From positions 1-64,000 of the forward strand of contig NZ_AUAC01000003.1 in NCBI RefSeq assembly GCF_000428525.1: DNA of 64,000 nt, in the 5' to 3' direction. Under the pieces are notes generated by a model. It was not told where the DNA came from. It was given only the letters and a program-made list of their open reading frames with translations, and searched no databases. This document shows, piece after piece, positions 1 to 64,000 of the stretch. Positions within the stretch are counted from its first letter, which is position 1. Every line of letters starts with the position of its first letter. This DNA is from Hellea balneolensis DSM 19091 (GTDB taxonomy: Bacteria; Pseudomonadota; Alphaproteobacteria; Caulobacterales; Maricaulaceae). A program made the position numbers and the translations under genes.

Positions 1-3000
1 AATATTAATGCGTTTGAGAGCTATGACATTACGGCGACTGACGGCAATGATTATGTTTACACTGAAAACGGTGATGGCGATGATATTATCCGTGGTCTTG
101 GCGGTAGTGATATAATCTACACGCGTGGCGGCAATGACCAGATTTATGGTGGCGAGGGCGATGATCAACTCTATGGCGGTGATGGTGATGATTATATTGA
201 GGGCGGCGACGGCAATGACGTGCTTTGGGGCGAAGACGGTCTTGATACGATCTTTGGCGGCGCGGGTAATGATACGATTTATGGGGGCACGGGTGCAGAT
301 CTATTTGTTATTCAAAGATTTGGTGGTCTGGAAACAATTTCAGATTTTGAGATTGGAATTGATCTCGTAAATGTATTTGCATTTAGTGTCTCTGAAGTCT
401 CATCTGCTTTAACAGAGTTCCAAAATGCATATGATCCGGATTTACCTGAGACTCACTACATGCATTTACCAACAGATGTGTCTATTCGATTTCTCGGTAT
501 CGACCCGCAACTACTCTCGCTAGATGATTTTGACTTCACTGAAGTTGAATTACCAGCTGATCCAAAAGAGGTTCCTAGCAAGCTCTTAATTGAGTTTTTT
601 GCACGTCAAACGGCTTATCTTCAACGAGCTGAACTAGACGCTCTTTTACGAGATGAAAATCCTATTTATGAAAATTATGCTGTCCTAGATGCTCTCGGCA
701 ATGACACGGGGTATTTAGTAGAAAAGATATTTGACTTTGAAGGATTTTTAGCTGTCGCATTAGTGAGTGATACAGGCCAATCTGTTCTTGCTGTCCGCGG
801 TACAGCATCATTTTCAGATATATTAGCTGATCTAGACCCGGGTGGAGTTGGCTATGATCAATTTGTTGCAGCCTGGAATCAAACAGATCCTAACAGCTTG
901 CGTCAATGGATTCTTGATAATAATGAAGAGGGAATCCACATCACAGGGCATAGTTTAGGCGGTGCACAGGCGCAACTCTTGACTGCTTTTGCGTCTGAAC
1001 AACAAATTCTGATCGGTTCTTTGACTACATTCAATTCTCCGGGAATTTCTGATGTTGATTTATCCAGAATAGATGCGGCTTATGTTGGAAATGTCGAACA
1101 TAATATTTCTTCTGGTGATGTTGTTTCAATGGTTGGTGATGGATACGTGCCAGGTCAAGTTAGTATTTATGATCTTGATACTATAACTTCTTCATCTACT
1201 ATTTCTGCACTTTTCCATGTTTATTTTGCTCATGCCAGCCATTGGTCAGATGATGAACTTTACGGTTCTGATTTTAATGTATTTGAGCAGAGGCCAATAG
1301 AAAATGATCCCGTTGATAGGGGGCTGCTATCAACTAGTGATTTGGGTGCGGGAACCTATAGCCACTTAATATCAAATTATGGATTTGATTCTGAGTATTT
1401 TTCATTTTTGGTCGCCGTGAATAATGTTGTAGGCAAAATAAACCCTGTTCTAGGAGCTGGTACAGCGGCAGCTCTATTAACGCGAGCTACGGCCGAAGCA
1501 GCGCGTTCTATAATAGGGCAGGCAATAGAACTAATTAGTACGATTGCCGATATTACATTGGCTGCCTTCAACATCGCTATAGCCGCGGGGGAAGCTGTTT
1601 CTGAGTGGACATTTGAAATGACTGATCTCATTTTGACTTGGACAGCAGAAACCTTTCTTGCCTTCGCTCGATTTAATGTGGAAATGTGGGTATCCGCTGC
1701 CGAATGGGGGGTCGCCACGGCCGCGGCTGTCTCATCTTGGACATCCGAGCAATGGGATAAAGCGAAGAATTGGACGGCGACCACTTGGGATGCTGTTAAA
1801 GATTGGACGTCTGGCCAATGGGATGATGCTCAAAATTGGACGATTGAAGCCTGGGAAACATTAGGTGATTGGACCGCTTCTCACTGGGAGGCCGTCAAGG
1901 ATTGGACATCTTCCCAGTTTGATGACTTAATGGGCCTTTCAGCCGACGCCTTAAGAGATACCGTTGAGCTTGGAGCTTCACTATTAAGACGTATCAACGA
2001 AACTGGCGAGCAGATAACGGATGCCTTAATAAGTACAATTGTGGATAATCCGATTATTATTGCTGGCACTGAAATTATAGACGACATAATTGGCGGCGTA
2101 GTTTCTGAAATATTTAATCTTGGCTTAGGTGATGATACAGTCGCTCCAGGAGGAGGGTTCGATACGGCTTCATTGGGGGCGGGCGTGGATTCAATAGTGG
2201 GAACGAGCGGAGAGCTAGATGGTCTGCGTGTCAATGATTTTACCGATGAAGATAGTCTCGAAATTGTTGGTATTGGTTTGACACGTGACAGCTTCATGTA
2301 TTCACAAGGGTCTGCCATTTTGGATATTGATACTGATGGTGATGGCCTATTTGATGTCACGATTAAACTAGAAGGTGATATATCATTTGACGAAATTGTA
2401 ATCTCAATTGTTGATGGCAATACGGTTATCACGACAAGTGGTTCATCTAATGGTATTGATCAAGATGGTTCGGATTTGGACGATATCATCTTAGGGTCTC
2501 CTGGCGATGATGTATTACGCGGCTTGGAAGGCGCTGACACCTTGGATGGGGCTGCGGGAAAAGACACAGCTAGTTATGTTGGGTCAGATGAACGCGTCAT
2601 AATCACACTTAATAGTTCAGCCGAGGGTGGGCATGCGGAAGGCGATATTTTGTCCAATTTTGAAAGCCTCATCGGCTCCGACTTCAATGATATACTAACG
2701 GGTGATACTGGAGACAATACGCTATCAGGTGAAGATGGGAATGATACTGTAAGTGGTGTTGAAGGGAACGACACATTAATAGGCGGCGTAGGCAATGACA
2801 TTTTGGATGGCGGTCTAGGTGATGATATTCTCATTGGTGAGGAAGGTGCGGATCGTTTGATTGGCGGTTCGGGCGCGGACATTCTAGATGGCGGCTTGGG
2901 CTTTGACTCTGTTGATTATCGCGGCGCGGCATCTCGTGTGGCCTTCGATGTCGTTAGCGGCGGCACAGTCGGCGATGCGGCAGGTGATACCTTTAACGGT

Positions 3001-4440
3001 ATTGAGCGTTATTATGCGTCAAACTTCAACGACACCATCACAGGCTCTGATGCTAATGAATTCTTCTACGGCGAGGACGGCAATGACACCATCAATGCAG
3101 GAGGTGGTATTGATCGTGTCTATGGCGGCGACGGTAATGATATTCAGCGCGGCCAAGCGGGTAATGATCAGCTTTACGGCTCAGCGGGCGCGGACCAACT
3201 GAACGGCGGTACAGGCTTTGATATTGCCAACTATAGAGCGGCCACTTCTGCTATTATGGTCAATCTTGCGACAGGCGGGACTGTCGGCGACGCGGCTGGT
3301 GACACTTACTTTGGCCTAGAAGCGATTTACGGTTCTGACTTTAACGACGTTATGACAGGCTCTAGCGGAACCAATGAACTGCGCGGCTTTAAAGGTGACG
3401 ATATTCTCGACGGGTCAGGTGGTAATGACCGTCTCTTTGGTGGAGAGGGCGCTGACACGCTCATTGGAGGCACAGGCATTGATATTGCCATGTTCACTGT
3501 AGCCACTGCTGGCGTAACGCTTGACTTAGCCACAGGCGGGACAGGCGGCGAAGCGGCTGGTGATAGCTATAGCGGCATTGAATGGGTCTTTGGCTCTGAC
3601 TTTGATGACGATATTACAGGCGATAGTGGCGCGAACCGCTTAACAGGTAATGACGGTAACGATAAGCTAAACGGTGCGGGCGGTAATGACCGCTTACTCG
3701 GCGGCGACGGTAATGACACCATTAATGGTGGTGACGGCGTAGATACCATCTTCGGCCAAGCGGGTGATGACATTATGATAGGCGGCGCGGGTAATGACTT
3801 CTTCTTCGGAGATAGTGGCTCGGATAGCCATGACGGCGGCACAGGGACGGATACAGTCTCATACCTAGCCTCAAGCTCAGGTGTCACTGTGAATATGCAA
3901 ACGGGCGGCACAGGCGGCGATGCTGCGGGCGACACTTACACAAGTATCGAACGTATCTTTGGGTCTGGCCATGATGATAACCTGACAGGTTCTGACGGTA
4001 ATGACACGATACTGGGTAATGGCGGTAATGACTTCCTTACGGGCGGCCTTGGCAATGACAGTCTGAACGGCGGCGCAGGTGTTGATAGTTTTGCTTATAA
4101 CACCGCACAGGACGCAGCAGATGTTATCCAGGGCCTCACGATCAATGAAGTCATCGACATCCTCTTCACAGACCCGGCCTTTGACACATTCGCGGAAATT
4201 ATGGCGGTGGCGACAGATGCAGGCGCGAATACGATCTTCAACTTTGGCGGCGGTAATACCCTCACGATCGTGGGACAGAACATCGCTGATCTCAGCGCCA
4301 ATAACTTCACCTTCACATCAACAACAATGGCAGAACCATTAGGAGGCGATGACAGCTACACCTACGAAATGGCAGATATAGAGCTCAATTTTTTCGCCGA
4401 GATCGTTACCGGTGTCTTCGACATGTATGCTTTGATTTAG
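1..4440 (+). CDS. Large RTX exoprotein with lipase-like domain (5' truncated by window edge)
   Basis: The reading frame is open from base 1, so the true start lies outside the window; 1479 residues are visible. Visible residues 15-100 are RTX nonapeptide repeats (GGxGxDxLx). A lipase-like region follows, with GHSLGG at residues 316-321, the nucleophile elbow of class 3 lipases. Next come Ala-rich and Trp-rich helical segments (residues about 480-645), then RTX blocks from about residue 820 to 1360. These blocks recur in modules that contain a conserved AAGDTY/F-G-E phrase. The acidic, aromatic-rich C-terminus without repeats fits a type I secretion signal. In this family RTX repeats bind calcium after export; lipase activity is inferred from the motif only, since the Asp and His partners were not assigned. 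No type I secretion genes are in view. Confidence 0.85.
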   Translation, partial: NINAFESYDITATDGNDYVYTENGDGDDIIRGLGGSDIIYTRGGNDQIYGGEGDDQLYGGDGDDYIEGGDGNDVLWGEDGLDTIFGGAGNDTIYGGTGADLFVIQRFGGLETISDFEIGIDLVNVFAFSVSEVSSALTEFQNAYDPDLPETHYMHLPTDVSIRFLGIDPQLLSLDDFDFTEVELPADPKEVPSKLLIEFFARQTAYLQRAELDALLRDENPIYENYAVLDALGNDTGYLVEKIFDFEGFLAVALVSDTGQSVLAVRGTASFSDILADLDPGGVGYDQFVAAWNQTDPNSLRQWILDNNEEGIHITGHSLGGAQAQLLTAFASEQQILIGSLTTFNSPGISDVDLSRIDAAYVGNVEHNISSGDVVSMVGDGYVPGQVSIYDLDTITSSSTISALFHVYFAHASHWSDDELYGSDFNVFEQRPIENDPVDRGLLSTSDLGAGTYSHLISNYGFDSEYFSFLVAVNNVVGKINPVLGAGTAAALLTRATAEAARSIIGQAIELISTIADITLAAFNIAIAAGEAVSEWTFEMTDLILTWTAETFLAFARFNVEMWVSAAEWGVATAAAVSSWTSEQWDKAKNWTATTWDAVKDWTSGQWDDAQNWTIEAWETLGDWTASHWEAVKDWTSSQFDDLMGLSADALRDTVELGASLLRRINETGEQITDALISTIVDNPIIIAGTEIIDDIIGGVVSEIFNLGLGDDTVAPGGGFDTASLGAGVDSIVGTSGELDGLRVNDFTDEDSLEIVGIGLTRDSFMYSQGSAILDIDTDGDGLFDVTIKLEGDISFDEIVISIVDGNTVITTSGSSNGIDQDGSDLDDIILGSPGDDVLRGLEGADTLDGAAGKDTASYVGSDERVIITLNSSAEGGHAEGDILSNFESLIGSDFNDILTGDTGDNTLSGEDGNDTVSGVEGNDTLIGGVGNDILDGGLGDDILIGEEGADRLIGGSGADILDGGLGFDSVDYRGAASRVAFDVVSGGTVGDAAGDTFNGIERYYASNFNDTITGSDANEFFYGEDGNDTINAGGGIDRVYGGDGNDIQRGQAGNDQLYGSAGADQLNGGTGFDIANYRAATSAIMVNLATGGTVGDAAGDTYFGLEAIYGSDFNDVMTGSSGTNELRGFKGDDILDGSGGNDRLFGGEGADTLIGGTGIDIAMFTVATAGVTLDLATGGTGGEAAGDSYSGIEWVFGSDFDDDITGDSGANRLTGNDGNDKLNGAGGNDRLLGGDGNDTINGGDGVDTIFGQAGDDIMIGGAGNDFFFGDSGSDSHDGGTGTDTVSYLASSSGVTVNMQTGGTGGDAAGDTYTSIERIFGSGHDDNLTGSDGNDTILGNGGNDFLTGGLGNDSLNGGAGVDSFAYNTAQDAADVIQGLTINEVIDILFTDPAFDTFAEIMAVATDAGANTIFNFGGGNTLTIVGQNIADLSANNFTFTSTTMAEPLGGDDSYTYEMADIELNFFAEIVTGVFDMYALI
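1738..1935 (+). repeat. Six tandem 33-nt units coding a Trp-rich 11-residue repeat
   Basis: Inside the RTX gene, six consecutive units of exactly 33 nt encode the pattern W-T-x-x-x-W-(D/E)-x-(A/V/L)-x-(N/D). The first unit reads WTSEQWDKAKN; the last begins WTSSQFDDL and loses its second Trp. An 11-residue period suits a hendecad amphipathic helix with two Trp per three turns. The DNA units have diverged while the Trp positions are kept, which suggests selection on the protein. A membrane-contacting or self-associating helix is a guess. Confidence 0.85.
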
Positions 4441-4584
4441 ACACCTGCGTAACTGGCATGACCACAAGCAATACTTATCATGAGATATTTCCATATTTTG
4501 AGAGCTGGTGCTATGTAAGGTAACGAACCAATGGTATAAACGATTGATATTTATATTTAATTTATGATATGTGGATCACCTGTA

Positions 4585-4603
4585 CCCCCAATTATGCCCC
4601 CAA
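4585..4603 (+). repeat. Left copy of CCCCCAA-N-TGCCCCCAA repeat, candidate island boundary
   Basis: The 19-base sequence CCCCCAATTATGCCCCCAA lies just past the hsdR stop codon. A copy with two mismatches in the same orientation lies at 18719-18737, just upstream of the P4-type integrase. The pair brackets 14.1 kb that holds the restriction and nucleotide-metabolism genes. It may be a direct repeat at the island ends or an arm-type integrase binding site; which of the two cannot be decided from the sequence. Confidence 0.45.
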
Positions 4604-4610
4604 TCAGCCT

Positions 4611-6971
4611 TTAACCCGCATACATGACGCGTTGGAGGCCGACGAAAGCGGTTTTGATATTGGGGAGGTCGCCGAGTTGGGATTTGGCGTCTGACAAACT
4701 TCCATAGCGGATTTTGAGCAGATCACCGAGTTTGTCATAGCCCAGCTCTTCCACACCTTCGCGTTCATAGGCTTTAAGGACCGCTTCGAGGAAATCCCGC
4801 ATCGATGTTTCATAGCCGCTCAAGCCGAATTGACGGGCGTCTTCGGCGCGTTCAACACGGGTGCGCGGATCAAGCTTGAAACGGATATTGGCGAGCACAT
4901 CGAAAATATCGCTATCGGGCGCATCGATCAGGCGCGCCATATCATCTAGTCGTTCTTGGTCAAAGCCGCGTTCCTGTAACTGCCCCAGCAAAGCTTTGCG
5001 CAGATCAGGGTCGCTCCATTTCTCGCGCAGTTCTTCTTCGCCAGAGATCAGGTTTTGTAAATCACCAAACAAACGCTTTAGAAACTCTGAAGCCGAAACT
5101 TGCTGCCCGTCCAGCCAATAGGTCGTCACCGCCATATATTGGATTTGCCGCTTGGAGCCATCGGCCAATTTCACGACAACCTTCTCCGGCTTTTCTGCGT
5201 TTGGATCACCGGGGTCTACAAAATCATCCGGGTCTGGCTCTTTTACGCCTTCTGGGTCATTGGGTTTCTCTGGTGGAGGAACAGGCTCCAAAGGCTCCCC
5301 GTCCCATTCGGGGTCGTTGAAATGCTCATAGGCTTTGACGAAATCATAAATGGTGAAATGGTCCTTGCCGTCAAACATGCGCGTCCCGCGTCCGACAATC
5401 TGCTTAAACTCAATCATCGAGGTCACAGGTCGCATAAGAACAATATTGCGCACATTGCGCGCATCCACCCCGGTTGAGAGCTTTCGCGATGTAGTGAGGA
5501 TGGTCGGTATGGTTTTCTCATTATCCTGAAAGCGCCGCAAATCGGCTTCGCCCGCTTCGCCGTCATTGGCGGTCACGCGTACGCAATAACCCAGATCGGG
5601 TACGGGCTTATTCTCATTGATAAAGTCGCGCACCATAGCCGCGTGGTCTTGGGTGGCGCAAAAGACGAGCGTCTTTTGCATTGGGTTTATCTGCCCCATA
5701 AATTCTTTCACCCGGCTTTGCTCGCGCTCATCCATCACGATTTTGCGGTTAAAGTCGCTTTCGGTATAGGTTTTGTCTTGCTCGATAATGCCGCGCACCA
5801 CTTTATCACCGGGGCGGTAAACATATTCATCAATCGTACTGGCCATTTGCCGAACTTTAAATGGTGTGAGGAAGCCGTCTTCAATCCCTTCCTTGAGTGA
5901 ATAGGTATAAACAGGCTCCCCGAAATAGGCATAGCTATCGGCGTTGGTTTCGCGCTTGGGTGTGGCTGTCAGGCCGAGCTGCACGGCGGGCTCGAAATAT
6001 TCCAAAATTCGCCGCCAAGGCGTGGCGTCTCGAGCACCTGCGCGGTGGCATTCATCAATGATGATAAAATCAAAAAAGTCCGGCGGATATTCCATATAGT
6101 TTGGTTCGCCATTCTCATAGATTATGCCCTCTTCGTTCTCGCCAACTTCTTCCGACCCGCTGGTCATGAGTGTCTGAAAGATTGAGAAAAACACATTGGC
6201 ATTTTTGGGCATGCCCTTGCGGTTACGGATTTCCTTCGGGCTAATCCGCATACGCGCGTCTTCGGTAAAGCCAGAGAAACTCCCATAGGCCTGATCGGCG
6301 AGGATATTGCGATCCGCGAGGAAAAGGATACGCGGCTGCCGTTTTTTATCTCCCGGTAGGTTCCAACGTGTCTGGAACAGCTTCCACGCTATCTGATAGG
6401 CCACACCCGTCTTGCCAGTCCCTGTGGCGAGCGTCAGCAAGATGCGCTTATCCCCACGCGCTATGGCCTCTAAGACGGCAATGATGGAATTATGCTGATA
6501 GTAGCGCGGCTCCCATTTGCCGCCATCTGTGGCAAAGGGCACAGCGCCAAATAATGTGCGCCAGTCGCTTTCTTGCGGGAAGATACGTGCCCAAAGCTCA
6601 TCTGGCGATGGGAAGGGCGGCTGAAACTCGCGTTCTTTGCCCGTTTTCATATCAATCTCGCGCCATTTAAGACCGTTTGAGCAATAGGCAAAGCGCGCTT
6701 TGAGGCGGCGGGCATAATCTATGGCTTGGCGATGACCTTCGCGGTGGGACATAGAGGCCTTTTTGGCTTCCAGCGCAGCGAGCTTTTGTCCACGATATTC
6801 AAAGACATAATCGGCATGGACAGGATTAACGCGGTGCCCGCCCGACATAATTCGCCCCGGACAAATCAGCTCTTCACGCAACCGTGTACCAGACACCTTC
6901 CCCCAACCTGCCGCTTGCAGGGCAGGTAGGATGCGGTTAGTCCGTGTCTCGGCTTCGGTTTCGTCGTTCAT
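4611..6971 (-). CDS. hsdR: Type I restriction enzyme R subunit
   Basis: The 786-residue protein has the layout of EcoEI-like HsdR. An N-terminal PD-(D/E)xK nuclease shows D54 and E68-A-K70. Two helicase lobes follow, with Walker A TGTGKT at about residues 184-189 and the DECH box at 306-309; the GRGTRM phrase of motif VI and an EcoEI-type C-terminal region come after. In type I systems this subunit translocates DNA and cuts far from the target, but only in complex with M2S. The start overlaps the stop of the upstream 185-residue gene by 4 nt, the third such junction in this operon. No defect is visible here, but restriction depends on HsdM, which is interrupted. Confidence 0.95.
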   Translation of the reverse strand: MNDETEAETRTNRILPALQAAGWGKVSGTRLREELICPGRIMSGGHRVNPVHADYVFEYRGQKLAALEAKKASMSHREGHRQAIDYARRLKARFAYCSNGLKWREIDMKTGKEREFQPPFPSPDELWARIFPQESDWRTLFGAVPFATDGGKWEPRYYQHNSIIAVLEAIARGDKRILLTLATGTGKTGVAYQIAWKLFQTRWNLPGDKKRQPRILFLADRNILADQAYGSFSGFTEDARMRISPKEIRNRKGMPKNANVFFSIFQTLMTSGSEEVGENEEGIIYENGEPNYMEYPPDFFDFIIIDECHRAGARDATPWRRILEYFEPAVQLGLTATPKRETNADSYAYFGEPVYTYSLKEGIEDGFLTPFKVRQMASTIDEYVYRPGDKVVRGIIEQDKTYTESDFNRKIVMDEREQSRVKEFMGQINPMQKTLVFCATQDHAAMVRDFINENKPVPDLGYCVRVTANDGEAGEADLRRFQDNEKTIPTILTTSRKLSTGVDARNVRNIVLMRPVTSMIEFKQIVGRGTRMFDGKDHFTIYDFVKAYEHFNDPEWDGEPLEPVPPPEKPNDPEGVKEPDPDDFVDPGDPNAEKPEKVVVKLADGSKRQIQYMAVTTYWLDGQQVSASEFLKRLFGDLQNLISGEEELREKWSDPDLRKALLGQLQERGFDQERLDDMARLIDAPDSDIFDVLANIRFKLDPRTRVERAEDARQFGLSGYETSMRDFLEAVLKAYEREGVEELGYDKLGDLLKIRYGSLSDAKSQLGDLPNIKTAFVGLQRVMYAG

Positions 6972-7525
6972 TCTGGGAATTCCTCCAGAATATTGCCTTG
7001 GGCAGCTATTCGCAATTTATCCAAACGCTCTAAGTGATCCGAGATTGTCCCCAACTCTAATTCCAGCCGCTCTCCGATTTGCGAGATATTGGCGTCAGGT
7101 AATTTTTCATCGATTTCTTTAATACAGGCAAGAAAGTTTTGTACTGCGACAACCTCATTACGGTTTAAAAATTTTGCGCGTGATCGAAATTGGTTTTCAA
7201 ACCAGTCTCGCTCTTTGTAATAAAGCCATAGATGCTTTTTAACTCTGAAATCCTCGAGATCCATGAGGCTACGTTGTAAAACCCGCATGCTTCTGGCAAT
7301 GCCAATCCGGGCCTCATTGCGACTTTGGTAGGATTGAAAAATATAATCGATGATACGAATGGAAATATAAATGCCTATGAACTCCGGCGTCATACTTTCC
7401 AGAAAATTTACCCAGGCATTATCGATACCTTTTATCTCAAAAAATTCATTGGCGAATAATATGCCAGATGTGAGACCAGCCACACCAAATAGATCAAGGA
7501 AGAAATGATATCTTGAATATCTCAC
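6968..7525 (-). CDS. Uncharacterised protein encoded between hsdS and hsdR, probable membrane anchor
   Basis: This 185-residue protein is not one I recognise. The N-terminal 60 residues contain two hydrophobic stretches (about 9-25 and 47-66) that could cross or contact the membrane. The rest is charged and mostly helical, rich in Arg, Glu and Leu. Four-base overlaps with hsdS upstream and hsdR downstream show that it is translated as part of the restriction operon. Accessory genes inside type I operons are known and may modulate restriction, but no role can be assigned from the residues seen. Existence as a gene is well supported; function is unknown. Confidence 0.75.
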   Translation of the reverse strand: MRYSRYHFFLDLFGVAGLTSGILFANEFFEIKGIDNAWVNFLESMTPEFIGIYISIRIIDYIFQSYQSRNEARIGIARSMRVLQRSLMDLEDFRVKKHLWLYYKERDWFENQFRSRAKFLNRNEVVAVQNFLACIKEIDEKLPDANISQIGERLELELGTISDHLERLDKLRIAAQGNILEEFPE

Positions 7526-8781
7526 GTCAACTCTCCCGCAAAGGCTTTGGCGAGGAGGGATCGGCGGAGATCATTGCAATCATTTTGTTGCGATGCATTT
7601 GAGGTGTTTAGTGTCTTAAACTTCTTCGTGTAGAATTCAATTGTTGCAACAATTGTTTCTTGCTCCGGTTTCGGTGGTACGGGAATAGGAAATTGTCTAA
7701 TATCGCCAATGTTAAGATGGGGCGAAGCGGCACCACCCGTGAAATGACGAACCTCACCTAAAATTAGAGCCGAATTTAAAACAGAACAAAAATATTCCGG
7801 TAGGATATACTCATTCCGCAATCTAAACTGCATCATCCTTTGTCCAAGACAAGCCTTTAAGTCGGGCGGGTGCATGCAAGCTATGCCAAGAATTCCACCT
7901 TCTCTGCTATACAAGACATCTCCGGGCTTGGGCTCTAATCTTGATATTCTAGTTTGATAGGTTTCTGAAGATACATATCTAACCTTAGTGAGGTTTAGTT
8001 CACCAGGGCGAAAATTGGTCGTTCTTAAACATATTTCACCTTCATGGGTCCACTTGGGGGTTGTGTGTAGGCAATCAACTATATGGGTACAAAGTTGCTC
8101 CGTAGAAGCCCAGGTCCAATGAGCCGGAATTACGTCCTTATCATTTATCGTCACAAAGCGAGGCTTCCGAAATTTCTTCTCACCTTCTCGATTTTTTTGT
8201 TCTCGTGTAAGTTCCCTTATTGATTCAGTGACCGTCTTATGCGTAGATTCAGTTGAATTACCTAAGACCGCTTCATTTAGAACGACTTCAAACAACTCCT
8301 TAGCACTTTCCAAATTTGTCTCCGTATTGGCGCGGGCGCGATCTAGGCCTTCAAAGGCCTGATCGAGGGTCGCCACAATCCGTCTCTGCTCCTCTAAAGG
8401 CGGGAGAGTAATAGATAAATCGTAAACTTCGTTGCGATTAATTCCGGGTTTTACCCCTTTCGCCATTTTTGGAAGTTCTAAACTAAATAGAAGATACTCC
8501 AAAAAATCAAAATCAATTCGATCTTCGTCATGCGTCGTGAAGTAGGTAACATCTAAAGGCCAAAAAGGGGTTTCCACGCGATTGATTTCCCCCGCAGATC
8601 CTTTCCGCCCTACTATCAAAGACGGTGTTTCATAATAAAACTTCTCCGAATATGACTTTATACCATTAGCCCCTAAAACCGGATAAGAACCATCTGGATT
8701 TCTTTCATCTCTTGGCAGGGGTTTCCCATAATTTAGAGTGAGAACGTCGCCGAGGGGTATTTCCTCCCATCCCTCTTTCAC
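7522..8781 (-). CDS. hsdS: Type I restriction-modification specificity subunit
   Basis: The 419-residue protein has the usual two-half HsdS plan. Each half holds a target-recognition domain followed by a conserved helix: about residues 1-130 with the PPLEEQRRIV phrase near 128-137, then about 215-375 with PPKPEQETIVATIE. The two halves read the two parts of a bipartite DNA site and dock two HsdM copies. The first half starts with WEEIPLGDV, typical of the family. Both ends overlap neighbouring genes by 4 nt. The recognition sequence cannot be predicted by eye. Confidence 0.93.
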   Translation of the reverse strand: MKEGWEEIPLGDVLTLNYGKPLPRDERNPDGSYPVLGANGIKSYSEKFYYETPSLIVGRKGSAGEINRVETPFWPLDVTYFTTHDEDRIDFDFLEYLLFSLELPKMAKGVKPGINRNEVYDLSITLPPLEEQRRIVATLDQAFEGLDRARANTETNLESAKELFEVVLNEAVLGNSTESTHKTVTESIRELTREQKNREGEKKFRKPRFVTINDKDVIPAHWTWASTEQLCTHIVDCLHTTPKWTHEGEICLRTTNFRPGELNLTKVRYVSSETYQTRISRLEPKPGDVLYSREGGILGIACMHPPDLKACLGQRMMQFRLRNEYILPEYFCSVLNSALILGEVRHFTGGAASPHLNIGDIRQFPIPVPPKPEQETIVATIEFYTKKFKTLNTSNASQQNDCNDLRRSLLAKAFAGELT

Positions 8782-10235
8782 AACAATGTCCTTATATCTT
8801 CAAGGATTTTTGCCATTTCCTTATTCCGTGAGAGCATGTCGGCGATAATCTCTTCAGGATCGCGCAGTGGTTCTGCTTCTGGCTCATTGGGGTTCTTGAC
8901 AGAGAGATCAAGAGTCTCAAGGTCGACATCATCAACACTTTGAGTCCAGCTTTTCTCGCTTTCGGCCCGGATCTTTTGCAAGCTTACAAACTCTGCCAAA
9001 TCCTTATCATTAAGCGGATTGGTTTTGCCGAGGTTACGCCCCGGATCGAGGGCGTAATACCAGATGTCGCGCGTGGCTTTGCCTTTTTCAAAAAACAGAA
9101 CCACCGTTTTTACCCCCGCGCCTTGGAAGGTGCCGCCGGGGCAATCGAGGATAGTGTGGAGGTTACAATTGTCCAAAAGCTCCTGCCGTAGGGCAATAGA
9201 GGCGTTATCCGTATTCGATAGAAATGTGTTTTTAATCACAATTGCGGCGCGCCCGCCCGCGCGAAGTTTGCGAATGAAATGTTGTAAGAACAGATAGGCA
9301 GTTTCCGAGGATTTAATCGTGAAATTATGCTGCACCTCGCCGCGCTCTCCGCCGCCAAATGGGGGATTAGCGAGGATAACGTCATGGCGGTCTTTTTCCT
9401 GTAAATCCATGATATTTACATTCAGCGTATTGGTGTGAATGATATTGGGCGTTTCAATGCCGTGCAGCACCATATTCATAATGCCGATAATATAGGCCAG
9501 GGACTTTTTCTCTTGGCCGTAAAAGGTTCGCTCTTGCAGCGTTTCATAATCAGACGCGGATAGGTCCCCTGTTTTCATATAGTCATAGGCTTCGCAGAGG
9601 AACCCCGCCGAGCCGCAGGCCCCGTCATAGACCGTCTCGCCTATTTCCGGATCGAGTACTTTGATCATGGCGCGGATGAGCGGGCGCGGCGTGTAATATT
9701 CTCCGCCATTGCGCCCTGCATTGCCCATACGTTTTATGCGGCTTTCATAGAGGTCAGAGAGCTCATGTTTTTGGACTTGTGAGTTGAATTGCAAACTATC
9801 GACCTGATCAATCACATCGCGCAAAGTATAGCCGGAGCGAAAGCGATTAATAATTTCGGAAAATATCTCCCCGATTTTATACTCAATCTTGTCCGACGAT
9901 TTTGCGCTGGTCCGAAATGCCGCCAGATAGGGAAAGAGATCATCATTGACGAACTTAATAAAGTCATCGCCCGTCTTGGCGGTAATATGGTCCAGCTCGC
10001 CATTGGCATCTTTGGGCGCCGCCCAGCTTTTCTAGCGATAGGCGGTGTCCAGGATAGGGGCATAGTCCTTGCCCTCCAACAGCGCAGTATCCTCGCGCTC
10101 ACTCTCCCGGTCATCCAGATATTTGAGGAACAATATCCAGCTGGTTTGCTCGGCATAGTCCAGCTCAGACGCACATCCCGCTTCATTTCGTAGTGCGCGG
10201 TCGATATTGTTAAAGGCCGTTTCGAAGTTGCTCAT
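8778..10235 (-). pseudogene. hsdM: Type I DNA methyltransferase subunit interrupted by an in-frame amber codon
   Basis: The frame encodes 485 residues of an N6-adenine methyltransferase but is broken by TAG at 10032-10034, after residue 67. On both sides the frame is the same, so this is a nonsense change and not a frameshift. Upstream the residues match the HsdM N-terminal helical domain (FETAFNNIDRALRNEAG); downstream the text resumes as KSWAAPKDANGELDH. In HsdM proteins a Trp normally follows the YR pair here, so TGG to TAG is the simplest origin. The catalytic part has GEYYTP, the DGACGSAGF SAM motif and NPPFGG. Reinitiation at the ATG at 9824, suppression or sequencing error are alternatives. 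Without M, neither methylation nor restriction is expected. Confidence 0.9.
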
Positions 10236-10361
10236 TATAGTCCTGTTGCGGTCATGACAGTTTGGTTATTCTGATCCCCGGTTCTTGCTACTCAAGGGTG
10301 AGCACCGCGTAAAGCGCTATTAGTCGTCCGCAACCCTCTAAATACTCTCTAGGCTAGATTA

Positions 10362-11444
10362 TCATTTATTTGGGGGTGACCCAGGTTCCGGTACATCAGT
10401 TTCCGACTCAGTAGGCTCGCTAGCTTTTAGTATAGTGAGCTCTTTGCTTTCTAAAACTTTCACTCGATCTTTCAATTTACCATTTTCTGCGATAACTTTT
10501 TCTAATCGAGGTCTAAGTTGCTTATGCTGTGTGTGCATTTCTATATAGAATGTAGCCCAGAGTGCTAGGACAGCCAAAAATATACCCAAGCCAGCGATGA
10601 GGCCAATATTCTTAGCCTTCTCTGCTGCTCCCTTAGCAGTATCGGCTGCTGATTGAGCTTCGGTGGCTTTAGTCCTCGCTATAGTCGCTTGTTGGGTCGC
10701 TTTCACAGTCGCTTCGGGGATTGAACTGCGAATTGCTACTCTGGGGTTGTTAGGGTTAAACTGGCTAGCGGCTTTACTGATAAATTTTTCGATTTCCCAA
10801 AACTCAGTATTTGAAGGAGGTCTGCCAGCTTTTGGCATGCCAGTCATTTTGGTGAACTCCACCCAAATGAGTCCTTCAGTTAAAGGAATAGTGTAAGGTT
10901 CGTTCGTCAGGTTATGTAATGGAATGCATAATTTCCCCCAGAAACACGGATCAACTAGTGGACCTGTTCCTAAAAGAAGACCTCGATGGACATGATTAAT
11001 TTGTAGATTAAACCTTACGGCAATGAAAGGAGGAAGGCGAAATTCCAAATCACACTCTACAAACACAATTGAATTTGCGGGTATAGTCAGGTTGTCATCG
11101 TCAGGACTTAAAATGGATTCTAACTTGTATTCATTACTATTGAACACAAAGGCGTTTTCGCCAATTCGACCTTCATAGGATGCGGCCTTAAGTCTAGGTT
11201 TTTCATCTTCTTGCTTTGCAGAAAACGGAAAAACCATCCCTGTTTTACGGACATATTCAATAATATCGTCCGCAGAAAGTAACGATGCGTCGATTTTGGG
11301 CCAGGGATCTTTATAATCCACTTTCCCAGACTTGAACTTAAACGGTGTAGCTAATGTTTCGGCTTGCTTAACATCTTCTAGTTCGAAGGTCTGCAGTTTG
11401 GCTGCAGATAGTCGCCGGTTCGGTTTTGCAGGCTTTGCGCTCAT
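10362..11444 (-). CDS. Membrane-anchored protein with dCTP deaminase/dUTPase-like fold
   Basis: This 360-residue protein has a central domain (about 85-202) resembling the trimeric dCTP deaminase/dUTPase family. The clearest stretch is residues 159-197, with G-T-G-x-L-V-D-P-x-F-W-G-K-L and L-H-N-L-T-N. At the position of the catalytic Glu in dCTP deaminase (the E of an LEFxN-type phrase) I see Pro, so deamination is doubtful; an Asp suited to dUTPase-like chemistry is present (D165). An Ala/Thr/Lys-rich helical linker follows. A single membrane segment lies at about 289-313, and a short coiled coil at about 318-347. The start overlaps the stop of the PurZ-like gene by 4 nt, so the two are probably co-translated. 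Fold assignment is by eye and should be treated as moderate. Confidence 0.6.
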   Translation of the reverse strand: MSAKPAKPNRRLSAAKLQTFELEDVKQAETLATPFKFKSGKVDYKDPWPKIDASLLSADDIIEYVRKTGMVFPFSAKQEDEKPRLKAASYEGRIGENAFVFNSNEYKLESILSPDDDNLTIPANSIVFVECDLEFRLPPFIAVRFNLQINHVHRGLLLGTGPLVDPCFWGKLCIPLHNLTNEPYTIPLTEGLIWVEFTKMTGMPKAGRPPSNTEFWEIEKFISKAASQFNPNNPRVAIRSSIPEATVKATQQATIARTKATEAQSAADTAKGAAEKAKNIGLIAGLGIFLAVLALWATFYIEMHTQHKQLRPRLEKVIAENGKLKDRVKVLESKELTILKASEPTESETDVPEPGSPPNK

Positions 11445-12487
11445 ACGAATATTTTGTTCGCAGAAAAGATATCGAATGGTGAAAAACCAAAAAAGTTTAT
11501 ACTCTGGCCTAGCATGTCTTGAGTCTTCACTATGAACTTGGATAACTCGCTCTCAGTGTTATCTAAATCATGGCTTTTGCCTATGTAATCCAAATGGTTC
11601 ATAACCAATATATTTGGCTTGTTGACATCTAGCGCATGTTTGACTTGTTTTACATCAAATACGCCGACCCGACGTAATTTTTTTGTTACAGTTGTATATT
11701 CTCTTAAATCTAGATCACTACCTTTTCTTCGAGCAATTTCTTCCCAAGTCGTTTCCCCGAATAATGGCCCAGATTCTCCAGCCACTCGAATTGGGTATGA
11801 GCGTAAAACCATGACTACTTCATCGACATCTAAAGGGCTTAATCCCGCTTCGCTTAATGCAGCTGCTGCAGTCGTACTCCGCGAGGTTGCCTTTGGCCAG
11901 TAACCGCCTTCCAAGAGTGAGAGGCCAAAACCCTGAGAGCCTTCGATTATTACTCTCGAGCCTTTTGACAGCCACTTTCTAAGTCTCTCGGATGTATCAC
12001 AAACAAATGCTGAGAGGGTCTCGCAATGTTGAGCATCAAGTGAGCTTAGGGGAAAGTTTTGTGCCCCGCGAGCTACGGATGCTAAAACAGCTGCGCCAAC
12101 GCCACTTCCTGTTGAGCCAATATCTCTTCCAAGCTTTGACCCTGCTTCCCATAACTTGTGTTCGTCAGAAATTATTCGAGCATAAGGGCTAATAAAAATA
12201 CGATCTTTCGGATATTGAAGGAGTTCGATTTCTTCGAGCAAAATATTTACGTCAATATATGAGCCCGCTGGGAAGACAACATCGACATTTCTGTCAATGC
12301 ACCCTGCCGGTAATTGCCTTAAGGCATATTTGCGCTTGTCCTTAGTATAACCTGTGTGACCTGAGTTGGATCCTCCAACGCGAACCACGATCACATGGCT
12401 TTCTTTGGATCGCCTTGCAAGTTCGAGCGCCACTTTCCCCTTACCCTCAGAACCAAATTGTCCGCCAACAACTACAGATACGGGCAT
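11441..12487 (-). CDS. PurZ-like adenylosuccinate synthetase homologue
   Basis: The 348-residue protein aligns with adenylosuccinate synthetase but is about 80 residues shorter than bacterial PurA. The P-loop reads GGQFGSEGKGK, where E. coli PurA has GTQWGDEGKGK: the catalytic Asp13 is Ser. The GGSNSGHT segment keeps the catalytic His. Other matches are IGSTGSGVG, EGSQG, RSTTAAAA and EYTTVTKKLRRVG. Short length and Asp-to-Ser replacement are features of the phage PurZ group, which joins Asp to dGMP on the way to 2-aminoadenine DNA. I infer a (d)GMP-type substrate, not IMP. The start codon shares one base with the upstream stop (TAATG), and the next gene overlaps by 4 nt. A diverged PurA with another substrate remains possible. 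Confidence 0.8.
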   Translation of the reverse strand: MPVSVVVGGQFGSEGKGKVALELARRSKESHVIVVRVGGSNSGHTGYTKDKRKYALRQLPAGCIDRNVDVVFPAGSYIDVNILLEEIELLQYPKDRIFISPYARIISDEHKLWEAGSKLGRDIGSTGSGVGAAVLASVARGAQNFPLSSLDAQHCETLSAFVCDTSERLRKWLSKGSRVIIEGSQGFGLSLLEGGYWPKATSRSTTAAAALSEAGLSPLDVDEVVMVLRSYPIRVAGESGPLFGETTWEEIARRKGSDLDLREYTTVTKKLRRVGVFDVKQVKHALDVNKPNILVMNHLDYIGKSHDLDNTESELSKFIVKTQDMLGQSINFFGFSPFDIFSANKIFV

Positions 12488-14424
12488 TACGTTTCCCCTT
12501 GAAACTTATTCATTATGGTTATTATGTCGCCTGCAATATCGTATTTGGGGACATTATTAAAGTAGTTTTCGTGTGCGAGTTTCTGCATTTTATCAACTTT
12601 AGCCTCAACTTCTGATGAAGACGCCCTCTCAAACTCAGCATTGGCAGATTGAGTCTTCAATTTTAATCGTTCTATATAACGTTTTTTTCGAGTCGATTTT
12701 TGAGCGTCGACAAAAATATGATGAAAATTAAATCCGAATTTTTCTACTAGAAACGCATGATCATCTGGGAACCGTAAACCATCTACTACAATTTTATTAA
12801 ATCCACTAACCCGGGCAATAGTACGCTCTGCCAGTTCGCGTTGGCGACCTGTTTCATTGATTTCAAGACCAATTTTTTGTCTGTTTTTGCGATCAGCCTT
12901 CAAATTTCTTTTCGATAAAATTTCGTCAATAATGATGCTGAATCTTGTGTAGGCATATCCCTCATCTTCTAAAACTTGAGCTATCGTGGTTTTACCAGCG
13001 GCTATTGGTCCACTTATGCCTATTACCGTTGGGCGTTTGCTGACTTTAAGGTCCGGTATTATTAACGGGGGCTCTTCTTGGGTTCCGAGTTCTTCAGATA
13101 GGCCCGCCAGATGGAACGTACCTACTAATGCGGATGTGATTGCGTCTAGCTCATCATGGGTTACCTTTTTTCTAAGAAAATCACCCTGTACGCCAAATTC
13201 ACCCAAGCCAAGCTTTAACCACTTTTCTCCAGCGCCTTTTCTTGGAATGCGCATTATGTCTTGTGCTGCTCCAGGATAACTTTCGATAACTGGTATACCC
13301 AATTCTCTAAAGCCTTTCGCTAGCCGAATGCCTCTTGCAGTAAGTTTTTGCATACTGGGCAACAAGCTAGGGTAAACGTTTATTCCCCGCCTTTTCAGCT
13401 CTCGCTCACATTGTCTCATGATCCCAAATTCGTCTCTTGTAGGATCGTCATCGAATACAGTTTGGCGGCCAGCGGGCAGACATAAGGGGGAATCAATAGA
13501 AATTACGTCTGGTTTCGCAGCAACAGTTTGAGCAATTATATCAGCATCTGTAGCAATCATTTTAGTTTCAACGTGTGAACCCTTTAAGGCACACCAACCT
13601 GTCGGACGCGTTTCCGAACCCGTTAAATCAATCCCAACTATTTTGGATTTGGCTGCAGGTAAACCATCGAATAATTCTCTAAAAGTTGGAGCTCTGGTTA
13701 GCTCATTAGAGGCTGACTTCAAGTTTGTGGGTAAGCTGTTCATATTCTTCGGAGCTGACCAATCTTGAAATTTTACTTTTTTTCCAAAAAGGTCGTGCAC
13801 AAACCCTAGTCTTTGCAGGGCAATATCAAAAATGCTGCCCATTGCTGCAATATCAGCTCGATTGTACTGAATGAGGCGATTTAATGAACTCATATTTCCT
13901 CGAAGGTACTCATGCCACAAGAGTACGGCTGCGAAGCCATCTACGTCACCAATCTCTTCCCGAAAATCAATGCCAAGTTCTATTTCAATTGCCTTTTGTC
14001 CGCCCGTTAAATTTACTCGTCTGCATAAATACATCAAATCTATGTGGACGTCTGGCAATTCAATGCTTGGATGTTCCTGCTTTAAAAAGCGTTGGTCAAA
14101 TCTAATCCCATTGTAGGTTACCATCGCGACCGAATGACGAGCAGCGTCCAGTAATTCAGTGACGTCGTCACCTTTTACGAATGTTTGTGATTTTCCACCA
14201 ATCGACCAACCTACAACAGTAATCTCGTCGTAAAAGTGACTCAGCCCTGTTGTTTCAATATCTAGAAAAAGAACTTTTTCTGGATATTCGCAACAAAGAG
14301 AAAGTTCGCCATACAACTTTTTGGGTATTGGCTTAATAGTTCTCGTAGGCTTAATCGGTTTTAATTTTGAACCCAAGTCTCTGTCCTTAGCAAGCGACGG
14401 TGTTAGAAAATTCTTATATTCCAC
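12487..14424 (-). CDS. Three-domain fusion: DEDD exonuclease-like, DUF429-like and P-loop nucleotide kinase-like
   Basis: The 645-residue protein appears to join three domains. Residues about 50-205 are an RNase H-like DEDD exonuclease of the YprB type, with LDIETTG (D55, E57), YNGIRFD (D110) and YNRADIAA (D191). Residues about 260-440 match DUF429, another RNase H-like fold, with GIDLTGS, SIDSPLCLP, ESYPGAAQDI and a late HDELDA. Residues about 465-640 are a P-loop kinase (GISGPIAAGKTT at 469-480; VDGLRFPDD near 547-555), recalling dephospho-CoA, adenylate or deoxynucleotide kinases. It is the first gene of the module and meets the PurZ-like gene in TAATG. I know of no named protein with this order. 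Substrates are unknown; a nuclease plus dNMP kinase role is inference. Confidence 0.7.
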   Translation of the reverse strand: MEYKNFLTPSLAKDRDLGSKLKPIKPTRTIKPIPKKLYGELSLCCEYPEKVLFLDIETTGLSHFYDEITVVGWSIGGKSQTFVKGDDVTELLDAARHSVAMVTYNGIRFDQRFLKQEHPSIELPDVHIDLMYLCRRVNLTGGQKAIEIELGIDFREEIGDVDGFAAVLLWHEYLRGNMSSLNRLIQYNRADIAAMGSIFDIALQRLGFVHDLFGKKVKFQDWSAPKNMNSLPTNLKSASNELTRAPTFRELFDGLPAAKSKIVGIDLTGSETRPTGWCALKGSHVETKMIATDADIIAQTVAAKPDVISIDSPLCLPAGRQTVFDDDPTRDEFGIMRQCERELKRRGINVYPSLLPSMQKLTARGIRLAKGFRELGIPVIESYPGAAQDIMRIPRKGAGEKWLKLGLGEFGVQGDFLRKKVTHDELDAITSALVGTFHLAGLSEELGTQEEPPLIIPDLKVSKRPTVIGISGPIAAGKTTIAQVLEDEGYAYTRFSIIIDEILSKRNLKADRKNRQKIGLEINETGRQRELAERTIARVSGFNKIVVDGLRFPDDHAFLVEKFGFNFHHIFVDAQKSTRKKRYIERLKLKTQSANAEFERASSSEVEAKVDKMQKLAHENYFNNVPKYDIAGDIITIMNKFQGET

Positions 14425-14503
14425 ACTAAAGGCGTTCTATCCCAAAAGGCAAACAGTACAAACTAAGACTTTGGAGAATACAACGAATGCTTAGACTCCT
14501 AGT

Positions 14504-15598
14504 CTATTGGATTCCACGAACAAGGGCTATTTCCGCGAGCAACGTTTTCATATCCCCTTTTGTCAAAGGCTGAGTATCCTCATATTCATCTGTATTTTTG
14601 TGCCTATCCACTAATCCTAACATTGTTTCGCGCTGAGCATTTGGGCTTAACTTCCCGTAGCTATTATAGGTGGTATCGAGGTGTTCATGGCCCATATTTT
14701 GACTCCAAGCCTTCATCGCCATCGGATCGAGCTTTAACTGATACGCCAATGCGGTGAGCGTGTTTCGAAAACTGTGAGGATTGTAATATTGCATTCCATT
14801 TGCTTTGAATGCCTCGCGAAATATTTTTCTCATCGGCTGGGCAGTGGTCCAATGACGCTTGGTTAGGCCAACAGGCGTATAGAGGTCATTCTCATCATGG
14901 CCATTTTGCGTCGCTGGAAAGAGCGGGTCACTATCGGAGAAGCCTAAGTCATCTTTCAAGAATATGATATATTCTGCGACCTGGGCCTCGATAAAGTCTC
15001 CCACGGGGTAAAACCATGTCAGGATATGTTTGCTGGCTTTGGTGTTGGTTGTATCGGGGTGCTGAATTACTTCGCGCTCAGCAAGCCTTACATGCCCCAC
15101 TGTCATTGATATGATTGATCCATCCCGTGCACCAGATAATAGCGTAAAGGCTAACAGGGCTCGATTACGTCGATCTATAACGCTGGATATAGGCATCGCG
15201 GCAATAGTTGATGTGATTTGCTCTATAGTTGCGAATTTGACCATCTTTTGCGCTCGTCCTGCCCGTTGTTCCTTATCAGTAAGGCGTAGAGCTAAAAGTG
15301 GTTTCCGAGCTTGTTTTGGCTTTAATTTCTCATCCATAACCATCCACTGAAAAAAGTCTTTCACATGGCGTACCTTTGCCGCCTTTGTTCGAGTAGTGAC
15401 GGATAAACGACGCAGTGCCTCCAAATATGATGTTACATGTTCACGGCTAAACTTTTCAAAGTCTACCCATCCTGTAGCGATCTCATACCCAGCCAGTGCC
15501 GCCAGTTTTTGATCGATTGTGCTTTCTGCTTTCTGGACTTCTAGTTCGTCTATCCATGCAAGCTTTAGCCGCTCATTCTTGGGATTCACTTCAGTCAT
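14504..15598 (-). CDS. Tyrosine recombinase (XerC/phage integrase type)
   Basis: The 364-residue protein has an N-terminal SAM-like DNA-binding region and a C-terminal catalytic domain with the expected set: R158 (LSGARDG), H275 and R278 (HSFRNT), H304 (NMGHEH) and nucleophile Y311. AGGATAG lies just upstream of the ATG, which supports the start. It lies between the nucleotide-metabolism module and an AlpA-like gene and is transcribed with them. It differs from the two DUF4102-type integrases nearby. It could be the recombinase of a smaller element nested in the island; its target site is not recognised. Confidence 0.9.
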   Translation of the reverse strand: MTEVNPKNERLKLAWIDELEVQKAESTIDQKLAALAGYEIATGWVDFEKFSREHVTSYLEALRRLSVTTRTKAAKVRHVKDFFQWMVMDEKLKPKQARKPLLALRLTDKEQRAGRAQKMVKFATIEQITSTIAAMPISSVIDRRNRALLAFTLLSGARDGSIISMTVGHVRLAEREVIQHPDTTNTKASKHILTWFYPVGDFIEAQVAEYIIFLKDDLGFSDSDPLFPATQNGHDENDLYTPVGLTKRHWTTAQPMRKIFREAFKANGMQYYNPHSFRNTLTALAYQLKLDPMAMKAWSQNMGHEHLDTTYNSYGKLSPNAQRETMLGLVDRHKNTDEYEDTQPLTKGDMKTLLAEIALVRGIQ

Positions 15599-15668
15599 AT
15601 TTCTATCCTTTCAAAAGTGAGTGATTAAGGGGGGCATAGGAATTGCTAATATATGCGTATCCAGCTGC

Positions 15669-16094
15669 TCAATCATTCGAAGCTTTTGAAGCGTATTGGG
15701 CTTTCAAATTGGCTAGATTGGAACGAGTATTGAAGTTGCGTAGGGTCAATCCACAAATCACACACTCACCTAGTGCGATTACCTTCCGGGAGTTGCTAGG
15801 TTTAATCCGAAAACTACCTTTAGCGATTTGACGTGGTTCTTTGCATTTCACGCAATACATCTCATCCGGTGCGCAAGGGCGCTTCTTTGCCTCTTGTCGC
15901 GCTTTCATCCATGTTTTGGCTTTGGCGCCGTTTAGGATGATAGGTCGCGAGTCAGATACCATCGCACAGGATAAACCAGCTTTTTTAATCCATGCGCGTA
16001 TGGTAGCCGGATGTACATCCAATAGCTTACCAAGGCTTTCTACCGTATAAGGGCGATGGGACTTTATCAGTCGGTAATCATGTTTGCGCTGCAT
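15669..16094 (-). CDS. Helix-turn-helix protein with C-terminal zinc-ribbon-like cysteines
   Basis: The 141-residue protein begins with a helix-turn-helix (about 16-40: YTVESLGKLLDVHPATIRAW), similar to MerR/excisionase folds. The C-terminal half has Cys pairs at CVKC (near 81-84) and CVIC (near 111-114), as in a small zinc ribbon. It lies between the tyrosine recombinase and the AlpA-like gene on the same strand, so a role in excision control or regulation is plausible. I do not recognise a named family. Confidence 0.7.
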   Translation of the reverse strand: MQRKHDYRLIKSHRPYTVESLGKLLDVHPATIRAWIKKAGLSCAMVSDSRPIILNGAKAKTWMKARQEAKKRPCAPDEMYCVKCKEPRQIAKGSFRIKPSNSRKVIALGECVICGLTLRNFNTRSNLANLKAQYASKASND

Positions 16095-16103
16095 GGCTTC
16101 GCT

Positions 16104-16307
16104 CTATGCATTTGGGCTTTCATAGAGAGCTCTTACATCTTCAGCTTTCCAGACAGTAGTTCTGGGACCTAGTTTTTGCGGTTTTGGGAAACGTCCTTCC
16201 TTGACACCAGCCCACCATGTGCTTTTCGATACAGGTATGGGGCCGTTAGGCGCGAGAATTTGGGATAGGCGAACAAAGCCTGTTTTAGGAAAGTTGAGGT
16301 TATCCAT
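16104..16307 (-). CDS. AlpA-family regulator/excisionase
   Basis: A 67-residue protein of the AlpA type, with FVRLSQIL near the start and a helix-turn-helix ending in the WWAGVKEGRFPKPQKLG phrase typical of this family. A longer frame begins at 16337, but GGAG stands 7 nt before the ATG at 16307, which I prefer. AlpA proteins act as excisionases or activate integrase genes of P4-like elements. It lies beside two recombinase genes, which fits that job. Confidence 0.85.
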   Translation of the reverse strand: MDNLNFPKTGFVRLSQILAPNGPIPVSKSTWWAGVKEGRFPKPQKLGPRTTVWKAEDVRALYESPNA

Positions 16308-16421
16308 TGTCATGCTCCTTTGGATATGTGTGACCAAAATAGAGCTATGAAGTTTGTTTTCTATTCACCAGTATTTGTAATCTTGAAAAGATAGGATTTT
16401 ATCCAGAAAGTCCGAGAAAAG

Positions 16422-17483
16422 TTACTTTTCAGATTTCTTAAAAGCTGGATCATTATAATATCCAGATAATTTCGCCTTTACGGTGGAAACTCCAATATTT
16501 TCAACAAATTCAGCCTCATACCATTGGATTATTGTATGTGCAAACGCGTCCTGTTTCATAATTAACCCGCCTTCATTTGCAATGACTGAAGCAATTTTTC
16601 TATGGATGGCTTCGGAGTTTTTCGATGGACGGCCAATCTTTTTTGCTTTTCTAATCGGGTTAGAATTTCCCCCATATCCAAACAAGTACTCGCCACTTCG
16701 CTCCAATTGAATGGGTTTGCTTTTGATTGGTGGAAAAAGGTTAATTACATCATCAGAGTCATATCGAATTGCTAAATATGCTTTTTTACCATTACGAATA
16801 TAGGATCCTTCCCAATCAACATGGCGACTAATCCATACACTTTTAGGAATAGGTTTATGAGCATAATAGAATTTATCAGTATCCCAATTTCTATTATCAA
16901 ACCATTTTTCAATTTCATGATCAAAATCAGCCTCTGAATTTATGTCAACTTCTATGCCTGTGGCACTGATTTTACCTCCTCTAAGTTTAACAATAAGTGA
17001 GCATATTGTTTCATCTAAAGCGTCTTCCAAATCCAGATGCCATTGATCTGAATACTCAGCAATTTCGAGGGCTTTTTCGTATAATTTAAGTTCTTTATTA
17101 TGGTGTTGGATGCGCTCTGATTTCTCTTCTTCAGTGCAGTCATCTTTCATATATAATTCTGCCATCATTTTGTGATGTTCTGGCGATGAAACATACTCTT
17201 CGTCGTTCATAAGTCTTTCATAGTAATTCCATCTAGGGTCATTTCCAATGACGAGGCGACTTGTTTCACTTGGGTTGAGGTACTCAGGTCCTAATTCTGA
17301 CCCTAAAGATAGCGGGTATTGCTGGAATGCTTCGAGTGAGTCACGACCTTCATCTTCGTCAAAATACATGGGCGTTGGTAGTACTCGGGCAGATGCCCAG
17401 TAAAGCAAGTCAGTAAGAGTCCAGTATTCGGGCACTTCAACTTCTTTATAAAATTTGGGAAGGTTAGGTTTTTCAGTCATCAT
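16422..17483 (-). CDS. Uncharacterised acidic protein with C-terminal DNA-binding-like segment
   Basis: The 353-residue protein is not recognised. Its first 230 residues are acidic and rich in Tyr and Trp. Near residue 282 a basic KKIGRPSKNSEAIHRKI segment begins, followed by a helical region ending in STVKAKLSGYY, which resembles the small winged or HTH tails found in proteins near P4-type integrases. The start overlaps the end of the integrase gene by up to 11 nt (alternative ATG at 17480), so the two are probably one transcript. It is AT-richer than the restriction genes. Confidence 0.65.
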   Translation of the reverse strand: MMTEKPNLPKFYKEVEVPEYWTLTDLLYWASARVLPTPMYFDEDEGRDSLEAFQQYPLSLGSELGPEYLNPSETSRLVIGNDPRWNYYERLMNDEEYVSSPEHHKMMAELYMKDDCTEEEKSERIQHHNKELKLYEKALEIAEYSDQWHLDLEDALDETICSLIVKLRGGKISATGIEVDINSEADFDHEIEKWFDNRNWDTDKFYYAHKPIPKSVWISRHVDWEGSYIRNGKKAYLAIRYDSDDVINLFPPIKSKPIQLERSGEYLFGYGGNSNPIRKAKKIGRPSKNSEAIHRKIASVIANEGGLIMKQDAFAHTIIQWYEAEFVENIGVSTVKAKLSGYYNDPAFKKSEK

Positions 17484-18669
17484 GATGTGTTGTAATATTG
17501 CAAAGTATGTTTGCCCACCAATTAGCTAACTTAACGCGCTCACCCCAATATAGGCTGCGATTATAAGCTCGTCTGACTGCGTTCCTATCTTGTCGAGCGC
17601 AATATGCCTCTATGACATCAGGTGCCCATAAGCCGCTTTCGTTAGCAAACGTGGAGAACGTTGATCGGAAACCATGTGGCGTCACTTCATCTTTTCTGAA
17701 ACCCATACGAACTAAGGCTTGGTTCATCGTATTATCACTCATCGGTTTTTTCGAGCTTGTTTGCGCAGGAAATAAAAACTCGCCCCAACCAGTCAGTTCT
17801 TTCAGCTCTTCAAGAAGCAGCAAGGATGACTTAGTTAAGGGGACTTTGTGAGGCCTTCTCATTTTCATGCGGTTTGAGGGAATACTCCAAACGCATTCTT
17901 CAAAATTAAATTCTTCCCATTTGGCTTGCCTTATCTCACCTGGACGACAAGCAAATTGCATTAGAAGCTTTAGCGCGATGGCTGTTTGACGACTTCCTCT
18001 GTATTCATCGATCGCCATGACTAACTCTGCTAATCCGTCTTTTGTTACAATGGCCGCCCTGTGCGTGACCGTCGGTCTAATTAGAGCATCTCTTAAGGCA
18101 TAGGTCGGGTCTGTATCAGTAATTCCACTTGCCACCGCGTACCTAAATACGCCACCAATACGTGACCGCATCCTGCTAGCTGTTTCGTAGTGTTCTTGAG
18201 TTTCGCGTTTGCGGAGTGTTTTAAGGATTATGGGAGCGGTTATTGTCGCGATAGGCATATGCCCGAAATCTTTACGAGCGTCTTTCAGCAACCAATCTAG
18301 TTTGCTGAGCGTGGCCGGAGACCGACCTTCCTTAGTAAGTTTTTTGACGAAGTTATCTGCGACTTTGTTAAACGTGTATTCTGATTTGCCTAATTCTTCG
18401 GCTGCTGCCTTTCTTTTTAAGTCAGCGGGGTTCAAGCCTTTTTTAAGGTTAGCTTTTGCTTCGTCGCGTTGGTCGCGTGCTTCTTTAAGTGAAACCTCTG
18501 GGTAAGGGCCAAATGACAATGTGCCTTCTTTGCCGTTGAACCGATATTTTTGCCTCCAAAGCTTTGAGCCTTTTGAAGTAACGCTGAGGTATAATCCCCC
18601 AAAGTCAGATACCTTGTAGGATTTACCCTTTGGTTTAAGAGCCCTTATCTTTGCGTCAGTCAGTGCCAA
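17473..18669 (-). CDS. P4-type tyrosine integrase (DUF4102 N-terminus)
   Basis: The protein starts with the ALTDAKIRALKPKGKSY phrase of DUF4102 integrases. A longer frame opens at an ATG at 18780, but its first 37 codons are low complexity and run across the GTGCCCCCA repeats. I prefer TTG at 18669, which has AGGA upstream and gives 398 residues. FACRPGEIR and HGFRSTF carry the catalytic Arg, His and Arg; the C-terminus has RRAYNRSLYWGER with the Tyr. Where relatives usually show a His before QDRNAVRRAY, this protein shows Arg (CARQD), which may reduce activity. It is the likely integrase of island A. Confidence 0.85.
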   Translation of the reverse strand: MALTDAKIRALKPKGKSYKVSDFGGLYLSVTSKGSKLWRQKYRFNGKEGTLSFGPYPEVSLKEARDQRDEAKANLKKGLNPADLKRKAAAEELGKSEYTFNKVADNFVKKLTKEGRSPATLSKLDWLLKDARKDFGHMPIATITAPIILKTLRKRETQEHYETASRMRSRIGGVFRYAVASGITDTDPTYALRDALIRPTVTHRAAIVTKDGLAELVMAIDEYRGSRQTAIALKLLMQFACRPGEIRQAKWEEFNFEECVWSIPSNRMKMRRPHKVPLTKSSLLLLEELKELTGWGEFLFPAQTSSKKPMSDNTMNQALVRMGFRKDEVTPHGFRSTFSTFANESGLWAPDVIEAYCARQDRNAVRRAYNRSLYWGERVKLANWWANILCNITTHHDD

Positions 18670-18716
18670 TCTGTTTTCCTGCCAAAATGGGGGTATTTGA
18701 CTGAGCGTCAAATAAA

Positions 18717-18758
18717 TGCCCCCAATAGTGCCCCCAAATATGCAGGATGTACCCCCAC
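18717..18758 (+). repeat. Cluster of GT(G/A)CCCCCA repeats upstream of the P4-type integrase
   Basis: Three close copies of TGCCCCCA or TACCCCCA lie at about 18717, 18729 and 18749, all in one orientation. Two similar copies sit at 4583 and 4595, at the far end of the island. The tRNA-Thr fragment at 18849 also contains GTGCCCCCA, from its acceptor stem. These are candidate arm-type or core sites of the integrase. Confidence 0.5.
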
Positions 18759-18848
18759 GACGTTGGATGCTGTTGGACAACGTATGTAGTAAAAAGCCAA
18801 TAAAATCAAGGATTATTGGACTATTTCGGCTTTTAATGGATAGTTAAA

Positions 18849-18893
18849 TGGTGCCCCCACACGGACTTGAACCGCGGACCCCCTGATTACAAA
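18849..18893 (-). other. 3' fragment of a tRNA-Thr(TGT) gene, candidate attachment site of the ICE
   Basis: Read on the minus strand, these 45 nt are the 3' part of a tRNA. They show anticodon-loop TTTGTAA, 3' anticodon stem TCAGG, T arm CGCGG-TTCAAGT-CCGTG, acceptor strand TGGGGGC, discriminator A and encoded CCA. The 5' half is absent: upstream bases do not pair with the anticodon stem. Identity therefore breaks inside the anticodon loop, where tyrosine integrases commonly cross over. An intact tRNA-Thr is expected at the other end of the element, right of this window. Confidence 0.8.
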
Positions 18894-18914
18894 ATATAAT
18901 TTGGGTGTTTTCTA

Positions 18915-18991
18915 GAGTTTCCTCAAGTGAGAAAAATCGCTAAATATTCAATTAAAACAGCAACTTGAGTTTCCCTGAGTTTCCTCACGTG
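18915..18991 (+). repeat. GAGTTTCC repeats between the attachment site and the integrase
   Basis: GAGTTTCCTCAAGTG at 18915-18929 and GAGTTTCCTCACGTG at 18977-18991 differ by one base. A third GAGTTTCC starts at 18967. They lie between the tRNA fragment and the integrase gene at 19049, where arm-type integrase sites are expected. Confidence 0.5.
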
Positions 18992-19048
18992 GGTTGTCGT
19001 TTTACGCCACCGTGCTTACTATGTGCTTACTGGAAATAGGAGCATGTA

Positions 19049-20209
19049 ATGGCGCAAAGACTAACGAAACGGGTTGTTGATGCGGCTGAAGTTGGGATTA
19101 AAGACCACTATATCTGGGACTCTTCATTAAAGGGTTTTGGATTGAAAGTCACCCCATCAGGACGGAAAGTATACATTGTCCAATATCGACTTGGTGGTCG
19201 AAAAGGACGGACTCGTCGGGTCACGCTAGGTCAGCATGGCCCTCTGACGACGGAAGAAGCTAGAGGCTTGGCCAAGAAGAGTTTAGGTCAAGTATCTGCA
19301 GGGACCGACCCCGCAGCCGAGCTCGATAAAACACGCGCCGGCAGTTTGATGACGTCGCTGTTGGACAAATTTGACGAGCAGCACATTGAAGTGAAATTGA
19401 AGCCCAAATCACAAGAGGACTACCGACGCAACATTCGGCTGTATATCAAACCTGCTCTTGGTCATATGTTGGTCCATCAGGTTACGCGGCAAGATGTGGC
19501 TCGGCTTCATCACTCCCTTCGTGAGAAGCCTTATGTTGGTAACCGAGTGATTTCTGTCCTCTCAAAATTCTTCAATTGGTGTGAAAAGTTTGGATATCGA
19601 GAAGAAGGAAAAAATCCGTCTCGCTACATCGACAAATACAAGGAGAAGAAGCGTCAGAGGTTTTTGTCGAAGATTGAACAAGAGCGATTGAACCTCGCTT
19701 TAGAGCAAGCGAGGTCAGAAGGCGTAATATCTGAATACGCGATTTATGCGATACAGCTTCTCTGTCTGACTGGGGCACGCTTAGGCGAAATTCTCAAATT
19801 GAAATGGGAGTATGTGAACTGGGAAAAGGGTACATTGGATTTGCCTGATTCCAAGACAGGTGAAAAAAGTATATATTTGAACGAAGCGGCTAAGGACACG
19901 CTCGCAAAAATCATGCGTCAGGTTAATAACCCTTACGTCATCTGCGGGGCCAAACCGGGGGAGCATATCGTTAATTTGCAGAAGTCATGGCGGCGTATCA
20001 GATCAATGGCAGATTTAGATGATGTTCGTCTGCATGATTTACGCCATACGTTTGCGAGCATTGCTGTCTCTAGTGGAATGTCGCTGCCTCTTATTGGTGC
20101 ACTCTTAGGACATTCCCAACCGCGAACAACAGCTAGATATGCGCATCTAGCCTCTGGACCTTTGCGGGACGCGGTAGAGAAAATCGGATTAGAGATTAAA
20201 GGTCGATAG
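19049..20209 (+). CDS. int: Tyrosine integrase of the tRNA-Thr-integrated element
   Basis: The 386-residue DUF4102-type integrase has an N-terminal arm-binding domain (about 1-90), a core-binding domain (about 98-185) and a catalytic domain with R244 (TGARLGE), H329 and R332 (HDLRHTF), H355 (LGHSQP) and Y364. AGGAG lies 6 nt before the ATG. It is the first gene inside the element bounded by the tRNA-Thr fragment and most probably drives its integration and excision. No excisionase lies directly beside it. Confidence 0.92.
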   Translation: MAQRLTKRVVDAAEVGIKDHYIWDSSLKGFGLKVTPSGRKVYIVQYRLGGRKGRTRRVTLGQHGPLTTEEARGLAKKSLGQVSAGTDPAAELDKTRAGSLMTSLLDKFDEQHIEVKLKPKSQEDYRRNIRLYIKPALGHMLVHQVTRQDVARLHHSLREKPYVGNRVISVLSKFFNWCEKFGYREEGKNPSRYIDKYKEKKRQRFLSKIEQERLNLALEQARSEGVISEYAIYAIQLLCLTGARLGEILKLKWEYVNWEKGTLDLPDSKTGEKSIYLNEAAKDTLAKIMRQVNNPYVICGAKPGEHIVNLQKSWRRIRSMADLDDVRLHDLRHTFASIAVSSGMSLPLIGALLGHSQPRTTARYAHLASGPLRDAVEKIGLEIKGR

Positions 20210-20312
20210 ATGCGCCCTTACTAACTTTAGTCATCTTCCGCCTTGGGGGCAAAGCAGACCTTAGAAACATGCAAATTTGGAGGGAAAGTGGGGATTGAAT
20301 TATAAAAAATTC

Positions 20313-22742
20313 TCACAAAATTTTTCTTGGCTGCATAAGGAATGCCATAGGTACATTTTGCAAATGTTGATCAGAATTTGACATCAACAACAACCGATTC
20401 ACAGTGTGATGTCGTATGCCTCCATAAGGAAAAGCACATAATATTTTTCCTGTTTTTTTTGTGGTATTCATGTTCGTAAGCTCTTTTTGAGCGGAAGTGT
20501 GTGTTCGGTTAAAACGTGCTTTCAAGCCACATTCCAAATTATTTTTTATCCCACTCTTTTCAATATTTGATAGATACTTAAAAGCACTGCTGATTATACC
20601 ATCATAGGCCTTGAATTTTGGTTGTGCTTTGAGACTTGGCATTAAATTAGGAATTTGAGGGAATATGAAGGATGCGTCTTCTATGGCTGTTCTTAGCTTA
20701 ACTAATGGGGCACTATTTTCGGGAAAAGTTGCTTGGATCGCGAACTGTATTTCACGCCAACGAAATGGGCTGTCAGTAATTATACAAGCGCCAGTTGCCT
20801 GTGCTAGGTACATTGCCATTTCAAAGTTCGGCGCAAGTTGAAGAAAGTTCATTTGTCCGCCATCATCTTTGCTCAATGGGTTACCTCCCAAATCGACCAA
20901 GGGATCGTCTTCTTTCATCCGCTGTATTACACCCTTAGCTATCGCAATTTTCTCATCATTCATTTCTTCTTTCGGCTCGAAAATCTGTGCAATAAGAGCT
21001 GATTCTGGCATCAAAAGGTGTGTTTGTTTGTGAAAGCCCTTCATCATTCTCATGTATCGAGGATCTTCTTCAGGCTCTATATTGAAGAAAGGTTTCCTAG
21101 CTTCGGCCATAGCTAACATTTGCTGCTGTAAATGACGATCGAAGTTGCAAGGATCTGGAACTAAAGTTACAATACCAGCCTCAACCAGCGGCATAATTAT
21201 TATAAACTGTAAAATGCTTTTTAGGAATTCAAGACGGTGGTTTTGTGGATTTTTGACCGGATTAAACTCTTGCTTGACAGTTCCCGGATGCAAAAAGGGG
21301 TGTTGAATGATTATCTCTCCGAAGTAGAGCGACGCGCCAAGAGCAAATTCTGTAATTAGTTCAGGATGCAGTATGCCAGTGTAAACAGCCCTCGATACGC
21401 CATCTGTCTTAGGTAATAACGAGAGGATGTCAGTTTCCTTTGGCCACAAAGCTTCGTAAAGGTGATATATTTTACTTATCTGTTCGTTGGTCAGATCGCG
21501 TCGTACCCCAATCCAATCTTTTGTGTCATCTAATCCTAGAATGTCTGCCACCCCATTGAGCAGCGATAGATTACGTTCCCGGATGCTTAGCTCTTCCCAG
21601 GTTGGCCTCTTATTTATCGATTTATTTTGGCAGCAGTCTTTGAAATTTTTTCCGGATCCACACCCACAATAATCTTTGGAGCGCAAAGGTTCTAGTGGGA
21701 GCGTTTTTTTTAAAAATTCGCGTTCTCCCTCAGTTCTGCCGAACTCATCTTGATAATGTACATCACCGCTATCAAATTTGGCAAACAACTCTCCACCAAA
21801 CTTATAAAGTTCATTTACTGGAGGCAATAATACTGTCCGAAGATTTTTCCACTTTTCTGAAATGAGCTTTTCTGGATATAACCAATCTAATTTGCCGGCA
21901 GCTAGATAACGCCGCGCACCGTTTTTAATGATGTAGTTGAGTTTCATTACATCTTCGGCGACCAATTTTCTTGTGCGAATGAAAGCGTCAGTTCTCGCCA
22001 TTCCATATTTGAAATGGCGTGGAAAAGTCCTCTTCTCTGTAGGGTTTTCCGTTGGATCTTTTCCATATTCTAAGTTTGTTAGTATGAGACAGAAATTACG
22101 ATTTAACGGGAAAATAGTTTGCGAACCCTTTCGAGTAATTGATGGGTCATGCGGATACTCTTTGATATTCGCGTGGGGGACGATAGCGTGATTGTAAATG
22201 GTAACGGGATGATCACTGACAATAAATTTTACTTCTGAGTCTTCAGCTGAAACGATTTCTTTGATGCCTTCCGACCAAATTGAGCAATGCATCATTCTAA
22301 TGCCTTGCATTTCTTGCATGAGATCATTTTGGGAAATTCGCGGATATTGAGAGCGAAGCCAATCTAAACCTTTTGGTGTTCGCAATTTCTGAATATCGAT
22401 AAACTCGAACAGTGTTTGAAAATTGCTATGCCATCTGGCCTTATCGTCAGTGCAGAAAGCACGAATTGCTTTCGCCCCTCGGGAATCTATATCCCCGAAG
22501 AGTAAACGTTCTATCTCATCATTTATAGATGTGCCAAAAAAGGTTGAATATAAGTCAGTTTGAAAAAAACAACGTGAAGTAGGGGCTGTTTTAAATAGTG
22601 ACTTTCCAGAAAACTTCTTCCCTTCAGCGGACAAAACTTCTTTGGGCTTAAGATCAAGATAAACAAGAGTGTTTTTTCCTTGTTCAAAAAAGCCTTTTTG
22701 ATACCACTGGGGAACATAGTGATTGTTTCTGGTCTTCTGCAT
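20313..22742 (-). CDS. DUF4238 protein with internal SEC-C motif
   Basis: The 809-residue protein begins with the NNHYVPQWYQKGF signature of DUF4238. A SEC-C zinc motif (CGCGSGKNFKDCC) lies near residues 363-375. The remaining 430 residues are unassigned. DUF4238 proteins are of unknown activity and are often near mobile-element integrases. The gene is divergent from the NACHT gene, with 104 bp between them, so they may share control. About 39% GC by eye, like its partner and unlike the conjugation genes. A defence role is inference from context only. Confidence 0.7.
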   Translation of the reverse strand: MQKTRNNHYVPQWYQKGFFEQGKNTLVYLDLKPKEVLSAEGKKFSGKSLFKTAPTSRCFFQTDLYSTFFGTSINDEIERLLFGDIDSRGAKAIRAFCTDDKARWHSNFQTLFEFIDIQKLRTPKGLDWLRSQYPRISQNDLMQEMQGIRMMHCSIWSEGIKEIVSAEDSEVKFIVSDHPVTIYNHAIVPHANIKEYPHDPSITRKGSQTIFPLNRNFCLILTNLEYGKDPTENPTEKRTFPRHFKYGMARTDAFIRTRKLVAEDVMKLNYIIKNGARRYLAAGKLDWLYPEKLISEKWKNLRTVLLPPVNELYKFGGELFAKFDSGDVHYQDEFGRTEGEREFLKKTLPLEPLRSKDYCGCGSGKNFKDCCQNKSINKRPTWEELSIRERNLSLLNGVADILGLDDTKDWIGVRRDLTNEQISKIYHLYEALWPKETDILSLLPKTDGVSRAVYTGILHPELITEFALGASLYFGEIIIQHPFLHPGTVKQEFNPVKNPQNHRLEFLKSILQFIIIMPLVEAGIVTLVPDPCNFDRHLQQQMLAMAEARKPFFNIEPEEDPRYMRMMKGFHKQTHLLMPESALIAQIFEPKEEMNDEKIAIAKGVIQRMKEDDPLVDLGGNPLSKDDGGQMNFLQLAPNFEMAMYLAQATGACIITDSPFRWREIQFAIQATFPENSAPLVKLRTAIEDASFIFPQIPNLMPSLKAQPKFKAYDGIISSAFKYLSNIEKSGIKNNLECGLKARFNRTHTSAQKELTNMNTTKKTGKILCAFPYGGIRHHTVNRLLLMSNSDQHLQNVPMAFLMQPRKIL

Positions 22743-22846
22743 TTTTATCCTTGGAGTATGCGTTTTATACGCCCAATTTACATATTACAGATTGAGTTAA
22801 GTTAGTATAAGATTCACATCAAATAGATGAATGATAGAGAGTTCAA

Positions 22847-25800
22847 ATGACAGAGGCTGGCGGCCCCACGACCCATGCGGGGATCACATATCAGAACTCT
22901 ATAGCTGCACTTTATTTGGGTCGAATGCTCGATACTGCTTTGCGGCCAATTCGTGACAGGGTGATAAAGGTTAGAACAGAGGTGCCTGCCGACGTTGACG
23001 ACATCCAAATTTGGATGGCCGATGGTTCTATCAAGATGATTCAAGCAAAAACTAAACTGAAGTCATCAGGAACTGCTTGGCGTAAGATTTGGTTGGATTT
23101 CAAAAGGGCTTTAGATGCGAATAGCGCTAGCCAAACACTTATCCTTAGCTTAACTGTTGGCGAGAACACCAACCTATCTTCAAATTTACGAGAATGTACG
23201 GAAAGGGCAGAGAGCTCTGTTTCTTATGATGAATATAGCCGCAGGCTAACTAAACCTCAGATTAAACTCGTTGAAAATATCGCTAACGTGCTATCTGTAG
23301 ACCATAGCAGTGCGATGTCCTTACTTTCAAAAATAATGATAGAAATAATTCCGAAAGAGTTTATTGAGCGTGATTATGCACCTCAATGGATGCCGAGAAG
23401 TGCTCCTCTAAGTTTTTCAATTTTTCAACTACTTCGAGATCATTGCGCTTCACGCTCAGCCCAGCGGGCTCTTTTTTTACCAGAGCCTCTCAGAGAGTTT
23501 CTCAAGAACGAACACAACATCGACATTTTGTATCCTTTAGATTGGGGAGCAGATGCTTACCGATCTATTGTCGTCGAACAAGCTAGTGTTGTTATTCCGG
23601 GAACTAGCTTTTCGAAGAAGATCGATGATAGTTTTCCTTGGCCCATATGTTGTCCTTTTGATAATAATCGAGAGGCTGATTTCGACGACGAGGCTACTAG
23701 CTATTCAGAAGAAGTCTATATCAAGTCTGTGGATATGCGACGCTTCCCAAGCCGAAATTTTAATCGTGTCGTTTTAGTTGGAGGGGCTGGACTTGGTAAA
23801 TCTGTTGTTAGTAGTGCTATTGCAGGAAGACTCGCGAAAAATGGTAAGCTCCCTGTAACAATAAAAATTCCGACTTTTTGTAAAAATGACTACACCATAG
23901 ATGAGTTTCTGAGCAAAGTTATAAATCCAGAATTCAGCATCAATATCGATTGGCAGCACGCTGCGGAGAAGGGCCGTGTGGTTCTTATTCTGGATGGCCT
24001 TGATGAAGTAGCTCCAGCACATCGTCAGCTAGTTCTAGAGAGATTGAAGGTATACTCTGCACGGTATCCACTTGTCCCCTGGTTGCTGACTGTAAGAGAT
24101 GCTACGGCGATAAACATCGCGATCGCAGGCGAACTCATTGAGATCAAACCATTGGATAATATTGCTGTCCAAAAAATGATCGAGTTCTATAGATCTGAAG
24201 ACAAAAAAAATATAGTTGAGGCATTTTCGAGGCTACTGAGCAACCGGCCGGATTTGTCTAGACTTGTCCGAATACCTCTTTTTTTAGCTTTACTTTGTGT
24301 TACATCCAAAGACTTAAAAAGACCTCCATCTAATCGTTCTGAGTTATTGGAAGACTACCTTTCAATTTTGCTAAAACCCGAATTTCATAAACCGTCCGAT
24401 GTGAGAGGGTTAGATGCGATTGCAATCCGTAAAATTTCCGAGAAAGTCGCTTTTGATGCCCTTCTGAGAGAACAGATCGGTGTAGATGAAAAACTATTGT
24501 TGATGAGTATGGATGCGCTAGGTCTAGATAATAGCGTCGATGTTGTAGCAAATACACTTACTACATGTGGCATGTTAAAACGTTCAGGGCCTACTAAACT
24601 TTATTTTCCATTTCCGATCATCCAGGAGTATTTAGCAGGCTGTTACCTAGCTGAAGAAGCGGCTGAAAGCATACCGAACCGTTTGGGCGAAGTAATCAAA
24701 AAACCTTGGGCTCAGGCCATCCAATTCGCACTTGAAAAACATCCTGCACCCGAGAGCATATCGCGCGAAATATTAGATGGAGACGTTGATGCATTTTCAA
24801 CACATTTAAGACTGCTATCGCGATGTGTTGCCAATGGGATGCCTTGTACCCCTGAGATACGAACAGAAATAACAGATGGTCTTGTCGAGTTCTGGAGTAA
24901 AGCAGGTTGGGAACTCAAGGAACGTGTTGGTCAATTGCTGTCTGAAGCGTTTTATAACCCCCTCACGCCTCGTTTACGTGAGGCGCTCTTTGAGCGTCGT
25001 TTTTTACACTACGGCCTTGGTCAGATTGTAACGAATATTGACGATGAAAAGCTTACAATTGAGGTGTTGGGCGCCCTGCTGAATTCAGGAGAAAAACACC
25101 TTTATAATTTGGCTGAGTTACAAATAGCTGTCGATAAAGTGGCTGAACGCGCTTTTGACTTGTATATTAATCTGGCTCAAAACCCTGACGAGAGCGACCT
25201 GGAAAGCGATGAACTAGAAGACATGCTTTCGTGCCTTCTTTCACACTTGAACACCGATAATATATCGCAATGTAAAATAACTAACGTGGCGCAAAATGAA
25301 AACCTATTCCTTGGGTTAAGGCTGGTATGTTTCTTAAAAATTAAAAAGCCGATTGATGATGATTTAAAGTCATTGATCCGCATTGCACTGGCTAGAGATG
25401 GGTTTTATCCAAGGAATGCTGCTTTTGCGTTATTGGCAGAACATACTGCATTGTCCGAAATCGTATTGGAGTTCTTCTCCAAGCCAAAAACTATTGAAGA
25501 GGACTTATATAAATTTCTAGATGCCATTCCCAAACGAGACGGACCAGAGTTTCATTTGTCTCTTGCGAGCAATGCTAAGATCCCCGAAAATGTTAGACTT
25601 CGTTCACTGGTGTTTGCAGCGCGATACGGAAGTAGATCAGCGATGGAGGAGCTTCTCTCGAATATCGACATCAACCCCGCAGAAATCGTAACGGCAGCAT
25701 TGAGTCTTTTCGGGCATCACCAATCTTATGAGCTCGCTAAAATGGCTGCTGACGAACTGTCTAATCGAGAATGGAGTCGTGCAGATAAATTGTCTATTGC

Positions 25801-26356
25801 GAGTTCTTTGAGAACAGGAATGACAACTATTTTCGAGATGGATAGTTTTCAGGGTGGTCTTTTAGAATATAGCCCCCTCCATTTGGGAGCGCCACTATTC
25901 GAATCTCTTCTTGAAGAGTGGTCCGATTGTCCGGAGTTCAATACAAGAGATAAAACTTCCTACGACCTTTCGTTGGCACATATCGGATATGAAGCCGCTG
26001 CTTTAAGAATAAATGAGCGTTTGATTGCGTTGTTAAGTGCTAATGATGTGGATTTAAAAAATTGGGAAACTGCTCACCTAATTGGCTCAGCAGTCAGATT
26101 TCTACAGAGGTTTGGGCAATATCCAACGATCGAAACTATCGAGTCAATTATTCAAAAGAGTTCGCATAACGGAATTTTCCCATGCTTTGATTTATTGGCG
26201 GCAATCGGAACAAGAGAAGCATTAGATATACTGCTCTGGTCTTATAATGGGGGTACTGATGAAGCCCGTGGCGCGGCTTTCACTGCCATTGAAAAGCTAG
26301 CAGGCCGCATAGGTGTCCTAATTTTGGACTCGGACGGAAAACTTGGAATTAAGTAA
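22847..26356 (+). CDS. NACHT-domain NTPase with N-terminal PD-(D/E)xK-like nuclease (NLR-like defence protein)
   Basis: The 1169-residue protein has three parts. The N-terminus begins GGPTTHAGITYQNSIAA and has E45, D51/D52 and Q66-A-K68, the pattern of DUF4297/Cap4-like nucleases. A NACHT module follows, with Walker A GGAGLGKS at 312-319 and the D-G-L-D-E Walker B at 383-387. The C-terminal 600 residues are helical, HEAT-like sensor material. This layout matches bacterial NLR-like anti-phage proteins (bNACHT/Avs type), in which target sensing switches on the effector; here DNA cleavage is the likely effector. The target is unknown. It is single-gene sized but sits divergent to the DUF4238 gene. 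Confidence 0.85.
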   Translation: MTEAGGPTTHAGITYQNSIAALYLGRMLDTALRPIRDRVIKVRTEVPADVDDIQIWMADGSIKMIQAKTKLKSSGTAWRKIWLDFKRALDANSASQTLILSLTVGENTNLSSNLRECTERAESSVSYDEYSRRLTKPQIKLVENIANVLSVDHSSAMSLLSKIMIEIIPKEFIERDYAPQWMPRSAPLSFSIFQLLRDHCASRSAQRALFLPEPLREFLKNEHNIDILYPLDWGADAYRSIVVEQASVVIPGTSFSKKIDDSFPWPICCPFDNNREADFDDEATSYSEEVYIKSVDMRRFPSRNFNRVVLVGGAGLGKSVVSSAIAGRLAKNGKLPVTIKIPTFCKNDYTIDEFLSKVINPEFSINIDWQHAAEKGRVVLILDGLDEVAPAHRQLVLERLKVYSARYPLVPWLLTVRDATAINIAIAGELIEIKPLDNIAVQKMIEFYRSEDKKNIVEAFSRLLSNRPDLSRLVRIPLFLALLCVTSKDLKRPPSNRSELLEDYLSILLKPEFHKPSDVRGLDAIAIRKISEKVAFDALLREQIGVDEKLLLMSMDALGLDNSVDVVANTLTTCGMLKRSGPTKLYFPFPIIQEYLAGCYLAEEAAESIPNRLGEVIKKPWAQAIQFALEKHPAPESISREILDGDVDAFSTHLRLLSRCVANGMPCTPEIRTEITDGLVEFWSKAGWELKERVGQLLSEAFYNPLTPRLREALFERRFLHYGLGQIVTNIDDEKLTIEVLGALLNSGEKHLYNLAELQIAVDKVAERAFDLYINLAQNPDESDLESDELEDMLSCLLSHLNTDNISQCKITNVAQNENLFLGLRLVCFLKIKKPIDDDLKSLIRIALARDGFYPRNAAFALLAEHTALSEIVLEFFSKPKTIEEDLYKFLDAIPKRDGPEFHLSLASNAKIPENVRLRSLVFAARYGSRSAMEELLSNIDINPAEIVTAALSLFGHHQSYELAKMAADELSNREWSRADKLSIASSLRTGMTTIFEMDSFQGGLLEYSPLHLGAPLFESLLEEWSDCPEFNTRDKTSYDLSLAHIGYEAAALRINERLIALLSANDVDLKNWETAHLIGSAVRFLQRFGQYPTIETIESIIQKSSHNGIFPCFDLLAAIGTREALDILLWSYNGGTDEARGAAFTAIEKLAGRIGVLILDSDGKLGIK

Positions 26357-26752
26357 CAATCGGCACCAATCTAGGAGCGGTTACTTGTGGTCAAGTATGT
26401 AATTATAACATCGTTTATGCAATTTTGGCTAATGTCCGGTTAGAGGATAAAGTTACCGTTTTCTCAAGATGATTTTTTAGAACATCTTTTGAGTGCTAAA
26501 AGCGGACTCGAACCTTTAGTTCAGTAAGGAAAATATAGTGGTTTCAAGAGGTTGAGTGAGAGGGTATGGCTCCGCAAGCAGGAGCCAATAAAAAATTAAA
26601 TAATCAATAAAATCAATTATTTAATAGCTTTCAAGTTGTTAAAAAGGGCACATGAAAAGCCGCATAAAAGGGCACATAAAAGGGCACATGAGGAATTATC
26701 CTTCTTGGAGCTAAATACTTTTCGCTTTTGGCCAATACATGATTCGGTCAAC
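26357..26752. other. Non-coding stretch between the NACHT gene and the toxin-antitoxin pair
   Basis: No convincing gene. It holds, in order, a T-arm-like string GGACTCGAACC at 26504-26514 (minus-strand sense), a perfect 10-bp inverted repeat ATTAAATAAT/ATTATTTAAT at 26595-26604 and 26616-26625, and the 12-nt tandem repeats at 26642-26689. It may be an old recombination junction or the edge of a cargo module. Confidence 0.5.
26642..26689 (+). repeat. Tandem AAAAGGGCACAT repeats
   Basis: Exact 12-nt units AAAAGGGCACAT lie at 26642, 26666 and 26678, with a degenerate copy AAAAGCCGCAT at 26655. On the minus strand they read ATGTGCCCTTTT, a pattern similar in style to arm-type sites near P4-type integrases. 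A short frame reads them as a KRAH repeat, but I do not take this as a gene. Confidence 0.6.
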
Positions 26753-27067
26753 TTAACTGGCTTTCGTTTGAAGGGACACGCCTTCTTTCTCTTGCAAAAG
26801 ACTGATCATACTAAACAGATTTTTGGCTGTAGGATTTCCATTTGTACTCAGCATGCGCATGAGGCTTTTTGGTGATTTGCCAAGAGCATCCGACAAACCC
26901 TCAAACCCAATCGTTGCATTAATGTAGTCCCGTAAAAGTGACTTACCGGTTTCCAAATCACCGGACAGCATCGCGTCCATGCTCTCGGTCAGCAAGCCGT
27001 AGCGGTAATTAGGATCAATATTTGCTCGCGCCAGTACGGTGTCGCGAAAACTTCGTGTTACAGTCAT
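26753..27067 (-). CDS. Type II antitoxin, HTH family (HigA-like addiction-module antidote)
   Basis: The 104-residue protein has a helix-turn-helix ending in SDALGKSPKSLMRMLS, typical of the addiction-module antidote family paired with Gp49-like toxins. It follows its toxin gene with a 2-nt gap, toxin first, as in higBA operons. It should neutralise the toxin and repress the promoter at the palindrome upstream of the toxin gene. Confidence 0.85.
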   Translation of the reverse strand: MTVTRSFRDTVLARANIDPNYRYGLLTESMDAMLSGDLETGKSLLRDYINATIGFEGLSDALGKSPKSLMRMLSTNGNPTAKNLFSMISLLQEKEGVSLQTKAS

Positions 27068-27069
27068 AG

Positions 27070-27396
27070 CTATCTTTCCTTCTTTCGCTTCTTATAGCTT
27101 GCCCAATCAGCCATCGCTTTTTCAATATCCTTGCTCTGCCGACGTTTCGTGCCGCCGCCAAACAATATAACCAATGTGTTCCCGTCACGACCGAGATAGA
27201 CTCGTAGGCCTGGCCCCCAATGAATACGACATTCCCACAACCCTTTACCAAGACTTTTCAAAGCTGATGTATTGCCAGTTTCTAGTCTGGCGATATAGGT
27301 AGTCACTTTAAGAGCGGCTTGAGTGTCAAGCGCACCAAACCACTCCGCAAAAGCGCTTGAGCCATCTTCATCAAGATATTCCTGTATCTCAATCAT
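27070..27396 (-). CDS. Type II toxin, RelE/HigB-like (Gp49 family)
   Basis: The 108-residue protein matches the addiction-module killer family: an N-terminal IQEYLDEDG, LGKGLWECRIHWGPGLRVYL in the middle, and a FGGGTKRRQSKDIEKA tail. Relatives are ribosome-dependent mRNA interferases. It is the first gene of a two-gene operon and probably helps keep the mobile element in the cell. Confidence 0.87.
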   Translation of the reverse strand: MIEIQEYLDEDGSSAFAEWFGALDTQAALKVTTYIARLETGNTSALKSLGKGLWECRIHWGPGLRVYLGRDGNTLVILFGGGTKRRQSKDIEKAMADWASYKKRKKER

Positions 27397-27398
27397 AT

Positions 27399-27416
27399 GG
27401 TAACATATATGTTACC
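27399..27416. promoter_or_regulatory. 18-bp perfect palindrome upstream of the toxin gene
   Basis: GGTAACATATATGTTACC is a perfect palindrome that begins 2 nt before the toxin start codon. The position suits an operator for autorepression by the antitoxin. The occupied site would also cover the ribosome-binding region. Confidence 0.7.
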
Positions 27417-27496
27417 TTCTTATTTGTCAATACAACCCATCAAGGACAATGGTGCAGGTCCATTTGTCGGCACTCTTCACCTTAAGACACATAAAT

Positions 27497-28534
27497 CTAC
27501 GAAACTCTTGATTTTAACTTCAGAGCGGGTTTCTCAATCATGTGCCAAGAGATGCCTGCAAAAAGAATGAAAAGCGGCGTCGAAAGCGCCATGATTTCAA
27601 ATGGACCTAAGCCGGGAATAAGGAAAAGAATCGCCTGAATGATCGGGTAGTGCCAGATATAGATGCCATAGGAATAGTCGGGCAGCTTGTGCAGCGGCTT
27701 AAATTGTCTGCGCGACAGCCCTAGCCTCAGCATAAGTCCAGTGAGCAATAGAGTAGCTAATAGTTCGCCGGAAAAGCCCGCTCCAAAAATCGCGAACAAA
27801 ACAGCGATAATAGCAATACCCCACCAAGGCGGTCTTCTCCCTGCTGGCCAATGCCATAAGACCATACCCAATAGGAAGCAGGACGACAATCTGAACAGAG
27901 GCCATATAGAGGCAGGTAGAACCGAAACATCGACAACAAGCGGGGCGCAAATATAGGTAATTTGGACGACGAGGAACATTAGAACGGTCGTCCATAGGCG
28001 TTTTGCGAGACCGATAAAGAAAGCGAAAGCCGCTAAAAAATACGCCGCCATCTCATATCTTATCGTCCAGAGTGGGCCGTTAAAGTCCTCTTCCAAATTG
28101 CCTGCAAAAATACCTCCGGGTGCCCATTGGGGATCACCCATGAAAAGAACACGAAGCGCATAAGACCATGTATCAAGTGACGTAAAATTCGTCAGTCCCC
28201 CGGGTTTTGAAAAGACTGTCGAAAAGATGAATACAAAGGCAATCATAATGGCGATTAGCGCCGGGTAGATTCTCAGCAAACGTGAGACGGCATAAGACTT
28301 GAGATCGTTGCGTGTTGCCAAGCTTTTCATGATGAGTAGGCCGGAGAGTACGAAGAACCCGTTCACGGCCATGTAACCGCCTGTCCATTGATGGATACGA
28401 AAAGGCTCATATCCCGTCGTTGTGAGCCAAAAATGCCCCAGAGCGACGAGTCCCGCTAGCACCCACCGAATAGGCGTAAAATGATTTGCGCCGAAGAGCG
28501 GATCAACCGGACCTGAAGGAAGTGTGGAGACCAT
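27497..28534 (-). CDS. Acyltransferase 3 family membrane protein
   Basis: The 345-residue integral membrane protein has about ten hydrophobic helices. It starts with a variant of the family opening (NHFTPIRWVLAGLVALGHF) and has NGFFVLSGLLI, then LRIYPAL. The YGIYIWHYPI phrase stands in the C-terminal part. Family members acylate surface sugars or lipids. It follows the PepSY gene with a 2-nt gap and so looks like the last gene of the copper efflux transcript. Such a gene is unusual in a Cus operon; the substrate is unknown. Confidence 0.85.
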   Translation of the reverse strand: MVSTLPSGPVDPLFGANHFTPIRWVLAGLVALGHFWLTTTGYEPFRIHQWTGGYMAVNGFFVLSGLLIMKSLATRNDLKSYAVSRLLRIYPALIAIMIAFVFIFSTVFSKPGGLTNFTSLDTWSYALRVLFMGDPQWAPGGIFAGNLEEDFNGPLWTIRYEMAAYFLAAFAFFIGLAKRLWTTVLMFLVVQITYICAPLVVDVSVLPASIWPLFRLSSCFLLGMVLWHWPAGRRPPWWGIAIIAVLFAIFGAGFSGELLATLLLTGLMLRLGLSRRQFKPLHKLPDYSYGIYIWHYPIIQAILFLIPGLGPFEIMALSTPLFILFAGISWHMIEKPALKLKSRVS

Positions 28535-28536
28535 GA

Positions 28537-29268
28537 CTAAGCGCCTTTCTTAGAAGAGCGCCGGCGCTTCAAGGCGCTTCGAACACGGAGCAATACAAGA
28601 CTGAGTCCGGTGAAAAAGAAGAAGACGGAAAGCGCCGCAACGGTTTTGATCCACCATGAGTTAAAGTTCTCGCGGTTGCTCCAATCCATAATGTGTAGGC
28701 CCCACATGAAGTCAAAAGTGCGCCAAAGCCCAGTTCTAACCGCTTTGACCTCAGCCGTCTTTGCATCGACATAAAAGCTAGCCGCATCAGGTTTATCAAA
28801 GTCGATTCGCCACACAGGGCCTCGGCGTCCATATTCTCTTGGGGCATCAGAGGAGAAGAATGAGGCGGTCGTTTGTGTGCTCCGTCCTGCATAGTTTTCA
28901 ACAGCGATTTTAGTGGCAAGAATTTCGTCTAAGGGCGGGCGTATTTGGCCTGTTTTGGCATCGAATATATGTGACGTTTCATCCGTGACTGCTACATAGA
29001 CTGGTTCTTTATCTATAAATTGCAGCGTGATGCTTTTGGGTAGGAGATCATGCTTGGATATGATTTCGATTGGCGCAAGAACATCAGTGTCCCTTGATAG
29101 ATTAGCGGGAGTTGTCTCAGCCCGTAGATGTGTGCCGCGCACATGGTCTATCGGGAAAATTGTCATGAATAGACCCGATATGAGCCAGAGGCCCAATTGA
29201 AGACCAATGGCTATCCCAAACCATAAATGCAGCTTTCGTAAATTGCGGTTTAAAATCGCTTTATTCAT
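28537..29268 (-). CDS. PepSY-domain membrane protein
   Basis: The 243-residue protein has an N-terminal membrane helix (about 14-37, LHLWFGIAIGLQLGLWLISG), a periplasmic middle with a PepSY-like segment (FDAKTGQIRPPLDE and YVDAKTAEVKAV), and a C-terminal helix (about 207-230). Proteins of this type are often linked with metal uptake or reduction. It lies 52 bp after the CusF-like gene and before the acyltransferase. A role in periplasmic copper or iron handling is inferred from context. Confidence 0.75.
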   Translation of the reverse strand: MNKAILNRNLRKLHLWFGIAIGLQLGLWLISGLFMTIFPIDHVRGTHLRAETTPANLSRDTDVLAPIEIISKHDLLPKSITLQFIDKEPVYVAVTDETSHIFDAKTGQIRPPLDEILATKIAVENYAGRSTQTTASFFSSDAPREYGRRGPVWRIDFDKPDAASFYVDAKTAEVKAVRTGLWRTFDFMWGLHIMDWSNRENFNSWWIKTVAALSVFFFFTGLSLVLLRVRSALKRRRSSKKGA

Positions 29269-29320
29269 TTGGCCCTCCCCAGAGCGAGACCGCCTGCAAC
29301 AGGTGTTGCAGGCGTATTTA

Positions 29321-29734
29321 TCAGTGACCGCTATGATCCATTTTCGTGTCTAAGCAGTCTTTACCGTCTGTGTCGGTGTTGCAAATCGCCGTTATGCGAT
29401 AGCTACCGTCGCGCCCTTTTTTGACCATGAAACTCACATTGTCGCCTTTGGCATAGCCGGAAAGGTCAACCGCAGAGGTGATGCCAAAGCCCATGGTCAT
29501 TGCGTCCATGCCCACACCCTCAATTTCTTGATGATCAATGGTGGCCTCTTTGCCGTCGGGGCTAATGGAGAAGATGACGCCCGTTGTGTGGCCCGTATCT
29601 CCGGCCATTTTGCTCTCATCCATTTTCGAATGATCCATTGTACTGTGGTCCATTTCGCCGGAGGTCTCAGCTCCGCAGGCCGTGAGGCCAAGAGTGGCCA
29701 ATGCTGTTAGTGTCATTTTCATTGCGTGTTTCAT
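29321..29734 (-). CDS. cusF: CusF-like periplasmic copper-binding lipoprotein
   Basis: The 137-residue protein has a lipoprotein signal (LATLGLTACG) and a Met/His-rich linker (DHSTMDHSKMDESKM). The CusF-like fold follows, with GVGMDAMTMGF, the family's metal-binding Met segment. It ends in KMDHSGH. CusF hands Cu(I)/Ag(I) to CusB in the periplasm. The start overlaps the cusA stop by 4 nt. The last third carries a Cys pair (CNTDTDGKDC), which is unusual for CusF. Confidence 0.88.
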   Translation of the reverse strand: MKHAMKMTLTALATLGLTACGAETSGEMDHSTMDHSKMDESKMAGDTGHTTGVIFSISPDGKEATIDHQEIEGVGMDAMTMGFGITSAVDLSGYAKGDNVSFMVKKGRDGSYRITAICNTDTDGKDCLDTKMDHSGH

Positions 29735-32700
29735 GCGGGGTCTCCTTCAAGGTTTGCATGGGTTGAATTTTGGTGTTTTGGGAGCTTTCTGCCTACCCAA
29801 ATAAAATAGATGGCCGGAATAACGATGAGTGTGAGAATGGTGGTCGAAACCATCCCGCCAAGCATCGGTAGAGCGATACGGCGCATCACGTCAGAGCCTA
29901 AGCCTTCGGTCAGAAAAATGGGCGCGAGCCCAGCCATGACGGTTAAAACGGTCATGAGTTTGGGGCGAACCCGTAAGGCTGCGCCGTGACTTACAGCTGT
30001 AAAGAGGTCTGCTTTGGTTTTAGGATTATCCGTGCGAACCTGCTGATCGATATAGAGAAGCATGACCACAGCTGTTTCCACCGCGATGCCGCCGAGCGCA
30101 ATGAAACCAACGGCGACCGCGACTGACAAATTATAGCCCGCCAGATAGACAGCCCAAAGTCCGCCAACGAGGCCAAAGGGCAGAGACAGCATGATAATCA
30201 GCGTCCGGTCGAGGCGTCCAAAATGCAGCATGAGAAGTAGGAAGATGAGACCAATCGCTGACGGGATTGCAATTTTCAGGCGCTCATTCGCGCGCTCAAG
30301 CTGCTCATATTGACCTGACCATCCGACGGCATATCCGGGCGGCAACGAGATGGCATCGGCGACAACAGCCTTGGCCTCAGCCACATAGCCGCCCAAGTCA
30401 CGATCAGTGATGTCCACAAAGACCCAGCCCGTCAGCCGTGCATTTTCTGAACGGATCATGGGCGGGCCTTCGGTATAAGCAACGCTCGCGACTTCGCGCA
30501 GCGGAATATGTGCGCCCGTCGGCGTTGGGATGAGAATATTGCCAATGTCCGTATCGGTTTCGCGGAAGGCGCGTTCATAGCGCAGCATGATATTATAGCG
30601 CTCTCGGCCTTGAATGGACTCCGAGAGGCGCATGCCCCCGAGCGCCGTTTGAATCACCCCTTGGAAGGTGCCCATATCTATATTGCGCCGCGCTAACTCC
30701 AGTCGGTTGGGCGTAATCTCAAGGTATTTCCCTCCTAAGACACGGTCGGCAAAGGCCGATCGCGTTCCCGGAATATCGCTGACAACCGCTTCGATGTCGC
30801 GAGCAATGGACTCGATTTGGGTCAGATCATCACCTGTGACCTTGATGCCAATGGGCGTGCGAATGCCTGTAGAGACCATATCCATTCGGATTTTGATCGG
30901 ATAGCCCCATGAATTAACGAGGCCGGGCATTTGAAGGCGGCTATTGAGATCATCGACAATGCCTTCAGCCGTCATACCTACGCGCCATTCTGACTTGGGT
31001 TTTAGCTTTATCCAGCTTTCGATCATGGTCAGCGGCGCAGGGTCAGTTGCCGTATCCGCGCGGCCTGCTTTGCCAAATACGCTTTCAACTTCTGGCACGG
31101 TTTTAATCACGCGGTTGGTTTGGCCGAGGATTTCACGCATTTTAGTTGTCGACACGCCCGGCAATGTTGTGGGCATATAAAGCAGCTCACCTTCATAGAG
31201 AGCGGGCATGAACTCTGTCCCAAGCTTTTGAGCCGGCACGATAACGCTGGCCGTCACTAGAAGCGCAATCACTACGGTCAGCCATTTGAATTTTAGGGCA
31301 GCCCATATGACAGGCTTATAAATCCACACAAAAAACCGATTGAGCGGATTGGCCGTTTCGGGCCGCATCTTGCCCCGCAGAAGCCAGATCATCAGCACCG
31401 GGATGAGCGTGACCGATAAAAGCGCGCCAAAGGCCATTGCGTAGGTTTTGGTGAACGCGAGCGGAGAAAAGAGACGGTAGCTTTCACCCGTCAGGGCAAA
31501 GACAGGCAAGAATGAGACAACAATGATCAGAAGCGAGAAAAACAATCCCGGTCCGACTTCTTGAGCGGCCTCAATCAGCACACGCCGACGTGTTGGTTCA
31601 TCTGGTTTGCCGTCCACTTCGGAGAGTTTTCTGACGCCGTTTTCAACCATCACAATGGACGCATCAACCATTGCCCCAATGGCAATCGCAATGCCGCCCA
31701 AAGACATGATATTCGCCGTCACGCCTTGGCCTGACATGATGATAAAAGCGCCGAGCACGCCGAGGGGCAGCGTGATGACAGCCACAAAAGCCGCCCTGAA
31801 ATGCAGTAAGAAAAGAAAGATGACGAGCGCCACCACAAGGCCTTCTTCAATCAGCTTCTTTTTCAAATAGGATACAGCCCCTTCAATAAGCGGAGCGCGG
31901 TCATAAACGGTGACGATCTCAACGCCCTCGGGCAGTCCTCTTTGGAGTTCAGTGAGTTTATCTTTGACGCGGTTAATGACGTCTAGGGCGTTCTCTCCGT
32001 CGCGCATAACGACAATGCCCGCGACCGTCTCGCCTTCGCCGTTAAGTTCAACAATACCGCGCCGTAGCGCCGGACCTTCGATGATACGGGCGACATCGGA
32101 TAAGAGAACGGGTGTACCGTCTTCCGCCAGGACAACCACTTGCTGCAAATCGAGCGCTGTTTTGACATAGCCAGAGGAGCGGATGACATATTCTGTTTCG
32201 CCTTGTTCAATAACGCGACCCCCCACTTCGCTACTGGCGGCGCGTATAGCGCGGGCCAGTTGATCGATAGAAATATCATAAGACTCGAGTTGGTTGGGAT
32301 CGATCAGGACTTGATACTCTCGTTCAAACCCGCCGACAGAGGCGACTTCAGAAACGCCTTCCACGCCTGACAATTCTAATTTTAAGAACCAGTCTTGCAG
32401 GCTTCGCAATTCTGCAAGGTCTGTCTGGCCCGTCTTATCTACTAAGGCATATTGATAGACCCAGCCGACCCCTGTGGCGTCAGGGCCAATTTGTGGCACA
32501 GCATTGTCAGGCAGCTCGGAGCCTAAACGGGAAAGGGCTTCAACGACGCGCGAGCGCGCCCAGTAGGGATCAACGCTGTCCTCAAAGATAACATAGACAA
32601 AGCTTGTGCCGAACATGGAGGAGCCGCGAACATCTTTTGTCTTAGGGAGACCTAATAGATTTGTCGAAAGCGGATAAGTCACCAAGTCTTCGACAATTTG

Positions 32701-32943
32701 CGGCGACTGACCGGGAAACTCCGTGCGGATAATAACCTGGGTGTCGGTAAGGTCAGGTATGGCATCGAGCGGCATGCTTTTGAGTGACATCCATCCGCCA
32801 ATGGCCAACGCTATGGCCAAAACGGCTATGATGAGTTGATTGGCAATTGACCAGCCAATCAGTTTCGCAATAGCTGACTTGGACGGGTCTTTGCCTGCGA
32901 GACTGTCAGGCTCGGCTACCTCATTGACGTTTACGGCGCTCAT
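29731..32943 (-). CDS. cusA: CusA-type heavy-metal RND efflux pump
   Basis: The 1070-residue inner-membrane transporter has the CusA/CzcA plan: an N-terminal helix, PLDAIPDLTDTQVIIRTEFPG (about residues 55-75), two large periplasmic loops and twelve membrane helices. The helix-4 phrase GAMVDASIVMVEN carries the proton-relay acidic residue. It works with CusB and CusC to export Cu(I) or Ag(I). Four-base overlaps with cusB and cusF show one transcript. Metal choice is inferred from neighbours. Confidence 0.95.
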   Translation of the reverse strand: MSAVNVNEVAEPDSLAGKDPSKSAIAKLIGWSIANQLIIAVLAIALAIGGWMSLKSMPLDAIPDLTDTQVIIRTEFPGQSPQIVEDLVTYPLSTNLLGLPKTKDVRGSSMFGTSFVYVIFEDSVDPYWARSRVVEALSRLGSELPDNAVPQIGPDATGVGWVYQYALVDKTGQTDLAELRSLQDWFLKLELSGVEGVSEVASVGGFEREYQVLIDPNQLESYDISIDQLARAIRAASSEVGGRVIEQGETEYVIRSSGYVKTALDLQQVVVLAEDGTPVLLSDVARIIEGPALRRGIVELNGEGETVAGIVVMRDGENALDVINRVKDKLTELQRGLPEGVEIVTVYDRAPLIEGAVSYLKKKLIEEGLVVALVIFLFLLHFRAAFVAVITLPLGVLGAFIIMSGQGVTANIMSLGGIAIAIGAMVDASIVMVENGVRKLSEVDGKPDEPTRRRVLIEAAQEVGPGLFFSLLIIVVSFLPVFALTGESYRLFSPLAFTKTYAMAFGALLSVTLIPVLMIWLLRGKMRPETANPLNRFFVWIYKPVIWAALKFKWLTVVIALLVTASVIVPAQKLGTEFMPALYEGELLYMPTTLPGVSTTKMREILGQTNRVIKTVPEVESVFGKAGRADTATDPAPLTMIESWIKLKPKSEWRVGMTAEGIVDDLNSRLQMPGLVNSWGYPIKIRMDMVSTGIRTPIGIKVTGDDLTQIESIARDIEAVVSDIPGTRSAFADRVLGGKYLEITPNRLELARRNIDMGTFQGVIQTALGGMRLSESIQGRERYNIMLRYERAFRETDTDIGNILIPTPTGAHIPLREVASVAYTEGPPMIRSENARLTGWVFVDITDRDLGGYVAEAKAVVADAISLPPGYAVGWSGQYEQLERANERLKIAIPSAIGLIFLLLMLHFGRLDRTLIIMLSLPFGLVGGLWAVYLAGYNLSVAVAVGFIALGGIAVETAVVMLLYIDQQVRTDNPKTKADLFTAVSHGAALRVRPKLMTVLTVMAGLAPIFLTEGLGSDVMRRIALPMLGGMVSTTILTLIVIPAIYFIWVGRKLPKHQNSTHANLEGDPA

Positions 32944-34685
32944 GGAGTTGTGTTTTCCGCGCTACCCATCATAGGGTCGGGCCATGCAATGACCTTGGCA
33001 TCTGCATTTGAATATGGATTTGCGGGTAAACCGCGATCCTGGAGCCAGAGACGTCCGGTCTCTTGGTCAGCGTAAAATATCAACCCCTTCGATTTGTAGT
33101 GAGACGGAGCACCAAGAGTTAGCCAAGGATCAAGTGCGCTCATCAAATGTGCGAGTTGCTGTGCCAGTGGGTCGCCTGTCTTGTTCTCTTTCGCTCCCAG
33201 AATAGCGGTCTCAGCGGAGTCCAGAATTGGGGCAAGCTTAGATCCCTCAAAACGTATCCGTAATCCGTCAATCAGAGTGAGCGCTGGGTCGAGGAAATAA
33301 GGATCAATGGCATAACCATCAATCAGAGCTTCATGAAAATAAAGCGCCGTATCGACCATATGATCAATCTGGCTTAACGTGGCTGCATCAATAGGAAGCT
33401 CAGAGAGCGGCGTTGATCCGTCAAACTCCGCCATGGGCGCGTTAAGTTTAGAAAAACCTTCCCGAAGGTTTGACTCGGAATCGAGCATGAATTGTCCGCT
33501 GGCAACAATACGGTCGCCTGCGCTGAGGCCGGACAAGACCTGGGTGCGCCCGCTGACACTGGAGCCAATCTTAATGTCGCGGGCTTCAAAGCGTCCATCG
33601 CCTAAAGCGAGTATAACATGAGCGCCGCGAGAATCGCGCAAGACGGCTTGGCTTGGTACAGATAATTTGGTGCTGGGTGTCTCGGATGGCTCCGCTTCAA
33701 ATAGGATGTCCGCATAGGCTCCAGGGCGAAGGCTACCCGAGCTATTATCTACACTAATCCTAACCTGTGCTGTGCGGGTTTTCGTATCAATTGTCGGATA
33801 AATGTAATCGACTTCGCCAATTGTGGCTGCGTCAGGCGCGCTCTCAAATGTCAAAGTCGCAGTTTTACCTATCGTCATAGATGGCAGGTCGGATTCCGGC
33901 ACGGACGCAATGACCCAGACCTTATCATAGGCTTGCAGTTTCACCACGGGATCGCCCGGTTTGAGGTAGTCCCCATCGCGCACCATAAGTTCGGTCACGA
34001 CGCCCGCGGTTTCTGCATAAACAGGCATGCGCTCAATCACTTCTCGCGTTTCTGTCAGCCGCTCAATCAGGCTTTCTTGCATGCCTTTAGATTTCAGTCT
34101 TTGGCGCACAGAAGCAATGCGGCGTTCATTCCCGATTTGCACCGAAGCCAAATAATCCTTCTGCGCCGCGATTAAATCGGGCGTGTAAATGCTGTAAAGG
34201 CGCTGACCACGTCGGACAATATCCCCTTCCGCGCGAACCGTGAGGCCATTGATCCAGCCTTCAAGCCGAGACGCCGCCATCGATTCAAGTCGCGTATTCG
34301 GCTCTACTGTGCCGTAGGCTCGCTGGTTTTGGGTAAAGTCCGATGTGCCAACCAAGGCGGTTCTGATACCCATGGTCTGGATCATCTCAGGAGATACAGC
34401 CACAGCTTTATCCTGAGTGGGGGCGCCTTTTGCGGGTACAAGGTCCATCCCGCAAATCGGACAGCTTCCATTTGGGTCCTCTGAAATATAATGCGGGTGC
34501 ATTGGGCATGTATAAGAGGTGCTCTCAGATTGCGCGCTCATGGATGACGTTTGAGCAGATTGTCCCGACTGCATAGCGGCATGGTCATGTCCGGTATCTA
34601 AAGCCGAACCGTTTTTGGAAGCAGGTTCACAAGCGGCTAAAATCACGGCGGCACTGAAGAGTAAGGCGGTTTTAAAATAGGTCAT
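32940..34685 (-). CDS. cusB: CusB-type periplasmic adaptor with heavy-metal-binding domain
   Basis: The 581-residue protein begins with a lipoprotein signal (AAVILAACEP) and a His/Met-rich patch. A heavy-metal-binding domain follows: YTCPMHP and CPICGMDLV, near residues 57-84. The membrane-fusion core has the MAASRLEGWI barrel-sandwich start, a helical hairpin (about 170-215) and a beta barrel. The C-terminal 180 residues are longer than in E. coli CusB and resemble the DUF3347-like extension. It bridges CusA and CusC. Confidence 0.93.
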   Translation of the reverse strand: MTYFKTALLFSAAVILAACEPASKNGSALDTGHDHAAMQSGQSAQTSSMSAQSESTSYTCPMHPHYISEDPNGSCPICGMDLVPAKGAPTQDKAVAVSPEMIQTMGIRTALVGTSDFTQNQRAYGTVEPNTRLESMAASRLEGWINGLTVRAEGDIVRRGQRLYSIYTPDLIAAQKDYLASVQIGNERRIASVRQRLKSKGMQESLIERLTETREVIERMPVYAETAGVVTELMVRDGDYLKPGDPVVKLQAYDKVWVIASVPESDLPSMTIGKTATLTFESAPDAATIGEVDYIYPTIDTKTRTAQVRISVDNSSGSLRPGAYADILFEAEPSETPSTKLSVPSQAVLRDSRGAHVILALGDGRFEARDIKIGSSVSGRTQVLSGLSAGDRIVASGQFMLDSESNLREGFSKLNAPMAEFDGSTPLSELPIDAATLSQIDHMVDTALYFHEALIDGYAIDPYFLDPALTLIDGLRIRFEGSKLAPILDSAETAILGAKENKTGDPLAQQLAHLMSALDPWLTLGAPSHYKSKGLIFYADQETGRLWLQDRGLPANPYSNADAKVIAWPDPMMGSAENTTP

Positions 34686-36025
34686 GATGTCACCAAGAGG
34701 CTGTTCATTTTTGCAATCATCTGGTCGCGCAGGCTTTGTTCTTTGACGATTTCAGATCGAAGCATAAGGATGGCAATTTCGCCGTCGATAATGGAGGAAT
34801 AATCACCGGTTCCGGCTTCATAGCTAATCAGCTGCGCGGCAGTTTGCTCTTCAATGGCGCTGATTTTCTGCTCAATAATTCGAATATTTGCACTCGCGGT
34901 TTCTCGCCGCGCATCATATCGCGACCACTCGGACTGCAATTGCCGGGCTATCGCTGTGCGGCGCGCAAGGGCTGCGTTTCTATCGGTCTTCGCCGCGCGT
35001 AAATTAGGTTCTTGGCGCTTACCGGCCCAAAGAGGAATTGAGAAGGTCACGCCGCCTGAAATCCAATCTTCGCCGTCAAAATTAGAGCGCGGGCCTTGGC
35101 CGGACTCACGTTGTTGATAGGTTAGATTAACGCCCCAATCCGGTTTAAAATCCGCCTCTGCGCGCTGGACATCGGCGTCTGAAACTTGAACGGCGGCGTC
35201 TGCGACTCGGACCCCGTAAAAGGCTATTGCGTTCCCGGTCCAAGGCGCTCTCGTGAGCGCGGGAACATCTGTATCAGGAATGAAGCCGAGTAGATTGATA
35301 AGCTCTGCATTGATCTGTGCCTCGCGGCCGTCAAGCTCAGCTAAGGTTCTGGACACTTCCGTACGCTCGACATCGACTTGCGCCAGACGAAACACCAGAG
35401 GGCGTCCTGCATTGATTTCTATGTCGATGATGTCTGCAAGTTCATCATATTTATATTGCCGCTCGCGCGCATAGTCGCGCTGAACGTCCAGACTATGTTT
35501 TTCAATCAGATAGACTAATAATTGTCCGCGCAGACGCGCAAACTGTTCGTCTCTTTCAAAATCCTGGGAATCGGCTTGGCGTAGCGATTTAAGCGAATTG
35601 GCTTTACGTTCAGAACGGCTTGGGAGCGCCTGACGAATACCTACCGCCTTATTAGACGGCAGATATTCTGAAAAAGACGGGTCGAAAAGCGGTACGTTAT
35701 TCAGCTGCAAAGAAACAACGGGGTCGGGCAGTCCAAGCGCGCCTTCAGCCCGCTGACGGTTCGCCTCGGCGCTTAGGTTAAGCGCGTCCAAAGAGGGGTG
35801 TAGGCGCAGCGCATCCTCTAATTCAGAAAATGAAGACATCCGCGTTGGCGCTTCTTGACTTTGAAAAGGCGACTTTGGTGCTGATCCAATGAGATCAACA
35901 GCATAGTCCGTGTCCTGTGCGCTTACCGCTAATGGCAAACATAGGACGCTAATGCCGCCGAATAGGGCAGATAGGATAGCGGCGCGAGGCCGGACAGTAC
36001 GTAATGATGTGTGGCGGATATACAT
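34682..36025 (-). CDS. cusC: TolC-family outer-membrane channel of the Cus pump
   Basis: The 447-residue protein has a signal peptide ending near LPLAVSAQ and the two repeated helical halves of outer-membrane efflux proteins (ALRLHPSLDALNLSAEANRQ; later AADAAVQVSDADVQRAEADFKPDWG). It forms the exit duct for the CusAB complex. The stop overlaps the cusB start by 4 nt. A hairpin-forming repeat lies just upstream (36031-36096). Confidence 0.9.
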   Translation of the reverse strand: MYIRHTSLRTVRPRAAILSALFGGISVLCLPLAVSAQDTDYAVDLIGSAPKSPFQSQEAPTRMSSFSELEDALRLHPSLDALNLSAEANRQRAEGALGLPDPVVSLQLNNVPLFDPSFSEYLPSNKAVGIRQALPSRSERKANSLKSLRQADSQDFERDEQFARLRGQLLVYLIEKHSLDVQRDYARERQYKYDELADIIDIEINAGRPLVFRLAQVDVERTEVSRTLAELDGREAQINAELINLLGFIPDTDVPALTRAPWTGNAIAFYGVRVADAAVQVSDADVQRAEADFKPDWGVNLTYQQRESGQGPRSNFDGEDWISGGVTFSIPLWAGKRQEPNLRAAKTDRNAALARRTAIARQLQSEWSRYDARRETASANIRIIEQKISAIEEQTAAQLISYEAGTGDYSSIIDGEIAILMLRSEIVKEQSLRDQMIAKMNSLLVTS

Positions 36026-36030
36026 CCGAA

Positions 36031-36096
36031 AATCTCCAATTAAACAGGCAAATAGGCTCAGAGGCAGGCTCTAAGCAGTTAGGCTGTTTGGAGATT
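36031..36096 (-). promoter_or_regulatory. Inverted repeat between the small Cys-rich gene and cusC
   Basis: AATCTCCAA-TTAA-ACAG at 36031-36047 is nearly the reverse complement of CTGTTTGGAGATT at 36084-36096. The two arms enclose about 36 nt that include another AGGCTC/GCCT pairing. It could attenuate or partly terminate transcription between the first gene and the efflux genes, or protect the mRNA. Confidence 0.4.
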
Positions 36097-36514
36097 AAAT
36101 GAGGAGCGTGTCGAAGCGCGCGAGCGGGCTATCCGTAAAGCGCGAGGCCGGTTCTATCGGCGGACCCGTAATGCGCAAAAGACGCATTTCAGGACGCGGT
36201 AATGCGTGCGGTGCATTTACCAATGCAACGAGGCTCGTATCAGAATGTGTCTTGGTGATGGGGTCGGTATCAACTGTAAACGTCGAGGATACAGCGCAAT
36301 CATCGCAAGATGTGCAGTATTTTTCAGGCGTTTGCTTGTCAGCGTCACTTGATAGTTTAGTGTCGACAGTGTGACAGGGCGGCGCTGCCGCTTCAGTCAT
36401 TTGGACGGAATGAGGTGCATTTTCGACGTGGCCGGTGACGCAGCACGCCATAACCGGCGTTGCCATCATAATGATGGCCGCAAATAGGCATAAGACTGTC
36501 GAAATGACTCTCAT
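36095..36514 (-). CDS. Small secreted Cys-rich protein at the head of the copper efflux operon
   Basis: The likely start is the ATG at 36514, giving 139 residues that open with a signal peptide (MRVISTVLCLFAAIIMMATP). A longer frame to 36766 crosses the csoR promoter and is rejected. The mature part has CCVTGHVE, PPCHTVD and YCTSCDDC, good ligands for soft metals. Similar small Cys-rich proteins are common in proteobacterial copper clusters. A role as periplasmic copper binder is inference. Confidence 0.7.
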   Translation of the reverse strand: MRVISTVLCLFAAIIMMATPVMACCVTGHVENAPHSVQMTEAAAPPCHTVDTKLSSDADKQTPEKYCTSCDDCAVSSTFTVDTDPITKTHSDTSLVALVNAPHALPRPEMRLLRITGPPIEPASRFTDSPLARFDTLLI

Positions 36515-36550
36515 GCTTGCATCATAGCGTAAAAAGATTAAGAAAGTAAA

Positions 36551-36567
36551 TACCCCTACGGGGCATA
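36551..36567. promoter_or_regulatory. Candidate CsoR operator between cus operon and csoR
   Basis: ATACCCCTACGGGGCAT is an imperfect palindrome with the C-tract/G-tract style of CsoR-family operators. It sits in the divergent promoter of the regulator gene (start 36596) and the cus operon (start 36514). A related site lies at 38171-38187. Confidence 0.65.
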
Positions 36568-36595
36568 ACTGCATAGTAGAATTAGAAGTCATCAT

Positions 36596-36868
36596 ATGTC
36601 CACGCATTCGCCTAAAACCATCAACCGCCTCAAAAGAATTGAGGGTCAAGTTCGCGGCATTATTAAAATGCTCGAAGATGAACGCTATTGTATCGATGTT
36701 CTCACGCAGATGCAGGCCGTCAAATCCGCTATGGCCCGCGCAGAGAGTGAAATCCTCAAAGATCACGCTTCGGGCTGTGTGAATGCGGCCATAAAGTCAG
36801 GCAATGAGGATGAGCAACGCGAAAAAGTTGCCGAACTCGTCGATCTTTTTGACAAATTAAAACGCTAA
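36596..36868 (+). CDS. csoR: CsoR-family copper-sensing repressor
   Basis: The 90-residue all-helical protein has the CsoR/RcnR/FrmR opening (INRLKRIEGQVRGI) and the copper ligands C32, H57 and C61 in the C-H-C pattern of CsoR. Copper binding releases such repressors from GC-tract palindromes. It is divergent from the cus operon and heads the copC-copD genes, and palindromes of the right type lie at both promoters. Confidence 0.92.
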   Translation: MSTHSPKTINRLKRIEGQVRGIIKMLEDERYCIDVLTQMQAVKSAMARAESEILKDHASGCVNAAIKSGNEDEQREKVAELVDLFDKLKR

Positions 36869-36879
36869 AGGTTAGTTTC

Positions 36880-37253
36880 ATGGGAATACTTCACTCAAGA
36901 AATCGGCTTATCAAGTTAACTTTAGGCGCTTGCTTGGCAATGACCGTGGTGGCCCCGCTTGCGAATGCTCATACAACAGTCAAATCCTCTACCTTAGAGG
37001 ATGGCGGCATTTATCAAACGATCCCGGATTTTTTTGATTTGGTATTTGCTCGAAAGGTTGGGTTGGCGTCACTCACCCTCAAAGATACCGATGGCAAAGA
37101 AATTGTTTTAGATTTTACACTCCCTAAATCTATGGAAACGAAATTTTCGATTCCCATGCCAAGTTGAAAAACGGGCAATATTCGATGAGTTGGCGAGCTG
37201 TTGCAGTAGACGGACATGTCCTAAAAGGTGATATGCGTTTCACGGTGCGATAA
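36880..37253 (+). pseudogene. copC: CopC-like periplasmic copper protein with a frameshift
   Basis: Frame one encodes a signal peptide ending ANAH and the CopC beta-sandwich, up to a TGA at 37165-37167. The missing C-terminal strands continue in the preceding frame from about 37161 to the TAA at 37251: KLKNGQYSMSWRAVAVDGH then a G-D-M-R-F-T-V end, as in intact CopC. A one-base deletion near 37155-37161 explains this. It may be a true mutation, a sequencing error, or (less likely) a programmed shift. CopC normally delivers copper to CopD. The intact protein would have about 124 residues. Confidence 0.85.
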
Positions 37254-37260
37254 AACCTAC

Positions 37261-38106
37261 ATGCTTATCACTCTGGCCATAGCCTCGAAACTACTTCTCT
37301 ATTTAGGGGCGTTAGCCACAATCGGCATATTATCCCATTTCTGTCTTTCAATACAGTCAAGGCTGAAATGGATATGGCTAGCATCTGGCCTATCGATGAT
37401 CGGCACTGTTTCCAAACTATTCGTGGCAAATGCGCAACTTGCCGGGTCAATCACTGAGATTTTCAATCAGAATACATTTAGGTGGGTTTGGCAGTCAAAT
37501 GGCACCCAATTTATTGTGTTTGTAAGCGGGACCTTTCTGGCATTATTGGCACGTTTAGTGCCATCACTACGCTTAAAAAAAGCGGCCGCTTTTATAGCAA
37601 TCCTGACCATCAGTGCTGGATTTGCAGCATCAGGCCACACGCAAGGTGCTGAAAATATGCCGCTCCTGCCTTTGTGGGTTGTTCCGCACATACTCATAGC
37701 CGGGTTTTGGATATGGGCTCCTGTGAGTCTTTGGCCGCATAAATCACTTCCTGATGATGTGGTCATAGGTAAGACTGAAAGGTTCAGTATTTTTGCGGTG
37801 TGGGCCGTGCCGGTTTTGTTTCTAAGTGGACTTTATTTGCTATGGCGCTTGAACGGTAATCAATGGGACGCCTATTTCACTCTTTACGGGGGAATGTTGT
37901 TAGTTAAGTTAGCCGCTGCACTTTTTCTGTTAGGTGTCGGGACTTACAATAAATACCGTCTCGCCCATATTTTAAAGACTTCTCCTGAGACCGGGCGTGA
38001 TATGCTCCGAAGAACTTTATCCATAGAGCTAGGGTTCTTTGCAATTGTGATTGCGTGCATTCTTCTTGCAACAACACTTACGGGTCCTGGAGGGCATCAT
38101 CACTGA
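37261..38106 (+). CDS. copD: CopD-family copper transport membrane protein
   Basis: The 281-residue protein (ATG at 37261; an earlier in-frame start at 37228 overlaps the copC tail and adds an unlikely leader) has eight hydrophobic helices and the CopD family look, with conserved HIL/WAP and ALFLLGVGTYNKYRL near the C-terminus. It ends in GGHHH. CopD is linked to copper uptake across the inner membrane together with CopC, here damaged. Confidence 0.85.
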   Translation: MLITLAIASKLLLYLGALATIGILSHFCLSIQSRLKWIWLASGLSMIGTVSKLFVANAQLAGSITEIFNQNTFRWVWQSNGTQFIVFVSGTFLALLARLVPSLRLKKAAAFIAILTISAGFAASGHTQGAENMPLLPLWVVPHILIAGFWIWAPVSLWPHKSLPDDVVIGKTERFSIFAVWAVPVLFLSGLYLLWRLNGNQWDAYFTLYGGMLLVKLAAALFLLGVGTYNKYRLAHILKTSPETGRDMLRRTLSIELGFFAIVIACILLATTLTGPGGHHH

Positions 38107-38170
38107 AAACGCCAGTGTCGACCCAACTCAGTCTTTTCTCATTTTGGAACCGAACTAGCTTTTGTGCATT

Positions 38171-38187
38171 ATACCCTATAGAGGTAT
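38171..38187. promoter_or_regulatory. Second candidate CsoR operator, upstream of the DUF305 gene
   Basis: ATACCCTATAGAGGTAT is a palindrome of the same length and frame as the site at 36551. It ends 15 nt before the start codon of the DUF305 gene, with AGGAG directly after it. It would place the DUF305 and glutaredoxin-MauE genes under copper control. Confidence 0.65.
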
Positions 38188-38202
38188 AAGCAGGAGACTA
38201 GA

Positions 38203-38742
38203 ATGGAAATGAAAAACAAAAGCAATTACGGCACATTCTTTGCCATGATCGGCACATCAACACTCGTGATGTTCGGATTGATGTATCTGAACAGTTACGA
38301 GTTTGGGCATGTCCGCTTTTCTGAAACGCGAACCTTCATGGCGATTTATATGGGCGCAGCTATGGCAATAATCATGCTTTTGTTCATGCTTGGCATGTAT
38401 AAAAACAAGAAACTAAATCTTAGCATTTTCATCGGCAGCGCCGTGATATTTGCTGCAGGATTGTTCTTTGTTCGCTCTCAGGAAACTGTGCAGGACAAGT
38501 CTTGGATGCGCGCCATGATCCCGCATCATTCAATTGCCATTTTGACCAGTGAACGCGCCGAAATTGAAGATGTGCGCGTGCGGGAATTGGCCGATGAGAT
38601 TATCAAAGCCCAGCGCCGTGAAATCAAAGAAATGGACTGGCTTATCCAAGATATTGCCGAGAATGGAGTGGCCACAACTGAGTCTGAAGCCAGCGCAAGA
38701 ACGGTGCCGGATTTTGAAGGCCAACTGAGCCCGCAAGACTAA
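38203..38742 (+). CDS. DUF305-domain membrane protein
   Basis: The 179-residue protein has three membrane helices in its first 90 residues, then a DUF305 segment: MIPHHSIAILTSERAEI, RELADEII and a second EIKEMDW. DUF305 proteins have His/Met residues that bind copper and are common in copper islands. The CsoR-type site upstream supports this link. It pairs with the glutaredoxin gene 23 bp downstream. Confidence 0.82.
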   Translation: MEMKNKSNYGTFFAMIGTSTLVMFGLMYLNSYEFGHVRFSETRTFMAIYMGAAMAIIMLLFMLGMYKNKKLNLSIFIGSAVIFAAGLFFVRSQETVQDKSWMRAMIPHHSIAILTSERAEIEDVRVRELADEIIKAQRREIKEMDWLIQDIAENGVATTESEASARTVPDFEGQLSPQD

Positions 38743-38765
38743 GCCCTAATTACTAGGAGGCATTT

Positions 38766-39548
38766 ATGAGTATCGCAGAAGAGCTGACGGTAAAAGACAC
38801 CGGGCAAGGCAAAAAAGCCGTCGTTTACCGCATGGTGACGGATGAGCATATCTGCCCATTCGGTCTAAAGACGGTGGATTTGCTAAAGCGTAAAGGGTTC
38901 GAGGTTGAGGACAACTGGCTGACGAACCGCGCCGAGACAGATGCGTTTAAAGACAAGCATGATGTTAAAACCACCCCGCAGACCTTCATAGAAGGCGAAC
39001 GCATAGGCGGCTTTGATGATTTACGTGAGCATTTTGGGTATGAGACGAAAGACCCGGATAAGAAAACTTACACGCCCGTGCTTGTCGTCTTTGCCGTATC
39101 CGCCTTACTGGCCATTGCGGCAAGTTGGGCAACGCTCGGGGACATCTTCATACTCAGATCTGTCGAGTGGTTCATTGCATTTTCCATGGGTATGCTGGCC
39201 ATGCTCAAATTGCGGGACTTAGACTCGTTCGCCAATATGTTTCTCGGCTATGATATTCTTGCCCGTAAGGTTGTGCGCTATGCCTATGCCTATCCCTTTG
39301 GAGAAGCGCTCGCGGCAATCCTCATGGTCGCTGGCGGAATATTTGGTTTGATCGCCGCGCCAATCGCGTTGTTTATCGGGACAATCGGGGCGATTTCTGT
39401 GATTAAGGCTGTGTATATCGACAAACGTGATCTCAAATGCGCTTGCGTTGGCGGCGGGGCGAATGTGCCGCTCGGCTTCATCTCACTGTCTGAAAACCTC
39501 GCCATGATGGGTATGGGGATTTGGATGATTGTGAAAGCGGTGGCTTAA
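38766..39548 (+). CDS. Glutaredoxin fused to a MauE-like membrane domain
   Basis: The 260-residue protein has an N-terminal glutaredoxin fold (about 18-90) with HICPFGLKTVDLL, a single-Cys C-P-F variant of the redox site, and the TTPQTFIEGERIGG cis-Pro motif. Four membrane helices of the MauE/DoxX type follow. A C-terminal pair KCACVGGG could act as a second redox or metal site. Proteins of this plan occur in copper and mercury islands and may keep thiols reduced. AGGAGG precedes the ATG. Confidence 0.82.
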   Translation: MSIAEELTVKDTGQGKKAVVYRMVTDEHICPFGLKTVDLLKRKGFEVEDNWLTNRAETDAFKDKHDVKTTPQTFIEGERIGGFDDLREHFGYETKDPDKKTYTPVLVVFAVSALLAIAASWATLGDIFILRSVEWFIAFSMGMLAMLKLRDLDSFANMFLGYDILARKVVRYAYAYPFGEALAAILMVAGGIFGLIAAPIALFIGTIGAISVIKAVYIDKRDLKCACVGGGANVPLGFISLSENLAMMGMGIWMIVKAVA

Positions 39549-39672
39549 CGGCCAACGAATACTCGCTATGAAGAGATCTGCTTTTAGAATATGCCGAGGT
39601 CCGTTATGAGGATCATCGAGACTTCAACAGGGAGCTTTTGTGAATATTAACAAGCTTGTTTAATGAAGCTGT

Positions 39673-40005
39673 TTAACTCCGGGCTACGTTCTTTAGACCA
39701 ACAAAAATAAGACCAATTAAAAAGAGTTCAGCGATGAGTTCCCGCATAATCATCTCGGGAATTGTTGCGCCTGAGAAAGCAATGGAAACCAGTCTCGCTA
39801 GGACAATCCCGCCGAACAGAAACATTGCGAACAAAAGGCGAGCTCGAATTGAGACACTAAGCTTGCCGCCCAATAATATAAAACCGCCAATTCCTATTTC
39901 TGAGCCGCCAATTAAAGAGCGTATTGACATAATTGAATGTGTGGTATTTGCGTTCAGCCCGTAACGTCCCATTATTTGCGGATGGATGAGAGTAATCACC
40001 CCCAA
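39673..40005 (-). CDS. Small DUF4345-like membrane protein, start uncertain
   Basis: The visible frame has 110 residues from a TTG at 40005. The hydrophobic helix and an NIAYIVGTLLLAL segment extend upstream in frame, where there is no ATG, GTG or TTG before the previous gene. The residues HPQIMGRYGLNANTTHSIMSIRSL fit DUF4345. The start codon may be unusual, or the 5' end may be damaged. Function unknown. Confidence 0.55.
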   Translation of the reverse strand: MGVITLIHPQIMGRYGLNANTTHSIMSIRSLIGGSEIGIGGFILLGGKLSVSIRARLLFAMFLFGGIVLARLVSIAFSGATIPEMIMRELIAELFLIGLIFVGLKNVARS

Positions 40006-40073
40006 GGCAAGTAACAGAGTACCTACTATATACGCTATGTTCCGAGCGGTCGTGTTTGGGGCATTTACTGGTA

Positions 40074-40649
40074 TTAAAAGAACCTCGGGACATTTCGTTT
40101 ATATTTTCGATAATCGTCGCCGTATTGCTTCTCCAGCCAGGGCTCTTCGAACATTGGCGCGACAAGGTACATGACGATCCATGCGCCGAGCAGAAGCGTT
40201 ATATCCCATGAATTGGCGAGCAACGCCCAGCCCATCAGCCCGAGCCAAGTGAAAACATAGATAGGGTTACGGCTCCACCCGAACCAGCCGGTTGTCATTA
40301 ATCCAAGCTTTTCACCGAAAGCATTGCGCCATCCCATATAAAGCGTGATGCGGATGGCCATCCCGAATCCAATAAGGAGCAATAGGCCGCCGATGGAATA
40401 TTGCGCCCAAGCGCGTGTACCCTCGAGCGGTTCAAATATGAGCATTGTGAGAATGATCAGTGGATAGAGGTAGAGGCGAAATAGCCCCAGAAAGGTTTTA
40501 TGTTGCCAACTCTTTTTACTTGGCGGCGGGAAAAATTGAAAATCATCTCGCAAGGACGCAATAGCCGAGAGCACAAAAATCGCCATTACCCCTGAAAGGG
40601 AAAGACCTAATGCCAGCCAGTGCGCCCATGACGGTACATCGAACATCAA
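40074..40649 (-). CDS. ICMT/PEMT-like membrane methyltransferase
   Basis: The 191-residue protein has five or six membrane helices and the isoprenylcysteine-methyltransferase-like C-terminal signature: TTGWFGWSRNPIYV, then EEPWLEKQYGDDYRKY and VPRFF. Enzymes of this family use SAM to methylate lipids or thiols. A second family member lies 9 bp upstream. Such genes are frequent in metal-resistance regions, for reasons that are unclear. Confidence 0.83.
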   Translation of the reverse strand: MMFDVPSWAHWLALGLSLSGVMAIFVLSAIASLRDDFQFFPPPSKKSWQHKTFLGLFRLYLYPLIILTMLIFEPLEGTRAWAQYSIGGLLLLIGFGMAIRITLYMGWRNAFGEKLGLMTTGWFGWSRNPIYVFTWLGLMGWALLANSWDITLLLGAWIVMYLVAPMFEEPWLEKQYGDDYRKYKRNVPRFF

Positions 40650-40658
40650 TCGCCTCCC

Positions 40659-41111
40659 TTAAATCCAGCGGCGCGTTTGTTGGCAATAGGCTGTGTAGGC
40701 CTCACCAAATTGACCTGTCAAAACCGCTTCCTCAGGCTTGATCTGTAAATATGTGATTATGGCTACAAAGACGACAGGGCCAATGAAAGCCGCCCAATTC
40801 CCCAAAAGTGTAGCACCGGCTATGAGGAGCATCGCCATGGCAAGATACATCGGATTTCGGGAGATACGGTAAAGACCTGTTGTGACGAGCTTTGAGGCTG
40901 TTTCAGGTTTATGCGGATTGACGGTTGTCTGAGCTTTCACGAAAGCGGCGACGGCCATAAGAAGAAGTAGAGTACCTGCTAGGCCAATGACGTAAGCCGG
41001 AATTTTTAGAATGGAACTGTTATAGCTCAAGCTTGGCAAGTAATGAGAGACGAGCATAGCCAGCGCGCCGCATAGGAAAAATTGAAGGATAGGAGGTATG
41101 CGCAGTTTCAT
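40659..41111 (-). CDS. Second ICMT-like membrane methyltransferase
   Basis: The 150-residue protein has four membrane helices and the same signature: KLVTTGLYRISRNPMYLAM and EEAVLTGQFGEAYTAYCQQTRRW. It overlaps the CDF transporter gene by 4 nt, so CDF, this gene and the next methyltransferase form one transcript under the MerR-type promoter. Confidence 0.85.
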   Translation of the reverse strand: MKLRIPPILQFFLCGALAMLVSHYLPSLSYNSSILKIPAYVIGLAGTLLLLMAVAAFVKAQTTVNPHKPETASKLVTTGLYRISRNPMYLAMAMLLIAGATLLGNWAAFIGPVVFVAIITYLQIKPEEAVLTGQFGEAYTAYCQQTRRWI

Positions 41112-41752
41112 GATGTTTTCTCCGAATTAGGAATGTCACAAACAGGAACTGATTTTAATTCCGCACGTGCTTGCGTGATAATCGCAATGGCTGATTTCAT
41201 GAACAATGTGGCCAAGAGCGCCGCCACGACGAGATCTGGCCATGCCGACCCTGTGGCGGCTACCAATCCTCCAGCGGCAATGACGCCGACATTGCCAATG
41301 GCGTCATTGCGCGAGCACAGCCAGACAGACCGCACATTGCTGTCGCCATCGCGCCAACGCATTAAGATAACGAGGCTTGTCAAATTTGCGGCTAGCGCCA
41401 AGGCCCCGATGAGACCCATTGTAGAGGCTTCCGGCGTGCCGCCATTCACGACACGAAATACGGTCATCCCCAGGACGGCCAATGCAATTAAAGCTAAAGA
41501 CGCGCCTTTAATGAGAGAGGCGCGTGCCCGCGTTTGCAAAGAGGCCCCGATAACAAACAGGCTTAGGCCATAGGTGGCCGTATCCCCGGCAAAGTCTAAG
41601 GCGTCCGCTTTCAAGGCTTGCGAGCCAGATAGAACACCTGCGCTCATTTCAACGCAAAACATGACAGCGTTAATCGCGATCACAGCGATAAGTGCCCGCC
41701 TATAAGCAGGCGAAGCGCCATCAAACGCATTGGTATCACAGCAGTCGGACAT
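41108..41752 (-). CDS. Cation diffusion facilitator family transporter
   Basis: The 214-residue protein has six membrane helices and CDF features: AVMFCVEMSAGVLSGSQALKADALDF in helices 1-2, and RNDAIGNVGVIAAG in helix 5. It begins with a Cys-rich MSDCCD. It lacks the usual cytosolic C-terminal domain. It should export a divalent cation such as zinc or cobalt. It is divergent from a MerR gene and has a MerR-type promoter. Confidence 0.88.
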   Translation of the reverse strand: MSDCCDTNAFDGASPAYRRALIAVIAINAVMFCVEMSAGVLSGSQALKADALDFAGDTATYGLSLFVIGASLQTRARASLIKGASLALIALAVLGMTVFRVVNGGTPEASTMGLIGALALAANLTSLVILMRWRDGDSNVRSVWLCSRNDAIGNVGVIAAGGLVAATGSAWPDLVVAALLATLFMKSAIAIITQARAELKSVPVCDIPNSEKTS

Positions 41753-41788
41753 TGTTGGCTCCAGTCAATTGACAACGAATGCCATAAA

Positions 41789-41820
41789 CCTACAGTCTAC
41801 AGCGACTGTAGAGGCAAGGT
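41789..41820 (-). promoter_or_regulatory. MerR-type promoter of the CDF gene (19-bp spacer with palindrome)
   Basis: On the minus strand TTGCCT and TAGGTT are separated by exactly 19 bp, longer than standard and typical of MerR-activated promoters. The spacer region holds the perfect palindrome TCTACAG-CGA-CTGTAGA (plus-strand 41796-41812). The regulator gene starts at 41842 on the other strand. Confidence 0.75.
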
Positions 41821-41841
41821 TTTTTTTAAGGAGGGCTCTAA

Positions 41842-42282
41842 ATGAAGCAAATGACAATTGGGCGATTATCCAAAGCTGCTGGCGTAAAAGTCACAACAAT
41901 ACGCTATTATGAGTCTATCAACTTAATGGGAGTGCCTGATCGCAGCACAAGCGGCCAAAGGCTTTATGATGACGAAGCTGTTCAGCGGCTTTCCTTTATT
42001 AGGCATGCACGTGATTTGGGGTTTCCTATCGACTCCATTCGAGACCTGATAGATTTACAGCACCAACCGGGTGAAGATTGCGCCCATGTTGATGCCATCG
42101 CGCGGCGTCAACTCGCTAATGTGCGCCTAAAGCTTTCTCAATTGGAGGCCCTTGAGGGCGAGTTGAAACGTATGATTTCTGCTTGCGAAGGAGGCACTAT
42201 AGCCAGTTGTAAAGTCCTTGAAAGTTTAAGTGATCATGGACTGTGTCTTGATGGGCATGACGCCAAAGGGCTCTCAGCATAA
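41842..42282 (+). CDS. MerR-family metal-responsive activator
   Basis: The 146-residue protein starts with the MerR winged helix (TIGRLSKAAGVKVTTIRYYE), then a dimer helix. Cys residues at GEDCAHVD and at CEGGTIASCKVL are placed as in ZntR/CadR-like sensors. It probably untwists the 19-bp-spacer promoter of the CDF gene when metal is bound. AGGAGG lies upstream of the ATG. Confidence 0.9.
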   Translation: MKQMTIGRLSKAAGVKVTTIRYYESINLMGVPDRSTSGQRLYDDEAVQRLSFIRHARDLGFPIDSIRDLIDLQHQPGEDCAHVDAIARRQLANVRLKLSQLEALEGELKRMISACEGGTIASCKVLESLSDHGLCLDGHDAKGLSA

Positions 42283-42355
42283 GAGAAACAAATACTATTT
42301 GCGCGGATCGATGTCTTTTTAATTGCGGTTTTTTAGGCACTGCCCTAACTTTACG

Positions 42356-42381
42356 CCACGCACTGCCAAATCAGTGCGTGG
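42356..42381. other. Perfect 10-bp inverted repeat downstream of the MerR gene
   Basis: CCACGCACTG-CCAAAT-CAGTGCGTGG forms a 10-bp stem with a 6-nt loop. No T-run follows, so it is not a standard terminator. The 42283-42552 segment has no other feature I can support. Confidence 0.6.
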
Positions 42382-42552
42382 AGTTCACCAGCTCCTCTGA
42401 CGACCAAGACGGCCCTGATTGGGCACGTCCTGTTTTTGCGTGTCTCCGGTTTCGGCCGGAGGGCGTAGGAATGTCCAAGGCTTGCCCAAACACTACGCAC
42501 GGGTGGCTTGGTCGCCCGTTCTGGTGATCTCCGGCTACTGCGGAGACTTGAT

Positions 42553-42717
42553 ATGCCGGACCCTGAAAATGCGGATCCTGATATACAGCGAAAAACTGAA
42601 CTTGATTTAGAGTCTGAGCAAAGGGTCCGTTTGCTTGAAGCGTTTTCAATGATTGAGACCTATGATGGACGTGAGGCGATTATTCGGGCGTGCAAAAAAA
42701 TCAGCAAAGTTAGATAG
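42553..42717 (+). CDS. Small uncharacterised protein
   Basis: A 54-residue charged helical protein. GGAG lies 7 nt before the ATG at 42553. It contains LDLESEQRVRLLEAFSMIETYDGREAIIRAC. No family recognised. A small membrane-protein frame follows at 42730. Weakly supported as a gene. Confidence 0.4.
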   Translation: MPDPENADPDIQRKTELDLESEQRVRLLEAFSMIETYDGREAIIRACKKISKVR

Positions 42718-42729
42718 CTAGGCAAGAGC

Positions 42730-42903
42730 GTGGATGGGTATACCAAAGCAGCGATAAGAGAGGCTTTAGCTAAACGCACACCGCGTCAGGTTAAGTTTGA
42801 TAATTTTATGGATCGTCTGATTAACGGGCCAATGGTCTATGTGTTTGCGGTTTTGTTTTGGGGACTATTGGGATGGGGCATTTGGGTGAGCATTAGAGGG
42901 TAA
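42730..42903 (+). CDS. Small single-span membrane protein
   Basis: A 57-residue frame from a GTG with GCAAGAG just upstream. The N-terminal half is basic, and the C-terminal half is one hydrophobic helix (MVYVFAVLFWGLLGWGIWV). It ends 20 bp before the protease gene. Coding is plausible from spacing and hydrophobicity but not proven. Confidence 0.4.
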   Translation: MDGYTKAAIREALAKRTPRQVKFDNFMDRLINGPMVYVFAVLFWGLLGWGIWVSIRG

Positions 42904-42923
42904 GTTTAGAAAGTTTTCGGAAT

Positions 42924-43928
42924 ATGAGATTTGTAAATCCATTCGACGTTATAGATAAATCAAACAAAGATGAGCGTGGACTTATTTTAACGGAGAATTG
43001 GGACCTTAAATCCAGATGCCTTCCAATCTTTACCCATAATTCTAAAACCTCAGAAAGGGTAATCGGTCTGGGAACCTCGTTCAGAGTTGATCCCAATAGT
43101 TGGTGCCTGACAGCCTTCCATATTCTGGATCGTATGTGGGCTGATTTTGACGAAATAGCCAAGGGCGAAAAACTTGCTGCCAGTGAAGATATAGCGATTA
43201 GTGCTTTAGAAGTGCCATTAGCTGTTTACGGAAGTCCGCAACCTATCTCTCCTACAAGCTGGCGGCCTATTACCCATTTAGCGGGTCTATTCGGGGGAAG
43301 AGAAAACCCGGCTGATTTTTCTGGCCGGAGAACAACCGTAAACCTAAATGAGCTCTTAGGGCTGAATATCCCTCCAAGCGATAAGACTGAGATACCTTAC
43401 TGGCCTTTGAAATTACGAGGCGTCACTCCCCAAGTTGGCGATGAGGTCATGGGATTGGGATATGCAAATCTTGATTTATCACCAGAGGGAAAACTGAAAT
43501 CTGATGATGATTTTTTGGAAGCGAAGCTGTTTGCGTCGATAGGCCGGGTTACTGAGGTCGTCGCATTTGATCCTAAGTCAACACGGCCCTGGCCTTTGAT
43601 CCGTGTAAAGGCTGATTGGCCTGGAGGCATGAGTGGAGGCCCCGTGTTTGATAGGTCGGGAAACGTCATAGGCGTTGTAAGTACGAGTGCGACAGCCTCT
43701 AAAACTCAGGATGTTATTTCCTCAGCAGCTATATTTACAGGAGCGCACATCTTGCCCAGCTTCTTACCTCATATTGATCGAACCAATCCCGGTTGGTTCA
43801 AGGGTCATGCACAGATTGATGACAAAGATAATGTCACGGCTTTTTGTATTTTGGGCGTCGATGTTCAAATGCCGGAAGGCCGTCTCGTGACATTTAATCC
43901 TATCACGGGTGATAACATTTCGATTTAG
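42924..43928 (+). CDS. Trypsin-like serine protease domain protein
   Basis: The 334-residue protein has a chymotrypsin-fold core: GLGTSFRV, then TAFHIL with H66, EDIAISAL with D89, and GGMSGGPVF with the nucleophile Ser near 236. No signal peptide is visible, so it may be cytoplasmic. Trypsin-like domains without a leader occur in bacterial defence and stress proteins, but here no effector partner is apparent. It ends where a GC-rich non-coding stretch begins. Confidence 0.78.
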   Translation: MRFVNPFDVIDKSNKDERGLILTENWDLKSRCLPIFTHNSKTSERVIGLGTSFRVDPNSWCLTAFHILDRMWADFDEIAKGEKLAASEDIAISALEVPLAVYGSPQPISPTSWRPITHLAGLFGGRENPADFSGRRTTVNLNELLGLNIPPSDKTEIPYWPLKLRGVTPQVGDEVMGLGYANLDLSPEGKLKSDDDFLEAKLFASIGRVTEVVAFDPKSTRPWPLIRVKADWPGGMSGGPVFDRSGNVIGVVSTSATASKTQDVISSAAIFTGAHILPSFLPHIDRTNPGWFKGHAQIDDKDNVTAFCILGVDVQMPEGRLVTFNPITGDNISI

Positions 43929-44100
43929 TATTTGGGCGTCTCCCTTCGCTATCGCTACGGGCCGGGCTGGCGTGAACGGAACCCGCTTTGCGGTTTCCGC
44001 CATTCGGCTTTCATCCCTGACGCTGCTGCTATCGCAGCCTTCAACTCAGGCGTCCGGCTAACGCGCGGACAATTCCGCATCCCGACACACGCTTGCCCCC

Positions 44101-44125
44101 TTCATTTTCGCGAAGCGAAAGTGAA
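44101..44125. other. 11-bp hairpin with GAA loop
   Basis: TTCATTTTCGC-GAA-GCGAAAGTGAA folds into an 11-bp stem with one G-T pair. No T-run follows. Confidence 0.6.
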
Positions 44126-44355
44126 GAACGCCGATCCCGCGCCGCTCATCCCGACGTTCCGCCGGGTCTGACTCGGCCCGCGCTCTAAGCGGCGACAGGG
44201 CTGCAGGCCTGCGCAACCTTTGAACTGCGTCCAAGGGCCGCTTGGCGCCTGTCTTCGCTCGCGCGTCCCGGTCGCTTCGCTTTAGGGGTCGCTCGCTTAC
44301 GTGTTTCAATATTTAAGCCAGCACAGTGACGCGCGTGCTGTAATTTAATCATACG

Positions 44356-44384
44356 GGCGGCCCTTGGCGGGCCGTCTTTTTTAT
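44356..44384 (+). terminator. Rho-independent terminator
   Basis: GGCGGCCC-TTGGC-GGGCCGTC makes an 8-bp GC stem followed by TTTTTT. It would end transcription that enters from the protease side, or a small RNA from the GC-rich segment. Confidence 0.75.
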
Positions 44385-44650
44385 TGTGTTCCCTCCTCGG
44401 GGGTCGGCGGGAAGCGGTCGGCCAATCTGGCGACGGGCAGTCCCGCCGCAAGGCCTTTGGCCAAAGTCGTCTGGGTCTCTTTAAGTTCTCATACCAAAAA
44501 CCTTGCGGCGCGCCTTTTTACCCGTCGCTGGACTGGCCTCTTGCCGCTTCCCCCCGCCCCCCTGCGGGGGGAACGTGCCGCGTCCCATTCTTTCGTCAAG
44601 GGTGGGCGCGGGGCGCGCCCATCTAGGGAGCGGCATTGGAGACCAGACCG

Positions 44651-45250
44651 ATGACAATTTGCCAAGCCGAGAGCCAGACCCCCTTTGACCACGAGCCGCC
44701 GCGCTTACCCCCGCCAGACCATGACCAGACCGAAGCCCCACAGCCAGACCCTATCCACATCTATGTCGCTTGCCTTGCCGCCTATAATAACGGCCATTTG
44801 CACGGCGAATGGTTAAACGTCACGGACGAGGCGAGCATTTGGGAAGCGGTGCAAGCGATGTTGTTTGCGTCCCCCATAGACGAGGCCGAAGAATGGGCAA
44901 TCCATGATTATGAAGGTTTTGAAGGTGCAGAGGTTGGAGAGTATTACAGCTTTGCCAATGTTGTGGAGCTTGCCGACTTTATCAGAGAGCGCGGAGAATT
45001 GGGGGCGCAGGTTCTCAATTATTACGGCGGCAACATTGAGGACGCAAAAGCCCGCTTTGATGAATATGCGGGAGAGTATGACAGCCTAGAGGCTTACGCC
45101 GAGGAACTGACCGAGCAGACGGGCGAGACAATTCCCGAACGTCTTGCGCCCTATATCGACTATAAAGCGATGGCGCACGACTATGAGCAGTCAGGCGATT
45201 TTCTGACGTTCGAGGTCGGGAGTTCCGTTCATATTTTTTGGGCGCATTAA
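44651..45250 (+). CDS. ardA: ArdA antirestriction protein
   Basis: The 199-residue acidic protein matches ArdA: IHIYVACLAAYNNGHLHGEW, then EEWAIHDYEGF. I prefer the ATG at 44651, with GGAG 8 nt upstream, over an earlier TTG at 44636. ArdA mimics bent DNA and blocks type I restriction enzymes when a conjugative element enters a cell. It heads a run of tightly packed genes up to the ParB-family gene. The neighbouring island carries a type I system. Confidence 0.93.
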   Translation: MTICQAESQTPFDHEPPRLPPPDHDQTEAPQPDPIHIYVACLAAYNNGHLHGEWLNVTDEASIWEAVQAMLFASPIDEAEEWAIHDYEGFEGAEVGEYYSFANVVELADFIRERGELGAQVLNYYGGNIEDAKARFDEYAGEYDSLEAYAEELTEQTGETIPERLAPYIDYKAMAHDYEQSGDFLTFEVGSSVHIFWAH

Positions 45251-45251
45251 G

Positions 45252-45446
45252 ATGGCCCGTTATCAAGTTAAGCCCCGCGAGGATGGACATGGCCCGTATC
45301 GGTGGAGCCATGTCGTGAAGCGGCATAATGCTTTGCGCCAAGGCACGATTTACACCCAAATGGGTGATGAACTGGACGCCCAAGACTCCACCAAATTACG
45401 CGAACTTTGCGACAGCGCAGGGTTTGAGTTGCGGAGGGTAGCATGA
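45252..45446 (+). CDS. Small ICE protein of unknown function
   Basis: A 64-residue basic protein, 1 bp after ardA and overlapping the next gene by 4 nt (ATGA). No motif recognised. Spacing strongly supports coding. Confidence 0.65.
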   Translation: MARYQVKPREDGHGPYRWSHVVKRHNALRQGTIYTQMGDELDAQDSTKLRELCDSAGFELRRVA

Positions 45447-45919
45447 CCTTTTTGCTCCAATTTGATGATTATGTCTGCATTGGCGACACCATCAAATGCA
45501 CCGTGGACGGTTACACCGTCACGGCCCGTATTGCCCATGACGAAACACCGGACCCACCCGACGAGCGACAAGATGGATTCTGGCCGAGCCTATACCCAAA
45601 TAACGCAGGATTTATCGGTGCAGGGAATGGGTGGCGGGATCGCTTTGACACGGCCCAAGCCAAAGCCGAGCGCGTCATGGCCGCTTGGAAAAATGACGAG
45701 TGGTTTTATTGCGGCGTCATTCTATCCGTTGCGATTGATGGCCTAGTCCTCACCGACCACGCGTCAAGCCTTTGGGGCATCGAAGCGAATTATCCCGATA
45801 GTGATAACGCTTATCTGTCCGAGGTCGCAAACGAGTTGCTGTCCGAAGCGATAACCGAGGCAAAAGCAGAACGGGCGCAGCAATGCGCTATTCTTTGCCA
45901 AACGGAAGCAGTCGCGTGA
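45443..45919 (+). CDS. Uncharacterised ICE protein
   Basis: A 158-residue acidic protein with Trp- and Asp-rich stretches (DEWFYCGVILSVAIDG). It overlaps the genes on both sides by 4 nt. Proteins like this often accompany ardA in alphaproteobacterial ICEs; function is unknown. Confidence 0.7.
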   Translation: MTFLLQFDDYVCIGDTIKCTVDGYTVTARIAHDETPDPPDERQDGFWPSLYPNNAGFIGAGNGWRDRFDTAQAKAERVMAAWKNDEWFYCGVILSVAIDGLVLTDHASSLWGIEANYPDSDNAYLSEVANELLSEAITEAKAERAQQCAILCQTEAVA

Positions 45920-46140
45920 CCAAGTCGCGCGAATATGAGTCGACGGAAGTCGGAACGCAGAGCCTGATTGATGGGGTGCGCCCCGTCACTTTGGGCGAAA
46001 AACTGACCGCCCGAACCACGCATCCCATGACTCCCAAACGCAACGCATCCGCAGTTCAAAAACCATGTGACCACGGCTTATTCGACGAGGTCGGCCGTGC
46101 GCAAATCGACTTGTTAGACCTCATTTCAAACTCAAAATAG
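45916..46140 (+). CDS. Small ICE protein of unknown function
   Basis: A GTG at 45916 overlaps the previous stop in GTGA and gives 74 residues. An ATG at 45883 in the same frame would overlap more and is less likely. The C-terminal half, with CDHGLFDEVGRAQIDLLDLI, looks conserved-like. The ParB-family gene follows after 9 bp with AGGAGG between. Confidence 0.55.
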   Translation: MTKSREYESTEVGTQSLIDGVRPVTLGEKLTARTTHPMTPKRNASAVQKPCDHGLFDEVGRAQIDLLDLISNSK

Positions 46141-46149
46141 GAGGCTCCC

Positions 46150-47901
46150 ATGAGCAAACCCTTCGACTTAAAATTTATTCCCTTCTCTCAATTGCATATA
46201 TCCGAACTCAATATGCGGCATAGCGAAACGGCCCCCGAGATTGACGATATTCTGCCGAGCATCAAAGAGCGTGGCATCCGTCAGCCATTGATTGTGCGCC
46301 GTGAGGGCGGCACAGCGAAAAAACCTAAATACGGCATCGTCGCAGGACGCCGCCGTCATTTCTGTCTTGCCGCGATTGCCGAGGACGGAACCAAAATCGC
46401 TGATGTGCCGTGTTGCGTCATGGACGCAAAAGATGATGCCCTCGCCATTGAGACAAGCATTATTGAAAACGTGGCGCGTCTCGCGCCGACTGAAATGGAG
46501 CAATATGAGGCGTTCAAAGTCTTGGCCGATAAAGGCCAAAGCATTGACGATATTGCCGCCGTGTTTGGCATCACGGCTAATTCTGTGAAGCGGCGTTTGG
46601 CCTTGGGGGCTTTGATTCCAGAGGTCAAAGAGGCTTACACTAATCAACAAATCGACGCGGCTTCTATCCGTGTTTTGACAATGGCCACGGAAGAACAACA
46701 GGCCGCATGGTTAGAGTTGTTTAATTCGGATGACTACTGCCCGACAGGTCAGCAATTGAAGGCGTGGCTCACAGGCGGCGGGGTTATCACCACAGACAAA
46801 GCCTTGTTTGATGTGAGCGCCTATAGCGGAACAATCCTCACAGACCTATTCGGAGAGCATGGGCAATTTGCCGATGTGGAGCATTTTTGGGAGGCCCAAA
46901 ACGCCTCCATTGCCGAGGCCGTGGAAAGCTACAAAGCCGATGGTTGGAAAGAGGTCATACTCGGAGAGCGGGGCCATTACTTTCCCCAATATAGCTATGT
47001 CCACCATCCCAAAGAGCAAGGTGGACGGATTTATGTGGAAGTCCGCGAGAGCGGCGAAGTCACTTTCTATGAGGGCTATATCACGGACGACGAGGCGCAG
47101 AAAATACGCCGCGCCTTATCGAATGGCGAGTCCGAGGGCGGCAAAGCGTCCAAGACAAGCAAGCCTGAAATGTCAGGTCCGATGTCCGACTACATCAACT
47201 TACACCGCCACAGCATCGCACGAGCGGAGTTAATTAAACGGCCAGACTTAGCGTTGCGTCTGTCTGTGGCGCATATGATATGCGGAGCGCGGAACTGGAA
47301 AATCGATGGCAAAAGTCCCCGAAGCCGCAAGCCAGAAACGCAAGCCAGTGTGGAAAGCAGTAAGGCGGAAGGCTTACTGGCCGAGGAACGCCAAGCGGTC
47401 TGCGACCTTGTAGGATTGACGGGAGAGCACCCGCAAATCTATCACCGTCACTATAGCCCGCATAATCTCTGCGAGATTTTTGCGCGGCTTATCACGCTTG
47501 AGGATGCCGATGTTATGCGCGTCCAAGCCTTCTGTCTCTGCGAGACATTGGCCGTGGATAGCAGTGAGGTTGAAGCGATTGGCTTGCTAACCACCCCCGA
47601 CTTTGGCGACTACTGGTCGCCTGATGATGCGTTCTTTGACATCTTGCGCGACAAGCCCACGATTAACGCAATGGTCAAAGAGATTGCCGGAAAGTCCTGC
47701 GCCGATGGGGCGGTGACAGACACAGCGAAACTGCAAAAGCAGATTATCAAGAACCGTATAGCGGGTCACGGAGTTGAAACCGCTAGCCCTGACTGGCTAC
47801 CAAGATGGGCGGCTTTCCCTGCCAAGCCTTACAAAGCGGTCAAAGGGTGCGCCCCTGCGGAGGCCTCGCGCGGACTTGAAAAGCTGTTCAGCCCCGCTTG
47901 A
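46150..47901 (+). CDS. ParB/KorB-family protein
   Basis: The 583-residue protein has a ParB/Srx domain (about 8-110; PSIKERGIRQPLIVR, GIVAGRRRH, ETSIIENVARL) followed by a helix-turn-helix (SIDDIAAVFGITANSVKRRL). The last 350 residues are specific to long ICE/plasmid ParB-like proteins. No parA is next to it, so it may act as a regulator or in a CTPase-linked role rather than in classical partition. AGGAGG precedes the ATG. Confidence 0.85.
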   Translation: MSKPFDLKFIPFSQLHISELNMRHSETAPEIDDILPSIKERGIRQPLIVRREGGTAKKPKYGIVAGRRRHFCLAAIAEDGTKIADVPCCVMDAKDDALAIETSIIENVARLAPTEMEQYEAFKVLADKGQSIDDIAAVFGITANSVKRRLALGALIPEVKEAYTNQQIDAASIRVLTMATEEQQAAWLELFNSDDYCPTGQQLKAWLTGGGVITTDKALFDVSAYSGTILTDLFGEHGQFADVEHFWEAQNASIAEAVESYKADGWKEVILGERGHYFPQYSYVHHPKEQGGRIYVEVRESGEVTFYEGYITDDEAQKIRRALSNGESEGGKASKTSKPEMSGPMSDYINLHRHSIARAELIKRPDLALRLSVAHMICGARNWKIDGKSPRSRKPETQASVESSKAEGLLAEERQAVCDLVGLTGEHPQIYHRHYSPHNLCEIFARLITLEDADVMRVQAFCLCETLAVDSSEVEAIGLLTTPDFGDYWSPDDAFFDILRDKPTINAMVKEIAGKSCADGAVTDTAKLQKQIIKNRIAGHGVETASPDWLPRWAAFPAKPYKAVKGCAPAEASRGLEKLFSPA

Positions 47902-47924
47902 GCGGACGCCCAAGGTTAGACTGA

Positions 47925-47956
47925 AAAGCCCTCGCCAATGGCGGGGGCTTTGCTTT
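47925..47956 (+). terminator. Terminator of the ardA-parB transcript
   Basis: AAAGCCCTCGCC-AAT-GGCGGGGGCTTT forms a 12-bp stem with one G-T pair. The stem ends in a T-run and GCTTTTT follows. It lies 24 nt after the ParB-family stop codon. Confidence 0.85.
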
Positions 47957-48699
47957 TTGTAGGGCCATCAAAACGCAAATTGCGCCTCCAACAGAAATCC
48001 GCATCAGCGTGAGCTAATGCGGGTCTAAAGGCGCATATGGATTGAGACGTCTTACGGGTTCCAGAGGGGCAAATACATAGAGCCTCTCTGCCGTAAACCT
48101 GCCTAAGATTGGCGGGGAACTTTACGCGGTCCGAGGATCAGATGGGCGAAGGCTGGCGAGAGAAACAGGGCTTTTCCGCTCACATCGCGGTCTTGAAGCC
48201 AGCACAGAGCCGCCAAATTTCTGGCCGCGCACGTCAATGGGCCTCAAGATCGGAGGGCTATTTCCCGCTCTCTTCATTGTCATAGGGGGCGACAATGGTG
48301 AAGCAGGATAGAGCCACCAAGGTTCAGTGAGTCATTCAAGTGACCCCCATCAAGTTTAGTAAGGGCATATCCAAATGCCTGCACCATGATCCCACGCGTC
48401 TCAAAATCATATCAACAAAATAGGAAGAGGGAGCCAAATTCCCTGCTGATGTCAAAATAACCTGCACAAAACCTGCTTTGCCGAATAGGCCACCGGTTCC
48501 CTAAGGGTCACTCTTTTCCTCTCCGCGTTTGCTGCGCAAACGCAAATTCATCGCGAAACAAAAGAGCGCCCCTTTGGCCTATCTCCACTGCGTTCCGGGA
48601 TGCTTCGCACCTCTGCAAATCAGAACTTGAGCGGGCGGTTCTTGTCAGCAGGGAGATTGGCTCCCAAGATTTCGCTGACATAATTTGGAGACTGAAACC
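47957..48699. other. Long non-coding stretch with nested stem-loops upstream of DUF736
   Basis: No gene is supported; the only long frame here is an antisense shadow of the DUF736 gene. Stems seen: GCGCCT/AGGCGC around the repeated hairpin (about 47982-48033), TTACGG/CCGTAA enclosing CCAGAGG/CCTCT (48053-48106), and further short pairings up to 48350. This could be a structured RNA, a long leader or an origin region of the ICE. Confidence 0.5.
47999..48026 (+). repeat. Hairpin repeat, left copy (inverted relative to 49041-49068)
   Basis: This 28-nt segment, with stem CCGCAT/ATGCGG, matches the reverse complement of 49041-49068 at 27 of 28 positions. The two copies bracket the DUF736 gene at a distance of about 1 kb. 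Confidence 0.85.
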
Positions 48700-49026
48700 A
48701 TGGCACAAGCACTTGGATATGTAACGAAAAATGAAGTGGGTAACTTTCAAGGCACCCTTAACCTCGGCGGCACGTCCCGCATCAACATTGTCGCTAATGA
48801 CAATAAAGAGAGCGAGAAACAGCCCGACTTTCGGATTGTTGACGCACGCGGACAAGAACTTGGCGGCGGCTGGTTCAAGACCGGCGAAGTAAGCGGTAAA
48901 GAGTATATCTCGCTCACCTTCGCTCATCCGACCCTCGGCCCGCGTAAAGTTTACGCCAATCTTGGGCAGGCTTACGGCAAAGAGGCGGATGAATTTGCAA
49001 TCCTCTGGAACCCGCAAGACGATTAA
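48700..49026 (+). CDS. DUF736 family protein
   Basis: The 108-residue protein matches DUF736: GNFQGTLNLGG, PDFRIVDARGQELGGGW, EYISLTFAHPTLGPRKVYANL. The start is the ATG at 48700, with GGAGAC upstream. These proteins are abundant on alphaproteobacterial ICEs and plasmids near conjugation genes; their biochemical role is unknown. It stands alone between long non-coding DNA and a terminator. Confidence 0.9.
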   Translation: MAQALGYVTKNEVGNFQGTLNLGGTSRINIVANDNKESEKQPDFRIVDARGQELGGGWFKTGEVSGKEYISLTFAHPTLGPRKVYANLGQAYGKEADEFAILWNPQDD

Positions 49027-49040
49027 ATCCCTAGCGCCCC

Positions 49041-49075
49041 AGACCCGCATTGGCTCACGCTGATGCGGGTTTTTT
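49041..49075 (+). terminator. Terminator after DUF736, also right copy of the hairpin repeat
   Basis: CCCGCAT-TGGCTCACGCTG-ATGCGGG followed by TTTTTT is a clear terminator. Its stem-loop is the inverted copy of 47999-48026. Confidence 0.88.
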
Positions 49076-49087
49076 CATGGTCACAAT

Positions 49088-49930
49088 TTGCGATTGAAAC
49101 CAAAGAGGTCGCTCGTTAGTATAAAATATATGACAGGGCTGACCCAGATATTGGGGCCTGCATCCGAAACATATGCAGGATATGCGTGGGATTATTTGCG
49201 GCGCAATAGCGAGTATGCTCGCGATTATAATGTTGATATGTCGTCGCGAGACCCGTCGGAAATTACAAATAACAGTCAGCTTCGATACGAAGCTGTCACA
49301 GATAATCTGGCACATCGTTGGGGATTAGAGTGCTTTGAGTCACCACAATCCGCAGGATTGGATGCTTTAGTTATATGGCGTCAGGACGCGTTCCCCGGTG
49401 CATTATCTGTTCATTATCACAGTAAGACTTCCCGCAATAATGATACGAACTCTTTCAAATTATCAAATTTTGATTGCGGTAAGCAGCACTATGTAAAAGC
49501 GAATGGAACACGTATAAGTGTGATTAAATCACCTGATTTTTGGCTGCAAATATCAGGAAAACCCAAGCATATTGCAGATGAAGATCAACCGTTTTCCGTG
49601 CTGATTGATGGCGGAAAAGGCGCCCGAAGACGCATTGATGCCCTGCGCCAACTCACGTCACTCAGCCGAAACGGGTCTGATAATTTCAAATTATTAGGGC
49701 GGCAAAAAGCATTCGCAAAGATGAGAAATGCACTTCTCGCCTATGATATTCGGGCCAAAGGCGGCTCTTACAAAGATGTCGCCATAGCGCTGTTTGGGGT
49801 CGAAAATGTGCAGCAGGACTGGGATTCCACAGGAAGATTTCTTAAAGGCCGCTCTATTCGCGCGTACAAATTCGGGGAGCGTATGGTCGCCCAAGACTAC
49901 CAAAGCTTATTACCTAAGAAAACTTTGTAA
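49088..49930 (+). CDS. DUF6499/DUF2285-type regulator-like protein
   Basis: The 280-residue frame has an N-terminal YAWDYLRRNSEYARDY segment (DUF6499-like). A C-terminal DUF2285 segment follows, with AYDIRAKGGSYKDVAIALFG and RSIRAYKFGERMVAQDYQSLL. The start could be the first codon or the ATG at 49130 (MTGLTQILG). Proteins of this type are annotated as transcriptional regulators in Tn4371-like ICEs. It precedes the HTH, DUF2840 and TraF genes. Confidence 0.8.
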   Translation: MRLKPKRSLVSIKYMTGLTQILGPASETYAGYAWDYLRRNSEYARDYNVDMSSRDPSEITNNSQLRYEAVTDNLAHRWGLECFESPQSAGLDALVIWRQDAFPGALSVHYHSKTSRNNDTNSFKLSNFDCGKQHYVKANGTRISVIKSPDFWLQISGKPKHIADEDQPFSVLIDGGKGARRRIDALRQLTSLSRNGSDNFKLLGRQKAFAKMRNALLAYDIRAKGGSYKDVAIALFGVENVQQDWDSTGRFLKGRSIRAYKFGERMVAQDYQSLLPKKTL

Positions 49931-50050
49931 GGGGTATCGTTTACTGAACGTCCCAAAAACGTGACTCCCAATCTCTCCAAAGTTGTGTCTTGATTCGTTG
50001 CGTGAACATGCGTGGTAAGGCGTAGGCACGGTGAATGGTGTGAGGCTAGA

Positions 50051-50287
50051 ATGGGCGAGAGTTTAAAAAGAAAGAATATTCCGCGAAGAAAAATACTTCT
50101 AAATGATGTGCCAAGTCCGTTCTTGTTACCCGATGAGGCCGCCGTCTTTTTACGGCTTGATGAACGCACATTAGCCAATTATCGATCAAATAAGACAGGC
50201 CCGGTATACCGAAAGCATGGCGGCTCAATTTGTTATCATCGTGACGATCTACGCGACTGGTCAAGCGTAACAGCGGCTAAGCTGTGA
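50051..50287 (+). CDS. Helix-turn-helix DNA-binding protein (excisionase-like)
   Basis: A 78-residue protein from the ATG at 50051. It has LLPDEAAVFLRLDERTLANYR and GPVYRKHGGSICYHRDDL, the winged HTH_17/excisionase pattern. It may regulate transfer or act as the recombination directionality factor of the ICE. It overlaps the DUF2840 gene by 4 nt. Confidence 0.8.
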   Translation: MGESLKRKNIPRRKILLNDVPSPFLLPDEAAVFLRLDERTLANYRSNKTGPVYRKHGGSICYHRDDLRDWSSVTAAKL

Positions 50288-50739
50288 GTCATTTAACGCT
50301 CATTCAGTGCCACTTTGTCAGAGACAAATTGAACCACCGCATTAGGTTTGGAAGCCCCTGTTCAACCCTCGCACTTGATAAATACCGTAAGCTGAATTGC
50401 TTTGAGCCAGGCGTAACGCTCGGATATATCAGATGGCGGGCCAATGAATATGGCACACAGGATTGGCGTTTCTTCATATTGAAAACACAAAGCCCAGGCC
50501 TGCTCACGCGCGTGCCCGGTGTGACTCCCGCCATTAAAGTTCTAGCCGCATTCACCGGCACACAAGCTGTGAAACGGGCTTTAGTTGCGCTCGATGACGT
50601 TGAGAAATCGGTGTCACAGCCCATTGAAATGCTCTCTGAAGGTTACTGGATTGCCTTTCAAAACGACCTATCCATGCGAAGAACTGTATCGGGTTTGCGG
50701 CCTGACGCCTCATTGATAGAGGCGCAAAATGTTATTTAA
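50284..50739 (+). CDS. DUF2840 family protein
   Basis: The 151-residue protein has the DUF2840 core: LGYIRWRANEYGTQDWRFFIL and PGVTPAIKVL. It is typically found directly before traF in these ICEs, as here, with an 11-nt overlap. Function unknown. Confidence 0.82.
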   Translation: MSHLTLIQCHFVRDKLNHRIRFGSPCSTLALDKYRKLNCFEPGVTLGYIRWRANEYGTQDWRFFILKTQSPGLLTRVPGVTPAIKVLAAFTGTQAVKRALVALDDVEKSVSQPIEMLSEGYWIAFQNDLSMRRTVSGLRPDASLIEAQNVI

Positions 50740-51283
50740 GGGCCTCATTGCCGGCGTGATGACACTCGCCATAATTGGAACAGCGGGACAGATTATATTC
50801 CCGCCAAAGCCTGTTTTGCTTTATAATCCAAGCGAGAGCGCAGCGGTTGGATGGTATCGCTTGAAGCCCGATGAGCCTGTTATTTTAGGGGCGCAAGTTG
50901 CAGCCTATGGTCCAGAATGGGCGCGAAAGTTAGCGGATAAGCGGGGCTATCTGCCTTATGATTACCCTCTCATAAAGACGGTCTGGGCCGTCCATGGGGA
51001 TGAGGTCTGTTACAATAATCAATCGGTTAGTGTCCCAAAACGTCCTGATATTCCCGTGCTGGGGCAGGATGTTTTGGGACGTGATATGCCTCAAAAGTCG
51101 GGCTGTATTGTCCTTGGATCGGGTGAGTATATGTTGCTGTCCCCCGATGTGCAGACGGGTTTTGATAGTCGGTATTTTGGACCTGTTCGCGCCAAGAATA
51201 TTTTGGGAGTCGTTGAATATCTGGAAAATCCAAAGAATCTTAAAGCGTCGGAAAAGCCTGATTTAGCGGGGTTTGAGGGGTGA
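50729..51283 (+). CDS. traF: TraF-like S26 signal peptidase
   Basis: The 184-residue protein has an N-terminal membrane helix and the S26 peptidase pattern: NPSESAAVGWYRL with the catalytic Ser near 37, and the general-base Lys at YDYPLIKTV (K83). Its usual role is to process and cyclise the TrbC pilin, which is encoded at 63599. Confidence 0.9.
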   Translation: MLFKGLIAGVMTLAIIGTAGQIIFPPKPVLLYNPSESAAVGWYRLKPDEPVILGAQVAAYGPEWARKLADKRGYLPYDYPLIKTVWAVHGDEVCYNNQSVSVPKRPDIPVLGQDVLGRDMPQKSGCIVLGSGEYMLLSPDVQTGFDSRYFGPVRAKNILGVVEYLENPKNLKASEKPDLAGFEG

Positions 51284-51474
51284 ATTTAAGAGGGCAAGAT
51301 AAAGGGCGCGGCCCAAAATGGCCTAAGCCATTGTCTGCACATCTTTTTTCGCGGGACGCGAGGGGTTGGGGCCGGGACGTGGATTCGGCGCGATCCCCCA
51401 TAGGGCCTGAAAAAAAGGCCGGGACGTGGATTGATTTAGCCTGTTTTGGGCAAATTTCGGAGCTTTTGTTGTGA
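51280..51474 (+). CDS. Doubtful small frame between traF and the relaxase
   Basis: A 64-codon frame from a GTG overlaps traF and the relaxase by 4 nt each, which is suggestive. But its residues have no family look, and a 16-bp DNA repeat inside it falls in two different frames. The segment may be non-coding DNA with a transfer function. Confidence 0.25.
   Translation: MNLRGQDKGRGPKWPKPLSAHLFSRDARGWGRDVDSARSPIGPEKKAGTWIDLACFGQISELLL
51370..51432 (+). repeat. 16-bp direct repeats between traF and the relaxase gene
   Basis: GGCCGGGACGTGGATT occurs at 51370-51385 and 51417-51432, with a GGCCT/AGGCC hairpin between. The 47-bp offset is not a multiple of three, so the repeat is not kept by protein coding. 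Confidence 0.75.
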
Positions 51475-53387
51475 GCGGCGAAAACCAATTCAATGTCCGC
51501 CTTGGCAAAATTCTCTCTCCCAACGGAACGGGGCGTTTTGTGAGCTTTGCCGGACAAGTGAGGCGGGCGGCGCAGCGTTCATCGCGCTCTGCTGGCGGAC
51601 GGGTCAAGAGAGGGCCTGTTACCGAGCAATATTTCTCGCGGCGCGTCATCGTCAAAGTGCATCTCGTGAAGATGGGGGCATATGGCAAAGATGCGCAGCG
51701 GCATCATCTGGATTACATCCAGAGAGACAGCGCTGCCCGCGAAGGCGAGAAAGGTATTCTCTATAGCCGTGATGAGGTGTTTCTTGATGGTGAGGAATTT
51801 CATGAGCGCGGTATTGATGACAGACATCAGTTCCGCGTGATCGTCTCGCCTGAAGACGGAAAAGAGCTGGGTGATCTTCGCACCTATACCCGAAACGTCA
51901 TGGCGCAGATGGAGCGCGATTTAGATACGAAGCTCGATTGGGTGGCCGCCAACCATTACGACACGGCTAATCCCCACAGTCATGTTGTGATCCGCGGCGT
52001 CAGGGACAACGGGTCAGTTCTTATCATTCCGAGGGACTATATCTCTCACGGCATGCGAGAAGCTGCCGAGCATGTTGCGACATTGGAGCTAGGGCCGACC
52101 AATCATATTGATGTGGCGAAGAAATTAGCGCTTTCCGTTAGGCATGATCGTTTTACTTCTATCGACCGAGACTTGCTGGCAAAGGCTGAAAACCAAATAG
52201 TAGAGCTCTCGAAACTGCCGCTCGACGGGTCAGACTGGTCACAGCGGTTTGAGAAATGGCGCGTGAAACATTTAAGCTCAATGGGACTGGCCGAAAAAGT
52301 AGGCTTTGGGAAATGGCGGCTTGATGACAATCTTGAGCGCACGCTTCGGCGTATGGGAGATCGCGGCGACATCCTCAAAGCTTTTCACCGCACCATGACG
52401 CGCGTGAAACTCGCCCGCAGCCAAAATGGTGAACCGATATACGACCCTATGGCAAATTACGCCCAGCCGATTACCGGCAGAGTTATCGAAAAGGGCATTC
52501 TTGATGATGTCAATGACCGAAGCTTCATCGTTTTAGACACGATGCAGGGCGAGGCTCTATTTGTTGAGACAGGCAGAGAAGCTAATACCGCTCAGATAGA
52601 GCGCGGCATGGTCGTTACAGCAGGGCCGCAAAGTTACGCGCCTAAAAGCTCAGATCACACCATTGCAGATATCGCGTCTAAGCGCGGCGGAATATACAGC
52701 CCATCCTATCACGAAATGAGCGACCCCAGCGCTCGTGAAGAATTTATCAAAGCGCATGTCAGGCGCCTTGAAGCCATGCGGAGACTTGGTCATGCGGAGC
52801 GCAATTCAGACGGGTCATGGGCTGTCCCAAAAGATTATCTCAAACGCGCGGCCAAATACGAAAAGTCACGCGGTTATGGTAATCCTGTGCGGCTAGACAT
52901 TCGCGCGCGCGAGCCATTGGCGGAGCTTTCTACGACTTTGGGGAAGACCTGGCTCGATACCGAACTCATGTCAGAAAAAAGCGAAAGTCACTCATCAGGT
53001 TTTGGGCAAGAGGTTGAGGCTCTAAAAGCCCAGCGTCAAAAATTCTTACTCTCTCAAAAGCTCATTCAAAGATCGTCCGGGGTCACACAAAGCACGCTGG
53101 ACACTCTTGAAAAATTAGATCTTGATGCGGCGGGTGAAGCTTTGAGTGATGTGTTTGGGAAGCCGTATAAGTCAGCGCCGCAATCGGGACGCATTTCCGG
53201 CGTATATCGGAAGGCCGTGCGGAGGCCGAGCGGTAAATATGCCGTCATTGAAAAATCGAAAGAATTTACGCTCGTGCCGTGGCGAGAGACGATGGACAGA
53301 AATTTGGGCAAATCAATTTCAGGCGTGATGAAAGATCAGTCGATTTCATGGACGCTGACAAAGGCAAGAGGACAAAGCATTTCATAA
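51471..53387 (+). CDS. VirD2-type relaxase with DUF3363
   Basis: The 638-residue protein starts at a GTG in a GTGA overlap. The relaxase core (about 50-200) has VIVKVHLVKMGAYGKDAQRH, RHQFRVIVSPEDG and the HUH-like NPHSHVVIRG near 167-176. DUF3363 covers the C-terminal half. It should nick oriT and pilot the strand to the T4SS. The catalytic Tyr was not assigned. Confidence 0.9.
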   Translation: MSGENQFNVRLGKILSPNGTGRFVSFAGQVRRAAQRSSRSAGGRVKRGPVTEQYFSRRVIVKVHLVKMGAYGKDAQRHHLDYIQRDSAAREGEKGILYSRDEVFLDGEEFHERGIDDRHQFRVIVSPEDGKELGDLRTYTRNVMAQMERDLDTKLDWVAANHYDTANPHSHVVIRGVRDNGSVLIIPRDYISHGMREAAEHVATLELGPTNHIDVAKKLALSVRHDRFTSIDRDLLAKAENQIVELSKLPLDGSDWSQRFEKWRVKHLSSMGLAEKVGFGKWRLDDNLERTLRRMGDRGDILKAFHRTMTRVKLARSQNGEPIYDPMANYAQPITGRVIEKGILDDVNDRSFIVLDTMQGEALFVETGREANTAQIERGMVVTAGPQSYAPKSSDHTIADIASKRGGIYSPSYHEMSDPSAREEFIKAHVRRLEAMRRLGHAERNSDGSWAVPKDYLKRAAKYEKSRGYGNPVRLDIRAREPLAELSTTLGKTWLDTELMSEKSESHSSGFGQEVEALKAQRQKFLLSQKLIQRSSGVTQSTLDTLEKLDLDAAGEALSDVFGKPYKSAPQSGRISGVYRKAVRRPSGKYAVIEKSKEFTLVPWRETMDRNLGKSISGVMKDQSISWTLTKARGQSIS

Positions 53388-53401
53388 ACGGAGGTAGGAC
53401 T

Positions 53402-54064
53402 ATGACTTTTTCAATTAAAGCGCTTTTGCTATTGTCAGGAGCTGCGCTCTTAGTCACAGCTTGCGGCAATGATCCGAAGGCCGCAAATGAAGCCAGCTTT
53501 GAAGCGGCGTTAAACGCACACTACGCGCAAATGAAACAATGCGTCAGGGTTGGCAGCGCGCCAAATGCGGACGGTATCATACAAGAATTTAGAACCGATG
53601 GCCGCGTTCAGGACAAACAATTATCGTTTTATAATGGTCTTGTGGACTTGGGCCTTCTGGATGCTGTCAGCTATCAAAAGGAGACGAAAAACTTTAGCGG
53701 GCAAGTCACAGGAAAAGCCGATTGGGTTGGTTACAAGTTTTCGGATAATGGAAAGACGTTCTTACGTCCCGTCGCATTGGAAACAGGAGCTTTCAGCACG
53801 GGAGCGCGGCAGCTATGTTACGGCACGCCGCAAGTTGTAGAGATTGTGGGCTTCACTGAATCGGCTGAGGTAATGGGCGTTAAAGTCAGTAACGTTCAAT
53901 ATACCTATAAGTTGGTGGACATTGCTCCATGGGCGACTGATCCGGCTCTATCTAAGCAACATGAATGGCTGCCGGAGAGGCTATCTAACCAGAGAATATA
54001 TAAAGATGACGACCTTGTGCTTACGAATAACGGCTGGGCTTATCATAGTCATCTCAAAAAGTAG
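53402..54064 (+). CDS. Uncharacterised lipoprotein
   Basis: The start is the ATG at 53402 with GGAGGT upstream, giving 220 residues. A longer frame overlaps the relaxase and is rejected. The signal ends in LLVTACGND, a lipobox. The body is unassigned. Placed between the relaxase and the cargo block; often such lipoproteins are part of the transfer region. Confidence 0.75.
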   Translation: MTFSIKALLLLSGAALLVTACGNDPKAANEASFEAALNAHYAQMKQCVRVGSAPNADGIIQEFRTDGRVQDKQLSFYNGLVDLGLLDAVSYQKETKNFSGQVTGKADWVGYKFSDNGKTFLRPVALETGAFSTGARQLCYGTPQVVEIVGFTESAEVMGVKVSNVQYTYKLVDIAPWATDPALSKQHEWLPERLSNQRIYKDDDLVLTNNGWAYHSHLKK

Positions 54065-54280
54065 CTTTTCATCATAAGTTATCTGCAATTATCGGGTGAA
54101 CTTGAAAGCTGTTGTTTGCGGTTGTGTGAAGCTGAGATAAGATTAGCTCTGGGTATTCTAAAAGCTCAAAGTGGGATTGCGTCTTAGTGTTTCTATGTGG
54201 TCAAAAAGGGCTAGGTAATACTAGAATACTATGTAGACTATAAAACTGAGTCTATTCACAAACAGGATCGCGAGAAAGCT

Positions 54281-55054
54281 CTGTCTACTAATATTCAGTA
54301 TGAAAATGTTAGCCTAACCTATGAGGAAAAAGGCAGATTTACCCCAGCTGTTGAGAATTTTAATCTGGAAATACGTTCAGGTGACTTCGTAGGCATTATT
54401 GGTGAAAGCGGTTGTGGTAAGTCTACTTTGCTAAAGTTAGCTGCTGGATTAGTGAAACCTTCCAAGGGGGTAGTATCTGTTAACGGTAAGCAGGTGCGTG
54501 GTATTGATAAAGATACAGGATATGTATTTCAGGGTGAATCTCTTCTTCCGTGGTTATCGGTCTTCGATAATGTGGCTATAGGCTTTAAGATTAGAGGTGA
54601 AGCCGTAAGCAAAAAAAGCGTAGATGATGCAATTCGTCTGGTTGGGTTAAACGGTTTTGAGGCAGCTAAACCAAAAGAATTGTCAGGCGGTATGGCGCAG
54701 AGGGCTGCAATTGCTCGCGCATTAGTAGACGAGCCTGATCTCTTATTATTGGACGAACCATTTTCTGCTCTTGATGCGATTACAAGAAGAGAGCTTCAAA
54801 ACGAATTATTAGCAATCGTTAAAAAAAGAAGCATTACCACTGTGTTAGTCACACATGATTTCGATGAAGTGTTACGGATGTCTAATCGTATTGTTTTGCT
54901 TAGTCCAAGACCAGGAACGATTTACAAACACTATAATAATGACAGGGACGATGAACTCGGTATATTGCAGTTAAGAAAAACCGTGACCAAAGATATTTAT
55001 AGGGCACGGAAACAGCACTTGTTGAGTGAAAACAAAGGAAAGTTGGAGACTTGA
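54281..55054 (+). CDS. ABC transporter ATPase, NitT/TauT type, without a standard start codon
   Basis: The frame carries IQYENVSLTYEEKG, Walker A GESGCGKST, signature LSGGMAQRAAIARAL and Walker B LLLLDEPFSALD, like SsuB/TauB ATPases. It is open from the TAG at 54212 but has no ATG, GTG or TTG before the TTG at 54428, which lies inside the Walker A segment. CTG at 54281 or ATT at 54293 are possible starts; otherwise the 5' end was lost on insertion. The solute-binding and permease genes follow directly. Confidence 0.8.
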   Translation: MSTNIQYENVSLTYEEKGRFTPAVENFNLEIRSGDFVGIIGESGCGKSTLLKLAAGLVKPSKGVVSVNGKQVRGIDKDTGYVFQGESLLPWLSVFDNVAIGFKIRGEAVSKKSVDDAIRLVGLNGFEAAKPKELSGGMAQRAAIARALVDEPDLLLLDEPFSALDAITRRELQNELLAIVKKRSITTVLVTHDFDEVLRMSNRIVLLSPRPGTIYKHYNNDRDDELGILQLRKTVTKDIYRARKQHLLSENKGKLET

Positions 55055-55055
55055 A

Positions 55056-56249
55056 ATGAATCGACGTAAGCTAATTAAACTGAGTGCTGCTGCTACGAGT
55101 GCCTCAATACTGGGTCTCACGGCTTGCAAACCCAAAGCAACCGCTAAGTCAAAAGTATTGGAAAGTGCATATATACCAATATTAGACAGCGTTCCCTTAA
55201 TAGTTGCACATGCAAAAGGTTTTTTTAAAGAGGCTGGTATTAAATCTGAAAAGCCAGTGTTAATTAGAGGTTGGGCGCCATTACTGGAAGCATTTGAGTC
55301 CAAACAAATACAACTAACTCATATTTTGTTGCCACAAGTTATTTTCATGAAGTATGCGAGGCAGGTCCCGGTGAAATCTGTGGCATTTAATCATACAAAT
55401 GTCGTAGCAATGCTTCTTTCTCCAGAAACTGAGTCTATAGCTGATTTGGGAGGGAAAATAGTTGGGTGCCCTACATGGTGGGCTCCACATACTGGAATTT
55501 TTCAAGACGTATTGAGAAAAGCGGGGTTGACACCAGTTGTAGGTAAGGAATTAACCGACCTTGAGGAAAATGAAGTCGCATTTCGAGTGGTAGCTCCACC
55601 AGATATGCCTGAAGCCCTTCGCAATGGTTCAATTGCTGGATGTACTGTATCTGAGCCTTTCGGCGCAGTTGCAGAGAAACTCTCAGGAGCAAAATTAGTT
55701 AAAATGTCGGGTGATGTTTGGCGCGATCACCCATGCTGCCAATCTGTAATGCTGGAAGACACCATTAACGAGGATCCTGCTTGGGCAGAAGCAGTTACTA
55801 TTGCACTCTACAATGCTGCAAAATGGGCTGGTAACAATCCTGAGGAACTTGCTGAAATTTTGGGTAAAGACGGTGGGGGATATTTCCCAATGCCTGTACC
55901 TATTGTTCAGCGCGCTATTTCCAAGAATGATTTGGAAACTTATGGACCAGCTGGCACTGGGGCAATAATGCATACAGATTGGAATGTCACGAGAGTAGGT
56001 TTTACTCCTTACCCATTTGCATCAGCATTTGGCACTACGCTGGACCTTATGCGTCGGACAGTAGTGGATTCTAGTGCGGCTATGCCAAATACTTTTGATA
56101 GCCTAACAGGTAGACAGATAGCAAAAGAGATTGTCGATTACAGATTGGCGAACATTGGTTTTGAACAAGCCGGCGGCGCTACAGCTTTTGGGCTTCCCAT
56201 CGATTTTAATAAAACCCGTGAAGAAGAATATGAAGTTTTGTTAAAATAA
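55056..56249 (+). CDS. ABC transporter substrate-binding lipoprotein (SsuA/NrtA-like)
   Basis: The 397-residue protein starts at the ATG at 55056, 1 nt after the ATPase stop, with GGAG upstream. The leader has NRRKLIKL and the lipobox LGLTAC. The body has PLIVAHAKGFFKEAGI and GGKIVGCPTWWAPHTGIF, as in SsuA/NitT/TauT binding proteins. The ligand (nitrate-, sulfonate- or pyrimidine-like) cannot be told. Confidence 0.87.
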   Translation: MNRRKLIKLSAAATSASILGLTACKPKATAKSKVLESAYIPILDSVPLIVAHAKGFFKEAGIKSEKPVLIRGWAPLLEAFESKQIQLTHILLPQVIFMKYARQVPVKSVAFNHTNVVAMLLSPETESIADLGGKIVGCPTWWAPHTGIFQDVLRKAGLTPVVGKELTDLEENEVAFRVVAPPDMPEALRNGSIAGCTVSEPFGAVAEKLSGAKLVKMSGDVWRDHPCCQSVMLEDTINEDPAWAEAVTIALYNAAKWAGNNPEELAEILGKDGGGYFPMPVPIVQRAISKNDLETYGPAGTGAIMHTDWNVTRVGFTPYPFASAFGTTLDLMRRTVVDSSAAMPNTFDSLTGRQIAKEIVDYRLANIGFEQAGGATAFGLPIDFNKTREEEYEVLLK

Positions 56250-57019
56250 TGCTTTCTGCCGCGCAAAGCACAAATGCAATTTCTAAAAGCTTGCCAATTT
56301 TTATTGGTGGCCTTGGAGTTATTTGTACTATTTTGATTTGGTTTGTGGGAACTTATGGTGTTGAGAATAATTTAAATAGGTTCGAGCCAATAAGCGCTTT
56401 AGAAGCGATGATTGAGTTATTTAAAGATCACCGTTTTTGGACGAGTCTTATTGAAACTATGAAACGTTTAGTTGGAGCATTAGCCGCGGCGGTTATTATA
56501 GGTGTTCCCATTGGCATCTTAATTGGTTATTTTAAATCAGCTCGACATTTTACTTATGTGCCGTTTCAACTCCTACGAATGGTTTCGCCGCTCTCATGGA
56601 CCCCAATTGCAATTATATTATTTGGTATCGGTTCCGCTCCCGTGTATTTTTTGGTGTTCATCGCTGCTGTTTGGCCGATTGTATATAGTACAGCTGGAGG
56701 AATCTCATCAGCAAACCCGGTCTGGCTAGATGTTGGGAAAAGTTTTGGAGGAAGCGATTGGGACATTTTAAGAAGAATTTTAATTCGGGCCACCATTCCT
56801 TCAATCCTCTTAGGAATGCAGCTTGCTTTGGGAGTCGCTTGGATTGTTATTGTTCCTGCTGAAATGTTGGGAGTCGCTTCAGGTTTAGGTTATATGATTT
56901 TGGATTTTCGAGATGTAAACGATTATGCTTCTATAGCAGCTTTGATCTTAGTGATTGGGTTTCTTGGCGTAGTATTAGACTTTCCTCTTCGATGGTTGGT
57001 TACCAGGTATAGTTGGTGA
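56249..57019 (+). CDS. ABC transporter permease, NitT/TauT type
   Basis: The 256-residue protein has six membrane helices and the SsuC/TauC layout, with a coupling-helix region containing GKSFGGSDWDILRRILI. It shares one base with the stop of the binding-protein gene (TAATG). It completes a three-gene importer. Confidence 0.88.
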   Translation: MLSAAQSTNAISKSLPIFIGGLGVICTILIWFVGTYGVENNLNRFEPISALEAMIELFKDHRFWTSLIETMKRLVGALAAAVIIGVPIGILIGYFKSARHFTYVPFQLLRMVSPLSWTPIAIILFGIGSAPVYFLVFIAAVWPIVYSTAGGISSANPVWLDVGKSFGGSDWDILRRILIRATIPSILLGMQLALGVAWIVIVPAEMLGVASGLGYMILDFRDVNDYASIAALILVIGFLGVVLDFPLRWLVTRYSW

Positions 57020-58236
57020 AAGGTAGGGCTGTGATCGACGTTCAACATTTAACAGGCAAAGACAGAGAAACTTATGTCAAAGGATCCAAGAAGGTATATT
57101 GGCTTATTGGCGTTACTGGGTTTTGTGTTCTAAGTTTATTTATTTGCTGTGGCGTCGCGATAGCAGATAAGGAATATGCTACTGGTGTATCCTTATTTGC
57201 TACTGCTATTGGTTTGCTGGTTTCCGTGGTTCTAGGTGTATTCGTATTTTATTGGTCATGGAACTCGAACAATTCAAGTCAGAAAATATTCAAAAGATTA
57301 GACAAAACAGCTCACGGACAACTACGAAATTATAATCACGTAGGTGAGCATATTGAAGATTTCGTCGCTGCTCTTACGGGGTATACAAATGACAGAAATG
57401 ACAGACTAAATGCTATACGCGGCGCAGATACGTTGTTCGTTATGCTATCAACACCACTTTACGGTATCGAAACAAGAGATGTTAGCACGAATAGACCTCC
57501 ACATGTTTTTATGAACTTGTTAGTCGATTCTTTGCAGGAATGGGTTGACATATGTTCCCAAACACATGGTCGCCAAAAACTAGAATTCTCCATTTGGCCC
57601 CTTGAAGAACACAAGGATTTATGGGGTGTTAGAAAAGGAAAAACCGTAAAGACTTCACCCTGGTATAAAAATAAGTCGGACGATGCATTAGACGAAATGC
57701 TTAAAGCAATGGTGAAGTTTTGTAAGCTTATTGGATCATGTGGCTCAGCAAGTAATAAAGTTGATTTTGAAATGACCCTTGTAAGAAAAAATGACGCGAG
57801 GATATTCTTAATTGATAGAGGTAATCAGGAAAAATTTTCGCTTAAGGTTTTGTTTAGTAACTTTACCAATGAGGAAATAAGTCAGAGTGACTTTGTTACC
57901 ACTGGTTTCATGTCTGAAAATACTAGTGCTTTCAACCGTATGTTGGAGATCAGAGAGTCTTATACTAGATCTTCTCAGAATATTTACGCTGAAAAAAATT
58001 CTGAAACAGGCGTGTTGTTAAATATTCCTCAATCATCCATTAAAAATGACCCATTTAACTTTATTGCGAAATATTATGGACTTGATGATAATTGGTATGG
58101 GTTTGAGAGTTTAACGGAGCTTAAGAAAAAGGCTTGCGATTTGAATACGGAATGGTGGAAAATGGACATAGAGTGTTTCAACGTTTCAATAGAAACGAAA
58201 CGTATTCAAGAATTAAATTCCACTGCCTCAGCCTAA
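57013..58236 (+). CDS. Unknown two-span membrane protein coupled to the ABC transporter
   Basis: The 407-residue protein has two membrane helices (about 29-50 and 57-80). A large polar domain follows, with FVMLSTPLYGIE, SIWPLEEHKDLW and IFLIDRG. I do not recognise it. The 7-nt overlap with the permease gene points to joint translation. A later GTG at 57031 (VIDVQHL) is another possible start. Base composition is AT-rich like the transporter genes and unlike the ICE core. Confidence 0.6.
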   Translation: MVKGRAVIDVQHLTGKDRETYVKGSKKVYWLIGVTGFCVLSLFICCGVAIADKEYATGVSLFATAIGLLVSVVLGVFVFYWSWNSNNSSQKIFKRLDKTAHGQLRNYNHVGEHIEDFVAALTGYTNDRNDRLNAIRGADTLFVMLSTPLYGIETRDVSTNRPPHVFMNLLVDSLQEWVDICSQTHGRQKLEFSIWPLEEHKDLWGVRKGKTVKTSPWYKNKSDDALDEMLKAMVKFCKLIGSCGSASNKVDFEMTLVRKNDARIFLIDRGNQEKFSLKVLFSNFTNEEISQSDFVTTGFMSENTSAFNRMLEIRESYTRSSQNIYAEKNSETGVLLNIPQSSIKNDPFNFIAKYYGLDDNWYGFESLTELKKKACDLNTEWWKMDIECFNVSIETKRIQELNSTASA

Positions 58237-58241
58237 TATTT

Positions 58242-58493
58242 TTAAGCCAATCCCCCTTGAAACCCTTCCGTTTCGTCTTTGTGTGTCTGTGACAGAACTA
58301 TCTTACCTGCGCAGTTCCATTGTTTGCATTTCATTCGGGCTTCAAATTCATCGACAAATAACTGTCTAATATGAGACTTGTGAAAATAGACGACGGGGTC
58401 TTCATACCAAGTGTAGCCGCACGAACAGCAGCGGGCTTCTAAGCGGTCTGTTGTTTCAAAATCCAAAATTTGTATTTTGTGTTTCCAGCTCAC
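58242..58493 (-). CDS. Small Zn-ribbon protein downstream of the Y-family polymerase
   Basis: The start is a GTG at 58493 that overlaps the polymerase stop in GTGA, giving 83 residues. A longer frame to 58640 runs antisense to the polymerase reading frame and is rejected. Cys pairs CCSCGY and CKQWNC suggest a zinc ribbon. Probably works with or is regulated with the polymerase. Confidence 0.7.
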   Translation of the reverse strand: MSWKHKIQILDFETTDRLEARCCSCGYTWYEDPVVYFHKSHIRQLFVDEFEARMKCKQWNCAGKIVLSQTHKDETEGFQGGLA

Positions 58494-59752
58494 CAAAAGT
58501 CCTCCGCGCGAGGGATGCGGGTGAAGCTGATTTTGCCGCCTAGGTTTCCGCCGGGTGGTAACTTCCACGGTCCCATCGTTACCAGTGACTTGCCGTAGCG
58601 TGAGTTGAGACTGTCCATTGCGGTTGTAACCGACTCCCATTTTTGACGTTCAGGATCATCATTGAGGAGCATATCAAGTTGGCGGGCTGCCGCGTCCGTG
58701 AGATCGCCGAGCGTTACGCCGACCCGGACAATTTTGAACTGACTTGGAATAGTTGACTTCGCCTTCGCCCAAAGCACATCCAGCGCAGTGAGGCAGGCTT
58801 GGTCATCATTGGCCATATGCAGCTTATGCGTTGACGCCCAGCCTTGCTCTTTGATTGAGCGGTTACGCAGACTTACCCAAAGATAAAGCGAGCTGGCATA
58901 AAAGCCCTCGCGCCGCATTCGGCGAGCGGCTTTAACGAGCAGTAGCCTTGAGCAATCACGCGCGTCTTTGAAATTACGGAGTTCAGGCGGTAAGACGCGC
59001 CCATGTCCAAACATGCCGCGTTCTGACTTTTGTGCCATCACATCATACCCATGAAGCGCATACCAAAGGCGTTCGCCGGTCACGCTGCGCCAGAGCTTAC
59101 GCATTTGCTTTGGCTCAGTCGCCATTAAGTCGGCCATATTGTGAATGCCCGCATTGAATAGTCGCTGCTCCATGCGGTTGCCAATCCCGGGGATGTCGTC
59201 AAAAGGCAGATCGAGAAGCGGCCCGGGCATCGTATGGGGATGCCAGATGGTCGTGCCGTCAGGCTTATCCATTTTGCAGGCAATCTTTGCCAAGTGTCGA
59301 TTGGCGGCAAATCCTATCGAGCAGGTTATGAAAGGGCCGACGCCTTCAGCGATGGCGGCTTTGAGCCTTTCGGATAAGCCTATCGGGTCAGCAATGTCTT
59401 TGGGGTCGAGCTTGCAACATAGCTCATCAATGGACTTTATAGCTTCAACGGGGATAACACTGTTGATCTCGGCAAGAAGGGCATTATGCGCACGGCGATA
59501 TAAATCGGGACTCTGGCATTGCAGCACTAACTCAGGACAAGCCTTCTTGGCATCGGCTAATTTCATGACGTTTTTAACACCACGCGCCTTGGCCTCTTTT
59601 GAACAGGCGATGACGACCGTATGCACTGTCCCATCGAACGGCACGATGCCGACAGGCTTGTCGCGCAGAGCGGGCCTGGCTTGCTGCTCCACAGATGCAA
59701 AGAACCCGTCAAAGTCGAGGTAAAGTCTTTCTATCGTTTCAGGTTTTCGCAT
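58490..59752 (-). CDS. Y-family DNA polymerase (DinB/ImuB-like)
   Basis: The 420-residue protein starts at the ATG at 59752 (MRKPETIERLYLDFDGFFAS). The catalytic carboxylates are D13 and the D109-E110 of SIDE, so it looks active, unlike ImuB. Helix-hairpin-helix DDIPGIGNRMEQRL and a little-finger domain follow. It performs error-prone lesion bypass. A perfect LexA box lies 35 nt upstream. ICEs carry such genes, perhaps to help during single-strand transfer. Confidence 0.9.
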   Translation of the reverse strand: MRKPETIERLYLDFDGFFASVEQQARPALRDKPVGIVPFDGTVHTVVIACSKEAKARGVKNVMKLADAKKACPELVLQCQSPDLYRRAHNALLAEINSVIPVEAIKSIDELCCKLDPKDIADPIGLSERLKAAIAEGVGPFITCSIGFAANRHLAKIACKMDKPDGTTIWHPHTMPGPLLDLPFDDIPGIGNRMEQRLFNAGIHNMADLMATEPKQMRKLWRSVTGERLWYALHGYDVMAQKSERGMFGHGRVLPPELRNFKDARDCSRLLLVKAARRMRREGFYASSLYLWVSLRNRSIKEQGWASTHKLHMANDDQACLTALDVLWAKAKSTIPSQFKIVRVGVTLGDLTDAAARQLDMLLNDDPERQKWESVTTAMDSLNSRYGKSLVTMGPWKLPPGGNLGGKISFTRIPRAEDFW

Positions 59753-59786
59753 GTTTCGTCCGTGGTAAGCGCGGACGACCGAAAAA

Positions 59787-59801
59787 GAACGAAGACAGAA
59801 C
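59787..59801 (-). promoter_or_regulatory. LexA (SOS) box of the Y-family polymerase gene
   Basis: On the minus strand the sequence is GTTC-TGTCTTC-GTTC, a perfect match to the alphaproteobacterial LexA consensus GTTC-N7-GTTC. It lies 35 nt upstream of the polymerase start codon. Confidence 0.88.
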
Positions 59802-59905
59802 ATTAGTCAAGTAAAAACGGATTATATTCCTAATTTGTATGGGGATAACTGAAATTTGCCAAGAAAATGATGACCGAAATCAACCAGTCTGGAAAATCGC
59901 CGTTT

Positions 59906-59949
59906 TCACAGAAAGTCACAGAAATTCATAGAAAGTCATAAAAGGTCAC
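59906..59949 (+). repeat. Four 10-bp tandem repeats upstream of virD4
   Basis: TCACAGAAAG, TCACAGAAAT, TCATAGAAAG and TCATAAAAGG follow each other, then TCAC. A 10-bp period places each unit on one face of the DNA helix. It lies 80 nt before the VirD4 start and may be an operator or part of oriT. Confidence 0.8.
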
Positions 59950-60029
59950 GCGATTTCACTATTTAGGAACTAGACCAAAAATCGACATTTCTGACAGCCT
60001 TAGTCCATCGCAATTGAAGGACTTAGGTA

Positions 60030-62090
60030 ATGTCGCCACAAAATATCTTGATTGGACAGATATTCGTTGTTTTCACGACGATCATTCTGACGACATGGTA
60101 TGCTACGCAGTGGGTGGCGCTTCAGTTTGATTACGATGCTTACTTGGGAACGGGATTTGCAGAGCTTGGCAATCACAAAATTTATGCACCTTGGAGCCTC
60201 TTCAAATGGTGGTATCAATTTGATGCCTATGCACCGCACATCTTTTCCAGAGGGGGACAGATTGCAGCGGGAGGCGGTCTTCTCGGGATTGTATTTGCAG
60301 TCATTGGGTCCGTCTTGCGCGGACGATCCGCCAAAGCGCTGAACACATTTGGCTCATCCCGTTGGGCCAATGATAAGCAAATTAAGAAAGCCGGTCTGTT
60401 TGGTGAGCGTGGTGTGTTTCTAGGTCGCACCAAAGATGACTATATCCGCCATGACGGCCCGGAGCATGTGATGGCCATTGCGCCAACACGCTCCGGTAAA
60501 GGCGTCGGCTTGGTTATTCCAACACTTCTGTCTTGGACAGATAGCGCCGTCATTCACGATATCAAAGGCGAGAACTGGCAACTCACCTCCGGCTGGCGCT
60601 CAACTTTCTCTCATTGCCTGCTCTTTGATCCAACCAATGCGCAGAGCGCGAAATATAATCCGCTTTTAGAAGTCCGAAAGGGCGAGTGCGAAGTGCGCGA
60701 TGTCCAGAACATTGCCGACATCCTTGTTGATCCCGAAGGTATGCTGGAGCGCCGTAACCATTGGGAAAAGACCGCACATAGCCTCTTGGTTGGCGCTATA
60801 CTCCATATTCTCTATGCAGAGCGCGATAAGACGCTGGCTCGCGTAGCCTCATTCCTGTCTGACCCAAACCGCTCTTTTGAAAAGACGCTACGGGTTATGA
60901 TGAAAACCAATCATCTCGGCGACCGGACAACGGCAAAAGTCCATCCGGTGGTCGCACAAGCAGCGCGTGAACTCCTCAATAAATCTGAAAACGAGCGCTC
61001 AGGTGTTTTATCAACGGCTATGAGCTTTCTCGGTCTTTACCGAGATCCCACGGTCGCCGAGGTGACATCAAAATGTGATTGGCGCATCGCCGATCTTATG
61101 GCGGCAGACAAACCCGTCTCGCTATATCTGGTCATTCCGCCATCTGACATTTCGCGGACAAAGCCGCTGGTTCGTCTCATCCTCAATCAGATTGGCCGCC
61201 GCTTGACGGAAGAGCTTGTCGTCAGCGGTGACAAGACAGCAAAGCGTCAACTCTTGCTGATGCTGGACGAGTTTCCCGCACTGGGTCGTCTCGATTTCTT
61301 TGAAAGCTCTCTGGCTTTCATGGCGGGATATGGATTGCGTGCTTTTCTAATCTCGCAATCGCTCAATCAGATTGAAAAGGCTTACGGCCCCAATAATTCT
61401 ATCCTTGATAACTGCCATGTGCGCGTCGCCTTTGCGACCAATGACGAGCGCACAGCTAAGCGTCTGTCTGATGCGATTGGCAGCACAACAGAAATGCGGG
61501 CTATGCGCAACTATGCGGGTCATCGCCTCGCGCCCTGGCTCTCACACGTTATGGTCTCCCGTCAGGAAACCGCGCGTCAGCTCATCACGCCGGGCGAGAT
61601 CATGCAGTTGCCAAGCCATCAACAGCTTATCTTGCTGTCAGGGTTCTCACCCATCAAAGCTCAAAAAATCCGCTATTATGCGGACAAAAATTTCACTGGC
61701 CGTGTCCAAAACTCTCCTAATCTTTCCCCGGATAGCTCAGACGATTTGCCCCCTTCATCGTCTTGCATGTGGGGTGATGCGACGCGGCCAGTGGATGACC
61801 GCCTTTACACAGTGCCCGATAAAGCCACTCAAGAAAAAATTGCATCAGCCTTAAACACAAAGACTGACACTGACGAAGATGAAGACGGCGGCGGCAAAGA
61901 GCGTAGCCCTGAACTCAGCGGACATGAGACCTCGCATTCACCAAACAATGCCGGGGAAAAGTCTCTTGATGTTTCAGAAGACAACGACCTCACACCCGCA
62001 ATCAAACTCGGCGAGTTTGTCAGAGATACCGCCAATCTTGCCCGCGCCCACGACCTGACCCGCAGCACAGATATAGACCTTGGAATGTAG
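60030..62090 (+). CDS. traG: VirD4/TraG type IV coupling protein
   Basis: The 686-residue protein has two N-terminal membrane helices (about 7-30 and 80-100), Walker A PTRSGKGVGLVIP near 150 and LLMLDEFPALG near 410. The C-terminal tail is acidic (DTDEDEDGGG). It links the relaxosome to the T4SS channel and powers DNA transfer. The CopG-like gene follows after 2 nt. Confidence 0.93.
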   Translation: MSPQNILIGQIFVVFTTIILTTWYATQWVALQFDYDAYLGTGFAELGNHKIYAPWSLFKWWYQFDAYAPHIFSRGGQIAAGGGLLGIVFAVIGSVLRGRSAKALNTFGSSRWANDKQIKKAGLFGERGVFLGRTKDDYIRHDGPEHVMAIAPTRSGKGVGLVIPTLLSWTDSAVIHDIKGENWQLTSGWRSTFSHCLLFDPTNAQSAKYNPLLEVRKGECEVRDVQNIADILVDPEGMLERRNHWEKTAHSLLVGAILHILYAERDKTLARVASFLSDPNRSFEKTLRVMMKTNHLGDRTTAKVHPVVAQAARELLNKSENERSGVLSTAMSFLGLYRDPTVAEVTSKCDWRIADLMAADKPVSLYLVIPPSDISRTKPLVRLILNQIGRRLTEELVVSGDKTAKRQLLLMLDEFPALGRLDFFESSLAFMAGYGLRAFLISQSLNQIEKAYGPNNSILDNCHVRVAFATNDERTAKRLSDAIGSTTEMRAMRNYAGHRLAPWLSHVMVSRQETARQLITPGEIMQLPSHQQLILLSGFSPIKAQKIRYYADKNFTGRVQNSPNLSPDSSDDLPPSSSCMWGDATRPVDDRLYTVPDKATQEKIASALNTKTDTDEDEDGGGKERSPELSGHETSHSPNNAGEKSLDVSEDNDLTPAIKLGEFVRDTANLARAHDLTRSTDIDLGM

Positions 62091-62092
62091 CA

Positions 62093-62611
62093 ATGAGCAA
62101 TGACCTCACAGCCCGCGTTCGCGCGCGTATTACACCGGAGAACGCTGCCCTTTTAGATGTGCGGGCACGCGCCTTGGGTAAGACAAAATCCCGCGTCATC
62201 AATGATGCTTTGTCGTCTTGCTTCACTTTCGAGCATGACGACGCGAGAGACGCCCGTATCCTTGAAAAGCTGGATATGATGATCCGTCATAATCATCGGC
62301 ATTCGCGCGACCTCAATCTGCACTCCGAGACGTTCGCTTTATTTCTGCACTTCTACTTCACAATGGCGCCCCAAATTTCAAAGGCCGATACGGACGTGCG
62401 CGCGGCGCGCGGCGTTGGGTTGATGAACCAATTTGTCGATCAGCTCGGCGCTAAAATGCGCATGGGCGGTAAGACGTTTAAACAAGCCCTGTCCGACGTG
62501 CTGGTGTCCGACCAAGACTTCTTTCGGCTTGATGAAATTCAGCTTCTCGAAAAATTACAAAAGAAGAAAGCGGCCACACCAAAAAAGAAGATGGAGACAG
62601 CTGATGTCTAG
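62093..62611 (+). CDS. CopG-like ribbon-helix-helix transfer protein
   Basis: The 172-residue protein has an RHH-like N-terminus (about 1-45, with ARALGKTKSRVINDAL). A helical stretch and a Lys-rich tail follow. Members of this family sit between traG and trbB in Tn4371-like ICEs and may act as accessory or regulatory proteins. It overlaps trbB by 8 nt. Confidence 0.82.
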   Translation: MSNDLTARVRARITPENAALLDVRARALGKTKSRVINDALSSCFTFEHDDARDARILEKLDMMIRHNHRHSRDLNLHSETFALFLHFYFTMAPQISKADTDVRAARGVGLMNQFVDQLGAKMRMGGKTFKQALSDVLVSDQDFFRLDEIQLLEKLQKKKAATPKKKMETADV

Positions 62612-63614
62612 CCTTCAGTCAGCCGCCACATCAGACCGCACACTTGCTATGCTGCGCACAGCGCTTGGGCCTGTCATCACTCAGGCCTTAGATGATCCCA
62701 AGGTCATTGAGATTATGCTCAATCCCGATGGGCGTTTATGGCTCGATAAATTAGGCGTTGGCCGCTTTGATACTGATAGTGTTCTGACCCCTGATGAGGG
62801 CGAGCGCGTGGTTCGCCTTGTCGCCAATCACATTAATCAGGACGTGACAGCAAAAGCGCCAATTATCAGCGCAGAGCTTCCGGGGAATGGTGAGCGCTTT
62901 GAAGGCGTGCTGCCACCTGTTGTGTCAGCACCGTGTTTTTCCATTCGCAAAGGGGCCGTGGCAGTCTTCACATTAGACGATTACGTTAATGCGGGCAGCT
63001 TAACTTACGCGCAGTCGGAAGCCTTAAAATACGCTGTCACGTCTCGTCAAAACATCCTCATTGTTGGCGGCACATCTAGCGGTAAAACGACTCTGGCCAA
63101 TGCCTTATTGTCGGAAATATCGGACACAGGTGACCGCGTTCTTATTTTGGAAGATACGCGCGAGCTTCAATGCGCGGCCAAGGACACGGTGGCGCTTCGC
63201 ACACACGGCTTGAATGTCACGCTGGCGGATTTGGTGCGCTCGACACTGCGCCTTCGCCCTGACCGCATCATTGTCGGCGAAGTGCGCGGGCCTGAAGCCC
63301 TCGACATGCTCAAGGCTTGGACGACGGGTCATCCCGGCGGCATCGCGACCGTCCATGCAAATTCAGCAAAAGCGGCCTTGGGCCGGATTGAACAACTGAT
63401 TTTAGAGGGTGTGGCCATTGTTCCGCGGACTCTGATTGCGGAGGCCATCGACGTGGTTGTCTTCATTTCCGGGCGAGGTTCGAAACGCCGCGTGCAGACA
63501 ATCGCGCGCCTCATTGATGTGACCGACAAGGGCTATCAGCTCGAACCGCTCACAGCGTCGTCTTCCATTCCTAAACTCACATTTGACGGAGGTAACTCAT
63601 GTACGGACCACTAA
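62604..63614 (+). CDS. trbB: TrbB T4SS ATPase (VirB11-like)
   Basis: The 336-residue protein starts at the ATG at 62604; a longer frame overlapping the CopG-like gene is rejected. VirB11 features: Walker A GGTSSGKTT near 154-162, LEDTRELQ, and RPDRIIVGEVRGPEALDML. It drives pilus assembly and DNA transfer. It overlaps trbC by 16 nt. Confidence 0.93.
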   Translation: MSSLQSAATSDRTLAMLRTALGPVITQALDDPKVIEIMLNPDGRLWLDKLGVGRFDTDSVLTPDEGERVVRLVANHINQDVTAKAPIISAELPGNGERFEGVLPPVVSAPCFSIRKGAVAVFTLDDYVNAGSLTYAQSEALKYAVTSRQNILIVGGTSSGKTTLANALLSEISDTGDRVLILEDTRELQCAAKDTVALRTHGLNVTLADLVRSTLRLRPDRIIVGEVRGPEALDMLKAWTTGHPGGIATVHANSAKAALGRIEQLILEGVAIVPRTLIAEAIDVVVFISGRGSKRRVQTIARLIDVTDKGYQLEPLTASSSIPKLTFDGGNSCTDH

Positions 63615-63940
63615 CACACGGGACGATCAATCAACGGCTATTTTACGGGGCAGCAATCATTGTTCTGATTATGATGTTCATGCCACAGACGGCTCACGCA
63701 GCAGGTTCAGCGATGCCGTGGGAGGGGCCGCTGACAAGTATTCTGCAATCTATTGAAGGCCCGGTTGCCAAGATTTTTGGCACAATTGCGATCATCATGA
63801 CCGGCATTGGCCTCGCCTTTGGTGATGCGGGCGGCGGTATGCGCAATCTCATCAAGATTGTCTTTGGCCTGTCCATTGCCTTCACGGCGACAAGCTTCTT
63901 CCTGTCATTCTTCAGCTTTACAGGCGGCGCGGTCATCTAA
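63599..63940 (+). CDS. trbC: TrbC pilin precursor
   Basis: The 113-residue protein has a signal region (about 12-34) ending near AHAAG and two membrane helices, as in TrbC/VirB2 pilins. TraF, encoded at 50729, is the expected processing peptidase. The stop and the trbD start share one base (TAATG). Confidence 0.9.
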   Translation: MYGPLTHGTINQRLFYGAAIIVLIMMFMPQTAHAAGSAMPWEGPLTSILQSIEGPVAKIFGTIAIIMTGIGLAFGDAGGGMRNLIKIVFGLSIAFTATSFFLSFFSFTGGAVI

Positions 63941-64000
63941 TGGCAGACGCGTCCGCATATCAGCTTCCTGAGGGTTTCACCATTCCGGTGCGCCGTTCAT
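63940..64000 (+). CDS. trbD: TrbD, start of gene (cut by window edge)
   Basis: The frame from the ATG at 63940 begins MADASAYQLPEGFTIPVRRS, matching the N-terminus of TrbD, a small inner-membrane T4SS protein. Gene order trbB-trbC-trbD confirms it. Only 20 residues are visible. Confidence 0.85.
   Translation, partial: MADASAYQLPEGFTIPVRRS

Follow-up and report, generated by a model that had tools for sequence, protein, structure and literature searches.

The window analysed here, a stretch of 64,000 nucleotides from Hellea balneolensis DSM 19091, carries on its minus strand three open reading frames, at 12487-14424, 11441-12487 and 10362-11444, which we call genes A (645 aa, with a GTG start), B (348 aa) and C (360 aa). 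The gene junctions read CGTAATGCC and GTATGAGC, and the genes thus overlap by TAATG and ATGA; coordinates and junctions were verified, in agreement with the preliminary description of the three genes as one operon. A tyrosine integrase identified with Pfam and PHROGs (14504..15598, minus strand) lies just upstream, and the context includes further integrases at 17473-18780 (minus strand) and 19049-20209 (plus strand). Directly downstream is a restriction system (4611..10235; PADLOC and domain matches) composed of hsdR (4611-6971), a small ORF (6968-7525), hsdS (7522-8781) and hsdM (about 8778-10235), all on the minus strand. The plus strand encodes at 22847..26356 a NACHT-domain protein whose N-terminus is weakly LmuA/HamA-like (E about 2e-6). 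The operon had been described as adjoining a restriction system within an island. Both points hold: the island is integrase-flanked and carries defence genes, and the restriction system is of type I, with an in-frame stop in hsdM near 10032-10034. For gene B, PADLOC (2023) contains no model, and genes A and C gave domain-level matches only. Judged by title and abstract start, none of the open-access PMC papers among the matches listed dealt with the operon; passages of PMC12458937 bear on YprA helicases and not on these genes.

Gene A (12487..14424, minus strand, as are its three domains) appears from domain matches and a homologue alignment to encode an exonuclease/DUF429/NMP-kinase-like fusion, and its putative catalytic residues are invariant in 6 aligned homologues. 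The first domain (residues 52-200, 13825..14271) matches RNase_H_2, of the DEDD-type 3'-5' exonucleases, above the Pfam cut-off (E 2.8e-28), and its invariant D55, E57, D110, Y187 and D191 are presumably the DEDD-type motifs. The second (about residues 264-457, 13054..13635) matches DUF429, an RNase H-like fold, one bit below the cut-off (E 1.5e-4), with D266, D311, D424 and D427 invariant; residues 263-457 share 54% identity with a stand-alone protein from a Dyadobacter plasmid. The third (about residues 466-625, 12550..13029) is a P-loop NMP-kinase-like domain with the motif GPIAAGKTT, matching AAA_18 just below the cut-off (E 1.5e-6), and its top structure matches are the adenylate-kinase-related 3lw7 and 3h0k; the structure model of gene A has a pLDDT of 63. 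The fusion proposed in the preliminary description is thus borne out by Pfam at these levels. The P-loop domain also has a weak match to one part of the dCTPase model of PADLOC (E 1.1e-9), and gene A reached 16 bits against the anti-phage dCTP deaminase model NF041025, which has a cut-off of 400.

Gene B (11441..12487, minus strand) is assigned to the PurZ clade of succino-aminodeoxyadenylate synthetases by homology, by its motif GQFGSEGKGK and by a tree, and scores 244 bits against the PurZ model NF038379, below the NCBI curated cut-off of 300. Its motif has Ser in place of the catalytic Asp of PurA, as in phage PurZ; GSEGKGK is found in the window and in 6/6 type-I relatives, and the host's own PurA retains the Asp (GDEGKG). 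The survey PMC12884076 reports the Asp-to-Ser change in 147/147 phage PurZ. The guanine pocket has six of the seven residues named for S-2L PurZ, of which the Ser is the sole one setting gene B apart from PurA. In a 67-row tree, which is midpoint-rooted, with the host PurA as a long branch and only two Asp-type rows, gene B lies inside the all-Ser set, and the host PurA and L010 fall outside it at 99/99; the tree omits 12 repeat loci and 17 loci taken as near-duplicates or fragments. The relatives with which gene B groups in this tree include the PurZ sequences of viral contigs L011, L013 and L015. The viral PurZ contigs were retrieved by the patterns QFGSEGK or MPVS[VI]VVG, so that their Ser is partly selected. 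We therefore narrow the earlier term 'PurZ-like' to a PurZ-clade enzyme, for which dGMP is the expected substrate given its homology and the diagnostic Ser.

By tblastn, 212 phage records match gene B, and the best 40 of the 212 all carry the annotation PurA-like or 2-aminooxy adenylosuccinate synthetase, suggesting that a Z or S nucleotide ligand probably exists in nature. These records lend something to the idea that gene C or the kinase detects Z/S nucleotides made by a phage PurZ, gene B priming or calibrating the response; we consider this very improbable, as it leaves the host no reason to keep an intact PurZ in every copy.

Gene C (10362..11444, minus strand) encodes, according to profiles, residues and hydropathy, a membrane-anchored and probably inactive protein of the dCTP-deaminase/dUTPase fold. 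The nucleotide-binding-fold domain spans about residues 50-203 (10836..11297, minus strand; TIGR02274 match at residues 56-203). The sequence alone matches dCTP deaminase at E 3.2e-5, and a 7-row family profile matches a solved chain of the dUTPase/dCTP-deaminase superfamily at E 4e-13. The DP core is retained and D165 is invariant. The catalytic Glu of the deaminase (E. coli 138) is Pro in 7/7 homologues and is kept in 0/13 relatives, and the RSS motif of dUTPase 9ln0, a related enzyme that likewise lacks the Glu, aligns with Q-I-N in the window protein. There was no match to NF041025. A membrane segment is predicted at residues 280-298 (10551..10607, minus strand; hydropathy 2.31 over 19 residues) in a long helical tail, where a low-confidence structure model (pLDDT 51) has a single helix at 244-339; the L008 homologue has no segment above the hydropathy line. 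Fold searches with the models of genes A and C agree with the sequence assignments and add little. Of the membrane-anchored dCTP deaminase/dUTPase fold put forward at first, the fold and one predicted membrane segment are upheld and deaminase catalysis is not. On its residues, gene C as an active dCTP deaminase is very unlikely and this candidate was set aside; with the deaminase Glu missing, the protein looks like a reader.

The proposal that the operon acts on nucleotides is thereby supported, the enzyme identities being those expected from homology. A rather unlikely reading would have genes A and B respond to infection by using up dGMP, (d)GTP or (d)ATP, with gene C localising or gating the complex, much as anti-phage dGTPases and dCTP deaminases deplete pools. 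S-2L PurZ can work as a dATPase, according to PMC8342488, and the resemblance of the gene A kinase to the dCTPase model is in keeping with such a role. However, stoichiometric dSMP synthesis would be a costly route to pool depletion, and the residues of gene C are not those of an active deaminase.

The loci compared with the window were retrieved with gene B as the query, so that the following counts describe B loci, S. medicae plasmids counting once. Among the seven cellular loci with a type-I gene B, C adjoins B in 7/7 and A precedes B in 6/7, and the order A-B-C is constant wherever gene A is present. Five other loci repeat the order seen in the window (gene B identities of 74, 64, 63, 70 and 46%), which indicates an arrangement beyond chance and answers the earlier call for a co-occurrence check: the neighbourhood is kept outside close relatives, down to 46% identity in gene B. 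The operon was found in 0/60 related genomes, and a search of 337 whole genomes gave a full-length gene A in the window only, with the exonuclease part in one more genome. In S. medicae, the 25 kb surrounding B-C contain no gene A match, and no full-length gene A was found on plasmids, so the system does not need its exonuclease and kinase in every case. Of 11 plasmid records with a gene C-like match, six were examined (H110, H114, H118, H119, H120 and CP140912.1, which is H1). The A-B-C set is best read as horizontally mobile.

In addition to the type I restriction and NACHT genes of the window, defence-gene neighbours elsewhere include SoFic (L004), RmrA (L005), GajB (L116), RdrB (L118), an AbiJ-like gene (L114) and AbiE/SIR2 (L009). 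When hand-picked neighbours were compared with defence models, 6/10 matched, one of them weakly, and 4/10 matched none; by eye, the neighbours in L089 and L006 are mostly housekeeping-type genes.

A second system has the kinase fused to PurZ, and the kinase domain of gene A is homologous to the kinase half of this fusion (E 6e-14). The kinase is thus tied to PurZ twice, by a shared operon in the window and by fusion in the second system. Eight of the 11 fusion loci also encode a DUF7002 protein, which by eye has an ART-like fold, along with two others, an HD protein and one unknown; six of the eight plasmids with kinase-PurZ and DUF7002 were examined, H5 and H17 being left out. In both kinds of PurZ loci, several lie beside known defence genes and others do not. 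The HD proteins match S-2L DatZ over 37 residues only (E 2e-4; E 0.003 for that of L008), which is short and weak; they were therefore taken as loose HD kin and not as DatZ. Related dCTP-deaminase-fold proteins, also without the Glu, lie beside the base-hypermodification-type gene HMUDK_hel in 3/6 other loci examined.

The preliminary description had offered a relic of a phage base-modification cluster as its alternative. Put more broadly, the operon would have no part in defence; it would be such a relic, a metabolic module carried by phages, or a plain salvage operon residing on mobile DNA. The grouping of gene B with viral PurZ and the adjoining integrases speak for it, as do kinase-PurZ fusions on viral contigs L062 and L077 and the 5.9 kb viral contig L079, in which an A-like kinase tail and then the start of gene B, at the contig end, come just after frames that by eye resemble phage head genes. 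Against it, the six copies share one gene order and have invariant active sites, and when viral contigs were scanned for the gene A pattern, 0/82 candidates proved to be relatives. Among the window neighbours tested with Pfam and PHROGs we found no DatZ, MazZ or structural gene, as had been noted for the first two; PHROGs identified integrases and unknowns only among the eight neighbours. Moreover, no frame in the genome exceeds the cut-off of 500 for the Z polymerase DpoZ, the only match being a 943-aa frame with 182.6 bits, and similar sub-cut-off matches occur in 10/14 control genomes. The relic reading is thus disfavoured and, in its broader form, improbable, L079 and the tree counting for it.

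We favour, with a probability of about 0.4, a reading of the operon as a mobile anti-phage (conflict) module in which a modified purine deoxynucleotide serves as an internal signal sensed at the membrane. The exonuclease of gene A would release dNMPs, including dGMP, from DNA, or sense DNA ends. Gene B, judging from its homology and the diagnostic Ser, would couple dGMP with aspartate; the resulting N6-succino-2-amino-dAMP (dSMP) may be converted to dZMP by host PurB. The kinase domain of gene A would then phosphorylate the product. Binding of the nucleotide to gene C, at its inactive domain of the dUTPase/dCTP-deaminase fold, would make this protein act at the inner membrane and halt growth or phage production. 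The domains invoked for release, phosphorylation and binding are those identified above from sequence; we infer the product, its sensing and the anti-phage action, as well as the order of events, ligand, trigger and outcome. This reading is favoured because B-C and A-B are so regularly linked, the Asp-to-Ser change is present and the kinase is twice tied to PurZ; because gene C has lost the Glu and, in the window, RSS while keeping the DP core; and because of the HMUDK_hel association, the defence-gene neighbours and the precedent of Kongming. We counted against it the missing gene A in S. medicae, the housekeeping surroundings of L089 and L006, the neighbours without defence matches, the weak NACHT and kinase-dCTPase matches, the low pLDDT of gene C, the L008 homologue without a segment, the sub-cut-off PurZ score, the single pocket difference from PurA, and L079.

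PurZ and a kinase would also form a natural route from dGMP to dSMP, dZMP and dZDP, and dZTP from the operon could enter DNA, either harming phage replication or shielding the DNA of the element from nucleases, with gene C as a membrane-bound clean-up or tethering protein. According to PMC8342488, E. coli DNA acquired Z through a phage datZ-mazZ-purZ cluster, and the short DatZ match in the second system points the same way. This scheme, gene C role included, is nevertheless doubtful, since the genome has only the sub-cut-off DpoZ match common to controls, DatZ and MazZ were not seen beside the operon, and an inactive membrane-anchored partner would not be needed.

The favoured reading has counterparts among known systems. 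With the phage Z cluster (S-2L, phiVC8) the operon shares, through gene B, the fold of PurZ, its Ser in place of Asp and six of the seven guanine-pocket residues; unlike that cluster, it lies on a cellular mobile island without neighbouring DatZ or MazZ or a DpoZ above cut-off, and adds exonuclease, DUF429 and kinase domains and a membrane partner. KomB of Kongming (KomABC) has a nucleotide-hydrolase-like fold, and the shared principle would be an enzyme that alters the base of a dNMP, together with a kinase step and a reader having that kind of fold. According to a review passage, Kongming makes dITP and KomB reads it. The operon encodes its kinase, whereas Kongming uses that of the phage, and its effector end is a membrane segment; Pfam matches of genes A-C include neither a KomA-type adenosine deaminase nor a SIR2 domain. 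The nucleotide theme, and the part of the dCTPase model resembled by the P-loop of gene A, are shared with anti-phage dCTP deaminases (DCD/AvcD) and dGTPases, whereas no cytidine-deaminase-type domain was detected in the operon and gene C has a different fold lacking the Glu. Gene C has the domain fold and DP core of the dUTPase/dCTP deaminase superfamily and departs from it by the Pro, by Q-I-N in the window and by the added membrane segment and helical tail. CBASS-like systems with membrane effectors follow the same proposed logic of a nucleotide maker and a nucleotide-reading membrane protein; in contrast, no CD-NTase domain was detected in the operon and the proposed signal is not a cyclic nucleotide.

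The A-B-C set may thus be an undescribed anti-virus alarm. PurZ-type enzymes are known mainly from phages, and the survey PMC12884076 covers four archaeal sequences besides phage PurZ, with at most two sequences per phylum in its cellular sample; here, intact PurZ-clade enzymes sit in bacterial mobile islands. A wider and still more tentative proposal, which we regard as unlikely, is a bacterial immune family in which PurZ-type enzymes make Z- or succino-purine deoxynucleotides as messengers. In type I, the type of the window operon, retired dUTPase/dCTP-deaminase folds would read these at the membrane; in type II the coupling would be to DUF7002. Parallel systems would couple the retired fold to thymine-hypermodification-type enzymes. 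If this were true, bacteria would have recruited phage base-modification chemistry as an alarm code, and PurZ wired to kinases and inactive nucleotide-binding membrane proteins would stand for immune messengers of a chemically new class. The messenger would be an exact, testable molecule, and base modification by phages would be tied with nucleotide signalling by bacteria into one arms race.

As to possible fourth components, a dNK gene was found in L089 only. An RlmJ-family gene is also present in L089 (Pfam), with a similar gene by eye in L005; RlmJ is a common chromosomal gene, and for this reason it was dropped from the system.

The three genes lie on the minus strand in the order A (12487-14424), B (11441-12487) and C (10362-11444), and inspection of the junctions confirmed the TAATG and ATGA overlaps by which the preliminary description had joined them into one operon. 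Its G+C content is 0.42-0.47 per kilobase, versus 0.50-0.55 at 29-36 kb of the window. Three integrases flank the operon on one side. The restriction system that had been proposed as its neighbour lies on the opposite side and is of type I, with an hsdM gene (8778-10235) broken by an in-frame stop near 10032-10034. Past the integrases is a NACHT protein whose start weakly resembles LmuA/HamA, and a DUF4238 protein of 809 aa (20313-22742) is encoded between an integrase and the NACHT gene. Among 61 genomes (the window's own, 9 of the genus, 27 of the family and 24 of the order), gene B is present in the window's own only, and the operon was therefore most likely acquired. The best-supported account is that of a mobile defence module, in which the enzymes would make a modified purine deoxynucleotide and the membrane protein encoded by gene C would read it; its trigger, effect and anti-phage role we infer from context.

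The identification of the operon's enzymes is good. The exonuclease/DUF429/kinase fusion previously proposed for gene A was recovered with Pfam, RNase_H_2 being over its cut-off (E 2.8e-28) and DUF429 (E 1.5e-4) and AAA_18 (E 1.5e-6) each slightly below theirs. Across six aligned homologues, residues D55, E57, D110, Y187 and D191 of the RNase_H_2 part are invariant; we take these to be the DEDD motif residues, a pattern that fits a DEDD-type exonuclease. Also invariant are D266, D311, D424 and D427 of the DUF429 part and G477, K478 and T479 of the P-loop. In structure, the kinase part, modelled with moderate confidence (pLDDT 63), matches adenylate-kinase-related proteins. The DUF429 domain of gene A has a stand-alone homologue with 54% identity on a Dyadobacter plasmid (L093, 4432-6594), where it follows a diadenylate cyclase that carries DACNG/DACNH sensor domains.

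PurZ models match gene B best, phrog_1211 at E 8.4e-75 and NF038379 at E 1.8e-72, the latter scoring 244 bits where the cut-off is 300. Gene B carries Ser in place of the PurA catalytic Asp. According to PMC12884076, this Ser is found in 147 of 147 phage PurZ, and the PurA group has 99% Asp. In a MAFFT alignment, six of the seven base-pocket residues given for phage S-2L PurZ in PMC8342488 are identical (G22, S23, N49, T132, Q190 and V241), A50 being replaced by Ser. Since most of them are also common to host PurA, Ser alone among the pocket residues tells PurZ from PurA. The donor-base position, Q308 in S-2L, is Asp in gene B as in PurA, and GTP may thus be the donor. Taken on sequence grounds, the operon product is likely a modified purine deoxynucleotide. 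A PurA-like enzyme keeping the catalytic Asp is encoded on an R. leguminosarum plasmid (L010, 7375-15721) with GTP cyclohydrolase, PurB, IMPDH, QueC, 6-carboxytetrahydropterin synthase, QueE and nitrile hydratase, in what looks like a 7-deazapurine natural-product cluster.

A genome scan with gene B gave 16 stretches matching the pattern, four of which were confirmed as relatives. All four keep the A-B-C order, as does genome G029 (locus L089), so that the neighbourhood put forward in the preliminary description recurs at six loci including the window, with gene B identities to the window of 74, 64, 63, 70 and 46% in the other five. At L006, gene C is diverged (26%) and starts 384 bases past gene B; at L089 only, a deoxynucleoside kinase gene (10248-10853) overlaps the end of gene C by one base. 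An S. medicae plasmid (L008) carries the B-C pair, with no gene A match across 25 kb, and in two more S. medicae records gene B and C matches are adjacent (match level only). Across 398 genomes from the phylum, 5 matched gene B strongly: those of the window and G029, and three with kinase-PurZ fusions. Among 78 genomes of G029's class, gene B occurs in G029 alone. Among 337 genomes of the window's class, gene A is complete in the window only, one other matching the exonuclease part; gene C has a match in 3 of 299 genomes (window, G029, G102). In a 67-row tree, gene B of the window groups with L004-L007 (100/100), and the group one step further out (ten rows, 100/99) also takes in L008, G029 and three viral contigs (L011, L013, L015); the PurZ of S-2L and phiVC8 fall elsewhere.

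Searched with its profile, gene C hits an archaeal chain from the dCTP-deaminase/dUTPase superfamily (E 4e-13), and the top fold matches of its model, poor at pLDDT 51, are dUTPases and dCTP deaminases. The position of the E. coli catalytic Glu138 is Pro in 7/7 homologues from loci with the window's type of gene B, Glu is kept in none of 13 aligned relatives, and the RSS motif of the dUTPase structure 9ln0 aligns with Q-I-N of the window's protein. A single hydrophobic segment above 1.6, our membrane-segment line, is present in five of the seven homologues (three in L006, none in L008). Relatives of the L006 protein occur in G102 and on further plasmids. In 5 of the 6 loci examined (L105, L106, L107, L109 and L112; not L108) a conserved small protein lies alongside, and in all but L105 the relative has a segment above 1.6. 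In three, an HMUDK_hel protein comes next, giving a row of small protein, Glu-less dCTP-deaminase-fold protein and HMUDK_hel (L105, 3375-5856; L106, 3317-5609, HMUDK_hel split across two frames; L112, 4270-6685). The name of this family derives from 5-hydroxymethyl-dU DNA kinases, and the row is likely a sister system with thymine-type base chemistry. The window's gene C is 30% identical to the L112 protein over 137 residues (E 4e-8). Chiefly because of this parallel, and because the fold is kept while the catalytic residues are lost, gene C would be a reader of modified nucleotides.

A base-altered deoxynucleotide as messenger, as proposed for the window module, recalls the Kongming defence system, whose messenger is dITP according to a review (PMC12948488); however, no gene common to Kongming and the window operon was found. 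Defence genes neighbour the loci in the window (type I restriction-modification and NACHT), L004 (SoFic), L005 (RmrA), L008 (RTasHel/GajB-like helicase), L009 (annotated AbiE, SIR2 and SbcCD), L114 (AbiJ-like PDC-S32 protein), L116 (GajB) and L118 (RdrB). The neighbours in L006 and L089 are, by eye, chiefly of housekeeping type, and the named annotations in L115 and L117 are chiefly metabolic or transport genes. A viral contig of 5.9 kb (L079) counts against a clean bacterial story. At its end (5182-5856), directly after frames resembling phage head genes by eye, a frame matches the gene A kinase tail (model positions 543-630; E 2e-20, from a search of small size), and after it comes the start of gene B, 45 residues at 71% identity. 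This may be a phage-carried module, an insertion or an assembly join; a pattern scan confirmed gene A relatives in none of 82 viral candidates.

The kinase domain of gene A also matches the N-terminal half of kinase-PurZ proteins of 520-562 aa, six of which form one clade in the tree (100/100). DUF7002, HD (YfbR-like) and ~456-aa proteins accompany them in 8 of 11 loci examined (L009, L091, L092 and L114-L118); the L092 copy of the ~456-aa protein has no match in Pfam or NCBIfam. This set is a second PurZ system, separate from that of the window. The phage-like contig L077 has kinase-PurZ without DUF7002, HD, ~456-aa or M48-like proteins, and L090 has it with an M48-like protein only. DUF7002 relatives were found on 10 plasmids, the best eight of which also match kinase-PurZ, the remaining two having no PurZ annotation within 4 kb. 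In L062, kinase-PurZ occurs with DUF7002 and an M48-like protein, and an IrrE-like peptidase/macro domain fusion adjoins the three (4078-8863).
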